Shown here: positions 1 through 64,000 of the stretch, in pieces | Numbering within the stretch: the stretch's first letter is position 1 | Layout: each line of letters begins with the position of its first letter | Source of the DNA: Grifola frondosa | Taxonomy: Eukaryota; Basidiomycota; Agaricomycetes; Polyporales; Grifolaceae | Direction: 5' to 3' | Length of the DNA: 64,000 nt | Assembly: GCA_001683735.1 (NCBI GenBank) | Contig: LUGG01000002.1 | Location: 3,224,001 to 3,288,000, forward strand | Position numbers and translations under genes: made by a program | Notes under the pieces: model-generated | Told to the model about the DNA's origin: nothing | The model's database searches: none | Seen by the model: the letters and a program-made list of their open reading frames with translations, nothing else

Positions 1-1600
1 GCCAGATGGGCAGCATTTTCAGATCCAGCTCAGAGGGACTGCCCAGCCACATGGGCAGCATCATCAGGTCCGGAGAGTCTGTTGATGCCTTCTGGACTGC
101 CGGCAGTGGCAGCGAAAGCTCCAAGTCCATGTGAATGTTTTATCCTTTTGTCTGCCTCGGGACCCCACCTATTGATGTAACACGCATTACTTTCATCCGA
201 TGTTGTAACTTGTATTTTTTGAAATTCACTCTGAAGCTGGAATGAGGTGCTAGGGTATGGAGGATTGGCGCATGCTTTGCAAATTGTACAACTCATGTGT
301 CCAAGCTGATGGAGTTCGGATCCGTGATGATGTGGTGCAGGTGTTTCCCATGGACCCAGCCTGCATGGGGATTGCCCGGCTACTGTTCTCTGATGAGCAT
401 TCACCTGGTCTCTCTTCATGGTGCATAACATTACTAGGACCGTGTGCCTTCGAACAGTCAATTGGTCCTTACAGAATTAAGCACGGCCTTGTCCGGTAAA
501 GTTCAATTCTGAACTGAGGCCTTATGCCTCCGAAGTTGGGCTTGGTGCCCATTGGCAATGATGACAAGTCGCAATGGGTCAGACCGGAAAGCAGTACCAA
601 CTCCCAATCATGGATCCGTGATGCGAATCCGAAAAGTTGTCCAGCCCTTTTCTGCTTGAGACGGGCCCATGCTGTCACACGGACAATTGCAGAGCCCCCT
701 CAGTCCAGACCCGGAATGCACAGCATTGCACGGGTCTGATTGGTGCCAAAGCAGCTGAGCCATCCATGATCACATCACGTGGTCAGCATTCGTGTCCTCC
801 AACTGCACATGTTCAAGATGGATGCAGTTAGTCCGATGAAACCCACATGCTAACTCGGCCCGTGCATTGGGCATCCGTTCAGATGTGGCTAATTTGGCCA
901 ACCTGTGGAGACTGACTAAGTGCAGTTTTGGCCCAACTGCACCCAGTTTTGGGCCCATTTGGCCCGTCCATGGGCACTGACTTTGCTTTCGCTCGGCCCA
1001 ACTGTGCTCAATTCAGTATGGCTTTAGCCGGCTTGGCTGGCCTGAGGAGACTGACTGCCCACCCATTACCACTGATCCAGTTGGCTCCACTGTGTGCACT
1101 CACTGTGGAGCCATTCAGCCCACTGTAAAAGCAAAGCTGCCAGCCCCTTCAGCCCAGCCACAAAAGCAGACCTATCATTGCTCTCTGCCCAACAGCAGAG
1201 ACTGACCACGGGTCATTTCAGCCCATTTGCATATGTTCACCATTCACCCACTCAGCCAATCTGTGTGCACTAAGCTGGGAGAATCCCCAGCCAGTCTGGG
1301 CCCATGGTGAAAACAAACAGAAATTTATTGGGCCAAACTGTATGCACGGACACTGCTCACTGGCACATTTTTGGCCCAGCTGCACCTCCCTATGTAAGGT
1401 GTGCCCAGCCCAACTGTTCCTTTTGAACATCCGGCCAATGTGTTCAAACTGATATTTTATTCCTTTTTGGCCCATTTGGGTGGCCCATATGTACTGAGCA
1501 TAAATCAACATTGGCTAGCTGTTTGCAACTGAATATTGAACTGAATGGGCTCTCTTCTTCAATTGTGGACAATCCTTGTGAATTGTCTCCCAGTTAAAGG
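1..1600. repeat. Degenerate GGCCCAACTG-rich repeat region
   Basis: Phrases such as GGCCCAACTG, GGCCCATTTGG, GAGACTGACT and CAGCCCA recur at irregular spacing, most densely between about 880 and 1480. No open frame here has a credible protein. The period is too variable for a clean minisatellite, so this is probably an old diverged tandem array. Similar CAGCCAGCTGG phrases occur near 30.58 kb and 32.49 kb, flanking the fold-back element. Nothing else is seen in this stretch. Confidence 0.5.
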
Positions 1601-1619
1601 TGGTCGATGGCTTCTTGGT

Positions 1620-3790
1620 CTTCTTCATGAGTTCATGGGCATCATAAATAATGACTGAGAATGAAAATGATTAGAAACACATTAACTTATCAAAGTAATT
1701 CCTACCTTCATCCGTCGTAAAAAGACCAGGCTTATCCAGAAGACCATAGAGAGGTCCAGTATGACCCAGTTCAGAAAATGCAGAGCACTGTTGAGTGATC
1801 TTTTTGGTAGGACTGACACACATCCCCTCCTGAATGGGGGCATCACCACGCTTTTGTTTGCTATCTAATATCACAGCATCAAATCAAAGTAAAACAAGGA
1901 GTAATTGAGGACATACCAAGATTGACAGAAATGGTCTTGAATGTCACTGCATTCTGCCAGGTGGGTATAGTGAGCTGGCACATGTTAAAAATGGTTCCAT
2001 AGAAATTGACGGCCTGCTCCCACTCGTCCTTGACAGGGTGGATACTAATATTCTTGACATAATAACTCTTTGACCCAATTGGGCGAGATTGCATAAGATT
2101 ACTCTCCTGCACAACACCAACAGTCATGATCATGATGCGCTGAGCTGAACTATCCAAGACCGTGTTGCAAATAACATTGGACCTAAAACAAGTCAGAAAT
2201 AAATATCAATGATTAGTCAAGGTCACCTACTTGTCACCACTCAAAATAGTCGCACTGAAACCTGCCTTATCAGCCCGAGCAGGGTTGAATACCCAGGGCA
2301 TCTTCACAAAAGTGATGACCTGCAACATGGCCCTGGAAACCATGAGATAAATAACAGATGATATATTTGCAAACTTACTTTTGGTTCACTTCGTAATTCT
2401 TGAGAATATACAGTGTGTACATGACGGTGTGAACCTCCTGGAAGGACACGTAGCAGCAAGAACTATAATAAAGTATTAATAAAATACATAGTCCTTAAAT
2501 ATAATATATATATATACGTACTTTAATTTCAGCAGACCCTTATATGTGCATCCCAAGGTGGAATCCAGGTTGTTGTCAATCTCCACATCATCTCTAAGGA
2601 ACAAAGGTTAAATATATAAATCAAAATAAAGAAAAAAATATACAGCTTGTCAGCAATCGTGGTGACGCTGTATAGAAACAAGCATTAAATGTTAAATTGG
2701 GCTCAAGAGAAAAAGATAACTTACGGAGTTTTTGCAGAATCCTTAACAGGGGATTTGTGACCTTTCTTGACACTGTGCTGTAATCATTAGAAACATGTTA
2801 TGGAAAAAAATGAAAACCCATGGGGTTTGAGGTAAATCCTCCTCGTCAGTCTCCTCTTCAATGTCCTCGGCTAGCTGTTCCTCCATGGTCCATTCATCAT
2901 CATAGTCCTGCACTGACTCATCTCCAGACTCAGAAAGGGTCATCGCTTTCTTGTCGCGCTTGCTAAAGCATATAGTCAGATCAATGCAAAAGAAAGAACA
3001 AAGTGAACACATACTGTGACCCCACTTTAAGGTCCAGAAATGGGTTATTGTCACTATCAGACATGACTCCAGCCTTCCGCAACTTGACCCTATGAAACAC
3101 TTAGAATTATACCATGCTAAAATAATGACAGAACTCACATATTTCCTGCTCTGGTCCTTTTAATGGGAGAGGAACTAACAATCAATATCAATGTTAAAAA
3201 TTCTCACTTTAATCACAGGGACACACGTACAGTTCCGATTGCTTAATATCATCATCATCTGAGTCTACCTGGACTCTGCCTCACTTCTGAACCACCTTAC
3301 GTGGAGAAGGTGATTGAGGCAAGAGAGGTGTGCTGGTCCCCTTCCTAATAAGCAGCTTAGTAAGTAACAATACATATACTGTAAGAAGACATACTTTTTA
3401 ATAGGACTCTGAGGAATACGCTCAATATCCCATTTGGGACTATGAAGGATATGTTAATAGTTAATATTCAAGATAAATAAAGACATACCTTTCATGACGA
3501 GGTCTTACCTCCTCATCAGAAGAGCTGAGTAAATGGTAATAAGTATGTGTAACAATGATAAGCATCAGAATCTGACTCACACAATGTCTTTCACATCCCC
3601 TACATCATGAACGAAGGACTTGGTGGCTACATCCTCACTGCAAAGAGATAAGTCTGAGAGATATTTACATTAAAAGGCACGTACATGGAGTCTGCAACTT
3701 CCTCGGATGACTTGACAGGCTTTTTTTTAGCACATCGACTATAAGTAAGAATATTAGTTCAATAGCAAGATAACATAACGATCACAAGGC
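1620..3790 (-). CDS. Intron-rich gene of unknown function, acidic/serine-rich N-terminal part
   Basis: I do not recognise this protein. Reading the minus strand from about 3790, a chain of short exons separated by introns of about 45-60 bp can be followed. The first exons are lysine-, serine- and acid-rich (for example SSEEVADSM, and a run from 2960 to 2825 with DESVQDYDDEWTMEEQLAED), so they are probably disordered. Later exons look globular: one around 2590-2530 contains DNNLDSTLGCTYKGLLKLK, another around 2330-2240 contains MPWVFNPARADKAGF, and the longest (about 2185-1920) ends in QNAVTFKTISVN. The last exon I can follow is about 1865-1705. At least ten introns in 2 kb is heavy even for a basidiomycete and matches the other transposon-associated genes in this window. 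Start, stop and exact splice sites are not fixed. Confidence 0.4.
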
Positions 3791-3816
3791 ATACCTTGTA
3801 GCAGCCACACTAAGAC

Positions 3817-5595
3817 ATGAGCAGACACACGTGGAGGCATAAGTTGAAAATGGATAAAGAAAGTAACCAAGATGCCAAGAATAAGATAATCTGGGGAGAA
3901 CCAGAATACGAAAGAGAATGCGCAAAAAGTGAGGCCTTAAATACTCTGCCCATTGATATAATAAATGCAATACCATTGGCCAGAAATTTATCAGACATCC
4001 ATCAGACTAGTAAAGCCACAATGAGGAGTAGATGGCATGATTATGTGCAAATGATCCAGAGCTGGTAACGTTGAGCACGAATGTTCTAGAGTCAGTGAGA
4101 TTATTTACAATTTATTCGTAGAAATCAGAAATTTATTCCCTTTGCTGTGGCAATTGCTCAGAATCATCAACGACACTCTCATGGCGACACAACAACTGTT
4201 GAGCAATCCAGAGAAATATAGTATGTGAAGTTGATTTTGAATGCACAGGAATAGCTTACAACATCAATGACAGGACTGGTGCTGGAGGAGGTGATGAAAG
4301 ATGCAGTGTCAGGATCCAAGCAGTATCTTCAGCTGGCCTGTATGGCTGAGGTACATTCACACACAATTCATGTCATAAAAGTTGCTAACAAGTACAATAA
4401 GCCTGATCGAGCAAGAGTCGCCACCACCATCATGAGTGGCAGACAAGGCCCTGACCATGGTTACTCCATATGACCCATCCTCTGGGAAGATCCATGCGAA
4501 GTTATATTATGGATACAAGGTTACGTTTCCAAGCATAATCTGCCTCTGATTCTTAATCGTAACCAGTATGTGATTCAGTCCATATGTTATAAAGTCATTA
4601 AATGTTTGAGTCGTAGACTTCCAAACAAACTAGAGATGGCTAAGCAGGCCATCACCTTAACAGGCCTTGGAGCTCCTGGATTTGATAAGGCAGCACAAGG
4701 CATCTAGTGATTCACCAAGTCTTTGGTGCACACATACAAGGGGAACTGAAGAAGTGACACCGTCTCGAGTGGATGGTTACATTTCACTTCAGTTCATCAA
4801 CAGATACCTTACGAGTGCTGCTGAAGGAGAAGATGTACCTCCATAGATATTTCACCTCTCATCGATCCACTTGGTGTCTTAGCTGCAGGAATGACCAATG
4901 AGCTACATCTACCAGATAACCAGGTTCAGTATTTCAAAGTATAACCACAATCACTAGGATAACCACCAGTACGTAAACATAATGTTGATTCTTAATATAT
5001 GATTGATCAATATCACAGAATGACTAAACATGTGGAGATCAAGCCAAAAGAGATCCAACTGGGACATTTAGTCGAACTTTAGGTCTCTTTCTGTGCATTA
5101 CCTCATTTAAACGAAAACATATATTTGTGGTAATTCCCAAGCTACATGCCATTTGCATTATCAGTCGTGTGTGGAAAAGGCAAGTTTTTTTTCCTACACC
5201 CATAATAGATATATAACAACATATGTTAGGACCTCAATCAGATTATTCTGAACGAGTCAGAAGTATGAGGGTGTCTCCACTGCGAAAGGTGAAGTGAAAG
5301 ATTGGATATGATGATGAGGATGAAGAGGAAGGAGGGGTGAAAAGATTCAGCGACTGGATGGGCACGAAGGACAGGAGGAAGCTCTCAATGGAAGAATACA
5401 TGCATAATGTCACTAATTACAAGAATTCACTCTAAAATGAGCTCACTTTGCTTTTGATGGAGAATGTGCAGCTTTGCAGCAAAGTCCTCAAGAAATTTTT
5501 GGAGATGTATGCAGGCCCAACTGCAGCATTATTGTGTGCAAGAAAGGACAATGATAAGAATGATGAGCAGAGAAGGGACGGTTGAAACAGTTGTT
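3817..5595 (+). pseudogene. Decayed coding remnant of a repeated Agaricomycete family
   Basis: Pieces of protein-like sequence are spread over all plus frames and interrupted by stops. They include an 80-residue stretch at 3817-4068, one at 4105-4215 containing IPFAVAIAQNHQRHSHGD, one at 4267-4470, one at about 4865-4940 containing PLGVLAAGMTNELHLPDNQV, and one at 5035-5130 containing KEIQLGHLVEL. From memory, DPLGVLA...EDNQVQYF followed by GDIVEVQ is a recurring pattern in Agaricomycete hypothetical proteins that occur near transposons. I cannot give it a domain name. A last stretch (5300-5590) has an acidic run followed by FSDWMGTKDRRKLSMEEYM. Stops every 100-250 bp argue that the locus is dead. 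Confidence 0.4.
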
Positions 5596-5699
5596 ATGTC
5601 CTTTGAATATGTCCTTTGAACGTATGACTTCAATACTTGTTCTGTATAGTATGCAAGCATTCTTTACATGGCTCAAAGCTCGAGTGATCATAATTGTAC

Positions 5700-7640
5700 A
5701 AAATCAAATGAACTATAATGAAAAAGTATAATATGAAGTAATCTAATACTTGAAGTACGCAGCGAACGCCAATCTTGCAAAGCATGTGCTCCACCATGAA
5801 TAAGTCAAGAGAGACCTTGTCAGCAATCTCCTTGGGAATGTTCTCCATCACAAAGGTGGAGACAGCTCAAACATATCAAAACCATAGGAGCAGAAGCATC
5901 AGAGGGGAGAAGGTGAAGATGTTCAAACCTTTGATCACACCACTGTTCAAATCAAACACAGTCCTCCCATCTTCTGTACACCTGGTGCAGAACCTTTCCA
6001 GCATAGTAAAGATCTGCAGCAAGTAGCATGGAAACCAGCCTACCAATCTGCGGTGTACTGCTGTTACACATGCAAATAGGCATAGCATTCCATAAAGTCC
6101 ACAGACCATCGATGTCGCAGTAGACTTCAGCCAAACATTCCACTGCTGCTCAGCAATGAAATAAGCTATGCACAGTGGATAGACCGACTGGCAATAGCAG
6201 TACCATATGCATCCTTGCAGCACAAGAAGGTGGGATCGTCATGAGCATGCAGTGCGACAAATGCATCCCAATCAGCAAGGTAAAAAGAAAACGTGGATCC
6301 CAAAGCTGCCTGAGTTGCAAAGGTGATGCCACGAAAGATACAGGCACTCGCAAAACCACCGGCTTGTCGATGTTGGCTGGATGAAGGGGACCATGGGAGG
6401 AGGTGATGTTGGCACAGGAGGGAGCGAGCTGACGAAAGGGAAGATGCTTGTCTAGACTTCTAAGGACAAATGCAAGAAGTGGAGATACAGAGGCTTGCCT
6501 GTTTGTCAACAAGTGGAAGCAACAGAAAGAAGAAATCCAAAATGCGCTGCAGGCCATGAGCAAAAGGAGTGGTGGGAGTGGGAGGCACGAAAGTGGAGGA
6601 AGAGGAAGTGGAAGTGGAAGGATGTGAGTCATTGAACTTCTCAGTAAGAACTCCACAGCGATGGGCCTGTTGTCCAATCTCTTCAAGGACATGGTACTCT
6701 GCAGAGGTACACTTATGGAGTGGAAGAGCGGTGAGAGAAGCAAGGAATGGTGATAACACATCTGTGCTCAGATTTGTAGTACGCCCCCTTGGTGACCAAG
6801 AACATGAGAGTTGATGTTGCAGTGTACATCCCATAAGGCGGACACCAGCAACACGTCCTCATGAAAAGTGTCCACCATGTACTGCACAAAACGACCTTGG
6901 ACCTCCAAGATGCCCTGTGGAAAATTTAACCAACAGATGATGATGTTACGAATAAGCTTGAGCATGTAGTTCAACCGAGTGTCATCGTCGTCATAGATGC
7001 GAAACCAACAAGGGAGAGGGAAGGCATGGCCATTGTTAGAGATACCTGTCAAGCCCACTTGTGAAGGAACAATGGTCCCCGCTTGTGCAAAATGAACTGT
7101 TGATAAATGAGCCTAGAAAGACGAGCTAGCCAATTCAAGTCATTATGAGAGGTGGATGAAGTGTCGACAAGGAAGAAGGCGCAGTGAGGAAGGACCAGGT
7201 CATTGAGCCAAGCCCAGGCAGCACAGTTAGAGAGCATGTACTGGTGTCTGAATATGATGAGCTCCAACTTGGAAGTCCCCAGTTTAGTGTTAGCAAACTG
7301 GAGAGGCTCCCAAATTCTAGAGACAGAGATGGCAAAGTTAGAAGTGAACCGCTTAGCACCGCTGCTGGCTGCAACAAACTCTGCAAGTTGTGACTGCCAT
7401 GTGCCAGGACCCTGAAAGTGCTTCTGCATTTTTATCGCCATTGCGATGCTGGCAATTTCATCATGGATATGTGTGAGACTGCTGAGAGAAAACAGCTCCA
7501 ACACATCCGCATAAACTAGAAGACATCAAAATCAAGCATGGACAAGCAATAATAAATTAACATACCTGGAGCAGCAGAAATGGATGACTCAGAGACTGAT
7601 GTAGCACGCGGTTCAGTCCCGGAAACTGTCATAAATAAAT
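5700..7640 (-). CDS. Transposon-associated large protein, C-terminal half (or separate gene)
   Basis: Minus-strand exons run from VSGTEPRATSVSES (about 7640) through a long exon 7504-7060 with AMAIKMQKHFQGPGTWQSQL and LIIFRHQYMLSNCAAWAWL. They continue through 7058-6800 with GHAFPLPCWFRIYDDDD and VLLVSALWDVHCNIN, then a proline/serine-rich stretch near 6600, and 6190-5880 with AYFIAEQQWNVWLKSTAT and FDLNSGVIKGLN. The last exon, about 5845-5705, contains DLFMVEHMLCKIGVRCVLQVLDY. From memory this order matches a large uncharacterised protein repeated in Agaricomycete genomes, and it may be the continuation of the dioxygenase-like gene upstream with the MITE at 7649-8029 in an intron. Between about 6800 and 6200 the reading frame changes more than once, so part may be degraded. 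No function is assigned. Confidence 0.45.
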
Positions 7641-7648
7641 TAGTGACA

Positions 7649-8029
7649 TAGTGTTGCTGCAGCTAAGTCAGGCCTAAATAATATATGACTCATAACTTGT
7701 GCAGTTTTTCAGATATCAAAGTGGTCTCACACTCATTTTGTAGCCTATATATAGCCACATACTCTTGCCAAATATCAAAATGTTATACCTCATATTGATG
7801 GAGATATAGCCAAAAAGCTGATTGCAAAGTCTGACTTTTTAGTCAGCTTTTTTACCAATGTAACTGAAATTGAAACACATTCAAAATAATTATGCAAATG
7901 GTGGTGTTACATTCAAATACATATACATATTAGCTATTAATTTCAATTAAGATCATGTCAGTATCTGTAAAACTCATGTCAGAATATCTAAAAAGCTGAA
8001 ACAGGTGTGACTAAGCCATGGCAACACTA
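7649..8029. mobile_element. hAT-type MITE, copy 1 (full length)
   Basis: A 381-bp non-coding element with ends TAGTGTTGC...GCAACACTA. The terminal inverted repeat is about 26 bp and imperfect (AGTGTTGC, four variable bases, then GCTAAGTCA/GCTTAGTCA). It is flanked by 8-bp target duplications, TAGTGACA at 7641-7648 and TAGTGACG at 8030-8037 (7 of 8 match). An 8-bp duplication and a TAG start fit the hAT superfamily. Four related copies are in the window (29033, 34593, 36445, 59700). Confidence 0.88.
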
Positions 8030-8081
8030 TAGTGACGCTCTAAGCTGGCATACAAAGTATGCTATGCACTTGTAATGTCTG

Positions 8082-10891
8082 ACACCTCAGCAGCAGAAAC
8101 AGCCATCAACTGTGCATGTGCATCAATCTCATTCCGCTCAGAACCTGACATAGAAGAATGTCAAATTAAAATATCATACAGACATGATTTATCACCTACA
8201 TGCAGAATGAAGATGATCCCTATACCCTGCCGGTCCAGCACCTGCATCTTGAGTTGCGAGGCGTAGCTCCAGCTCCTTTGCATGACAACTAGCAGCCATG
8301 ACTGCACTAACACTCATCACTTCTTCCTCCCCATCCTCCCTCAAGCCAGTATTGCTACTTTCTATTTGCAAACATAAGAATCACTCTATAAAGAACAGCA
8401 ATGTGTTACCTACCTTCATATTCCTCTGAACTCTGCATGATGTGTACATGCTTATACGCTTTGCCCTTACCCTTATTAACTAAAATAAATAAATGAGATC
8501 ATGAAACAGCAATGCAATGGTGGATGATGCTCACCTTTGGACACGGAGATGTCTATGTCATCTTCAGAGTGCTCAGGCACAGAAGCATCTGCGGCACGCT
8601 TATGTCCTAAAGACAGCTTAGTAAGATCTATAAGCACAATAAGAAATAATGCACCATGTGAACGATCAGAATCCACATATTCTGACTGAGACTCTGGCCC
8701 TGTCACCCCACCCTCATCATCATCATTTGCTTGAGCATGGCAATGGCTCTTCCTAATGGCTATTAAATATGTCAGCATAAATTATAACAAAAATAAGAAG
8801 TCTGAGATGCACCAGGCTTCACAACCTTGTCACTCCCCTTGCGAGTTGCTGTCGGACTGGCCACTTTCTTACGGGTGTCTGAACAAATAGTGATAAGTGA
8901 AGACACTCAAACAAAAATTAAAAACATACTTGAATGGTCAAGACCATGCACGGTCCCTGACTTAGCATGAACAGAAGGTATAAACTTGGTCATAGTCTCC
9001 TTGTGTGCAATCCAGGACTGAGCAGCCTCCATCCGAGTACACCCCGACTCAGAATCGACTGCTGTCATACCAGGCCCAAGTGACCAAGGCTTCGGATGAC
9101 AGATACGCTCCATAGCGGATGACGAAGTATCAGGTGAAGTCTCTGGATATGTCAATGTAAATGCAGAGAGAAACCTGTCCAAGTCCATGGAAATCTTTAT
9201 GTCAGGTGCAGACTGCCAAATAACGAAACTAGATAACTGAGTGAGCGAGCGGACGACAAAGTCGAAATGAGCCTCGCAACTCATCAGTGCATAACCCTCA
9301 GACATGTGGTTGGCCATATTGGAAGGTAATGCCCCAGATTGACCATCGTTCCTACAAATAACAAGTTAAACACAATCAAGACATCAAAAATAAATGACGT
9401 ACTCAGGAGCGATTATCTCTGGACCAATACACAGTAGATTATCACCAGGCAAGGTAGCCAAAGCAATACGAGAAGCACCGTCCATGATCGACCACTCAGA
9501 TAAAAAACCTGAGTGAAGCGGCATGACCACAGCTCAGCCACTTTACCTCTGGCAGTGATGGGCAGAGTCCCCCCATGAAAGCACAGACCAGAGAATACAG
9601 GGAGACATAAGCCTTTAAGCTGAATATAGCAACCCAGCCCTGCAGCATGAAAAAGGCCAGGATGATCAGTGGGGAGCCAAATCTGACTTGGTCACCATAA
9701 CCATGAGACCATCATACGAGTCGTGGCCATCCACGTGCTTGCCAGCAAAATGCCCCAAGTCCTCCTTGAACTTGCCCGCTATCAAGTATTCATCAGTTAC
9801 AATTTTCAGAGAAAAAAAATTAAAAACTCACCAGATTTCTCAAACTCTTTGTATGACTTAGTGGGCACCAAATTAAGCTGAGCCACAGGGAATGCATAGT
9901 TGCCCTCAAAACCAACAGGCAGAAGGTTAGTTAAATTGGCTTGAAGTTTCAAAGCATCTGTAATGAACTTTGGCCAGTCTCCAAACACTGGATTGCAATC
10001 TGTGTTCCCAACTGTCGTGAAACAAAAATAATAATAATTAATAATAATTAATAAATAATGCAATGCAATGCAATGTACCTCAACCATCTTCTTGCGAAGC
10101 TTGTGATGCTCCGATAACATATTGAGATACACCTTGGTCCCTGCAGCAGAACCAGTAAGATTGCGAGGACTTTGGTACGTTTGCGTCAGCGGATAAACGT
10201 GAAGAGGTGGTGCCTTAGCGGTGTGACTCTTCAAAGGGACCACATATGGGGAGCGCTCAAAGGCATAGCCATGCTCATATGTCTCCCTCTCGGCATTCCA
10301 TGATGGAGGAAGGGGAGATCGAGTCGAACGCTTGCCTAGAACTTCAAGTGGCAAATCACTGTATGCACTCGATAACGTCTGGCTGATATGACTAATATAA
10401 TGACAGTGACAGTTAGAATTTTACTGGATGAACAAAATTAATAATTACGAACTCTGTAGGAACTATCCAACACTGGATTATATCGTTGTAGGGATCACCA
10501 TCTCCATAAAGGTCACGTGCAAAAACACAGTCCCCCGGCTTTAACTCCAGCAATCCTACAATTTATAGCATGAGTGGAGGTTATAGAGAATATAAGCATG
10601 CATGAACTCACCAGCAGCATCCGCCTCCTTCTTCAAACCAACCGGTAACGTCATCTCCTCACGGCACCACTTTGAAAAACTTGCAGACATCTGTGGGGAT
10701 GTGTCATGCAAATAAAGGTAACATTTCCCCTCAGAGAAAGGTTCTAAGGGGTGGCCAAAGACTTGGAACAGCTCAGGAAGCTTAACATTCCTTCCCTTGA
10801 GGGAGAAAGCCTCCACTGTTTCCCCAGGAGCAGGAATCACAGCCAATCCTCCATTTTCAGCCCTATTCCCCATGTAAACCTGTGAAATCAT
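8082..10891 (-). pseudogene. 2-oxoglutarate/Fe(II) dioxygenase-like gene with frame breaks
   Basis: The proposed start is at 10891 (MISQVYMGNRAENGG). The first exon runs to about 10612, then 10558-10450 contains LELKPGDCVFARDLYGDGD, and 10380-10085 and 10020-9833 follow. The catalytic-type region lies at about 9785-9500: GKHVDGHD supplies an H-x-D, about 50 residues on VFSGLCFHGGT supplies a distal His, and about 19 residues further WSCRFTQV supplies an Arg. This H-x-D...H...R order is that of double-stranded beta-helix 2OG/Fe(II) oxygenases such as TET/JBP. The same FSGL.HGG phrase is known to me from Agaricomycete transposon-associated oxygenases. Two single-base frame breaks fall inside this domain (near 9695, before HPGLF, and near 9516 in a T-run), so it is probably inactive unless these are sequence errors. 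Downstream exons (9317-8940 and shorter ones to about 8082) are serine/acid-rich. No KDZ-type transposase is visible beside it. Confidence 0.5.
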
Positions 10892-10904
10892 GTAGAAATA
10901 TATT

Positions 10905-12400
10905 ACTCACTGAGGAGAGTCTGCCATTTGAAGTGATATGGAGAGGTAGAATGGGAAGTGGGAGCTAGAAAGTGACTTGGAGGTGCAAAGAGGTGAAAGA
11001 TAGGGGAGGGGAGTCAACAGATGATTGTCAGTACTCAACACAAGTTCTACAAGCCAAGGACAGACATACAGAGGTGTGTAGATAGTCAGATTCAAGATTG
11101 ATAAGCAAGATTGACAGAAGAAGCAGAGATTTAATGTAAATCAGGGCCAGAAGATCAAGAAGTCAAGAAGCAAAGACTTTGCGCGATTTGACGACCATTA
11201 AGCGCCCACGGGGCGCCCAACAACCCACAGCCACCCGAGCCACGGAAAGTCCACAATAAGCGCACACAAATCCGCAGAACGGGTAAGCACCTGGTGGCTG
11301 GAGCCACCGACCAAGTCACGTGATATTTGATGACGTAGATGCGATCAGAAAATCGGTCATTCCAAGGGCGGTCTGCTGCAGGCGGCGCGAAAAAAGCGCC
11401 CAGAGAGATCTCGGTGCCCCATATGGAAGGCGCCCAGGGCTTTCCCTCGGGGATTCCGGCATTCTAGCGCCCAAACGGTGGAGAAAATCTGTCACGTGAC
11501 CCGCAAACGGTCCAACGGTCGGTCGGTCTCTGTTCCCAATCGGGAAAACCCTTGGAATGGCGAAGTTGCCGGTCAATCGTTGACTTGACCCATTGACCTA
11601 TTGTATTGACTTATTGACTGACCGTCATTGACCGGGTCAATGACAACAGTGCCCTAGCTGAAACTGATGTTAATCCGAGGGCTCGTCGATGAGAGTCTTG
11701 AGGGGATGACGTCTCACCTATATCAACATTACTTATCAGTTGTCTAATCTAGTTCACACGTGCTATTGACCGGTCAATCAAAGGTCAAGTCAATGATTTA
11801 TTGACCTGTATTGACTCATTGACTTTGACCTTGACAACACTGCTCTAGCCGTGTCATTCATCCATCAGGTGGCGTGCAAGTTCAGCTTCAGCTGGAAGGT
11901 GCCGATACCCCGGAGGAGCTGCAGCGCTTCAGCTTCAGCGTCCAAGCTCACCGTGCCGGCGCGCTCGCCGCTCTATAGGACATTTAGTTTACAACGCTAC
12001 AAGATGGTATTACTTTATTACCCAAAACACTTATAGCCTGTTATAAGTGGACTGCTAAGTACGAAATCGGCCAAGCCCAGTAAGTAACTCAAAAAGTAAC
12101 GCACGCAGGGCATCGCATGCCGAGTCTACTCGGCACGCGCCCCCAGACGTGCGATTCGGGGAGTGACCGACGAGGGCGAGTTGCACCAACTTCGGAATGA
12201 AACGCATATGGTCAGCAACGGAGACTAGCGAAGACTCAGATTTTGAGCGAGATTGAATGTGGAGACAGATGTCGATATGATAAACACTACGTATGTATGC
12301 AAAGCATAACGGCCCCGGAAAGAAGAAGAAAAGAAGGGCGGGCGCGGCGAAACGTCGGCCCCGTCGTTTGCGCGGCAATCCTTAGCGCTCATCACAAAGG
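10905..12400. other. Intergenic stretch with TTGAC-rich direct repeats
   Basis: No convincing gene lies here. Between 11577 and 11665 and again between 11764 and 11850 there are two related TTGAC/GTCAA-rich segments. They end in nearly the same sequence (TGACAACAGTGCCCTAGC and TGACAACACTGCTCTAGCC). TGACAACACTG reversed is CAGTGTTGTCA, which resembles hAT ends, so these may be two old right-hand ends of a small element. The composition rises to clearly GC-rich from about 11180 on. Confidence 0.4.
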
Positions 12401-12403
12401 CGG

Positions 12404-15400
12404 CTACCTTTTGGTGGACTTAGGAACTCTGCGGGACACAACCGGAATATCGTCCAGCAAAGGGATTGTTAGGGACGGTTTGACCGGTCTGGATAATTTG
12501 GTAGGACGACCGTTCGCAGGAGATGATGAACGCGTCCGCTTTCCGATCCTCATCTCGGAATGAACGGGAGTAAAGTCGTCGTCGTCGTTACTCATGGGAA
12601 AGGGGAAGGCGGGAGGAAAGTTGGGGAGAGAATCCGACGTATCTGGGTTTCGCCTTTCCGCGCCGAAATGGAGGAATGTCTCCGAAGATTGCACCTGGGC
12701 AGGGGGCTCCTCCTCATCGCAGTTGAGGGGGTTAATATCGGTGACCTCAAAGTCTGAGAAAGAATCCGACGTCCCTGGGTTTCGCCTTTCCGCCCCGGAA
12801 TGGAGGAATATCTCCGAAGATTGCGCAGGGGCAGGGGGCTCCTCCGCATGCAAAAGCTCCGCAGGTTTGGGCGCCTTTGGCGGGCTGCGACTATCTGGGG
12901 CAGGAGGGTATGGGGACAACGCGCCACTCGCCGCAGTTTCTGCGGCGCTTTGGGGGGAGTTACCTGGATTCGCCGCACCCGGGGTACCGCCATCGCGGCC
13001 AAACTCCTTGGGCGCCGAAGTGTTCTTGTCCTCACTCGATCGATCCGCATTCGGCGAGGGACCTATCTGTGCACATTCGGCGACATCCACCCCGGCTTTG
13101 CTCGGCGCTTCTCGGATACTCGCCGAACCGTCGCCCGAGTCCTGGTGCCCATCGTCGGTCAGCACGGAGATTTCGGCGCCATGATCCTTGGAAGGCGAAG
13201 ACCTCGGCGCCGCAGGACTTATCGTCGAGTCGTTCGACCCTTTGGATGAATCATTCTCCTCGACCCCCGCCCGTGCTGCTTTTCTCTTTCGTCTTGGCTT
13301 GGGCTTGGCCGTCTGTTCTTCAACCTCCACATCCTCCTCGTTCTCTGCATCGCGTCCGCCCAAGAGCACCCTCAACAGCTCTTTGCCTCCTTCGTTGAGG
13401 AAGGCTTGGAGCATTTCCTCCTTTCCACGAGCAAGCCCGCACATGATGATGTCGCTAGTTCCCCGTGCAAGCAAATGAAATACTTGCACCTTGTGTTCCT
13501 GTCCGCGCCGATGACATCGGCCCCGCACTTGGTTTTCGTCCTGGCGACTCCAAAGGCGGTCCTGCAAGGTCATCTCAGGTCATTAATTAAAGACCGGTCT
13601 CACGTTCAATCACGATACCCACCAAGAAGATGACGTTCCGAGCGAATGCCAGATTTAGGCCGGCATTCGCCACCGAAGAGATGATGGCAACGCGTTTCTG
13701 GGGATCGGTACGAAATTCTTCTACCGCTCTGGACCTGGCATCGTAGTCCATGTCGCCGTTGATGAGAACGGATGCCTGCCCATATAATCCTAGCACCTAA
13801 GAGACACATGTTATCGTCATCTGCACCCAGCCACATGCATACATACCGATTGGAGGAAGGTCGCCATGGATGAGAACTCCGAATAGATGACGGATTTCTG
13901 ATCACAGCGGGCGGACCATTCATCTTGAGCAGTGCTTGGCAGTTCAGGAAATTCCCATGAGCCGTCTTCGTGGATGATGGGAGGAGGGGCGTCGTTGCGC
14001 TTGCCGAGATGCTGCAATAGGCGCGCGCAGAAATCCATCTTCGTGGACTTCAGCGCCTCCCATTCTGCCATGGTCTTGACCGGATCCAGGTGTGCGCCGG
14101 GACTTGTCAGTTTATATTGCACTAGACCTTTCCTATATTCGATGAAGAATTTCTTCCCGACGCATTAACAAAGAGTTTGAGAACGAGCTGATTGCACTCA
14201 CCGAGCCATCGAGAGAGGGATTCACCGTGCCGGCCAGTCTAAATAAGCCAAGCGGTCAGCCCTTGCAATCGTTCGGCGAAGTGCCGCCCGCCTAACCTGG
14301 TTTGTGCTTGGAGGCGGGCCCCTTCGATTGCCGCAATCTCCTCCTGTTGCAACTTTAGCAAGCAAGAATATTCCACGTACTCAGGGACGTCCTTGACGGG
14401 GATGCCTTGCCAATCGACAGATCTATCATTCCGTCGAATAATCCGACCCCCAAAGCGTGCTTGAAGTTTGCCGACCATTTGAAGCTGCAGCTGTCGAATG
14501 CCGATGAGAGGGTCGCTCGCGGGGTCAGGATCGTCGCCGGCGAGGCGCATGCGCATGTGCTCGGCTGAGAGGGACTTTTCTTCGGCGGTCAGCTTGCGGC
14601 GGGCTCGACGCAGCTCGGAATCAAGCCCTCGAAGTTCTTTCTCGACATCCGGAGACATCATCCCCGCGACCCCGATTAGTCTTCCGATACTGGCAAGGTC
14701 CTGCTTTCGCAGTCAAGAGAGCATCTACGTCATCGAAAGCTACGCACCTTCGGAGATGTATTGAGGGGAGTCGCCGTGCACCCCAACCGGATCTTGGAAT
14801 GCTTGCTCAACGCGAGGACGCCCCAATAGATCGCATTTCGATTCCTGAGCATGTGGATTTCATCTACAGCCATGACAAGGTAGTCGAGCTTGAACAACGA
14901 CATGCTGTTTCCATCGGCGATGCCGGGTCCTTCGCAGGGATCTGTGATCGAACTTGCAACCTTCAGGTAGGTCCGGGCCTCGGCGGCCATGGTCTGCAGT
15001 GGGCCGACGTCGTCAGCGCATTGGTCCGCTCAGTCCCCATCATGCCGCCTTGCACTCACCGCATGAGCGACCAGAATGATCTTGCGGCGGGGACGGTGAG
15101 CTGACCTATCCCACAGACCGTCGTTTTTCCTCCAGAACTCCTCGCGCGACTTCTTGCCAGTCCGGTATATCAAAATGTCATATGACTTGGGCAACGTCAT
15201 CCGTCTGATTTCCTCTGCCCATTGCGAGATCAAGGTCCCCGGAGCCACGACGATGCTGGGGAGGTCCGGAAGATGTGGTTCTCCACTCTGAGGGACATGG
15301 CCCCCGACATATTTCACTGCATCTAACAAGGTCTCATCGTCGCATTTTCTGCAGGAGTTAAAATGATCGCTCACCAAGATCAGCGGGACGATTTCGGTTC

Positions 15401-16883
15401 TCCTCATCGCATAATGCTAGGTGGTTCAGAAATGCGACGGTTCCGATCACTTGCAACGTCTTGCCAAGACCGACCTCATCGGCAAGTAAAACGGCCCCCT
15501 GACCGGGGTCGGGCGCGGGGCTCAAGCTAAGGCGGAGGATCGCTTTGATCGCCACCATCTGCGCCCACGTCGGCATAAGGGGGGACCAGTCGGGATTAGG
15601 GAGACCTTCTTTCAAGTTTTGGAATGACGCCTCGTCCAGCCAGGGGTCCCGTCCGTATTTATGATACCATCTGTTGAAGCCCGGAAATTGCTTGTTCCCG
15701 CTCCGCACGTCGAAGAATTGGAAAAGCATATCCTCGCTAAACCTCGACTCCTGTTCGACGCCCATATCAGTGGCGGTTGGGAGATCTTCCGACGTCGTTG
15801 CGCCCAATTGATCGTCGATTAGATCGATGGGGATGTCGATCTCTGTGGATGGACCAAATAGTTCTCGATACAGCTGTAGCACAAAGGCTACTTCATCCGC
15901 ATTCGCTAGTTGCCGGAGTTGCTCCCGCGTTTTCTTCGACAGGCCGCGAGCTGCAGGGATATTAGCTCGATTTGCTTGGTTCGGTTCCAAGCTCACCGAT
16001 TACATCGTCTCGCTCGGGTACATTAGCTCCGAAGGCCGAGAAAAAGGTTTCCAGCTCCTTGACCAGCTCCTCCGAGGCCGCCACACCGTCGGCGGCGCCA
16101 AGTGCTTGAGCGGTCAGATGGTAATGATTCACCGCCTTTAGTGCTGCCGTTAAGATGCTCTTGGTGATTCGCGGTGCGTCCCTTAAGTCTAGGCATCTTC
16201 AGCATCCGATCGAGCAAATGGCGTGGCGATACTCACTACGCATTTCCTCCTCCGCCCTCGCTTTTGATTCCTCCACCTTTTTGGAAAGCCTTCTGACCAC
16301 CGCAGCTGCGCGCTCGTAGGCTTTTGTGATGATGGCGTTGACGATGGCGTGCCATGCCTCCCTCAGCCATACTCGCTCGCCGAGTTGGCAAATGCAAGCT
16401 TCCCCAAATAAAAGACACGCGATGTCCACTTGGGCAGCTGAGCCAAAGTTCACCGGAATGCCTTTCTTCGGTTCGTACCCTTCTGCCTTGAAATACGACC
16501 CCGCGTCTGCTTGGTGCTCCCGCAATATGGCATCTATTTTTCCATTCAGGTTTTGTTTAGTCCAAATTCTCGGAAACCACCGCTTCCCATACGTCGCGCC
16601 CGGTAAGATTGTCCTTCTTCTTACCAGCCGCAAAAGCGTAGAGGTCCCCTCGGTCGATTGCAGTTTTGGCCGCCATGAAGTATGCTTTGATGGCGTACGA
16701 TTCCGACCTCGATAGTTTGTCCGGAAGCTCCTGGTCGTTCTCTGGCCAAAGACCGTGTTGGATCCCGGTGGCCTTCTTGAACGCGACCGTCTTGAACAAA
16801 TCCTGCCGGACGCCGTCGACAGACGTTTTCTGCATCTCGTAGAACGCCAAGATAATCACAGAGGGAATGGTGTGTGTGGGCAT
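12404..16883 (-). CDS. SNF2-family DNA-dependent ATPase/helicase
   Basis: A superfamily 2 ATPase of the SNF2 type, expected to translocate on DNA and remodel chromatin or DNA-bound complexes in the nucleus. About nine exons read from 16883 to 12404. The motifs are in order: I LADEVGLGKT (near 15480), Ia region SIVVAPGTLISQWAEEI (near 15230), II AVDEIHMLRNRNA (near 14860), III LGCTATPLNTSP (near 14780), V-type ANAGLNLAFARNVIF (near 13640), VI QVRGRCHRRGQEHKV (near 13530). Motif I has DEV for the usual DEM, motif II is DEIH, and motif III lacks the usual TGTP, so this is a divergent subfamily. An N-terminal segment of about 300 residues precedes the ATPase. A disordered, Pro/Ser/acid-rich tail of about 300 residues with a 44-residue duplication follows. 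One frame break lies near 16560, in the N-terminal segment; the ATPase core itself reads through. It is divergent to the gene at 17331. I recall paralogues repeated through Agaricomycete genomes. Confidence 0.85.
12629..12852 (-). repeat. 132-bp in-frame tandem duplication in the SNF2 tail
   Basis: Two copies of about 90 bp (from 12631 and from 12763, period 132 bp) encode the phrases SETFLHFGAERRNPDTSDS and SEIFLHSGAERRNPGTSDS, separated by about 20 diverged residues. The period is a multiple of three, so the frame is kept. This may be a short linear motif present twice in a disordered tail. Confidence 0.85.
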
Positions 16884-17330
16884 GGTTGCTTCGAACGATA
16901 TCGAATTAAAAAAAGCCGACTAGGCGGCGACCCGTAACCATTTCAGCGCTCGGCACAACAGCCACGTCGCGGGGAGTGATGTGCCGCTCGCGATAGCTCG
17001 GACCAAGGCCGCGGACTCTTGCTGGGCTGCGAAATTTCCCCTTCGACCGAGTGCATGCTGACCACGGAATCTCGTTTCGGCCGGCCGTCTAATTCTCGTG
17101 CGCCCTTCAAAACAGCTTGGTGGCAAAACTTCTGCCGGCGGAAAAGACTCCCATTCGGGCGAAATGTTTCTCCATATGCGGAGGACGGCCTTTCCCTTGG
17201 AGGTCGGCGTTTCGACGCTTACGCGGGTAATTCCGTATGAGCGCCTGGACGCGTTAGGTTAGGGAGGTCGAAGTCCTGACGCAGCAACGCATTTCTCTCT
17301 CCCTCTCCTTTTTATTATTTTATATCATTC
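16884..17330. promoter_or_regulatory. Divergent promoter region between SNF2 ATPase and gene at 17331
   Basis: These 447 bp separate two start codons that point away from each other. Just before the plus-strand ATG is a pyrimidine-rich tract (TCTCTCTCCCTCTCC near 17291) followed by TTTTTATTATTTTATATC, a typical basidiomycete core promoter layout. No ORF of note lies inside. Shared regulation is inferred from the arrangement only. Confidence 0.5.
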
Positions 17331-20300
17331 ATGCCTCTTATTTCCAGCGACGCTCTGCTTCCATTTGAATTTTATAATTTGCAGGAGTTTATCGCCGAGG
17401 GTCTCAATTTGGCGCAAACCTCCGACGGCGAAGATCGAGTGCAGGCTGCGGCGAGATTGGTGAACTGGATGCTCACCGGTCGTCACCCCATCCGGGGTTC
17501 AGGCCGCCATCAACGCCCTCTCCGATACCGTATCCCAAGAGCAGTTGAGTCAAATCAACATCACGCGGGACTACGACTCTCTTCTGGGTGTGAGCACTGG
17601 GCTCTACATCACCAAGACCTTATGCGTCTATCCAGTTCCGCGATTCGCGGACACTTTGATAAATGACGTTCACATAACTGTGAAGGTCAGCATACATAGG
17701 TACGTCTTCGGCGAATGCAAGCGCTCTGGTCTTTGAACCGATTTTTTTCATTACAGGGAACGGGGTGACCGTCCATGAGGCCCCAATCCATCGAATTCCC
17801 AACGTCGCCGTAGGGAAAATATCTGAGCGCCATGTAACTCGAATTTTATTCCCCGCATTGTACGACCCGGAATCCCGCGTGCCGACTCCGCTGAATCAGG
17901 AGCAGATGGCGGCGATTTACGATCGCTGCTTGCGCCGAGCACTGATATCGGTCGACCCATCGTACGAAGGACACTTACCCTCAAGTTATTCGGCTGAATG
18001 CTTCCGCATTACCGGCAAGAATGGCCAGATGAAATACGGAACCGTGGATCTTCCCCCTATGTTGTCAGAGACCTTTGGGAGACGACTGCTGCGATACGTG
18101 AGAGATCTTCCTTTCGGCGCCAATGCCGTCTTCCTTCATGCTATTCGCGGATCCAAAGCAGAGACTCGTCACCATCCGCTACACGACGGCGACGTTTCAA
18201 CGGCGGTTGACGACTTCTTCAACTGGGTCAGCGACCGGGAAGACAACCTCCGAGACTGGTGGGTGGACGTGGGGATGGAGATCCAGTTGGACGGGCACGT
18301 GCTACAATGGCGCACGGATGCTCATGAGCGCATCGTTCAACAAGCCGCAGGATGCCAGACTCTTCAAGAAGCTCGTCGGCTAAAAGGATCTGGGAGATAC
18401 CACGTCGATACATCAGCGCAGTTGACCGAGCTCTCAGGCTTTCGTTTGGACATCAAGGATTCCAGACGGAGGAAAGTGGTGTATATCAATTGCTATACAA
18501 CGACAAGTCGGCCACTTACCTCCACGACAACGGTCGTTTCGCCAAATACACGACCCCGGAGGAATTGTTGCTGGGCGACTACGAGAAGGCTAAAAACTGG
18601 TTATCATCGTTGCAAAGGCAGTTCAACGATGCTATCGACAAGGTCAACGGCCATGCAAGGCTGGAGGTTCGAACGAAATTCGACCAGGCATTGAACGCGC
18701 TTCGGCACACCAGGGAGCTTCTTCCGGCCGAGCTCGGCGCCGACGCCCTGGTAGCCATCCCGCGGAAAGAATGGTGGTGAGTCGGTCCGAAGACACCTGA
18801 ATTAACCGCGAAAGTGACCTTATTTTGCAGGTCGTTCAAAGCGATTAGGCTTTATGCTTTGGGAGCCGCCGTCAGGTGGCAGCGGGAAGCCTCCGCTCCA
18901 TCCGCTCCTCAGAAAACGCCATCTCCCTCACGGTCGTCGTCGCTTACTGCATCAACGCGTTAAATAACCGCCCGGCCGAAGGTCAAAACGAAAAAAGAGA
19001 TTCAAAGGGCTGCGCTGCCGCACATCGAAGTTCCCGCAGAACTGAGGAAGAGGACGAGGAGAGTTTTCCGTCCCGACAACCACAAGCCCACATGCCCTGC
19101 GGAATGTTCTTCATTCGCGGCGTGGCACTTCCGCCGCGAGTGGATTGTCCTCGTTTGACCAACGGGCGATCGATGGACAACCGCATCATCGAGCGGATTT
19201 TTGGCCTTGGATACAGCCAGCTAAAGCTCACGATCCATCCCATAGGAAAGGAATCACGCGACGGCCTGCCAGGACCAGATAAACGCCCTAATAACAAGCG
19301 TCCATTCCAGCAGCCAGGGTGCCCAAAGCAGCGAGGGCACGAATGGAATTCGACCTGGAGGAAACGGGTGCCGCGCTTCCACCCGAATCCTATGATCTTG
19401 GAGACGACTTGGACGATGCGGATCACCACATTCCTTCGAACGCATTAAGACCATCGACGAGCTCATCACGACCATATCCGCCAATTTCTCTCCGACATTC
19501 TTCAAAAAGCACCTGCGCGAAGTCTCACCGTGAGTCGTCTTATTGCAAGCTAGGCGAGCTCGGCCGCATAGTCGTTGAGGATGACCGTCATTATAAGAAT
19601 CTGCAATTGTCCGACATCTGGCGTGCTGCGCATTCGAATTGCTGAGTAAGAACGTCTTCGAACGCTTATTCCCCCAAAAGGCCACCGTCTGAGCGCCACG
19701 TCCCAAGGATATGGCGCTGCCAATATTATACAATTCTTTACTGCTTCAGCAGACCGAGCTTCCTACGCCGCGGTGCGTTTGGCCGTGAAGGCGAAGATCG
19801 ATGGGTTAGCTTGGCTACCCAACTCGTCTTCTGACCGCATATGGCAAACGAAGGCAGTCAAGGCCGGATCGACTATGGTTGCTTACCGGGAGACCTGAAA
19901 TATACGGATTCGGCGCCGCAGATCATTTCCATCGTGTATAAATACTTGGGAGTAGATGACGCTTACTTCTAAGACGAACGGTTCTCATAAATATGCTGCT
20001 GAAATATACCCTGGAATTCAATGGATGCCTTCACCGCCAGGGAAAGCGGCGGGGTTTGGGCGGAGGGGCGGCTGGTTGCAACGTTTGACTGCCGGCGAGG
20101 AGTGCCGTGGCATGGGGGATGGCGCCACAGATGCCGTCGCCGATTGGCCTAGTTGCCGCATTCCGCGCCGACTGTTCTCCGACATGCCACGTGATGACGG
20201 TTTAGCGATTGCGCCAGCTCAATGTTCATAACCCCCGCTCCCTGCTGGCAAGTCCCGCTCAGATATGTCAGCTGCAGGCTCTGGCGCCCCCGTATCAATA

Positions 20301-20440
20301 TCCGGCAGCGATGTGGGCTTACTCGACCATACCCAGTCAGCACGTCTGCTTTGCACTCCAGGATCGAAGCTTTCTTTTGCTGATTTTCATCCTCTAACGG
20401 CTACGTGCTGGGCGGACCCGTGGCCCCGGTGCCAAACGCG
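17331..20440 (+). pseudogene. Large uncharacterised Agaricomycete protein family member, frame-broken
   Basis: The start is MPLISSDALLPFEFYN at 17331. The protein can be followed with frame changes through SQINITRDYDSLLGVS and VYPVPRFADTL (17530-17680), then an intron of about 70 bp ending at 17757. A long stretch 17758-18450 contains HRIPNVAVGKISERH, LPFGANAVFLHAIRG and VLQWRTDAHERIVQQ. After another frame change it continues with YNDKSATYLHDNGRFAKYTT to 18780. An intron and exon SFKAIRLYALGAAVRW follow, and later pieces are HGWFI-like MPCGMFFIRGVALPPRVDC (about 19095) and AKIDGLAWLPNSSSDRIW (about 19800). The order matches a protein of roughly 1000 residues that I remember as a repeated family of unknown function in Agaricomycetes. 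Frame breaks near 17480, 18455 and several after 19000 indicate decay. There are no known catalytic motifs. It pairs divergently with the SNF2 ATPase. Confidence 0.6.
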
Positions 20441-20689
20441 TTGTAGTAGAGACCCTCCGTCTGGTCCAAGCCGGTGGAAATATGTTGGCCAAGCCATATT
20501 GGAAGAAGGCGTGAGGATGAAGGGGAGTGGCCGAGAGTGATCGCGATATGCGGGTGAGTCAGCAGAAGACGCTGCGGTGCTTATTATATTGAACGGGTGC
20601 ACCTTCAGTCAACGAATCCACTGCTCTCAAGATCAGTGGGATATATACAAGCTTGATCCAGCTTATGACTGTCGCGTGCACCTTCCCCC

Positions 20690-21764
20690 GCAATTGACTG
20701 CTATCTCCCGCAAGGAGCCTCAAAACCCCACGTGAAACCTCAGCCTCGCGCCTCCAACGCCGCAGGGAAGAAGAGGATCGATCACTTCAAGCGCGAGCAG
20801 CGAGGGTCCCCACGATGATGATGCAAGATCATCTCCGGGTGCACGCAGTCCATCTAAGCATTGCATTCGTAACTAATTTCAGCCATAGAATCGAGTGAGC
20901 CAGCTCTTAAGCGCGATGAGCTCGAGCAGAAGATGAAGCGATGGGAAGACTCCCTAGAAGACCATTTGCTGGCGGAAATTCTTGCCTCACGCCATGGTAA
21001 GCGCGGATCAAAATATTATCCGCCGCTAACGATTCTGTTTTCATAGATTTTTCCAACCCGAGCGCCCCAGGGAGTGCCAGGCAGGGAGATGGAGAAGCTC
21101 GGCGTCGGGCTCCGGCAGACGAATCTCGGCGAAACGTGCCCAAAGGTAGGCCGACGCAGGAGCAAGGGGGAAGCGGCGCAAGGGGGGAAGATGCCGACGA
21201 AGCGAATGAAAAGGTGGCAGAGGCAGCGGAGCGCGAGTTTAAGGCCCTGGAGGCTGAGGCGGAGGAACGTCAGGCCGAGAAGGAGCGGGCGGAGAAACAG
21301 CGGGCGGAAAAACGTCGGGCGGAGAAACGTCGGGCGGAGAAGTTGCGCGCCGAGAAGGGGCGGGCCGAGGGGGATCGAACCAAGAAGGAGCGGGCGGAGG
21401 TGTTCAGGAGACATCTCCGGCTCTGCGAGCAGTTCGACCTGGTCACCAAGTTCACCCTCGAGAATCCCGTCGAATTTTGCAGCATCCCCTGGCCCTTGCT
21501 GATTCCCCCAGCCAGCGAGACTGGACAGACGTGACCTGGTCTGGGGTTGAAGCGTTCTTCGCCGCGGCGTGCAGCCAGATGAGCGCACAGGATTACGAGT
21601 CACTCGTGGACAAGAACCACAAGCGTTTCCATCCGGATCGCTTGGGTTCGCATGGATTGCTAAAAAGTGTAAAGGACGAAGAGGTGAGAGGACATCTGCA
21701 GGAGGCCTTGAATGTAGTCGCGCAGGCAGTGACTCCGCTGTGGGCCGCAGTTCGGAAGCAGTGA
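20690..21764 (+). pseudogene. Coiled-coil protein with J-domain-like HPD motif, one frameshift
   Basis: Exons: a basic segment near 20740-20880, an exon 20882-20996 (EPALKRDELEQKMKRWEDSL), an intron of about 50 bp ending at 21046, then a long exon to the stop at 21764. Residues coded at 21190-21420 form a charged, Glu/Arg-rich coiled coil with AEKQRAEKRRAEKRRAEK-type heptads. After a hydrophobic hinge (FCSIPWPLLIPP), the C-terminal domain contains SGVEAFFAAACSQM, HKRFHPDRLGSHGLL and EALNVVAQAVTPLW. HPD preceded by a basic helix is the J-domain hallmark that activates Hsp70, but this family is short and diverged, so Hsp70 binding is only a suggestion. The long exon changes frame near 21515, between the hinge and the C-terminal domain, by a net single-base loss. 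From memory such proteins are multicopy in Agaricomycetes. Confidence 0.6.
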
Positions 21765-22300
21765 TAGTTCGTTCACATCATTGTTAGCAAATTCCCAGTG
21801 TCCTGCTCAACATATATACGTGTACGGTGCAAAATAACATACGCGAGTTATAGGAATATGTGGCTGTGCTCGAAAGCTAGAGACGCGTTCAACGTGCAAG
21901 TGGGAATTCAAAGACCCTCGGCGCTAAGGGGCAGAAGTCGGCGCGACGAGGTTTGGACAATCCGGCAGGGGCCTCCGATTTTGTCAAACTTTACACGAGT
22001 TTCTGAACGTTGTTAAACGTCAGCTGTTGTCAGAGTTGCAGTGCTCCGGTAGCTTTTGGAATTGTCGTCACGTCACCAGCAGCTTGCCTTGCCTTCCCGT
22101 TAGTGTTGCCGCAAGCTGACTCGTTGTGGCACGTGACGCACAGAGCCAGCCATGCTCCCATATCTGGAAGATTTCCCACGCCAGAGCCAGCCAGTACTGA
22201 GTGAAGCATGAACGACTCGCAAAATGTGACTTTGTGAATATACTACATAATGCATGTATGCTACGGTAGCTATGATGATGACACTGTCTCGACCCCACTA
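21765..22300. other. Intergenic, no feature identified
   Basis: Between the end of the HPD-motif gene and the end of the hAT transposase I see no gene, repeat family member or clear inverted ends. I looked for a hAT terminal repeat (CAGTG or TAGTG start) near 22020-22060 and found only a weak GCAGTGC. Confidence 0.5.
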
Positions 22301-22306
22301 TTATTT

Positions 22307-25300
22307 AAGAGTTCCTCGAGTTCACGAAATTACCCTCTGCCAGAAGCTCCCGAACCGCTGCATCCGACAGATTCCTTTCAATTGTATAATCTTCTTCCCG
22401 AGCAATCAAGTCCGACGTGAAGGAGAGGCGCTCCTGCTTGAATGCAAACTTGAGGACTTGCAATTCCTCGAGTTCGAAGAGACAATGTGTTCACAAGGAA
22501 CCGACGATGCCTGCGCAGGGAGAATGTCGAGCGCAACTTGGAATAACAACGGAAAAGATTTTTCCTTTTGCTATTCATACAGTCAGAAGTGTCATTAAAC
22601 TGAGACCATGTCGGACAGGCTTACATCCCAGTATATGGCGGGATTGAACTCATCCTCCAATAAACCTTCATTGATGTACCTCTCAAGCTCAGTCTCAGCA
22701 ATGAGGTGATCTGATTTGCATGCCTCAGCCTGCCTCGCATCAAGCTCCGCCCGAGTCAGTGGTGCCGCAGGTGCTGATGCTGGAGCAGGAGAATTTCGGC
22801 AAGATGGTATGCAACTCGAAATGCTCGAAGCGGAAGCAGAGCGACGTGGTGCCTGCGCAAGGCTCTTTAAGAAGGCGATCCCCTTGCCTTGTGATATGGC
22901 AGCGGTAGAGGCGATTCCACGATCCATAAAGGTAGCGCTCGATGTGCGCGAGGCCGCCAAGTTGACGCGTCGTCATGCCGTGGCAAATGAGGACATCTGT
23001 GGCCATCATTATCAGCAAGAATTGTAAATGAGGGCCCAGCCACTATCATACAGCTTCAACAATCCATTCCTTTGCTTGCTTATAAGCATGAGGCAACCAA
23101 TGAGTCTGAATCCAATCGAGCTTAGTAGAAGGATTGACAACTACCTCAGTGACAAAAAGCATAAATTGTAATACATATACTCACTCATAGCCAGTGCATA
23201 GATGCGGGTCTTCCGGCCAGATTGATGTACTACTCAAGACGCCCGATGCCAACGCCAATGTAGTGACTTAGTTCGGGGATTACAGATTGGAGTCCAGCCC
23301 AAGTCACTGCAATAAGTTCAAATGATGGAAGAGACATGGAAAGTGTCGGTGTTCGTTCGGACGATAGTAAGACCTCTTGCGCAGCGTGAGGAACTTGCAA
23401 AATCTGGTGAAGAACCCTGACTTCAGTTGCATCAAAGCTATGCTCAAGAAGATCTATGTGATCATCGGAGTTAAGAAAGACTGCAACTGCCTAAGTGTAA
23501 TCAAGGGTGGTTAAATCGTAGCCAAGTTGCGCAGGTAAGGACGTACCGGCTACAGCGCCAACAAGCGCCCGATCATGGAGAAGGTAGACGACCAGCGTGT
23601 ATCGCAACCCGTAACAGCTGGACAGTAGGAATGGACTTATTTTGACCCCATAAATTGTTCATGTCCCCTGCACAATTATGCGCTTCAGTCTGCACGGCGT
23701 TCCCCCGACTTGCGGCACACTGCCACAAGTTCTCGCGTATCCTTCACTGGGTTTGCCTCTAGTGTGTCTGTGTAGCTCTCAAGATCTTTGAAGAGAGCAG
23801 CGTCGTCAGAGGATGTTATAATTGGCAGTCGGGGATTTTTTTTCAGCTCATCGAGCACCGCAGTAACTGCACGATTGACAGCATGTGGGAAACATCTGCA
23901 TTGTATCAATCATAATTCAGCGTTAACGACGTTGTTTAATTAGGTTACTGACCTTATACGGTTTCTGTCATGATCAAAACTGATACCCTCTTGTAAAACA
24001 AGTCCTCCAGTCCTTCCATTTTCGTATCGTTGTTTGATGCGCTGTCCATCGTGATTGAGCCCACCTGAATGCACGTGAACATCAAAACATGGACTAATGC
24101 AAACCAGTATCTAACCTTGAACAGGAGACCAGCCTTTTTCAAGATGTCGAAGAATACACGGGCAAGGCTATTCCCAGCATGGCGTCCTTCGACATGATGA
24201 AATGCAAGAAGTCGTGCTTTGACGACAAGCCGGAATTGCTCATCTCGCATGCAATAGTACGCAGTAATGCCCATGAATGCTCGGAGATTGGGATCGGACC
24301 AAAGGTCGGTGGTGAATGATACCCGGCCAAGTGCATTCTGAACCGAGTACTTCAGTATAACTCAAAAGGCCGAATAGAATACTAACCTGCAGTTCTCTTA
24401 TCATTGCAGAATACTCTTCTTTATAAGACTCGGAGATCAGGCTCCGCATTTTTGAATGATGAGGGATGTCGTCATCCTCGAGATGCCCCGGCGTACAATA
24501 GTAGCTCGCGGAACTCCGGGCACTCGACAGAGTTTATAGACTTATAACAATTAAAGAAGCAGTGATCAGATTCATGTAAACTTTGCAGCGGCAATGAGAC
24601 TCACCTGGTCATCGGCCGCAATCCATCGTACAAGTTTTCGCAGGAAGCCCTTCTTGGAGAAATCCTCATGTGCAAGGTGTTGCGTGCGCGTGTCATGTTC
24701 ATTTGAGCGCTTTAAACCTAGTCGCTTCACGGCCTCTTGGTAAACCACCAAATGGTTCTTCTTCAGGTGATTTCGAACTGTGGTTCAAACCCGCAGTATT
24801 TTTTGAATATTTTCCACCTACAATTGTATGAACATTTACAATGCCACAATCCGGGTTGGGACAACCTTGTACAGACCTTGCAGCCAACATATTCCGACTT
24901 CGGTTTACTGGTAAGTACTGGTTCAAGACTCTCCTGTGGGTTTAACAGCTGGTTCAATTGGAGATTCAACGGCACGTAAGAAATAATAGACATCGGTCGG
25001 AGTCGCAGCGGTCGGTTCATCTTTCGCAGCACTGTGCATCGCAACGAAAGCGTCTAACGATGGTATCATTGTTGGTGCCGCCGGATTTGGAACAGGTGGA
25101 GCAGGACTATTATCCTGGACTTGAATCAATGGTAAGTGATAGATAAGGCACCTTACAGTGATTACGCACCAGCGCTTGATGATTGCGAAGGCCCTGCGTC
25201 ACTCGGACTCGAAGTTGGTACAGCAAGGGTCGGGGGTGGAGGCATATTTGAGGGACCAACTCCACAAACTCATGCGGCTACTACTGCCCAGCGCTTTGAA

Positions 25301-25709
25301 GTCGATTCGCCGGGAAGAGCGTCCTTTCGCTTTCATTTCCTGCTTGTCCAGCCGTCATTCACAACTTGAGCAGTTGCATCTTGTAGAGGGGCTTGGTTAC
25401 TTGGGTTCTGGATTGAGAATGATGTTTGCTACGATGATCAGTCATAGAAATTTATAGAGATTGAACACTAAATCTTACCTGAAATTGTGCGGGCGCAAAA
25501 TAGCCATGTGGTGGGTAAAATCCGTAAGGTCCAGGATACTGATAATGTCCAGATTGAACAGGAAAGGACATGGGCATTATCGCGGGAGCTTGATCTGGCG
25601 CAGACACAGTTCGAGCCCATCGTGATTCTTCGCAGACACAGACTGACGGATGTGGGCACTGACAGAATCCCTGCATGAAGGCGAGAGAACACGGCCTAGC
25701 ACAATTCAC
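22307..25709 (-). pseudogene. hAT-superfamily transposase, degraded
   Basis: Minus strand. A Tyr/Pro-rich start (near 25620, SGHYQYPGPYGFYPPHGYF) is followed by a BED-like segment near 24890 (YVGCKVCTRLSQPGLWHCKC) and HLKKNHLVVYQEAVKRLGL near 24760. The RNase H-like core follows: RVSFTTDLWSDPNLRAFMG (near 24310-24270), LLAFHHVEGRHAGNSLARV (near 24200), GSITMDSASNNDTKMEGL (near 24045), RCFPHAVNRAVTAVLDE (near 23890). The C-terminal dimerisation part is ELERYINEGLLEDEFNPAIYW (near 22690) and, after an intron, FPLLFQVALDILPAQASSVPCE (near 22540). The coding end is near 22307. A dozen or so residues normally present after SSVPCE are deleted and the frame changes there; frame breaks also occur between 23000 and 23650. 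Its role would be cut-and-paste transposition with an 8-bp target duplication. I could not find its own terminal repeats. It is a candidate relative of the source of the MITEs. Confidence 0.8.
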
Positions 25710-26134
25710 AAGTCACTGATACAAATATATTCTGTAGGGAGTCATGAAATATCACACCACCGTTATTCTTCAATCCGATTGGGGAGTGGTGGAGCTCACC
25801 ACTCTAGGGTGAATGAAAACAATGAGCGAGAATCGGACCCATTTGCAGTTGTAGTGGTTGCAGAAACACGAGGCCAGTAGGGGCCAATGAAGAATGGATT
25901 GAAGTCGTACAATGTAGCGAAGGACAAGTAAGGAGCAAGCTACAATCAGTGTCTGGCCATGCAGTACTCCAAACTTGGATTGAGCACTGCGACGCGACGC
26001 GACGCGCATCAGCGCGCTCGATGGCCGTGACACCGGACGGGCCCTTACGGTTTTGCCAGGCGCCTTGGTGGCTGCTCCTGACCGATTCGTGACGTCCGTG
26101 ACCCCGTTGTAACACTCACGGTTGACTTTGCACT

Positions 26135-27174
26135 ATGTCGACTACGACTATTAATTTGAACTTGCACTTAAAACGGATCCAGAAGTCCCTGGCCTTCGCA
26201 CTTGCCGCCCAGGATCCAGACGACCCTCAACTTCAGGCGTCGTTCCGCAAAGAAGTGGTGCGAGCTCGTTTTCTTTCCGGGGCTAACGTTGTGCTAACAG
26301 CCTTCTAGGAAGCAGGCGTTGCCTGCCTCCATGGCTGCGTTGCCCGCAACGAGTCTGTGCACCCCACCCTCCTCATGCTGAGCGCCGTCGCTGAAAGCGC
26401 AGATGCTCAGAAGTCCGGTCGGACGATCGACTTCAAGTCCATCCGCGAGGAAGATGGCAGGATCGCGGAGGGTTGGAGGGCCGCGGCCACGGCAGAAACT
26501 CCCGCAGACGTCGGGGACTTGGGAGAAAACCGCTGGTGGGAAGGTAAGTGGCAAGGTCGAGCGAGGCTGCAAGTCAGCTAATATCTACTGCAGGAGCAGG
26601 GGTTGCCATGGCAGGCACAGGAGCTACCGTCGCAGGAGCAGGAGCTGCCAAGCGCCCGCGAGAGGTCGACGGAGGAGAGGCGGATGCAAGCGCCGCATTG
26701 GCCAAGAGGACCAGGGCCGCAGCTGTTTCCCACTCCCGCCCCCCGGCACGAAACCGCGGGCATTTGGTCACCGAGCACCCATCCCAACAGAGCGAGAATG
26801 CTTTCCCCACGACGACTACCGATGACACGATTGTGTCGGTGAGTTACACCATGATCCCGATGGAATTCCTCTAACTTCATTTGAAGCCAATCATCTGCTT
26901 GCGATGTGCCGAAACCCATGCTGCCTGCTACGTCAACCCCACCACCGACCTGATTTGCGTTGTTTGCAAACTTACAAGGCGAGCCTGCAGCCTGATGCCG
27001 AAGAAGCAATCTGCAGATGGGCCCCCTAAGAATTTGCGGGGACCTCTTGGGCACCAGGAGTTAGGTGCTGAGCTCCAGAGGGCCCAGTCTCTCATCAATA
27101 CAGGGGCGATCCCGCATCCTCAGGCTGATGTTCCCCTTTCACAAGTACGGTCCGCCAAGAGCTTCTCAGGCTGA
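26135..27174 (+). CDS. Zinc-cluster (Zn2Cys6-spaced) protein, intact, 296 residues
   Basis: Four exons: 26135-26257, 26309-26543, 26594-26838 and 26887-27174. All have GT/AG borders and compatible phases, giving 296 residues. The N-terminal half is helical (AFALAAQDPDD, EDGRIAEGWRAAATAE). The middle has an alanine/glycine run and a basic segment AAKRPREVDGGEADAS that looks like a nuclear localisation signal. The last exon carries CLRCAETHAACYVN...CVVCKLTRRAC, i.e. C-x2-C-x6-C-x9-C-x2-C-x6-C. That is the spacing of the GAL4-type Zn2Cys6 cluster, but it sits near the C-terminus rather than the N-terminus. DNA binding is therefore plausible but unproven. An alternative splice from 27144 could add exons up to about 27816. 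It starts about 430 bp from the hAT N-terminus, divergently. Two related loci (48.6 kb, 54-56 kb) are broken. Confidence 0.72.
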
Positions 27175-28060
27175 AAGCCTCTAAGGGTTTCAAAAAGCGA
27201 AAGCCTAATCCCACCATTCGAAGAGATCGCAGAGGTGTGTGTTGACCTTGTACTCTGTCGTATTGGGGAGCAGTCAGTCTCTGCACCTCAGCATCACTCC
27301 TCACATTCCTAATCCACATGACATCAAATTATGGCTGAGGTTCACTGATTGTGCTTTCCTAGCAATGACCCTTGCATCCGGACCGTCCAGTAGGTCAGAC
27401 TGCGCACTATATACCCTCCTTCGCCACAAAATCGCTGACCAAAATAATAAACAGACGGCATCGGGATAGTGACGAGAGCGGAGCAAGCCACTGAAGCCCG
27501 CACAATTGCGGACGGGTCTGGGGAAGATGCTAGCAAGCGGGAAGAGGCCGGAATGAGCGGCAAAACTGACTCGGGGATGGTGCAGACCCCTCCCCCGATA
27601 GCATCATCGCCGCACCAGCCCCCTCTGCCGGAGAGCGGACTGTCACCTCTCAGCCAAGTCCAGTCACAAATCAGTCGACCCGCTTCACCCTTACCAACAT
27701 TCTCACTGATCAAGCTACCGCATCCCGTCCAAAGTCCCAGGATCTGCTCGGTAAATCATCTCCGGCCGGCAGCTTTCAACAATTCCAATACGGATTCGCT
27801 AAAAAGGTGCAGCTGATGCCACAGATGCTGAAATTACTCGACACCAAGCTCGTTGCAGTCGAGTTAGGAAATGGAGTGGGATAGATTGCAGTTGATGTTG
27901 ACTTTGACAGCGAGACCGTCTTGGTTCCCATCAGGACTTCAATGGGAGTTTGATACAGGTCTAAATAGCTATATAATTAAAAGCAGGCACATCAAGTATA
28001 TCAGCATGATAAGCCAGTATATATAACCTTGTATGTGTTGCTAGGTTTGTTCAAGTTGAA
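27175..28060 (+). other. Possible 3' extension of the zinc-cluster gene, then non-coding
   Basis: An open stretch at 27469-27816 is Ser/Pro-rich with acidic patches (IADGSGEDASKREEAG). It could be a further exon of the upstream gene if splicing skips the stop at 27172. The basic segment GFKKRKPNPTIRRDRR at about 27189-27236 would be the linking exon. No homology is recognised. After 27820 the sequence becomes AT-rich and no gene is seen. Confidence 0.35.
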
Positions 28061-30790
28061 AATATAATTGTCATATCAGAGCTTTGACATTTGGTCCAGG
28101 GGGTATCAGAAAATTATGTCTAGGATGCTAATATCATTGCCCACTCCATTTATAATCTATGCTGGCAATGATATCAATGACAGTTTAAGTCACTGGGTGA
28201 TAGTGTCTGTGTCAGGGATAGCAAGCAAAAACTTCCAGTTTACTGAAGACAATGATGACAATAGCTGACTGAAATGTGCCAAAGTGCCAAAGTTGTATAA
28301 GTACTGACCTTATTGTCAGAGATGATCTGCTGTTGCAAGCTGTGATCTAAATGGCACTACAGTGACCAAGCTGAATGTGGATTGTGTGCCAGTAAGCACA
28401 CATAGTTCATAAAAGTTAGTGGTGATAGCTACAGTTACTTATCAAGTTAAACATCAGATAGCTGGTCTCAAATCAGTTCCAATCTGATTATTAACAATGT
28501 TGATATTGTCCTTGAATTATTTATGGCTGGTCTGTAAAGTTGCATAGGATATTTTCAAGCATTTTGATGTCGACAGAGAGAACCAGCATAATGTATATGA
28601 TTTTGACAATATTTAATCAGACACAGAATGATATTCTAATGCATATTTGCAACATACACATTCAAATTGAAGCACATTTTATAACAGATTCAATAAATTT
28701 CTGTAGAATTATTGACATTAATTGTGTGCAAAAGAGTAGGTAACAGGACTGATGCAATGTGCAACAGATCCCCCAATAGTCACCAGGTCATTATGGAGGT
28801 GCCAGCCCTGCAGCTACTTTCAGGACCATGTGTTTCACGTGAATTTTGGCTAAAGCAGTGTTCATGTTGCTGGGATGCTCTGGTTCAGCATATGCAGAAA
28901 AGCTGCCTGCACAATGTATCAGTGAAATCAGAAAACTGATACAGAAATTGGATTGACCAGTTTCATCATGTAAGAAGACTGTCAACTTCATCTTTCCTCT
29001 CGAGATCCTTGAGCAAGTCAACAATGCTATTTTAGTGTTGCTGCAGCTAAGTTGGGTTTAAATCATATATGACTCATAACTTGTGCAGTTTTTTAGATAT
29101 CATAGTAATCTCACCTTACTTTTGTAGCCTAGGTATATACACCATGTAGTGATGGAGATATGGTCAAAAAGCTAATTGAAAAGTCCAACTTTTTGGTTAG
29201 CTATGTTACCAATGTAACTGAAAGTGAAACATATCAAAAATAATTATGCAAATGCTTGTGTTACATTCCAATACATATACATTTTAGCTATTAATTTCAA
29301 TTAAGATCATACCATTATCTGCAAAACTCATGTCAGAATATTTAAAAAGCTAAAACAGGTGAGACTAAGCTATGACAGTAGTAGCTACTGTAAAACCTTT
29401 CAGAATCTGTGATGAGATCTGTGCAGGAAAACACTGCAGCTGACATTAAGCTGAAGCACATTTACTGAGCTCATTTTAACAAGTGATCATGCATATGTAA
29501 TTGAACATACCTGCATGGCTATATAAGCAATGAAGGCCTTTGTCATAATGCACATCCCATGGATATGAGCATTGCATGATTGGGTTGCCTTCAGTTCTTG
29601 GTTTACTGAACTTGGGCTCGTGAAAATGAACTTTGCTGCCTATATGGAACACTTAGTATAAAAATTATACAAAACCTAATTGACCTACATTTGCCAAACT
29701 TCCACTTCTAAGTAGCCCATTTCATGGATCTTCTAGGTCATATCAGAAACTATTATAGAGAACAAGCAGTCATTGATCTCCTGCAACTCATATTGTCCCA
29801 GCACAAAGTTTCTCCTTGATGCTACAAAAGCAACATAAAAATAAATTCATGAAAGAACAAGGTGACATACTCATTATTGGACCAATTAAGTCCAGCCAGA
29901 CACAGCAGAGCTCTGGTGCATTCATGATGGAAATCTCACTGTTGTGCATGATGAAAGATGATAGTGCTTGTCCCTTGGGGTGATTCAACCTATTACAGTG
30001 CCTTTGATATTCTTTGTATCATCAGAGTGTGCACCATTCACATCTTTCTGGATCTGATGCTAATGTGAACAATAAACATAATGCACATGCATAACAGACT
30101 TACAAGGTCAGCCATCATAATCACCTTTTCCTCAGAAGACTCCAATATGTGAGATTTGAAATGAGAAATTTGCTTGAGGAGTTCACAGAAAACTCTGAGC
30201 TCATGGTGTTCACTGTAGACAAGGCAAATTTCAATCAGATAAACCAGAATGATATATGCATGACTGTCAACTCTTCTTTGGATTTGCCATCTGCAAGGTC
30301 TCTGAGAAAGATTATGCCATTGCACAACAAGGTTCAGACATTGCAAAAGGCATAAATTGTCTGTCTAAAATGGTGACTGTAATATATCAGAAGACCCTGG
30401 ATGCATCCATTGAAACTGGTCACTTGATGTTCTGATGACAGAGGTATCAAATGAAACAACTCACAATTCTTTCCCCAGACCTAACTCTAGTGTGCTGCTA
30501 TGCTTTCAACTGGAATCACAATTTGTAGGTGTGGGCAGAGAGTCAGCACACCTTTCAGTGAAGTGTTTCTGTTATTTACAGCCAGCTGGTTAATGACATG
30601 AGCTGATGTCATAGGTCAGCTGGTCCCAGCCAGGATTGTAACTTGTTCCATAGTTACAGCCTAGCTGAGCTTCTGTATTTTCAGTCTGGCTGAATATTAC
30701 TTCAGAAAATCTGTGTCTCCTTTGCATCAGCCTGGCCAGTGCTCAGGTTCACAGCATGGCCAGATGCTAATTGGAGTAGAATGTGGCCAT
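28060..30790. other. AT-rich stretch without recognisable genes
   Basis: Only short open frames occur on both strands and none shows a recognisable protein. The MITE copy 2 lies at 29033-29383. A pair of overlapping opposite-strand frames at 30040-30355 (for example plus-strand MRNLLEEFTENSELMVF) may be a fragment of an old coding sequence but is not assignable. From 30540 short phrases like ACAGCCAGCTGG begin to repeat toward the fold-back element. Confidence 0.5.
29033..29383. mobile_element. hAT-type MITE, copy 2 (diverged)
   Basis: The left end TAGTGTTGCTGCAGCTAAGT is intact. The right end is diverged (GACTAAGCTATGACAGTAGTA in place of GACTAAGCCATGGCAACACTA). The internal sequence matches copy 1 throughout with scattered changes and some small deletions. 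No clear 8-bp target duplication remains, which fits an older insertion. Confidence 0.8.
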
Positions 30791-30792
30791 GT

Positions 30793-32264
30793 ACTAGTGG
30801 CTACCTAGATTGTAAAATGGGGTTCCACTGACCTGACAAGCCCATTGTGAGATATCTGATCTCCCTATAAAATCATTCCATTAGTACAATGTGGGCCATT
30901 GTACTATGGCCCTTTTTACAAATTGGGGAGATTGTGATATGAGCATATTACAAGCTGAGCTCTTTGTAATTAGCCTATATTACAATTAGGCCAGATTATA
31001 GTAGCCTGTAATACAATCTGGCCTCATTGTAATAGCTTGCATTACAATCTGATGTGATTGTAATACTGCACTTTTTCTGGATATTACAATTTGGCCAGAT
31101 TGTAATAGCTTGCATTACAATCTAACGTGATTGTAATACTGCACTTTTTCTGGCTATTACAATCTGACCTCATTATAATACATTGTATTATAATCTGGCC
31201 CCATTGTAATTGGCATATATTACAGTCTGACCTCATTGTAGTTTGTTTGTATTACAATCCGGGTAATACTGGGGCTTTTGGGCAGATACTAGATTTGTCA
31301 TATTTATGAAAAACATACCACTTTTGGTATGTTTTAATTTCAGCCACCATATATTTTATCCTCCATTCCTCCCTCAATTTCTCTCAAATTTTATTGATAT
31401 TAGGTTCATCTGAAAGCACTCATTTAGTACAGTCATAATATGTACATAACTTATTATGTTATTTGAATAAAAACATACCATTCTGGGCAGCCATCCAGAA
31501 TGTTCTGCTGAATTCCTCCCCCAAATACTCACCAAATCCTTTGATTTCTTTTGCTCACATATATTAGCTATTTAATGTTTTCAAATTTTTTGGGCAGAAT
31601 ATGTCACAGAAAACATATCATTTCTGGTGGGTGCAGGCTTAGCCACACCAAAATTTTTCTCCTTGCCTCTTCATCAGTTTTGCATGGAATTTCTTTATTT
31701 AACATTTTCCTTGCTCTCATAAATGTACTCTTGGTATTATCTACAGTACAGAGCCACATAATGAAATGAATTTTTATCTCCCCATGCTTTGCTGGCTGAT
31801 ATTCACCACAGATTGAAAGGCTGATACCTCACCAATCTATGCACATGAGAACTCATCTGAAAGGTAGAATTTGTCCGAATAAGATGATCTTTACATGAAA
31901 GGAATTTATCCTACAGGCTATTACAATGTGACCTGATTGTAGTACAACCTATTACAATCTGGCCAAATTGTAATATCCAGAAAAAGTGCAGTATTACAAT
32001 CACATCAGATTGTAATGCAAGCTATTACAATGAGGCCAGATTGTATTACAGGCTACTATAATCTGGCCTAATTGTAATATAGGCTAATTACAAAGAGCTC
32101 AGCTTGTAATATGCTCATATCACAATCTCCCCAATTTGTAAAAAGGGCCATAGTACAATGGCCCACATTGTACTAATGGAATGATTTTACAGGGAGATCA
32201 GATATCTCACAATGGGCTTATCAGATCAGTGGGACCCCATTTTACAATCTAGGTAGCCACTAGT
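30793..32264. mobile_element. Fold-back element with 316-bp nearly identical inverted arms
   Basis: The left arm 30793-31108 and right arm 31949-32264 are reverse complements with only a handful of mismatches. The ends are ACTAGTGGCTACCTAG...CTAGGTAGCCACTAGT. Each arm is itself built of short palindromes (for example TATTACAATCTGGCC/TCATTGTAATA). The 840-bp centre has no gene; it contains three variants of AAAACATACCATTCTGG-like sequence, and related sequence recurs outside the element near 33410-33600. I could not find a convincing target duplication. The very high arm identity suggests recent mobility or arm homogenisation. Confidence 0.8.
30930..31265. repeat. Array of ATTACAAT/ATTGTAAT palindromic units
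   Basis: About a dozen half-units of ATTACAAT and ATTGTAAT alternate at roughly 14-30 bp spacing, so neighbouring units are complementary to each other and to themselves. The inner part (31108-31265) continues the pattern beyond the inverted arm. Two nearly identical segments contain TACTGCACTTTTTCTGG (31063 and 31137). The mirror array is at 31919-32125. Confidence 0.8.
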
Positions 32265-32749
32265 GTCCTACCTTTATGATTGCCCACTGCATCTAATAGG
32301 TGAGCTGATCTTACAAGGCTTGGTTTGCTGATGCAAGCTCCCATCCTTCCACCAGCCAAGCCTTCTTCAACTTCTCCTGAAGCTACCATGCCTCCATTGT
32401 GGTGCTATTGCTAGTCAGACTGCAGACCCACTATTGTGACTGACAATTCACACAGAGCCCATTCAGTCACTTTATCTGTTACTAACAGCCAGCTAGTGAA
32501 AAATATGACCTGTTATCACAGGCCAGCCAGTCCCAGCCAGTCTTTCAGTGTCTCCTGTATTTACAGTTCAGCTGAAATTTATATCAGGACCATAATTACA
32601 GGTCGGATGAACATTCTTCAGTATTTTCACCCCCCCCTCCCCCCTCCCTCTCCACCTGGCAATATTTGCCGGCTGGTGAATATTTTGTCATTTTTTTTTT
32701 GCCAAAAGTAGGTCATCTGGAAAAATAGTTTCTGGGGTTTTATTTGTCA

Positions 32750-33410
32750 AAAATCAAAATCTGATGGCAAGTTCTTGAACTAAAGTATTAAATGACATTA
32801 GAATGTTAGAATTTGAGTTGATACTCTGAAGTTTGACTTAGCATGAATTGGCATTCTGGTGTTTGATCTGACATTCTGGTGTTTAAATCACCATACTGGC
32901 ATTTGCAATGACATTTCGATGTTTTAATTATCATGCTGGTATTTGTGTTTATATTCTATGTGGATTAGCATTTTATTATTTGAACTGACATTTCAGTGTT
33001 TAAACCATGACATGTTGATGTTTCAATCATCATGCTGGTGTTTTTATACTCTGAGATGTGGATCAGCATTCATTCTGTTATTCGAACTGGTATTCCAGTG
33101 TGTGAACTGGCATTTTGGTGTTTGAACTGTGGCATTTGGTGTTTTGTCAGTGTTTGAACTGGCATTTTAGTGTTTGCACTGGCACTTTGATGTTTCAATC
33201 ACCATTTCAGTATTTCAATCACCATGCTGAGATTTGCATTCACATTCTGGTGTTTAAATCACCATACCGGTATTTGTGTTAATATTCTGGAAATCCATTT
33301 ATATTTTAGATAAAGTTGAGACAATAGACATATGTATGCTTCAATGTTTAGGCAAACACTCCGGTGTTTGGAGATTGAGTTGATACTTTGGTGTTTGTGT
33401 ATGTTATAGA
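32750..33410. repeat. Minisatellite, about 20-bp unit (TGTTTGAACTGGCATTTTGG-like)
   Basis: Units of about 19-22 bp with consensus near GTGTTTGAACTGGCATTCTG recur for about 660 bp, with considerable drift. Sub-variants such as TGTTTAAATCACCATACTGG form higher-order groups. Non-coding. Confidence 0.75.
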
Positions 33411-34590
33411 TATGTTTTGATTTAGCCACTATATGTTTTTCTCTTCATTGCTCTTTCAATTCTCAATGGATTTTCTCCATATATAGCTTGTTTAAAAGAT
33501 CTAATTTGGTAGATTTATTATTGGAACATGCATTTGCATGATATTGAAAGAAAAACATGTTATTCTGTTCTGACTATACAAAACGTTCTGCAAATTGGAA
33601 AGTGAATACTTCATCAATCAGACCATATAAGACACCTTTTGAATGATGAAATTTACCCCAATATGGCTTAGTTTATTTCGAAACAATTTATCTTATACTC
33701 ACTTCATAATATGTATTCTGCCACATCATCACTAAAATGTGATGTTTCCTTGCCAGAAAATGTTACAGTCATTATCAAATTTCAACAAGCTCACATAATA
33801 TAGTCTAAATCTATATCTACATGATGCAATCAAAACTGAAAAATCCATGAAGAAATGGTATAGATATGAAGAGATTACCTCTGGCACACCAAATTGTGGC
33901 TGAATGCTTTGTGTTGCTATGCTGAGCTCGAGTCACCTGCACAGTAAATAGGGAATGCAAACACACTAATTATTGTCAGTTTTCCATCATTTGTTTATTA
34001 AACCATGTATCTTCTTTAATTCCATGGAGTGGTACAATTGTGTGACCTATTGTCCAATGTTGTTTTATATATTAATAACCATGCTTGTAAGTTTGTGTTT
34101 CTTCTCAAAAATCCATCCACATGTTAGCTTGATGACTTCTGAACCTCCTTGTCATCTTCTCATGTCTTCACATATTGATGCATATCTGCTGTGGTGCCCA
34201 TTGCTGAGATTTTGGATTTTTGAGTGAGGCAGTGAGGACATGGGCATTTAGATATGTACTTGATACATGTGAGGAGAACTCTGGTGGGTGCAGGCAGTGT
34301 TAGATGGGAAGGATTAAGAATACATAGATTTACTCACTTTTCGGGATAATCTGCAGAGTATATGAAAAATCAAGGGAACAAATGGTGAAGAATTCCATCA
34401 GCGTACAAGATAATTATGCCATGCACCTAAGCATGAACTTGGGATCTAGGAGGAGAAGCCAAATGGTCTGCATAAGTTCGCACTTACAGAATGTCCAAAA
34501 AGCAAATGTCATGCTGTTACCATGTAACTCGGCATAAATATCTTGAAGTTCATCTGGAAGCTGGGTGGAAGATCTTAGTAAATGCGCAAT
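33410..34590. other. AT-rich, no gene recognised
   Basis: The first 200 bp resemble the centre of the fold-back element (AAACATGTTATTCTG near 33554, compared with AAACATACCATTCTG near 31471). The rest contains only short, unassignable open frames. Confidence 0.4.
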
Positions 34591-34592
34591 AA

Positions 34593-34935
34593 TAGTGTTG
34601 CTGTAGCTAAGTCAGGCCTAAATGATATATGACTTATAAATTGTGCAATTTTTCAGATATCATAGTGATCTCACATTCATTTTGTAGCTTACATATAGTG
34701 ACATATGCCTGCCAAAGATAAAGACATTATACATTGTATTGATGGAGATATGGTCAAAAAGCCAATTGCAAATCCGACTTTTTAGTCAGCTTTTTTTACC
34801 AATGTAACTGAAATTGAAACATATTAAAGATAATTATGCAAATGGCTTTGTTACATTCCAATACATATACATCTTAGCTATTGATTTCAATTAAAATCAT
34901 CTCACTATCTGCAAAACTCACGTCAGAATATCTAA
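34593..34935. mobile_element. hAT-type MITE, copy 3 (right end missing)
   Basis: It starts TAGTGTTGCTGTAGCTAAGT and matches copy 1 up to GTCAGAATATCTAA. There the last roughly 45 bp are absent and the sequence passes directly into the inverted-repeat arm that begins about 34940. The truncation point therefore coincides with another element's border. Confidence 0.85.
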
Positions 34936-34939
34936 GTTT

Positions 34940-36216
34940 TTAGAACTTTCCAGAAGATTACAGTTTTCAAAAGAAGAATTTTAATCGAAATTTCTACTTC
35001 AGAATATCCTGGAACAATCCAGAAACTCAAAGAAATTTCCAGAATATTTTGGCAGATTCCAGAATAACATAGAACCATGGAGAACATCTTAGAAACTTAT
35101 AGAGCCTGAGAGAATTGTCCAGAAGGAGATAGAACTGTGTAGAAAGTACCAGTAGGTCAGAGATGCTTCTAGCAACTTTCAAAAGCCATTTGTCAGCAGA
35201 AAAATTGATGGATTGGTAAGCATTGGGAGTGGATTGGTAAGCAAGAAGAGGATTAGTCAGCCATAGAATAAAATAGAATATAATAGAAAGGAAGGATTCA
35301 GGAGGGTATATAAGGGTGAGCGAAACATTGTTCCAATTATATTCTCCCCCCCAGATTCCTCCCCCAGTAGCTCTTCCTCACAATTTATATTCTTTCTCTT
35401 AACTCAAAGCACATCAGAAGTATTGCCTAGGCCCACCTGCTTACTAAGTATTGACCTGGATTATTAACTTGCCAAAGCAAGAGACTTTGGGAGTGCAAGT
35501 TCAGGCAAAAGGTTGAAGATTGTCAGACCTTTGTTAGGACAGAAGCTCTGTCACAAAGGAAGTTACCTAAATTGTCAACTGTCCAGACAAGAAGATTCTG
35601 GAAGCACAAGGTTAGGAAAGAAGATCAGAAGTCACTGACCTAGATTGTTAGCTTGCCAAAGCAAGAGACTTTGGGAGTGCAAGTTTAGGCAGATTAGTTG
35701 TCAGCATCAGGTGAGCAGTATTAATAAATAATTTGGTATTGTTTGGAAAGTTGTCCTGTGAGTGGATTTAGGAGTATAAGTCTCTGGAAAAGAAGTCCAG
35801 AAGCATTCCCCATTCACCAGGTGGAATTTGTTGTGGTAACAAAGTACTGCACCAAGGCAGTGACTTTCAAGGAAGTTTGTAGTGTACTGATGAAGCAGGC
35901 TATTGGAGTCAAGCCTTGCCATTGTTTCTAGTCCCCACAGGTATATTTCGAGTAATTGAACACCATAGAATGATCCACAGAGCATTGTGATCTTTTGTGA
36001 GAAGTAGAAAGTACACTTTCACAACTGAATTTAACTGAGCCTCTGTCTGGAAAAGTAGGAAACCCCATTAAGCTCAGTGCACCCATCATTTCTGGGTAAT
36101 AACCCCTCGCTATCAACCAAATTATTACTCTCATCAGATAGTCTTTTGATTATTTGATAAAAGTAGTGGTTGTTTAATACCGATCACTGGAAATACACAA
36201 CAATGCCTTCACACTC
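34940..36216. repeat. Inverted-repeat arm A (left copy)
   Basis: About 1.28 kb that is the reverse complement of 42327-43627. Features shared by both: a dense cluster of CCAGAA/TTCTGG phrases; a short run of TAGAA units; TATATAAGGG at about 35314 (TATATACCCTCC in the mirror), a possible TATA box; and about three imperfect 60-110 bp repeats containing GCCAAAGCAAGAGACTTTGG (35474 and 35655). No protein is encoded. It resembles an LTR or long non-coding end of a retroelement, but no matching direct copy is present. Confidence 0.75.
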
Positions 36217-36444
36217 AGCACCTGGGCACATGTAATCAGACATCCTAGCTTCATCAGAACTGTGGGATGATATAGCAGGATCTCTTGCAATGTGTAGAAT
36301 AGGCAATAATGTTAACACAGGAGCACGAAGTGCAGCAAGAAGACAACAATAAACAGATGAATTTGCAATGACATGTAACAACGATACTACCTCTAATCTA
36401 AACTCCACCGACAATGCCCAATACATTGATACGACAGCCTCAGA

Positions 36445-36780
36445 TAGTGTTGCTGCACCTACAGATATCATAGTGATCTTACATTCATTTCGTAGCCTAT
36501 ATATAGCCGCATACTCTTGCCAATATAAAAATGTTATACCTCATATTGACGGAGATATAGCCAAAAAGCCGATTGCAAAGTCCGACTTTTTAGTCAGCTT
36601 TTTTACCAATGTAACTGAAATTGAAACATATTAAAGATAATTATGCAAATGGTGGTGTTATATTCAAATATGTATACATCTTAGCTATTAGTTTCAATTA
36701 GGATCATGTTATTATCTGCAAAATTTATATCAGAATATCTAAAAAGCTGAAACAGGTGTGACTAAGCCGTGGCAACACTA
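36445..36780. mobile_element. hAT-type MITE, copy 4 (perfect 8-bp target duplication)
   Basis: Bounded by TAGTGTTGC and GCAACACTA with exact 8-bp duplications GCCTCAGA at 36437-36444 and 36781-36788. About 45 bp near the left end are deleted compared with copy 1. It inserted into LTR-like sequence X: the mirror copy of X at about 45600 lacks it. Confidence 0.92.
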
Positions 36781-36784
36781 GCCT

Positions 36785-38019
36785 CAGATATGCAAATCGA
36801 ATCATTTTTGCATTTAGAACTGATGATCACCCAGGAGCTATTCTAGTAGGATTGTACCTGTGATCACGTCATTGCAGGTCACTTGCACCATATTCTCCGG
36901 CTTTGTTGTGATGTGCGATCAATTGAATGTCGACTATCAATGGGTCCTCTACTTCATATACTCCAAATTCACATGATACGTCATTCTGCTATTCAAAATC
37001 ACCTCATGGCAATGTGCGATGTGTCAAGACACTTGCAACCCAATTGTTCGGCATCCTACATGCATCTACCTGATGGATCACACGCATCGAACTTGATCCC
37101 AGTCTTTTTGACTTTTACCCAGTCTCAGATCATTTCCATAACTAATTTAGCTATGCCACGTGACTCCACACATCAATTTGACGTCTCCACTATTGTCTGT
37201 GGTGCACCCCGGACCGTACTACTGATGCAACACATTTTTATTTACAACAGATGCCCCGAGAAGGCCATGCATCTACTCGCATGTGCCTTCCCATATTTCG
37301 CATGCCGGTGCAGTGCATGGCTATGCATGGCAGGTGTAGTAGTTCAGCCACCATACTTTCTGTATTTTCCTTTCACCCCAATTTTCCATAGCTTACTTGT
37401 GTTGCATTTCATCTCAGACCTTTAATAATATTGCGACTGACTTTTCCTCTATAAGTTAGCATATTTCACAGGATGTGTTCATTGCACGGTACTTGCAATC
37501 GGCTTTTGATTCATACCGAGGTTTTTTTGCATTTCAGATATGTAGAATAATTTATAAAAACTCATGTATAATACGATGCGAATCAGATACGAGTTTTCTC
37601 CACAAGAACAGAGTTCAAAATCATCGGCTTCACTTGTGATCACATCCACTCTACACTAAAGCTCTTCTCACACTGCAAAACTGTGACTGCGATACTTGCG
37701 ATTATATGTATAAACCATTGCACACACTGTGACTTCAAACCTACGATCAAGGAGACCTCTTTAGTTGTGATACGCATGGAGTGTGCGAAGAGTCAATATT
37801 GCTAAATATTTCTTTTATATTATTCTGTGTTCCCCAAGTTTTGGAGACATGTGATTTACTTGCAATTTGCGAGTATAATCAGTCACTTAGTTCTGTGTAA
37901 GGGACCTCTGCGAGAAATTGAGAGCCCATTCACACTATATTCTCGTTGCTATTGACTTTACGATTTATAGGATACATATTTGTGTTTTATAGATCAGAGT
38001 TGGCAAGAGAGTATCAACA
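36785..38019 (-). repeat. LTR-like sequence X, left copy (minus orientation)
   Basis: Read on the minus strand it begins TGTTGATACTCTCTTGCC at 38019 and runs outward. It is the reverse complement of 41587-42327 joined to 45108-45600. The sequence is rich in TGCGA/TCGCA in the right copy and in the corresponding TGTGA/TCACA in this copy, as if many CpG sites had become TpG/CpA here. A TG start next to gag remnants supports an LTR identity. Confidence 0.65.
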
Positions 38020-38066
38020 TGCACCAACTTACTCCAACAACACTCCCCCATAAGTCCACCATGTCC

Positions 38067-38288
38067 CTAAAATGCAAACCCTTCATAGTCTGCCTTCTCC
38101 CCCTGAACTTGGGCAATCCCAGCAACAATGTGACCAGAAGGTATGGAACAAGATGAGGGACACATGGAAGCATAGTAACCATGACCACCACAATTGTGGC
38201 AAATGACATCACTTGCAGGGGCTCCCCACATTCGCTGACTTACTCCAATAACAGTATGTTGTGCAGAAGAAGAAGCTAGGTTATCCAT
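38067..38288 (-). pseudogene. gag zinc-knuckle remnant, minus strand
   Basis: Codes for CHNCGGHGYYASMC, a CCHC knuckle in which the expected His (C-x2-C-x4-H-x4-C) is Tyr. That is explained by a single C-to-T change. It lies immediately beside LTR-like X and in the same orientation. No polymerase domain is found next to it, so this is an internally deleted retroelement. Confidence 0.6.
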
Positions 38289-38289
38289 T

Positions 38290-39340
38290 TGTATAGCATG
38301 AGCTCTGTTTAGCTCTTAAAAAGAAGTTTGACTCACCCCTTTATATTGAGACACTTCGCATTCAATTATGGGAGCTTTCTTATAAGAATAATTTCATCCG
38401 TTATGTAGAGCCTTTCCATAATCTCGAATCACAAATTCCAAAGACTGCAATGACCTTTGGTAACAGCTTCACTACTTTCCTCAAGCATCTTTCTGTTGAG
38501 TTTGCCAAGGACCTCCATTGTGACAAACCTATCAATGTCAAAAAAGTACTTCTCTACATGGGAGCTTTACTGACTATCTAGTCTTTACCATGGGCTGTCA
38601 CATCCTCATGGAATATTTTTAAATTAGTCAAAGAAGCACAAACCCTGAACTGAGCCAAAGAATGTACTTCTCACTGATTTCTCTTCATGGCCAACTACTA
38701 CTACTTCTTCATCTGCCAATGAACCATAACCAATGGATCTAGACACCATAGACACAAATCTGTCAAAGTTGAGTGGTCCTCAGCCTAATGAGCAAAGTCA
38801 AGTATGTTGCTATAATTACACCAAGATGAGACATTGCTCACACAATTGTCGGGCTCATCATAAGCCTCATTTGCAGGATCTTTACATTTTCAAAATATCT
38901 CTGAGGGTTATCAGTCCATTGCAAAGTGAGGAAAAGGAGGATAGTTTGAAGGATGACTCATCTACAATTATACTGATGGACTTGGATGTAATTGATTTGG
39001 AGGATAACTCCCTTCCTCATGAATGACTTCCTATCTTCGCACTGAAGCTTTTGCATTGCCAACTGCTCATCTGAAAGTTCTTGACACTATTATTAACATC
39101 AGAGCTGTTTTTTTGCTATGTGAAACCTCCAGTCATTCATTCAATGTGAGCTGTTACCTACCCAATATTGACTCATCAAATTTGTGGGGTTGGACATACT
39201 ATCACCTCCACCTGGACCCATTTTGATGTTTGCATTAGCCCTGCCCTTGTCATTTCAGGATGTGCACATTTGTCCTTAACACTGACAACTTGCACAATGA
39301 TCTTGTAATTGGTCTAAATTGGGCTAAGACACTATAGAGC
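38290..39340 (+). pseudogene. gag-protease remnant of an LTR retrotransposon, plus strand
   Basis: Plus strand, interrupted by stops. A gag-type segment lies at about 38330-38580 (LRIQLWELSYKNNFIRYVE, then TAMTFGNSFTTFLKHL). A degraded zinc knuckle lies at about 38811-38852, where the second Cys is Tyr (CYNYTKMRHCSHNC). A retropepsin-type end at about 39300-39335 reads DLVIGLNWAKTL. A Ty3/gypsy-like gag is the closest fit from memory. It is truncated directly where the PRP8 fragment starts, with no reverse transcriptase or integrase. Confidence 0.6.
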
Positions 39341-39344
39341 TATT

Positions 39345-41575
39345 TTCGATCACGACATTGAACATTATGCCAGGGCGAAGTTCTTGGATTATGTAGGTTT
39401 CAATTACATTGACATTATCGTAGTCTAACGGTATGTAACAGATCTCCGACAGCATGAGCATATATCCGTCACCCACCGGAGTGATGATTGGCATGGATCT
39501 GGCATACAACCTCTGGTCTGCATACGGAAACTGGTTCCCTGGCATGAAGCTGCTGATCCAGCAAGCCATGGCGAAGATCATGAAGGCCAATCCTGCTTGT
39601 CATGTATCGCGGGAGCATATACGCAAGGGTCTGCAGGTATACTCCGAACCTACTGAGCCCTACCTGAATAATCAGGTATGTACATAGCCAAATGTCATAT
39701 TGGAGATGTTGAGATCTGATTACACCTTCCACCAGAATTACTCAGAGTTGTTCTCAAATCAGATCACATGTAAGTCCTAACCTTCTTCCAGGGTTTGTGG
39801 ATGACACCAATGTGTACCGCATTATGATGTGAGTCTTTGATAGATCTACGACATTTCCTTGTGCTCACAGTTCTCTAGTCACAAGATATTCAATGGTAAT
39901 TCGACTACGAAGCTCATCAGTACATCGTATTCTTTCTAATATGAATGATGCTCTAATCTTTGACCATCAGATGGCATCATCTTCATCTTCAACCCTCTTT
40001 CTGGTCAACTATTCTTGAAGATCTTTCACACCAGTGTTTGGGCTGGCCAGAAGCATCTCGGTCCGCTAGCGAAATGGGAAACTGCAGAAGATGTGGCCGC
40101 ACTGGTGCAGTCACTACCAGTGGAGGAACAGCCTAAGCAAGTTATTGTCACCCGTAAGGGCATGTTGGGTACGTATGCTTCAGTTTGATAGGATGCGCCA
40201 CGCTATATTGACATTATCCATCAGATCCTCTGGATGTTCATTTGCTGGACTTCCCCAACATGGTGATCAAGGGTAGTGAGCTTCAATTGCCTTTTCAGGC
40301 TTGCATGAAGATGGAGAATTTCGCGACCTCATTCTAGTTTGTATTATCTTACTATATTTCCCTGACGAGTACTTACAATTAGCTTTATCACAGCGTGCGA
40401 CCTAGCCTCAGATGGTTCTCTTCAACCTCTATGGTAGTATGCTTTTACTCGATGAAACCTAAAAGACTAATGGCCATATCTTAGATGACTGGCAGAAATC
40501 AATCTCTAGCCTCACGGCCTTCTCTCGTCTAATTTTCTTCTGCATGGCCTCCATGCCAATAATGAAAAGGCCAAGATTATTCTTCGCCAGACAAGAACAC
40601 GATCACGGAATCTTATTTCGTTTGGCCGTCTTTGACCGACGAAGATTGGATCAAAGTCGAGGTCGCACTGAAGGATCTCATCCTCGCCATATGTTTCAGC
40701 GCTTTGTAATAGAGCTGTCCTCGTGGAGTCATTTGTAGGATTTTGGCAAGTGCAACAGCATCAACATCGTGTCACTAACTGCAAGCAAAATAAGAGATAT
40801 CATCTTGGTCAGGAGATTGCAGCACCATCCGTGCAGCGAGAGCAGATGGCAGAGCTGGAGAAGAGCTCGGAAGCACAGAGTCAAGTGACTGCAGTCCAGA
40901 CATGTGTACAGTTTTAACGTCTGCTCATGATCTAACTGATCTTATATCTCGTAGTCAAGCGACCAACATCCACGGTGATGTAATCCAGACGGTCACAAGT
41001 ACATACCCTGGTTTTACTCATTGTTCCCCAAGGTGTTAATTATCTTACATTTAGCAACGAATTACGAGCAGCAGGTATTCAGCAGCAAGTCAGACTGATG
41101 CATGCATGCTATCTCGGCAATGCATCTCCCAATCCGTCTCCAGCACAGCTATGTCTCCAATGATGATGTCAAGGACAACACAGCGTCATTCACCAACATG
41201 CTTCCAAAGAACATTCTACACACCTTCGTCACTGCTGCTGATCTTCATACCCAAGTTGCAGCATTCTTGTATGAAGTGTCACCTCCGGACAGCAAGGAGT
41301 TAAGGTGAGTCCTTACGGCCTAGTACTTATTGTATAAAATGTTGAAGTATCTTCGATAGGCTGTAATATGGGTAAGCAGCAGCAACAACAACAGTGTCAA
41401 GCTTCCTTCGCCATTGCCCAGGGATGACTTGCTGCTCAAGGATCTCGAGCCGCTCCGATGGATAAAAACTCAAGCTCCAGAACCCCCAATCTACTGCCAA
41501 CAGATGTTACCACGCAAGTGAAGCTCGTGGCCGATTATTCTGAGTGGGGTTCATCATCAATTTGCTTGAGATGTG
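39345..41575 (+). pseudogene. prp8: PRP8 (spliceosome factor) C-terminal fragment with introns, captured and decayed
   Basis: PRP8 is the U5 snRNP scaffold protein at the heart of the spliceosome. This fragment covers its RNase H-like domain and part of the Jab1/MPN-like domain. Recognisable blocks in order: DIEHYARAKFLDY (ends 39393), [19 protein letters not shown] (39454), [89 protein letters not shown], then TASKIRDIIL and NMLPKNILHTFVTAADLHTQ, and finally DLEPLRWIKTQAPE and EWGSSSICLRC. At least seven introns with GT/AG borders remain (for example 39394-39441 and 39676-39735), so the capture was at DNA level, not from spliced RNA. Frame breaks near 40320, 40600 and 41090 show it is not functional. 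It begins directly after the retropepsin remnant and ends about 12 bp before LTR-like X. A functional full-length PRP8 must exist elsewhere. Confidence 0.93.
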
Positions 41576-41586
41576 CCCCCAGTCCC

Positions 41587-44500
41587 GTTGATACTCTCTT
41601 GCCGACTCTGACCTATAAAACAACAAATATGTCTTCTATAGATCGTAAAGTCAGTAACAACGAGATATAGCGCGAATGGGCTCTCGATTTCTCGCAGAAG
41701 TCCCTTGCACTGGTTTATGTGATTGATTTATACTCGCAAGTCGCAAGTAGATTACGTATTGCTGAATGCTTGGAGAACGTAGAACAATACGAAGGAATGG
41801 CTTAACAGTTTTTATCTCTTCGCGTGCTCCACGCGTATCGCAACTAAGGGGTTTCGCGGTCGTAGCTTCGCAGTCGCGGTTTGTACGAAGGTGTACACAT
41901 ATAGTCGCAAGTTCGCAGTCGCAGTATCGCAGTGAGAGGAGAGCTTTAGTGAAGAATGGTCGCGATCGCAAGTGAAGCCGACGATTTTTGAACTCCGTAC
42001 TTGTGGGGGGACACTCGTATCTGGTTCGTATCGTACTATACATGAGTTTTTATGAATTACTCTACGTATCTGAAACGCGAAAAGACCTCGGTATGAATCA
42101 AAAGCCGGTCGCAAGTTCCTTGCGATGAACATATCCTGTAAAATATGCTAACTAGTAAAGGAAAAATCAGCCACAATATCAAGAAAAGTCTGGGATGAAA
42201 CGTGACACAAGTAAGCTATGAACAATCAAGAAAATGGAAATACAGAATGTATGGTGGCTGAACTACTACATCTGCCACATATAGCCATACACAGCACCGG
42301 CACGCAAAACACGTGAAGGCATGCGTTGTCGTGTATTTCCAGCGATCGGTATTAAACAACCACTACTTTTACCAAACAATCAAAAGACTATCTGACGAGA
42401 GTAATATTTGTTTTATAGCGAGGGTTATTTCCTAGAAATGACGGGTGCACCAAGCTTGACGGGGTTTCCTACTTTTCCGGACAGAGGCTCAGTCGAGTTC
42501 GGTTGTGAAAGCATACTTTCTACTTTTCACAAGGATCACAATGCTCTGTGGTTTCGTTCTACGGTGTTCGATTACTCGAAATATACCTATGGGACTAGAA
42601 ACAATAGCAAGGCTTGACTTAAATAGCTTGCTCTGTCAGTACACTACAAACTTCCTACAAAGTCACTGCCTTGGTGCAGTACTTTGCTACTATGACGAAT
42701 TCCGCCTGGTGAATGGGGAAATGCTCCTGGACTTCTTTCCAGAGACTTATACTCCTCAATCCACTCACAGGACAACTATCCAAACAATAACAAACTCTTT
42801 CTTAACACTGCTCACCTGGTGCCTTTGCGACAGGGCTTCTGTCCTAACAAAGGTCTGACAACTAATCTGCCTAAACTTGCGCTCCCAAAGTCTCTTGCTT
42901 TGGCAAGCTAACAATCTAGGTCAGTAACTTCTGATCTTCTTTTCCTAACCTTGTGCTTCCAGAATCTCTTGTCTGGACAGTTGACAATTTAGGTAACTTC
43001 CTTTGGACAGAACTCTGTCCTAACAAAGGTCTTGACAATCTTCAACCTTTTGCCTGAACTTGCACTTCCAAAGTCTCTTGCTTTGGCAAGTTAACAATCC
43101 AGGTCAATACTTAGTAAGCAGATGGGCCTAGGCAATACTTCTGATGTGCCTCAAGTTAAGAGAAAGAATATAAATTGTGAGGGAGTGCTACTGAGGGAGG
43201 AATCTGGGGGGGGAAGAATATATTCGAATGATTTGGGCGATTTTTCGCTCGCCCTTATATACCCTCCTGAATCCTTCCATTCTATTCTATTCTATTCTAT
43301 TCTATGGCTGACTAATCCCCTTCTTGCTTACCAATCCACTCCCAATGCTTACCAATCCACCAATTTTCCTGCTGACGAATGGCTTTTGGAAGTTGCTGGA
43401 AGCATCTCTAACCTGCTAGTATTTTCTGCACAGTTCTGTCTCCTTCTGGACAATTCTCCCAGGTTCTATAATCCTAGGATGTTCTCCATGATCCTATGTT
43501 ATTCTGGAATCTGTCAGAATATTCTGGAAATTTCCTTGAGCTTCTGGATTATTCCAGGACATTCTGAAGTAGAAATTTCGATTAAAGTCCTTCTTTTGAA
43601 GACTGTAATCTTCTGGAAAGTTCCGGAAACTTCTTCTCTGCTAGGTTATTCCGGAATGTTCATGAATATGAAGCCACAGGTCTATTTGTCCATGTCACAG
43701 TTGCCACAGTGTCCATTTGCTGATCCAATCCAGATTATATGATATGGATTTGGTGAAATGTGCTGAGTAATGACAAATGTGTGCAAATAGAGAGGAATGG
43801 GATAAGTCTTTGCATAGCATAGATGTGTCCCTAATTATCCTGCACTTTCTTTTGCAGCTTGCTTCTTTATCATTATTTTCTTCATCATGGAAACTCGCAA
43901 GGGTATGCTGTCTCGATGATGTGGTTTCCATCCTATCTTCTGACCAATCTGATAACTCCTTTTCTGCCATGCTCTCTTTCCTGCAGGTCTTTGTATTACC
44001 AGCTTGTGGTGGGGGAGCGTAAAGGCCATCTTCTAATTCTTCATCAATATGCTCTTCTGATTTCTCACTTTCTTCTGCTATAGTCTCCTCTTCTAATGCG
44101 TTAGTGTCTTCATAAGTGACACTTTGAGAGAGAGGGTGTTCATATAGAGAACTGCTTGGAATCATGACGAAAGTTGGGAGTAACTGACAGTGGACGAAAT
44201 AAATGAGGATATAATGACGAAATGTAATCGACATTGACCATATTCGTACATAGCCTTGTTGCTCGAAATTAATGGATATAGGTCATAACACGTGACATAT
44301 TCTCGATATGGCTGACACTGTCGTAATCCTTTTGATAAGTGACTAGCACTTGACTTTGCTGTCACCTAACATTGCCAATTGTGTCTACAATAGGTATGTT
44401 ATAGGATTATTGGTGATAAGTATATCGATGAAACGTTGTTGACTTTATAGTTGGAATAGATTCGTATCGCAATACATTTATTCCAACAGTCAGTTGCCTG

Positions 44501-45600
44501 CGTAGTTTGCTCATCGTAACTAATTGAGCAAGCTACTGATCAGCCATTTCGATTGATATAGTGTCCTTCTTTGAACTCTCTGCTGAAACTCGCTACGACT
44601 TCATCGTTCATTCTCGGGCTGTTGCTGATGCACTCGACATCGGGGCTAGGCAGATTCGTCATGATATTCGAGTACTGGGACGACTTCGGAGTGATGGCCG
44701 TTCGGTACATATCGGTTATCCTGACCGGTTCATTCTCTATCTCGGGGAGAGCTATCTCAGCAACTTCTTCGGCGCATTACTAATGATGACCATGTCCCTC
44801 TCCGCACTTATTCAATCTGCGACTTTCCACACTCGGTTTCCACGATTATATCGCAAATGCCTTTATGTGATTCGGTGCCTTGGTACATCCCATCTCTTGA
44901 CTACTATATTTAGGGAGGATGAGGATTTCTTTTGGGCCTGAAGAAGTAGTATAGATCTGATTCTGTGTAGTACTTCTTTTGTAGGATTACTGGAATATTG
45001 ACATCCTTTCCTAATGAGTATGAGATGCTAGTGGTGCCAGACTTGAGATGTGCTGATCAATGGTCACATTGCCATGTTCGAGTACCAATCCATTTTGGTG
45101 CACGACAGCGTGAGTAGAGCGCGGCCTTCTCGGGGTGTTTATTGTAAAAGGGAACGTGTCGCACTGGTAGTACGGCCCGGAATGTGCCACGGACGATAGT
45201 CGCGATGCCGCATTGACGTGTGGAGTCGCGTGGCGTAGCTAAATCGGTTATGGAAGTAATCAGAGACTGGGTAAGAGCCGAAAGGACTGGGATCAAGTTC
45301 GACGCGTGTGATCCGCCAGGTAGATGCATGTAGGACTTCGAACAATTGGGTCGCAAGTGTTTTTGACACGTCGCACGTCGCCATGAGGTGGATTTGAATT
45401 TGAATATGACGTATCGTGTGAATATTGAGTATGCGAAGTATGGTAGGTGATGCTCAGCTTGCTGCGCATCGCAACGAGGTGTAGAGTTATTGTTTAGATG
45501 ACCTGTGATGAGTAATCGCAGGTGTGATCTATTGAAATAGAGTGTAGCTCCTGGGTGATCGTCAGAGGTTCGAAATGCGAAAATGATTTGATCCGCGTAG
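41587..45600 (+). repeat. LTR-like sequence X, right copy, split by an insertion
   Basis: The plus-orientation mirror of 36785-38019. Part 1 is 41587-42326 and part 2 is 45108-45600; the joined parts collinearly match the left copy. This copy is rich in TCGCA/TGCGA, suggesting it has kept CpG sites that the left copy lost. Confidence 0.7.
42327..45107. mobile_element. 2.78-kb insertion with TGTCGTG...CACGACA ends and GCGT duplication
   Basis: Deduced by comparing the split right copy of X with the unsplit left copy. The insertion starts TGTCGTG and ends CACGACA, flanked by GCGT at 42323-42326 and 45108-45111. TG...CA ends and a 4-bp duplication fit an LTR-retroelement-type integration. The first 1.3 kb is arm A (mirror of 34940-36216). 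The remainder contains a minus-strand open frame 43695-44234 (acidic, EEETIAEESEKSEEHIDEEL) and a plus-strand open frame 44561-44941, neither recognised. No second copy of arm A is present at the right end, so a normal two-LTR structure is not seen. Confidence 0.65.
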
Positions 45601-45604
45601 TTAG

Positions 45605-46310
45605 GGCCATCGTATCACCATCTCGCTCTCTATACACCGCCTCACCATTGCTGCGTTAAGTGGGATCCTGGTATTTGTGACCCATTCTTCTTACTACTTT
45701 TGGTTTCTCTTAAATATCATTTTTTGTATGTGAAAAGCGGCAAAAGCACTCTAAGAGACACAATCAAAATAAGGTTGTCTTACAGTTATTTATCTTTTCT
45801 CGTTTGTTCTGGTTTATGGTTCTTTGCAGCAATTTCTTTTCTTAATGATCTTACACGACTACTGATATCGAACATTGGCACCCGAGTGCTCTTTGCTTAA
45901 TTTTCATTTTAGAGTCCTTTGTTTGACTTTACGTGAAGCGCCGGGAGCTATCACGATTTTCTTACATTACTTACCTTACTTATATTTCTGATTTTCTCTT
46001 CAACAATCGTTTTTACGTTTATTTATCCTTTTTTAAGCAAAAAAAGAAACAAAAAAAGTAGAAAGCAAAGTTTGAGTTTTGCTGATGGATTTGATCTCTG
46101 AATCGGAGGATGACTCTGGTGTTCGGTGATATAATTAAGTTTATTATTGAAGTGTCATATCATTTATATTTGTATTTTAAAATAGACACCCAAGGAATCC
46201 CAACTATTACAGTTGATGATGGTTATATCCTAAACGCCCTGCAGCAGCATTGTAAAGCTTGAACAGAGAGCTATCAAGTTGGATATCATTGTCTGGAATG
46301 CTCGGAAGGT
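45605..46310. other. AT-rich, with one MITE-like right end
   Basis: GTTTGAGTTTTGCTGATGG at about 46068-46086 matches the right end of the CATCAGC MITE family (46534 and 57970). I could not find its partner left end within 400 bp. No gene is seen. Confidence 0.4.
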
Positions 46311-46534
46311 CATCAGCAAAACTTGAATTTTCCTTGTCACTCTTTGGGCTCTTCTTAGTTCTTTTCAGTTCTTTTCTTCTTTATTAACATAAAAATTTCC
46401 TTTTTTGGACACTTTTTAAGTAAAAAAAAAAAAGGAGCGAGCCCTCCTTTTGTTCCTTTTTCTTCTTAATTTTCTTAAATAAGCATTTTAAGTAGCAAAA
46501 AGTAACTAAAAGGAAAATTCAAGTTTTGCTGATG
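46311..46534. mobile_element. CATCAGC MITE, 224 bp, perfect 25-bp inverted ends
   Basis: Both ends read CATCAGCAAAACTTGAATTT followed by TCCTT (25 bp, no mismatch) in inverted orientation. The centre is poly-pyrimidine/poly-purine (TTCTTAGTTCTTTTC..., AAGTAAAAAAAAAAAAGG). No clear target duplication is visible. A relative with TTTTTCTTAG in the end sequence is at 57755-57973. Confidence 0.8.
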
Positions 46535-46796
46535 CAATGTAGCTAAAAACCCATAATAGAATTTGCTTGATAGTAAAAAGGTTGTTGGCAAACCTCCAGG
46601 CTTAAGAGCATTTCTATGAATACAACTGTATGTTTCGTGTGAATAAAAATGAGTTATATCATGGAATATGTTTCACAACAAGGGAGTAATGGTCACACAT
46701 CCAAAGAGATGAACTGTGGGAAGAACATATCCAATGTGAACATATCTTCCAGTGGACTACGGTAACAGCTGGCCGGAAGACTGGAACACAAATCCC

Positions 46797-47877
46797 ACTA
46801 TCCAAGCAGGCTTCTAGAATCAGCCGTCGCTACCATGTTCACATTGCTACATATTTTGTGAAGATTATGTAACATGTTAATAAAAGATTTCTTAATAAGA
46901 AAATTTACCAGATTAAGAAATTTGAACAAGAGCAAGTGAACACACTAGGACGGCTGGCCAGAAACATCGACTGAGATCCCCGAGCACTGATAACTAACAG
47001 TCACATACACAAACCAGGGTGATGGCAAGTCATCTTGCATGACAGCTCCAGCAGCTCACTTCAAGGGTACATCTTGGGGTCCTCATGCCACAATGCTACC
47101 TTGCAGTAGCCACATGTACTAGGAATGAATACATATCCTCTCCGAAAATGTGTGCAGCAACTGTTCTGTCGGACTCCAACATGTTGCTCACAACAAATGA
47201 CCTCGAAAGCTCTCTTGCAATTGTGGATCAATATGGCACAACACTTCCAGAGCTTTTTCTTTCATTATTATGTAACGAAGAATTACTTCATAAATCAGCA
47301 ATATCAGACTTTTTACAGAGCACGGAGGAGATAATAGAAGCTTTGAACAAGCACCCGTATCCTAGGGGAGCTGTTTCGCACTGGGCATGTTGCTCTGTGA
47401 AGGAGTATGCGAAAAAAATCACGGAGTTGACAAAGAAAACTGGCTTACACTTCAATGTTTCGAATGCAACACATGAGCAGCTTGAGTGATTCGATATTGC
47501 TGAGGTCACGTATTCGAGTGATGGACCATTTTGATGATGAGGAAGACATGATTGCATTACGTCGAACTTAGTTAAAAATCTGCACGACGTATGTGTGAGG
47601 ACCCCAAGACGTACCCTTGAAGTGAGCTGCTGGAGCCGTCATGCAAGGTGCCGTCGCCCTGGTTTGTGTTGGTTATCAGCGCTCGGGGATCTCGGTCGAT
47701 GTTTCTGGCCAGCCGTCCTAGCGCGTTCACTTGCTCTTGTTCAAATTTCTTAATCCGGTAATTTTCCTTATTAAAAAATCTTTTATTAACATGTTACATA
47801 ATCTTCACAAAACATATGTAGCAACGTGAACGTGGTAGCGAGGGCTGGTTCTAGGAGCCTGCTATCCAAGATTAATC
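46797..47877. mobile_element. Element with about 285-bp inverted arms around a 134-codon ORF
   Basis: The left arm 46797-47083 and right arm 47600-47877 are inverted copies (about 90% alike by eye, with a few small gaps). Shared landmarks are AACATGTTAATAAAAG, GAACAAGAGCAAGTGAAC, CGGCTGGCCAGAAACATCGA and TGGGGTCCTCA. The central 516 bp holds the ORF at 47085-47489. TAATCCCACTA phrases follow the right arm. The outer ends and target duplication are not resolved. Confidence 0.7.
47085..47489 (+). CDS. 134-residue protein fragment inside an inverted-repeat element
   Basis: The ATG lies two bases inside the end of the left arm. The protein contains LAIVDQYGTTLPELFLSLL, SAISDFLQSTEEIIEALNKH and KTGLHFNVSNATHEQLE. 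From memory the order F.LSLL...L..L..H...R..V..WA...V......L....GLHF.A..A...QLE resembles the N-terminal part of a large transposon-associated protein family in Agaricomycetes; no catalytic domain is present. It probably represents a captured or internally deleted piece. Coding would stop about 110 bp before the right arm. Confidence 0.45.
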   Translation: MPQCYLAVATCTRNEYISSPKMCAATVLSDSNMLLTTNDLESSLAIVDQYGTTLPELFLSLLCNEELLHKSAISDFLQSTEEIIEALNKHPYPRGAVSHWACCSVKEYAKKITELTKKTGLHFNVSNATHEQLE

Positions 47878-48249
47878 CCACTATCGGCTGTCAATCCCAC
47901 TACCGGAAACAATCCCATTACCCACTACATAGTATATACTCAGTTAGGTTGCGCATATGGGAGGGAGTCGCCGACGTTTCGGCAATGCGTGCGTTTGTAG
48001 TGATGTGGTGACGGTCAGCGACCGGTCGCCAAGCGGGCGCTGAAAAGTTGTGCGGCAATTTTGACTGATGGTTCGCGGTTCGGTTGCGGGCGCTCATGGC
48101 AAATTGAGCCAAACAAGCCGCCTCTCACACGAAGACTATTTTCTCTCCCTAAACTTGGCTTTGACTTATTATGACTCATACTACAAGTACCCAAAGACTC
48201 GTCCACCTGGTATGCCCGCCATATACCCATCAATTGTGACATTCTAAAA

Positions 48250-48985
48250 ATGCAGATGCTTTGGATTAAGCGCTTTGGCAAGCCCAATGAGGAGGATCAG
48301 GAGAGGGTTAGACTTGCAGAGGGCACCATTATACTCAATCCCAGAACTGCTGTAGATTGCCCGCCTCCGTCCGAGGCTAGATGGTCTACGCTAACGTCGC
48401 TGCTCCTTCCCCGCCGCCTCCTCCTCCTGCTCCGGTCCCGCGGCCGCTTCGTCTTCGTCCTTGCCGCTAAGCGTTCCTTCCTTAACCCCTCTGCCGCTCC
48501 GGTGTTTGCGTCGGACTATACAGCTCCGCCTTCCTCCCATCCTGAGGATGGTTCTGGGGACGCCCAGATAGCTCATCCTGCCACTCCACAGGACTTAGCA
48601 GCAGTAAATGCCCTCGGGAAAGGTGAGTTTTGACATTGTTTCCTTCCTATAGCTAATCATCTTTGACAGGGACCAAACGCCCACGAGAGGCCAACGCTGG
48701 CAACATCGGCGCAGTGTCCGCCAAAAGGGCCAGGACCAATTCGGCCTCCTCTGCCGCCACCAGCCACCAACATGTTTCGCAGAAACCCTCCTCTCAGGCT
48801 CCGTTGCCCCCAACAGCGGATCTCATGCAGATTTGAATATGCTTCAGCCTATGGACTTTCAAATCTTCCGAAATTTGATCATTGCGGAGATGTCGCAGAT
48901 GCAAGAGGAACTAGAAGAATTGAGCCTTAGGCTTATTGCTATGGAAGAGCCTGGTGCTGTGGCCAAGCCCACAAATATGTCTTAG
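48250..48985 (+). pseudogene. Fragment of the zinc-cluster protein family
   Basis: An open frame ends in NALGKG at 48621 with a GT donor. An intron of about 45 bp ends at AG (48670). The next exon gives TKRPREANAGNIGAVSAKRA, the counterpart of AKRPREVDGGEADAS in the gene at 26.1 kb. About 30 codons later the frame stops; downstream in another frame is a coiled-coil segment MQEELEELSLRLIAMEE (about 48900-48945) of the kind seen at the end of the 54-kb locus. The cysteine cluster is missing, so this is a deleted member. Confidence 0.55.
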
Positions 48986-49559
48986 ATATGTTAACTATTG
49001 TACTTCCTTTTCATCGAGTTCAGATGCATCCAACTTGTATGGGTGGCTATCAGTCCGCCTTCTTCGCGGACTGAGGCTCGGGAGCTCTTTACCTGGTGAG
49101 TGGTCAGAGGAGAGGGGCCTTCGCCTTTTTCTCCTTGTGTACTCACTAGGTAAGCAAATTTTCATCTCCCAGCCTCGCCTTTTTGTTTCTCTAACCGGAA
49201 TGCTTGTTTTTGTAAACAGACTTTGTCTCACTACTGTCAGAATTGATAAATTTACTCCCACTTTTGAATCATTCACATCTTGAATCATGAGTGATGTTGG
49301 GATCGAAGTACATACAAACGAGCATGCAAGAGTCTGGAGAAAACAACGCAGTTGTCACCACCTGCTTGGGCCTACCAGGCGCGCTGGCTGCGTGACTCCT
49401 ACCAATGCCCGTGCTGCCTCCAGCCATCCATAAACCAGAAGCTGCACCACACCTCCAACATTCCCGCTGACGTCCACCCCACCACGGCAGCCTCACGATC
49501 GCCGACGATGGCGTGAAATAACCTGGGCATCCGGATACCGTTCCCACTACCCTCCTGAA

Positions 49560-50045
49560 TTGCTGGACTGCTATTTGTCCCCAAGCATGCTGCATGCATT
49601 CCACCGCGACGTCGACTTCGAGCAGTGGGACGCCGCGCACTTCAAGATGGCGCTAGACTTCTTCCTGCTGTATGTGAACATCGGCTCAGCGGGCCTGCTG
49701 GCCACACTCACACAGGTTACGCGCTATGGCCTGCTGTTCCCACCGGTGTGCCGAACATACCGGCATTCAACAAGGCCCGTGAGCTGCGCTCGCTCGCGGG
49801 GATGCTCGGCGCGATCCACGCGACGTTCTGCGGCGAGACCTCCTGCATACGTGTCGTCATTTCTCTCCCGTCTCATGTTTGACATGGTTTCTCCAGATAC
49901 TTTCAGCACCCGCCGCGCTACCGGATCCTCCACTGCCTCCGCAGCCGCGTCGCGGACGGCGCGAACATCTTCGTCGATACCCTGCACACAGCCTGCGTGA
50001 GACACACGGATACCACCATGCGGGCTATGTTCACAGCTCTTACGC
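49560..50045 (+). pseudogene. Unrecognised gene fragment
   Basis: A good coding-like stretch in GC-rich sequence reads LDCYLSPSMLHAFHRDVDFE and HFKMALDFFLLYVNIGSAGL. After a frame change come KARELRSLAGMLGAIHATFC, an intron-like gap (about 49850-49900), and RYRILHCLRSRVADGANIFV. The codon style matches the neighbouring pseudogenes. I do not recognise the family. It ends where a possible secretion signal (MRAMFTALTLLGSVYAQP, 50021) begins in frame with nothing long. Confidence 0.4.
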
Positions 50046-50092
50046 TCCTTGGCTCTGTCTATGCGCAACCCAGCCAGCCCAGTCGGACGGAC

Positions 50093-50760
50093 GCCCCACT
50101 GCGTCCGTATCGCTCGTGCAGTATATGTCCCGACCTGACCCCGACATCCACAATGTGCAGTTCAACCACACCATGATCCGCGTCAAGGAGCCTCAGTGAT
50201 CCATCCGCTTCTATGCAGAGGTGCATGTCCCATGGTCCGGCTACTCACCGACACAGTCTAACCACCAGCATGCACATTCTCAGCATGGACCTCCTCTCCC
50301 GTACGCCTTCCGCCCATCACACTCCCTAATCTTGCATCCAACATACGCTTATCTGCTCCAGACCACAGCTTCGACACCTTCACGCTATACCTCCTTGGGT
50401 ACGACCACTCTGGCGGCATGCTCTCCGCCAAGGCCAAGAAAGGCTCCTGCTTCAACCGCGAAGGTCCGTTCCCCACTCCCTCTACTCCCTCCCATCCTTT
50501 CTCACCCCCCGGTAGGTGTGCTCGAGCTGACGCACAACCACGGCGCAGAAAGCGACCCCGACTTCGACGGCTACACCTCGGGCAACGCAGACCCAGGCAA
50601 GGGCTTCGGTCACATCGCCATCACAGCCCCGGACGTCGACGCCGCCTGCGCGCGCTTTGAGAAGCTCGGCGTTGTTTTTAAGGAGAAGCTCACCTACGGC
50701 CGTATGCGCGAGATCGCCTTCATCCTCGATCTCGACGGGTGAGTACCGCGGCCCTTCTTC
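50093..50760 (+). pseudogene. Glyoxalase I (lactoylglutathione lyase) pseudogene
   Basis: Glyoxalase I converts the methylglyoxal-glutathione hemithioacetal to S-lactoylglutathione in the cytosol. Seen here: FNHTMIRVKEPQ, then TGA, then SIRFYAEV (50160-50222). After an intron-like gap come [20 protein letters not shown] and [10 protein letters not shown] (about 50370-50465), a second intron, and [36 protein letters not shown] and [14 protein letters not shown] (50517-50739). The in-frame TGA replaces what is usually a basic or small residue and would arise from CGA by one C-to-T change. After the last donor (GTGAGT at 50741) the expected YWIE end is not found, so the 3' end is lost. Metal-binding residues His (FNHT) and Glu (LELTHNHG) are otherwise present. 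Confidence 0.85.
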
Positions 50761-51059
50761 TGCTGGACGCGCGTTCATAGTGATTGTTAGTACGCGGTTG
50801 CGTCACGTGCTGGATCGTGATCGCCCCCCATCTTCACTCTTGGACCTGGAGACGAGTGAGCGCGTCCCTATGCGATATATATACGAGGGCGCTGGAAGGA
50901 TACGCGGAGGGCGACACGTATGTAAATCCGTCGTTATTCCAAGTGTACACATTCCGTTGAGCTACCAAGGCACGTCCGATGTAGTGAGCAGCAGCGCGTC
51001 GACCGGTGGCGTCGGCACCACGCTCACCACACGCAGGATGCGCGTGAGACGCCACGCAA

Positions 51060-52795
51060 TAGTGTCGTGCTGAAGCTCGCGCCCCAACGCCACCGTGCCT
51101 CTCGTACCTGCGTAATCACGGCAGCGCGACCCATTCCGCTGCAAGGCCCTTTGCATCGGCAGATACATTAGTAAGGGCACGGATACGACCGTACAGCTCC
51201 TTCACCTCTCGTCCGACGTGCGAAGTGGCGAACTGCGGCTCGGAGAGCGAAGTATCGAGCCATGCGCAGGACACTTTGCGTGGGTGGCGGGTGAGTTCCT
51301 CATCTTATCTGCTCATCGCGCTGCGTCGCTCATTGCTGCACCGCGCTGCGATTTGCCAGAATACTCCATGGCCGGAAACGCGCAATGGACATCGTGACCA
51401 ACTCGTTCTGCGTGGTGCGTCCATTCCAGAGCTCCAGATTCACGCGTCTCGTGCTGACAGCGGCGCGTCTGCAAAGAGGGAACATGCTGGCGAACGGAAC
51501 TTGGGCGATTATCAGCGGGAACCAGGCGGTCACGTACGGAGGAATGGCCGTATCCTGCCAGATGGGCGGCCTGCCGTACGACGACCCGGATGGCGGAGTC
51601 ATGCTTTCCATGCCACTCTTCTAGCATCATACCTGTCAACCATATTTCTTCCATGTACATTCTTGTCTCGGTCTCCGTGCAGAATACGGTAAGTTCGCTC
51701 TGTTTTGGGAGGGATCATACTTACCGGGGGCGCATTTCCAGATTGCTCAATCCGTGCGACAACTCATCCTGTGATCAGACACTAACCACCGACATGATCT
51801 CCCGAAGATGGTAGCCCACCGTGTACGTCGTCAATAATAACGATTCTTTATTTTGTAACTTATGCCATTGCAGCGAAACCCTCGAAGACGGCAGGGTGAT
51901 CATCGTGCGTCCTCTCCTGCCTCTCACTCTCGCGCATCACCACTAACATCACCTCACAGCTCGGCAGATGTGACTGGGGAGGATTCGTGAACGACACGTC
52001 ACAAAACAACTTGTCCTTGGAGATCTTCCCCGCCACGTCTTCAGCCGCTGGACGACATGATCCACGCGGTGCGGACGTACCCCGCGAGCGCGGGGATGGC
52101 AATGCTCCCGTTGTCACCAGAAAACAACTGGGCCGTGAATGTGCTGTTCTGCGGCGGCGCGAACATCCAGGTGAACCAGTCAGTATTTCAGTGCATGTAT
52201 GCTGCAAACATTGTGGCTGATAACTTTTGATGCAGGTGGGGCACGGACTGGGACATCGCACAGTACAACACGTTGAACTCGTGTGTCACGATCATGCTGG
52301 ACGTGTCTGGGTCCTACGTCGAGGACAATCTGCAAGATCCGCTGTTTGAACGGTGCGAACGCCGGTAAGTGCGCTGCATGCATATGCGGTCACATAAATC
52401 TCACTGAGACGGGTTTGTCTTTCAGGCGTTGCGGGATACGGGAACATTTCGTGGGCAATCGGACAGTCATACACGAACAACCCCGTCCTGTGGCCCTGCA
52501 CCCGCGGGAACAAAAGTGGTCGCGTGCGACGGACTGTCTGCAAGCACGATTCCGCGCATGTACCACTCCTCTGCCACGCTCTTCCCAGACGATATGCGCA
52601 GTTCGCATTGCTAAACTCACGCTGACATATGTGCTCAGGCTCGGTGTACCACGTCGAGCTCTTCTATCCTTCTTATCGCAACTAGCGCCGGCCGGAGCCA
52701 GAAGACCTCCTCACACAGCTCATGTATAGCAGGCCGTACTTCAACGTGATTTTATCTTCTGCCAACCTGCTCGGGGATGCCTCCGCTGTGTTTTC
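51060..52795 (+). pseudogene. Glyoxal oxidase (copper radical oxidase) pseudogene, many breaks
   Basis: The family is secreted and makes H2O2 from aldehydes for lignin-degrading peroxidases, using a Cys-Tyr radical cofactor and copper. Blocks in order: DIVTNSFCV (cofactor Cys region, 51387), LANGTWAIISGNQAVTYGG (51489), GGLPYDDPDGG, LLNPCDNSSCDQTLTTDMIS then RRW followed by TAG (51811, where the family has RWYPT), ETLEDGRVII, CDWGGFVNDTSQNN (51970), RTYPASAGMAMLPLSPENNW (52070), CGGANIQVNQ, WGTDWDIAQYNTLNSCVTI (52240), RCLNGANAG, GYGNISWAIGQSY, ASTIPRMYHSSATLFPD (52536, with the copper-ligand Tyr-His), and RPYFNVILSSANLLGDASAV (52730). The C-terminal copper-His domain is absent. Frame breaks occur about every 100-200 bp although introns and splice sites remain. 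It lies directly downstream of the glyoxalase relic. Confidence 0.9.
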
Positions 52796-53100
52796 TTCAG
52801 TCTCCCGCCCAGGGCTGTGCCACGCACGCTGGAGGACAAGATCCACTGGATCCTCGAGGAGATGCGGCGCTATAATGCAAGAAATAGTTGTTGATGTGGG
52901 ATGCAGGCAGGTAGCAGATGTATTTTGTCCGGATGTCTTGTTCAGATGTACCTTGACTTATGTGAACATATCTTATCCGGATGTATCTTGCCATTGACGG
53001 ATGTATCTTGCCTTACATTAATGGAAGCAGTGTTGAGGGAAATATTCGGGGGTGCTGAAATGTAGGTCCCACCAATTGTACGGTAACCCATCATGGTACA
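52795..53100. other. Short unrecognised coding-like piece and GGATGTATCTTG repeats
   Basis: PRTLEDKIHWILEEMRRYNA is coded at about 52816-52880, directly after the truncated oxidase; it does not belong to that family. From 52910 to 53020 the phrase GGATGTATCTTG and variants occur about four times. Confidence 0.35.
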
Positions 53101-53103
53101 ACA

Positions 53104-53134
53104 ATCTTAGTCTACTATGATAGTAGACTAAGAT
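53104..53134. other. Perfect 14-bp-stem hairpin with 3-nt loop
   Basis: ATCTTAGTCTACTA, loop TGA, TAGTAGACTAAGAT. Three bases after the stem comes CTAA followed by T, which is the form of a Helitron 3' end (CTRR inserted before T), although the usual stem-to-end distance is longer. It closes the run of gene fragments at 48-53 kb. Confidence 0.6.
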
Positions 53135-53144
53135 CGTCTAATCT

Positions 53145-53790
53145 CGGGCACGCGGGAGTCCGACGCCGATAGCCAAACCAGACGCGGCCGGGTGGCTTGC
53201 GCCCACCGCAGCCTGCCGAGGAACTTGCATTTTTACACAGGAAACGCTGAGTACACTGTAAATACTTTTGATAGCTATGCATTATGAGGGATTGCGACGC
53301 AGCGATACGGAATAAGGGAAATTGAGAGAGAGATTATAAGAAAGTAAGAAGAAAGGAAGGAGAATGGTAGGAGAAGGGGTGGTTGGCGGGTGGCTTCGAC
53401 GCCGAGTACCTGTCGCAGACAGCGAAGCAGCGGTTGATAACAAGCCTGCGGCGGGAGACGAAGTCGCGGCTCACCAGGCGGACGCGAGAGCTGGCGGTTG
53501 AGAGCAAGCTTGCTAAGCTCCTCTCAACCCCGCTGTGCCCAGGTGAGGGGCTCCCGCCGAGGGTCCGCGCCGGAGCAGGAACGATGCGTTGCGGTCGCGT
53601 GCGGGAGGCGCCGCAGCCCACTTGTGGAGTGGGACAATAAGCACGGCAACGCGCGAGAGGCGTCGCGGCCCACAAAGGGGACGAGGAGTGCGCGAGCGCA
53701 CGCTGCGAAGTGGCCTGCGTTGGCAGGGCTCGGGTCCTCGATTAGCCTTGAGTAAGTCAAGGCCCTTAAACTCGATGTATGATAAATTCA
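53145..53790 (+). repeat. GC-rich dispersed repeat, copy a
   Basis: About 640 bp beginning GTCCGACGCC...AACCAGACGCGGCCGGGTGG and ending near AAGTCAAGGCCCTTAAACTCG. It contains CACCAGGCGGACGCGAGAGC and GGGTCCGCGCCGGAGCAGG. It matches 56120-56650 (same strand) and 56665-57330 (opposite strand). The open frames on both strands are by-products of the GC content. The class is unknown; it may be a SINE-like or non-autonomous element. Confidence 0.65.
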
Positions 53791-54043
53791 ATTTGCAACA
53801 AACTGCTAGGCTCTAGCAAACCGAGGTTGGGGAAGATCAGTATATTGATTTAATTCGTATAAAACAATCTACGACTAACAGAATCCCAGTTTGAATTAAT
53901 TAGAACGATGCGTTGGCCAAGTTTGGCTACAATCGCTGAAGTTCGCGTGTATTCTCACTGGGGGTGATTCTCCACGACTTTTCGGGCCTCCTGCTGTGCC
54001 ACCTCGAGGCTAGCGATGCGGGCGGCTAGAGTTTGAATCGACA

Positions 54044-55908
54044 TCAGAATCCTTTCCCTCCTCGAGGGCGAAGGGTCTCCACCCTGGCCGGAGGGAGAGG
54101 CGGAGCTAAAGCATCCGACGGCCCTAGGCTCCGAGAGGAAGCACCTGCAGAAGACACTTTGAGAACTTTCTGCACATAGGTTTCGTGACGGCGAACGGCC
54201 GCGGTGGCGCTGTCGGGTAAAATGGGCGTAGCGTGAGGGTCCACTTTCTTATAAGGGGGGGAACCTCCACTATGTCCGGATCGAAGTCCAGGTGGCGCAT
54301 AGCGTGATCGTCTTGGGACGACGACGAGTCTTCTTCGCCGACATTCTCTCTCATTGGGCCAGGTACGAGAGCCAGGTTGCTGGAATGGAATGAAGAAGCG
54401 GGATACAAAGCGGGAGTGACTGACCAACCTTTGAGATGGGGCAAGCTGCCCTCCCCTTGCACAGCGCCTCGGTCGCGGGACGCGGACGGGCGGGGCCGTT
54501 GGCCCTGGTTGGGGTCTATGGATCTTGGAACACCGGAGTCGTTGTTCGGAGCGGAGCGAGCTGAGCGCGCATGGCCCGAGGGCGAGGACGCTGGTTGCGA
54601 TTTGTCAGCAGCGGGCGGGAGTCGGAGGTAGCTGCGGCCCCGGTCCTCTTGGCCAATGCGGGCTTGCATCCGCCTCTCCTCCGTCGACCTCTCGCGGGCG
54701 CTTGGCAGCTCCTGCTCCTGCTCCGGTAGCTCCCGCTCCTGTGACCACAAAGCCTTGAGACCGCAATAGCTTCCGGAGGTTTTCGTATGCCTCTACGGTG
54801 AAAGGGCGCATATCCACCGGGGGATGTCCGGCCGCCTGGTCGAATTTTGACAAGCCGTAGCCAGGATAGCTGCAGGTCGAAGGTTGAGGTACCAGGGGGG
54901 ACCAAGCTGCACGGGCGACCGGTGATATCGCAGGCAACGCATGCTAGATCGGCCTCCGGGTTGATGTAGCAAGGCACCTCGAGCGAGCCGCATTGGCTGC
55001 AGATCACAGGCTGCACTGGGTTAGCGTCGACGGATGATGCCGTGCAAGAGAAAACCTACCGATGCGATTTTGCTCTCCACCCAGGACTGCAACTCCGGAT
55101 CGACTCGGAGCACATCCTTCCCTTTGCGGCGGCTGGATGCAGACTCGGCGACCGAATCCTCACGCATCGGCGGCGAGTTGGAGGAAGCTGCGGCCCTGGT
55201 CCTCTTGGCCAATGCGGCGCTTGCATCCGCCTCTCCTCCGTCGACCTCTCGCGGGCGCTTGGCGGCTCCTGCTCCTGCGACGGTAGCTCCTGTGCCTGCC
55301 ATGGCAACCCCTGCTCCTGCAGTAGATATTAGCTGACTTGCAGCCTCGCTCGACCTTGCCACTTACCTTCCCACCAGCGGTTTTCTCCCAAGTCCCCGAC
55401 GTCTGCGGGAGTTTCTGCCGTGGCCGCGGCCCTCCAACCCTCCGCGATCCTGCCATCTTCCTCGCGGATGGACTTGAAGTCGATCGTCCGACCGGACTTC
55501 TGAGCATCTGCGAGGAAGATGGCAGGATCGCGGAGGGTTGGAGGGCCGCGGCCACGGCAGAAACTCCCGCAGACGTCGGGGACTTGGGAGAAAACCGCTG
55601 GTGGGAAGGTAAGTGGCAAGGTCGAGCGAGGCTGCAAGCATCTGCGCTTTCAGCGACGGCGCTCAGCATGAGGAGGGTGGGGTGCACAGACTCGTTGCGG
55701 GCAACGCAGCCATGGAGGCAGGCAACGCCTGCTTCCTAGAAGGCTGTTAGCACAACGTTAGCCCCGGAAAGAAAACGAGCTCGCACCACTTCTTTGCGGA
55801 ACGACGCCTGAAGTTGAGGTCGTCCGGATCCTGGGCGGCAAGTGCGAAGGCCAGGGACTTCTGGATCCGTTTTAAGTGCAAGTTCAAATTAATAGTCGTA
55901 GTCGACAT
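54044..55908 (-). pseudogene. Second zinc-cluster gene, broken and partly duplicated
   Basis: An inverted, close copy of the gene at 26.1 kb including about 90 bp or more upstream. Exon 1 (55908-55787) has lost one C in a CCC run, shifting the frame. Exon 2 is interrupted by a 134-bp fold-back insertion (55504-55637). Intron 2 and the start of exon 3 (GAGVAMAGTGATVAGAG, AAKRPREVDGGEADAS) are nearly identical to the 26-kb copy and then diverge. The last zinc-cluster exon reads CSQCGSLEVPCYIN...CVACDITGRPC, the same C-x2-C-x6-C-x9-C-x2-C-x6-C spacing. After this a second copy of the GAGAAKRPREVDGGEADAS segment appears (54600-54745), followed by a diverged Ser-rich tail and a coiled-coil end MSIQTLAARIASLEVAQQEA (about 54045-53985). 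The locus thus looks like two tandem members fused by deletion. Confidence 0.7.
55338..55637. repeat. 127-bp palindromic arms with 46-bp spacer
   Basis: 55338-55464 and 55511-55637 are reverse complements with no mismatch that I can see. Relative to the 26-kb gene, the upstream-facing arm is an extra inverted copy of exon 2 plus intron 2 start, inserted between two GCATCTGCG sequences (55504-55512 and 55638-55646). Confidence 0.88.
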
Positions 55909-56119
55909 AGCGCAAAGTCAACCGTGAGTGTTACAACGGGGTCACGGACGTCACGAATCGGTCAGGAGCAGCCACCAAGGCGCCTGGCAAAACCGTAAGT
56001 GAGAGAGGTGGAATTTCGCCGGGCGTGCGGAAAATTTTGCATGATAGGCAGCGTTGCTGCAAGCTCAACTAAGCCAAGTTAAGTTGAAAACATGGGCGAA
56101 CTTGTGAACGCAAGCTTGC

Positions 56120-56650
56120 GGCTCAGAGTCCGACGCCAAACCAGCGCGGCCGGATGGCCTGCGCCCACCCGGCCTGTCCGCAAAAACTGCATTTTTTGGG
56201 GCAAGAGATGCCGTTACAAAATGAAGTAACTACTTTTGAGGCCGAGTACTATGAGAGTGATTGAGAAAAACAGATGGAGTAGACATTACTAATGTAGAAT
56301 TGACAGGAATTGAAAAGGTGCGGGCGGCTTTGACGGCGCTTGTCCTCGGGCGACGACGAAGTGTGTGGCTAGCAGAAAGGGAGACGAACGGACAGCTCAC
56401 CTGGAGGACGCGAGAGCGGATCGTCGCTAGCCCCTCTCGGCCCCGCTACGCCCCATTGAGGAGCTCCCGCCCGGGGGTCCGCGCCGGAGCGGGGGCAAAC
56501 AGTTGGGCGGCACGCCGGCGCCGCTGCGGCCGCCGCAAACCATCCCGGAGCGGGGACAAGCATCGGCGGCACGCGGGATGCGCGGCAGTTCGCATCGGCA
56601 AGACTAGGGCCCTTCGACTTACATAAGCCAAGGCTCTTATCGGGTTTATT
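56120..56650 (+). repeat. GC-rich dispersed repeat, copy b
   Basis: It begins GTCCGACGCCAAACCAGCGCGG, contains CACCTGGAGGACGCGAGAGC and GGGGGTCCGCGCCGGAGCGG, and ends AAGCCAAGGCTCTTATCGGG. Same orientation as copy a and head-to-head with copy c. Confidence 0.65.
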
Positions 56651-56664
56651 TCACAAGTCCAATC

Positions 56665-57330
56665 GAGCGGAGCGCCTACTCGCCGCGCTTTCTTGGTGAC
56701 TCATCTGTCCCCCTAGCGGGGCTCCAACGCTCTCGGTGTTGCGGTCTCGTCCTAGTCCCACTCCACAGCGGGCTGCAGCGGCCCCGCATGCCGCTGCACT
56801 TCGTTCTTCCTGCTCCGGCACGGACGCTCAGGCGGGAACTCCTCACCTGGGCGCAGCGGGGTTCGAGAGGGGCTTTGCAGCCTCACTCGCAACCACCAGC
56901 TCTCGCGTTCGCCAGGTGAGCGGTCATCTCGTTTCCCCCTGCAGCCTAACTAACCTAGCTCTCAACCGCGCGGCTCGCGCGTTCGCCAGACTTTCGTGCA
57001 CCGCACTTCGTGCTACCCGCCAACCAACCCACAGCGCCAACCTCCATCCTCATTTAAGCTCGCCTCTGCTCTTTCATACTCGTATTACTCGTATTACTGC
57101 TGTATTCCCTTTCCAGTGCATTTATCTTCATTTATTTTTCTCCATTTATCTCTCCTTCCCTGTCAGTCCTCCTCCCTCTGCCTCTTTAATCACCTTAGCA
57201 AATTATTTCCTCTGCTACTTAGTACTTAGTCCCCATGTACGCGTGTCCAGCTAGAAAGGCTTGTTTCGCGGCCAGTCGCGGTGGGCGTAAGCCACCGGCT
57301 GCGCCGGGCCCGGCTACAAGGTGTGCCAGC
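56665..57330 (-). repeat. GC-rich dispersed repeat, copy c (inverted)
   Basis: The reverse complement matches copies a and b: CGCTCACCTGGCGAACGCGA (56920 region), CGTCCGTGCCGGAGCAGG (56820 region) and GGCGGGTGGCTTACGCCCAC-like sequence at 57270-57300. With copy b it forms an inverted pair separated by only a few tens of bp. A pyrimidine-rich insert of about 200 bp (57040-57230) is specific to this copy. Confidence 0.6.
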
Positions 57331-58490
57331 ATTTTCAAAGTGAGCGAGATTAGAGCTCGGTTACGCCGCAGCAAGTCACGGCATTGTCACGATATTTGAG
57401 ATTCCGCTTGTTGTCACGGTAGTGGTCCTGGGTTGTGACGATAAGAATCGCCTGACGTTGTAATCACATTAAAATAAAACATTATATTAAGCTTTCAACT
57501 TGAGTGTTTCAGTAATACTCGATCAACGCAACGCAAGTAACGAAACGACCCGAATACGGCATTGAATATACAATGATAAGGTAAGCACTGTAATCCCAAT
57601 ATTTGAAAAAGAGTGATTATACCTTAGCGTGGCAACTTATCGGTCAAAAGCAAAGACTGGTACAACACAGATGCAACGTTATTTTTCCGATATTGTTCCA
57701 GTACGGCGCTTACACTTGGGCAATATCGTGATAGCGCCGTGTCTATACTGGCCTGGCCATCAGCAAAATCCAACTTTTTCTTAGAGACTTATCCTCACTT
57801 AATGTTACTTTTTTCGTCACTTAGAGTACTTAATTTCAGAAAAATAAGTAGCCCTCGACTCTTTTTTCCTTTTTGGCTTTTAAATAAGATGATTAAGAAC
57901 AAAAAATTGCGATAAGCTAAATAAGTAGGACTCTCTAAGTGTACTAAGAAAAAGTTGAGTTTTGCTGATGGCCCTGGCAGAACATGTAACTTTCAGTATC
58001 ATTGTAGTACTAAATATATAATATTATATCAATGTCACTAAAGCCTGTACTCAGCTCGGGCAAATGCTTGGGTGTGTCGAGATGGATGGCTGTGGATATT
58101 GGGTTGTTTGAATTCTACACATCCGGTTTCATTCCATTCTTCATATTAGACAATTGAATTTATTATAAATGAGCGCGACGATGACACGGTCAACTAAGAA
58201 CGAGCCAACAAGAAAACATTTGATAGCACAGAAGAAAGGATAGCGCAAATCACCATACATGAACGCATACATGATGGCCTCAAACACCGACTTCTACCAC
58301 ATAAGTTCCGCCTCTATTGCCTTCTGCGATGGAGCTGTAACAGTGCCAACAGGATGCCGAGTATCGAGGGGGTTGTATATGCTGAGGTCGTTCATAAGCA
58401 TCTCCGTAAAAGGCCTAAGAAGCAGAACATTTTTAGCACCACACCATCAAAAATCAATTGTGACTTACTTTATATAAACTGCATTGTATT
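57330..58490. other. Gene-free stretch containing a CATCAGC MITE
   Basis: Apart from the MITE at 57755-57973 I see no gene. 57480-57700 has scattered TTGCG/CGCAA words similar to LTR-like X, but no alignable match. Confidence 0.4.
57755..57973. mobile_element. CATCAGC MITE, 219 bp, about 30-bp inverted ends
   Basis: The left end GGCCATCAGCAAAATCCAAC and the right end, reversed, GGCCATCAGCAAAACTCAAC both continue with TTTTTCTTAG, giving a near-perfect terminal inverted repeat with two mismatches. The centre is AT-rich. GGCC at both sides may be part of the repeat or a palindromic target. Related to the element at 46311-46534, which shares CATCAGCAAAAC. Confidence 0.8.
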
Positions 58491-58499
58491 CCTCTGCTC

Positions 58500-60950
58500 T
58501 CTCTCAGGTTTGATTGAAGGCATCCTGTCGCATCTCCGAAAGTAGGTCATCAACATAGTTTCAGAATTCCTTTGATCTGTAAGCCTTCGTGTCCCCAGCA
58601 TCTGTAGCAACTGCCTCATTTTGAGCGTTATCGCCAGCTCTGCTGCCAGAGTCATCGTCAGGGCTACTGCAAGAGTCATCCTCTTCAGTCGACGAGACCC
58701 ATGTGGACTTGGCACTGACCCGAGATTTTGTGATTACAGGCTTCTTCTCCAGCTGCTCAAATGCGTAGAGTGCAGAGCGCTGGACGGTGAATAATCAATA
58801 ATAAAAAGGTTAAATGAAACCCCTTTGCACTTACCAAGAATGCGACATGCCGCCAATGTGCAAGAGAGACCTCAATCTTCCCAGTATTTGCAAACTTGTT
58901 GACGAGTTTGCCCAGGTCAGTGCCAGCATTTATTCCATTCAATAGCTGTCCATGATTATTAGATGGGAGTTCAAGTATTCAAAAGCTACATACCACTCGT
59001 TTGATCACACCCAGATGTCCATGGACATATGACTGATCAAGCTGGAAAGCTTGTCCACAAGCTCAGGGTCATTGAAGATCTTCTGGTTGAGCTTAAATAT
59101 ATCTGGATTCTTCCTTACAAACCTTAGTATGTTTTCAACGAAATCCTCAATATAGGCTGGGAGATTAGGAGATAGAATGATCACCCGAGGCATCTCATAT
59201 AATTTGCTGTGTAACTTGTATAAGTAATGAGACACTCAAAAATATAGGTATGTACAACGAAGTGCCTTGAATCCAGATTATCTTCAATCTGTTGTAGCTT
59301 GTTGTTTGCATCATCCGTAGATATTGTGTGAAGAGTGTGACCAGCATTTCAGGTAAAGATAACTGTGAAACTCATTAGTGAACAAGAAAAAAAGAAATAC
59401 ATGCATACGCACCTGAGTGAACCTTTCCAGCATAAGCTGAGCATTTGATGGTAAGCTGTATTCCCACATCAAGCTGTGAGCATGAGTCTTGAGATGCTTG
59501 ACCACTCGAATGTTGATTGCCAGTGGATCTTCGCGCTCTTGTGATTCTCCTCTTGTCCTCACGATTCCACATGGCTGCATGGATGGTGGTGGGCTTACAC
59601 TCCTAGAAGTGGCTGAGCTATTTCCATCCTGGATGGCATCATCAGTCTGGGAGGGAATATTGGTACAAGAGGGTCTTCATCCTGTGAGCCCAAATGGCCT
59701 AATGTTGCTGCAGCTAAGTCAGGTCTAAATAGTATATGACTCATAACTTCTGCAGTTTTTCAGGTATTATAGTGATCTTACATTTATTTCGTAGCCTATA
59801 TATAGCCTCATAATCTTGCCAAATATCAAAATGTTATACCTTGTATTAATGGAATATGGCCAAAAAGCCAATTGCAAAGTCCGACTTTTTAGTCAGCTTT
59901 TTACCAATGTAACTGAAATTGAAACATATTCAAGATAATTATGCAAATGGTAGTGTTACATTCAAATACATATACATCTTAGCTATTAATTTCAATTAAG
60001 ATTATGTCTTTATCTGCAAAGCTCATGTCAGAATATCTAAAAAGCTGAAACAGGTGTGACTAAGCCGTGGCAACACTAAAATGACCTGACTCGGGAGCTC
60101 TCCCAGCAGCCTCCACACGTGAAGCTTGAGCACGGCTAAGAAGCTTGAACTGTCCAAGGATGCCAGCCATAATGAGAGGGTCGCAAGTGATGTCACTGTT
60201 GTGTGCAAGAGTCATGGTAACTGAAAAAGGAAGTTGAACTGGAATGCACTAGTGCTCCACGGGCACCCCATAAGCCTGAGTGATATTGAGATTAAAACAA
60301 TGGAAGTGAGACAAATTAATAACTAATTTACATCAAATTTAGTCAGATTGGGCACGAGAGAAGAAGGCTCTGTATGGTGTGTGTAACCGTGTATCTGAAA
60401 GGTAAAGGTGGAGCTGCTCGCAGGCTGCAGCAGTTGTGCGGAAGGGTTATCAGTGCATGGCTGGAACAGAGCAAGACTGATGAGTATATTGATGCATGCT
60501 GATCATTGAAGAAGTCTGACTCACAAATGATGGCATAGAGGTGGTGGCAAGCATCAAAACTTGACCTTGTCTCTGTCTTGGGACTGCATTTGATGATCTC
60601 GAGGGTTTTGTGCTCCCTGACTTTTGCTTCTTCTTCGGTCGCTCAAATGCAGGCATTGTAAAGGATGTCAATGCCGTGGAAGGAGCTTGAGGAGTGGCAA
60701 TGTCATTCGTGGGTGAGTCAGATGCAGCAGGCCCTGCTTGAGTGGTCATGGAGAAAGCAGGTGAATTCTCAGTGCCAGGGATGCTGTTAATACCCAGAAC
60801 TGATGGCACATCACCACCAGCCTCTCCTCCCGGTTTCCTATCACTTATCTGTTGTGCAGCTCGTATCCAGACAAACATCAGAAATAATGGCAGTCCAGAC
60901 TTTAAGATGGTCAGGAATAGCTGCTGTAATGATAGAATAGCTGTGTAGTG
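58500..60950 (-). CDS. Intron-rich transposon-associated protein, function unknown
   Basis: Minus-strand exons from about 60950: a Ser/Pro/Thr-rich stretch with basic FERPKKKQKSGSTKPSRSS (near 60615), then SLVPNLTKFDVN (near 60330) and AGILGQFKLLSRAQASRVEA (near 60150). The MITE at 59700-60078 follows, then AINIRVVKHLKTHAHSLMWE (near 59500), LSLPEMLVTLFTQYLRMMQ (near 59350), MPRVIILSPNLPAYIEDFVE (near 59180), GTDLGKLVNKFANTGKIEVS (near 58900) and an acidic stretch leading into EFWNYVDDLLSEMRQDAFN (near 58560-58515). One in-frame stop (TGA in place of Trp, 58557) interrupts the last phrase as I read it. The globular helical middle followed by an acidic tail is unlike any enzyme I know. Introns are about 50 bp. 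The 3' end is not fixed. Confidence 0.4.
59700..60078. mobile_element. hAT-type MITE, copy 5 (full length)
   Basis: 379 bp, with ends TAATGTTGC (one change from TAGTGTTGC) and GCAACACTA. The 8-bp flanks are AAATGGCC (59692-59699) and AAATGACC (60079-60086), 7 of 8 alike. It lies inside a predicted minus-strand gene, probably in or near an intron. Confidence 0.9.
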
Positions 60951-61119
60951 AAAATGCATTCAGGAGATAGCACGGTTCAGGATTGTGTTTCACTTGAGGT
61001 CATATACGCATTGTCTCCGCTCACTCCTGTCGAACATGAGCAGTTCTGGTAGTCAGACAGCATGCAGTGGCACAATTGTGCTGAACATTCACCATGCAAA
61101 GAACATCCTTTCAGATTTA

Positions 61120-62950
61120 TTAGCATAATGAAAATGACATAGAGGTAATCACATACCTCAGACCGGGCAATATCATTTGCTCAGTCAACTCCAGGCATGG
61201 AAGGTGAAGCTGCAGATGAAGTTGGCCTAAGAAGCCTGACTTCTTGAGTAAAACATGATGAGCAGTCTGAATGCCCACAGGAATGAGAATTTCAACCACC
61301 TTTCCAATGAAAGGTCTCTCTGCATCCCTCTCTCGATAGAGAACATGGTCTGAGAGTTGTGCGTTGTCACCATTCCTCGTAAGAAAAGAGACGGCAGCAT
61401 GAAAGGCTGTTTGTCCCTTGCCACTGCCGGATCCTGACTTTCTGCAAGTGCAGTGCAAGATAACATAGCTGACCAAGGCATAGAAGGGGTCATGCACTTG
61501 CCATTCTCTAAAACAGGGGTGGCTAGTCACACAGAGCCTAAAGCAAGTGTTTGATGTTTGAATGAAAGACAGGTTTTGCAAGAAAAAAGAACGTACCCGG
61601 CTTCTTTATAGGTTGTACTTTATGTCCGAGAAGGCTTGCTTGCACAGGGTGCAATTCCATGAAGTGGAGTATCACATCACCTGTGCAAGCCCACTTCTTC
61701 TGCTTGGTGTCAAACCAGAATTCTCTGGTTGCAACATGCTTGATGATGTCCTGTGCAGTGAAGGCATTGCAAGTGTCATGACTGGGAGCCTGGCAGTTAC
61801 TACTATAGATTGATGCAAGTCTGAAGATGTGGTTGAATGACTCATATCGTTCAGTCGAAAAGAGCACCGCAGGACTGAATTGTCATATATAGGCTGGAAG
61901 GTGGACAAGAAAATGGAATTTGAGTTTGCTAATCAGTATGCTGTACACACACAATGCAGTGATGTTGAGAAAATCCTCGATTATGCAAGAAAGCTCAGCC
62001 TATAGCATAGAATTGTAACTAATGAAGTTATGAAACTCTACTGACACTCACCAGATAATCCTCCATGTTGGTAATCTCTGTATGCCATAACAGAATGATC
62101 AGTGAGTCAATAGCTGTCCATCCATCAAGAACCATCTGCAGCACAAGGTCGTACACAAGAAATGGCATCACTTGCACAAGGCTCTTAAAGTGCTTGCCAA
62201 TGAGACTGCCCTTGTATTTGCAGATGTATTCAGCTCCGAGGGTTGGATTATTGAGCCCTGCTGAGCTGATCGAGTCCAGTCATGTCTGGAATGTTGGCAT
62301 TGTCCCGTCCTTGCCGAGAAGGTACATGATTTAACCCCAGAAGTATTTGATAACTTCAAGCAAGATGGTATAAAGGATCTCTGTTGGAGTATCCATGTGG
62401 ATGTTGACACCTGTTGACCATAAGATGCGTAGTTCATGTGTCAACTGAGTCACATACCAGGCATCCTGAGCAGCGGGTTGATTCGGTCTTCAATTGCCTG
62501 GCCACCAAGAAGGGTCTCTAGTTTCTTTTCAAGCTGCGCACATATTTTGGACTTCGAGTTTTTTTGTAGCAGCTGTGGGGAGTTTGCATCTGCATTGAGT
62601 TTCTCCGGCTGCTTTGAGTTTCCATTTTGCAGTTGTTTACCCAATGTAAGAAGACAATTCACAATTGCTGCAGAGGCGGTATCACTCGTTCCAGTCATGG
62701 CCACTGCATTCTTGATTTTATTCGTGCCGCCTGGAAGAACTGATTGTTGAACTTGCCAACAAACTTCAGCAATTGTTTCTTGTGGTGTACACAGCATGCC
62801 AGACTAAGCAACATCATTAGTAATGAGGCTGAATGACATGGGATGGACACATATGCTAAACAGGGTCTGATACCCTTTATTCGATGTGACAAGTATGACA
62901 GAAGTAATTGATGTTCATCCCTGCATGGCTGCATTCTTCGGCATGCATTG
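61120..62950 (-). CDS. Large transposon-associated Agaricomycete protein family member
   Basis: Minus-strand exons: 62797-62450 (TPQETIAEVCWQVQQSVLPG ... IEDRINPLLRMPGM), then VNIHMDTPTEILYTILLEVI, TWLDSISSAGLNNPTLGAEY, ICKYKGSLIGKHFKSLVQVM and LDGWTAIDSLIILLWHTEIT (62410-62060). Next are FLVHLPAYIRQFSPAVLFST and ERYESFNHIFRLASIYS, with QAPSHDTCNAFTAQDIIKHV (61900-61740), and finally ERPFIGKVVEILIPVGIQTA (61330-61270). This order is one of the commonest repeated protein families in Agaricomycete genomes. The FHFLVHLP...ERYESFNHVFR phrase resembles the region found in CACTA/EnSpm-type (Tnp2-like) element proteins, but that link is from memory. Most exons join with GT/AG borders. One stop (TAA at about 62333) lies in the KYFW region, so the copy may be recently inactivated. 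Confidence 0.6.
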
Positions 62951-63179
62951 GATTGTCACCTCCGAAGAACAACCCATACCGGTTTAGGAGGACTTCTGAG
63001 CCCATTCAGTCACCCTCCCTGTTGGTAAAGGTCAGCCGGTGTTCAGCAGAACCTGTCTTCACAGGCGAGCCGGTTCTGGCCAGATGACCATAAATTGCTG
63101 TAATTAGGGTCCGGCCAGTGGGGTCTCGGTGCATTATGACCTGCTGGTTTTTCAAAATTTGAAGATTTATTTATGGTCT

Positions 63180-64000
63180 GAAATGTGAGTATGCACTCTA
63201 AAGATGCATTGATATTTTGGGGTTTAAGGGTATACACCGGACATTCACTTATGGTCCATTGTATACTTTAAAAGTGTATTTATATTTCGGACATTGATCT
63301 ATATTCACAATAATCATGTTTACCTCGGACATGTATGTATTTTTCATGCTTATTGTCGGTGTTACAGTATGTGCACCAAAAATATATTAATTTTTCGGTG
63401 TTACAGTGTTTACACTGAATATATATTTATCCTCGGTGTTACAGTATGTGCACCGAAATATATTAATTTATCGGCCTTGAAGTGTTTGCACCGAAAATAT
63501 ATTAATTTTTCGGTGTTACAGTGTTTACACCAAATATATTATTTATCCTCGATGTTACAGTGTTTACACCAAATATATATTTATTCTCGGTGTTACAGTG
63601 TTTACACCGAATATATATTTATTCTCGGTGTGACGGTATTTGCACCGAATATATTTCTCGGAGTTACAGTATGTGCACCGAAAACACATTTGTTTGTCAG
63701 TGTTAGAATATATATACCAAAGATGAATTCATGTCAGAAACATTTATTTATATCCCGGTGTTCAGATATGTGCACCGAAAATGCATTTATGTCTCAGAGT
63801 TACAGCATGCACACTGAAGATGAATTATCTATGTCTCGGTGTTATAGTATGTGCACCGAAGATACATCTGACATTAGAGTATATGCACCAAAAATGTATT
63901 TGTGTCCCGGAGTTAGACTACATGCACCAAAAATGTGTTTATGTCCAGGACTTTCACCTATGTCCCGGTGTTAGAGTAATTGCACTAAGATGCATCTATG
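63180..64000. repeat. Tandem array of hairpin-forming units, period about 38-42 bp
   Basis: At least fifteen units with consensus near TCGGTGTTACAGTGTTTACACCGA, then ATATATATTTATTC. CGGTGT and ACACCG (or CGGTGT and GCACCG) are complementary, so every unit can fold into a 6-8 bp stem. Units become less regular toward both ends (TATGCACTCTAAAGATGCATT near 63190). The array continues past the window edge. The 226-codon open frame across it (63294-63974) is just the repeat translated. Confidence 0.85.

Follow-up and report, generated by a model that had tools for sequence, protein, structure and literature searches.

The PRP8 sequence in the window (the whole 64,000-nucleotide stretch of DNA that was analyzed, C2:3224001-3288000 of a 39.06-Mb genome in 64 contigs) is very probably a remnant of a large PlavakaB-type (CACTA-like) DNA transposon that carried the larger part of the host PRP8 gene in genomic form. 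In the proposed course of events, a PlavakaB-type transposon would have taken up most of the gene, introns included, and the PRP8-bearing family members would have spread to the four places at which they are now found. The window copy would then have lost the 5' part of the transposon, and LTR retrotransposons would later have landed in and beside its cargo, giving a head-to-head LTR picture. Uptake may have proceeded by template switching during the repair of transposon-induced breaks or of an excision gap, or by the joint mobilization of neighboring elements, which the accessible portions of PMC8903248 and PMC13317346 propose for Pack-CACTA. Once PRP8 cargo existed, the resident gene could have been favored as the template when PRP8 was taken up again or converted.

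The fragment at 39345-41588 (plus strand) is genomic PRP8 DNA from the C-terminal part of the gene. It is substituted at 9.7% relative to the near-complete PRP8 gene on C17, and it ends with the LTR target duplication CCGT (41585-41588). The match to C17 covers 39345-41577 and reaches 41587 with softer scoring. PRP8 coding blocks had been reported here in a preliminary description, and they are real: each of the three forward frames of 39345-41587 has a match to the Pfam family PRP8_domainIV (E as low as 7.6e-33), and a tblastn search of the stretch with the Trametopsis PRP8 protein returned five stretches (aa 1703-2251), as compared with PRP8 hits in 0 of 100 shuffled versions. One window frame also gave a weak match to an unrelated viral domain (E 0.03, below cut-off), which was taken as chance. 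The earlier count of at least seven introns was right as to their presence but too low; all 12 introns placed in this stretch by the C17 splice model are found in the window copy. Their donors are GT in ten cases and AT in two, and their 3' ends are CAG or TAG in 11 and AAG in one; one intron has been shortened from 45 to 22 bases, and several others are a few bases shorter. Because these introns are retained, a spliced-mRNA origin is excluded, as had been argued before. The arrangement expected of a processed pseudogene or an LTR capture, i.e. spliced cargo between the LTRs of one element, is not what was found: the 12 introns are present, and an LTR lies inside PRP8.

A DNA search of the genome with the window PRP8 stretch, in which all four candidates were scored, matched the stretch itself, C17 (88%), C22 (84%), and part of C16 (87%). 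Profile searches of the genome yielded ten matches to PRP8_domainIV (on C17, C2, C22, and C16), 18 to PROCN (on C17, C36, C16, and C22), and six to RRM_4 (on C17, C22, and C16). Every candidate in the PRP8 DNA and domain-family searches was scored, and PRP8 was found besides C17 at only four loci (the window on C2, and C22, C16, and C36). The C17 sequence spans Trametopsis PRP8 residues 1 to 2366 almost gap-free, which bears out the expectation that PRP8 is present elsewhere in the genome. It was taken as the resident gene, though it is frame-broken in this assembly. The nearest PRP8 proteins in a protein search were agaricomycete (Trametopsis cervina, 89%; Boletus, 88%; Lentinula, 88%), suggesting that the host is a mushroom-class fungus. 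The notion that the C17 gene is dead because of its frame breaks was dropped, as 1-nt indels dominate even between near-identical duplicates in this assembly; frame breaks were therefore not used as evidence, and all tests rest on substitutions. Some introns of the C17 splice model are false and span frame breaks, so the protein alignment was used to assign codon classes. The element flanks were not found around the C17 gene: when the window and 20-kb stretches of C22, C16, and C36 were compared with 40 kb of C17 using BLAST, only the gene was shared.

The carrier has both termini at two of these loci. The C22 element (390219-409651) starts with CATCAGCAAAACTC and ends with its inverse, flanked by a putative CA/CA duplication; the C16 element (550623-572531) has the same start and inverted end and a putative TA/TA duplication. 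These 2-bp duplications might have arisen by chance, at odds of about 1 in 256 for the two together before the choice of boundaries is allowed for. Both elements contain remnants of the Plavaka transposase (PF18759), broken in each case, and in both PRP8 lies between the transposase and the 3' end. The unit shared by C22 and C16 fits the published PlavakaB description, which in the text available from PMC12730594 gives termini CATCA..TGATG and target-site duplications of 2-3 bp. PRP8 thus lies between terminal inverted repeats (TIRs) in C22 and C16 while a near-complete gene is on C17, and element flanks are common to four loci, as in transduplication with copying to several places. At least 154 Plavaka matches are present in the genome (123 of 228 candidates scored).

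C22, C16, and C36 have long upstream flanks in common (the transposase region and beyond), and their common 3' flank corresponds to window positions 45666-46090; all of these flanks are absent from the 40 kb of C17 compared. The PlavakaB 3' terminal region in the window (45666-46087, plus strand) is homologous to the 3' ends of those three elements, and it closes with the 3' terminal inverted repeat CATCAGCAAAACTC (46074-46087, minus strand). The 5' part (TIR and transposase) was found neither in the window nor within the 10 kb to its left and right, and the assignment of the window copy to PlavakaB is based on its 3' end and the PRP8 sequence that adjoins it. C36 likewise showed no 5' end; thus, the termini 5'-CATCA..TGATG-3' are present at both ends in C22 and C16, and at the 3' end only in C36 and the window. 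Two MITE-like units with Plavaka-like inverted ends were also observed in the window, one of 224 bp at 46311-46534 (CATCAGCAAAACTT at both ends) and one of 213 bp at 57758-57970 (CATCAGCAAAATCC / CATCAGCAAAACTC).

The comparison of cargo with carrier bears on how often PRP8 was taken up. Between C22 and C16, the backbone is substituted at 26.2% and the tail at 24.8%, but PRP8 at only 8.9% (p=5e-110 and 4e-23). Between C16 and C36, the corresponding values are 20.0% for the transposase, 13.3% for PRP8 with an RPN7 piece that interrupts it, and 22.7% for the tail (p=8e-5 and 1.5e-4). Furthermore, the segment equivalent to C17r 18787-19507 is present twice in the C16 element, and the two pieces differ from C17 at 26 and 106 of 689 shared sites (3.8% vs 15.4%; p=9e-14). 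In the older piece, most differences are at third codon positions (26 of 115, vs 7 and 8 of 115 at the other two), a pattern that an early departure from the gene or an origin in a related lineage would produce. C36 also has an extra PRP8 piece, out of order and 18.5% from C17. The two PRP8 ages in C16 and the unequal divergence of cargo and backbone indicate two or more rounds of PRP8 entry or renewal. The renewed entry would have been a new capture, gene conversion with the resident gene, or exchange between elements.

It is rather likely that PRP8 uptake happened separately, and at different times, in several Plavaka elements, or that the elements swapped cargo, as opposed to a single capture with subsequent transposition; this reading refines the main explanation. 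Against independence, C22 and the window fit common descent of cargo and tail: PRP8 is substituted at 12.6% and the tail at 13.1% (p=0.86), and such equal divergence implies that the two traveled together. The junctions of the RPN7 piece are likewise common to C16 and C36. Mutation rates might differ between backbone and cargo, although a threefold difference seems unlikely. A more tentative extension, which we regard as possible but rather less likely than not to hold, is that existing PRP8 homology made the resident gene a repeated repair template, so that cargo was refreshed faster than backbone and Plavaka became a serial collector of housekeeping-gene fragments. If that were true, the resident PRP8 would be exposed to recombination with decayed copies.

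PRP8 is accompanied by pieces of other host genes. In C16, RPN7 (PF10602) was matched in two ORFs, with E 8.9e-12 in one and with E 7.1e-7, slightly short of the cut-off, in the other; a PCI domain (E 6.7e-9) was matched as well. This RPN7/PCI piece interrupts the C16 PRP8 at a point equivalent to about C17r 15003-15018, and both junctions are identical in C36. An apparent resident RPN7 is located at C16:492766-493478, about 57 kb from the C16 Plavaka element; that distance would suit local hopping, as a single case. Farther along, C16:567553-570885 contains ATP sulfurylase (PF01747, E 5.1e-53), APS kinase (PF01583, E 1.3e-8), and an exon of an ArsA ATPase (PF02374, E 1.4e-8). A DNA search with this stretch located apparent source loci on C19 (90%), C6 (91%), C1 (83%), and C3 (86%); these and the RPN7 locus are probably resident genes. 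The coordinates of the apparent sources, RPN7 included, are C19:158574-159650, C16:492766-493478, C1:364455-364772, C6:451535-452150, C3:906855-908340, and C19:451028-451756. Parts of the same stretch recur near Plavaka matches on C17, C1, C12, and C41: the ArsA-exon piece and parts of the C3-like piece lie near Plavaka transposase at C17:8201-11413, C1:3218231-3221439, C12:1342451-1344333, and C41:29235-31119. Cargo modules thus recur across elements. The segment just upstream of PRP8 in C16 (559865-560558) has one relative on C19 (75%) besides that in C36, and C16 also gave a weak protein-kinase match (E 1.8e-4, below cut-off). Family scans of single ORFs were empty in five of six of one set and five of eight of another. 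They were also empty for C22 398.8-402.0 kb (both strands) and 390.2-394.0 kb (plus strand), for C36 9.3-10.0 kb (one frame) and 10.0-10.9 kb (three frames) on the plus strand, and for C16 558.3-560.6 kb (minus strand).

An ordinary ectopic or segmental duplication of PRP8, invaded later by transposons, would also yield partial copies and a window copy with its introns. It is nonetheless quite improbable, in that the four copies have transposon flanks in common on one or both sides and share no flank with C17 within the 40 kb compared, the RPN7 insertion junctions are identical in C16 and C36, and TIRs bound the C22 and C16 units.

The preliminary description viewed the fragment as cargo of a retroelement-derived palindrome. 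PRP8 does lie between inverted copies of one LTR family (LTR-B) and adjoins a gag-like remnant, as would be seen had an LTR retroelement captured it. The inverted copies are real (36796-38018 vs 41587-42321 plus 45112-45592), and the structure is an inverted one rich in transposable elements. Read rightwards, however, the order is PRP8 (39345-41588), LTR-B (41589-45617), PRP8 again (45618-45665), and the Plavaka 3' end (45666-46087). LTR-B is a solo LTR of about 1.2 kb, inserted in the PRP8 cargo on the minus strand (in reverse orientation, TGATAC...GTATCA); its halves occupy 41589-42326 and 45108-45617. The LTR start that had been placed on the right side of the fragment is thus present and lies at 41589, following the duplicated CCGT. 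The flanks of LTR-B read CCGT/CCAT, as compared with a single CCGT in C17. The resumed PRP8 cargo (plus strand) begins with the second target duplication, CCAT, and ends at the junction with Plavaka. It matches C17r 22679-22726, the part of the gene that continues where the left piece stops, at 36 of 47 aligned bases, and 0 of 2000 shuffles reach its score; the piece is short, and another place in 40 kb of C17 scores 31 vs 34. The target duplication and the collinear PRP8 beyond it indicate that LTR-B was inserted into pre-existing PRP8 DNA.

Between the halves of LTR-B is a younger solo LTR of 2781 bp (42327-45107, no strand assigned) from a high-copy retroelement. It is flanked by GCGT/GCGT, the first of which constitutes the last four bases of the first half of LTR-B. 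At least 30 near-full copies occur elsewhere (24 at 98-99% and six at 96-97% identity), with 40 of 232 candidates scored and the query covered to within about 100 bases; at least six pairs are about 17.8 kb apart, and the window copy is therefore a solo LTR. The second LTR-B copy (36796-38018, plus strand) has the opposite orientation and is followed by an internal remnant of its element (38019-39344, plus strand), broken off at the PRP8 fragment. A retropepsin remnant had been described at this left edge. It was not confirmed: a scan of the three forward frames of the remnant at E 0.1 detected no retropepsin family, and the only signals were weak and gag-like (Ty3_capsid, E 7.8e-4, which misses its cut-off).

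Capture of PRP8 by an LTR retroelement is accordingly very improbable. LTR-B has its own target duplication within PRP8, which resumes beyond it; introns are retained; and the C22 PRP8 is without these LTRs over nearly the same region (one alignment continues as far as C17r 22531 and stops shortly before the LTR-B site). The carrier is of the Plavaka type, and the “palindrome” consists of two LTRs of the same family that were inserted in opposite orientations, one into and one next to a transposon that was there before them.

Two other repeat arrangements were observed in the window. A dispersed repeat of about 380 bp has five copies (7648-8029, 29033-29383, 34593-34973, 36464-36780, and 59700-60081), with further copies at C22:413112, at C36:6144, and in the stretches flanking the window. 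An inverted duplication in GC-rich DNA (26044-26735 / 55175-55999) comprises three pieces of 182-338 nt at 99-100% identity, with arms about 28-30 kb apart.

The PRP8 pieces carry roughly 6-18% substitutions relative to C17. At codon positions 1/2/3, these amount to 3.8/4.0/8.9% in C16, 6.0/5.2/9.0% in C22, 10.1/8.5/13.6% in C36, and 6.8/6.5/12.4% in the window; the respective intron values are 10.1, 11.7, 20.0, and 14.2%. When overlapping copies were compared with each other, the third-position excess was not significant in three of four pairs: C16-C22 (8.3/7.9/10.1%, p=0.059), C16-C36 (13.9/12.1/15.5%, p=0.13), and C22-C36 (14.6/13.4/13.5%, p=0.86). The exception was C22-window (9.7/9.9/14.6%, p=0.013, or 0.0034 outside CpG/TpG contexts). 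The copies thus mostly decay freely while the resident PRP8 changes chiefly at silent sites. The C22-window excess is not predicted by simple neutral decay after one capture, and it may reflect uptake at different times or a period of constraint.

Transitions at CpG, compared with other C/G sites, reach 26.8% vs 6.7% in the window, 20.3% vs 8.0% in C36, 10.6% vs 5.5% in C22, and 8.0% vs 5.3% in C16. The observed/expected CpG ratio is 0.63 in the window (0.98 in the corresponding part of C17) and 0.92 in C36 (C17, 1.15); depletion is absent in C22 (0.97 vs 0.98) and C16 (1.12 vs 1.14). Judged from this CpG decay, the window and C36 copies were probably methylated. An action of the fragment on the host, e.g. 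through antisense RNA or a truncated Prp8, is very unlikely. In principle, its length and similarity would allow the fragment to pair, and the C22-window excess could also mean a spell of constraint; arrayed against this are the three copy pairs without significant excess, the CpG transitions and depletion of the window copy, and the lack of any Rfam match at the gathering score in window 33000-48000. Nothing that points to a function was found, the decay appears almost neutral, and a function is unlikely; most likely, the PRP8 copies are silent passengers.

A second contig bears on the quality of the assembly. C31 (41.7 kb) contains the right flank of the window from the young LTR on (C31:13523-16957 and 36500-37100) at 99% identity, a value found over 3.4 kb and rising to 100% at the Plavaka tail; where the window has the solo LTR, C31 has two LTR copies 17.8 kb apart. 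Window 44166-47589 differs from the C31 copy by three mismatches and 18 gaps, 17 of them of 1 nt. Such gaps between near-identical copies suggest assembly indel errors, and the frame breaks in the C17 PRP8 may share this cause. The DNA search with the window stretch gave no PRP8 hit on C31 (four of four candidates scored). C31 was considered as an allelic contig and rejected, because the DNA to the left of the young LTR matches none of the sequences with which it was compared, and because the contig gave no PRP8 hit; it is a rearranged haplotype or relative, or a misassembly or misjoin, and it was not used as an allele. That the window arrangement is itself an assembly artefact is the least probable reading: although gaps outnumber mismatches 18 to 3 over the 3.4 kb and C31 joins the same right flank to different left-hand DNA, the PRP8 pieces stand roughly 6-18% from C17, the window and C36 copies show CpG decay that is directional, and the matching GCGT duplications of the young LTR across the window junction imply that the arrangement is coherent.

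A Plavaka lineage whose cargo includes about 7 kb of a gene that is essential and evolves slowly, together with fragments of several other housekeeping genes, extends transduplication to mushroom Plavaka. The cargo provides a natural clock, in that its distance to the resident gene dates each uptake, and two uptakes of one gene segment in one element open the mechanism, be it gap repair or joint mobilization, to testing. For annotators, there is a warning that PRP8-like fragments in such genomes can be transposon cargo.

Helitrons, which are characterized by a RepHel protein, are not known to have TIRs or target duplications; the C22 and C16 elements have TIRs and 2-bp duplications. The gene-carrying Helitrons of Pleurotus (PMC4289320, as far as its consulted text goes) are alike in being basidiomycete DNA transposons with extra genes. 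In Pyrenophora tritici-repentis, a host-like gene (histone H3-like) lies between fungal TIRs and was multiplied with its element; this carrier is a hAT, not a Plavaka, and its longer form has ten almost identical copies with a full-length transposase, the H3-like gene, and an ORF of unknown function. The portion of PMC3538342 consulted calls this the first fungal example of transduplication. Plant Pack-CACTA and Pack-TYPE elements, as presented in the consulted parts of PMC8903248 and PMC13317346, resemble the present ones as CACTA-related TIR elements that copy host-gene fragments, some from multiple loci. They are described as non-autonomous, with CACTA TIRs and without transposase, whereas transposase remnants are present here in C22 and C16 and the TIR is CATCAGCAAAACTC; the host kingdom differs as well, and one cargo stretch here comprises about 7 kb of a single gene. 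With PlavakaB of Agaricomycetes (Kojima 2025, PMC12730594), the present elements share the Plavaka transposase, the CATCA..TGATG termini, and the 2-bp duplications. Some PlavakaB families carry a captured TET/JBP gene; unlike those described in the available part of that paper, the present elements hold decayed fragments of ordinary host genes (PRP8, RPN7, ATP sulfurylase, and an ArsA-type ATPase), with the introns of PRP8. In a literature search that covered titles and the beginnings of abstracts, and few subscription papers, no report of the capture of PRP8 or a housekeeping gene by Plavaka was found. The fungal cases of transduplication met in the sources, as far as these were accessible, are few: the hAT with the H3-like gene, and TET/JBP in several transposons. 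Transduplication by DNA transposons is thus a known phenomenon; the near-whole PRP8 cargo, the several host genes, and the repeated uptake look new, and the interest of the present case is in its carrier, the size of its cargo, and the signs of repeated uptake.
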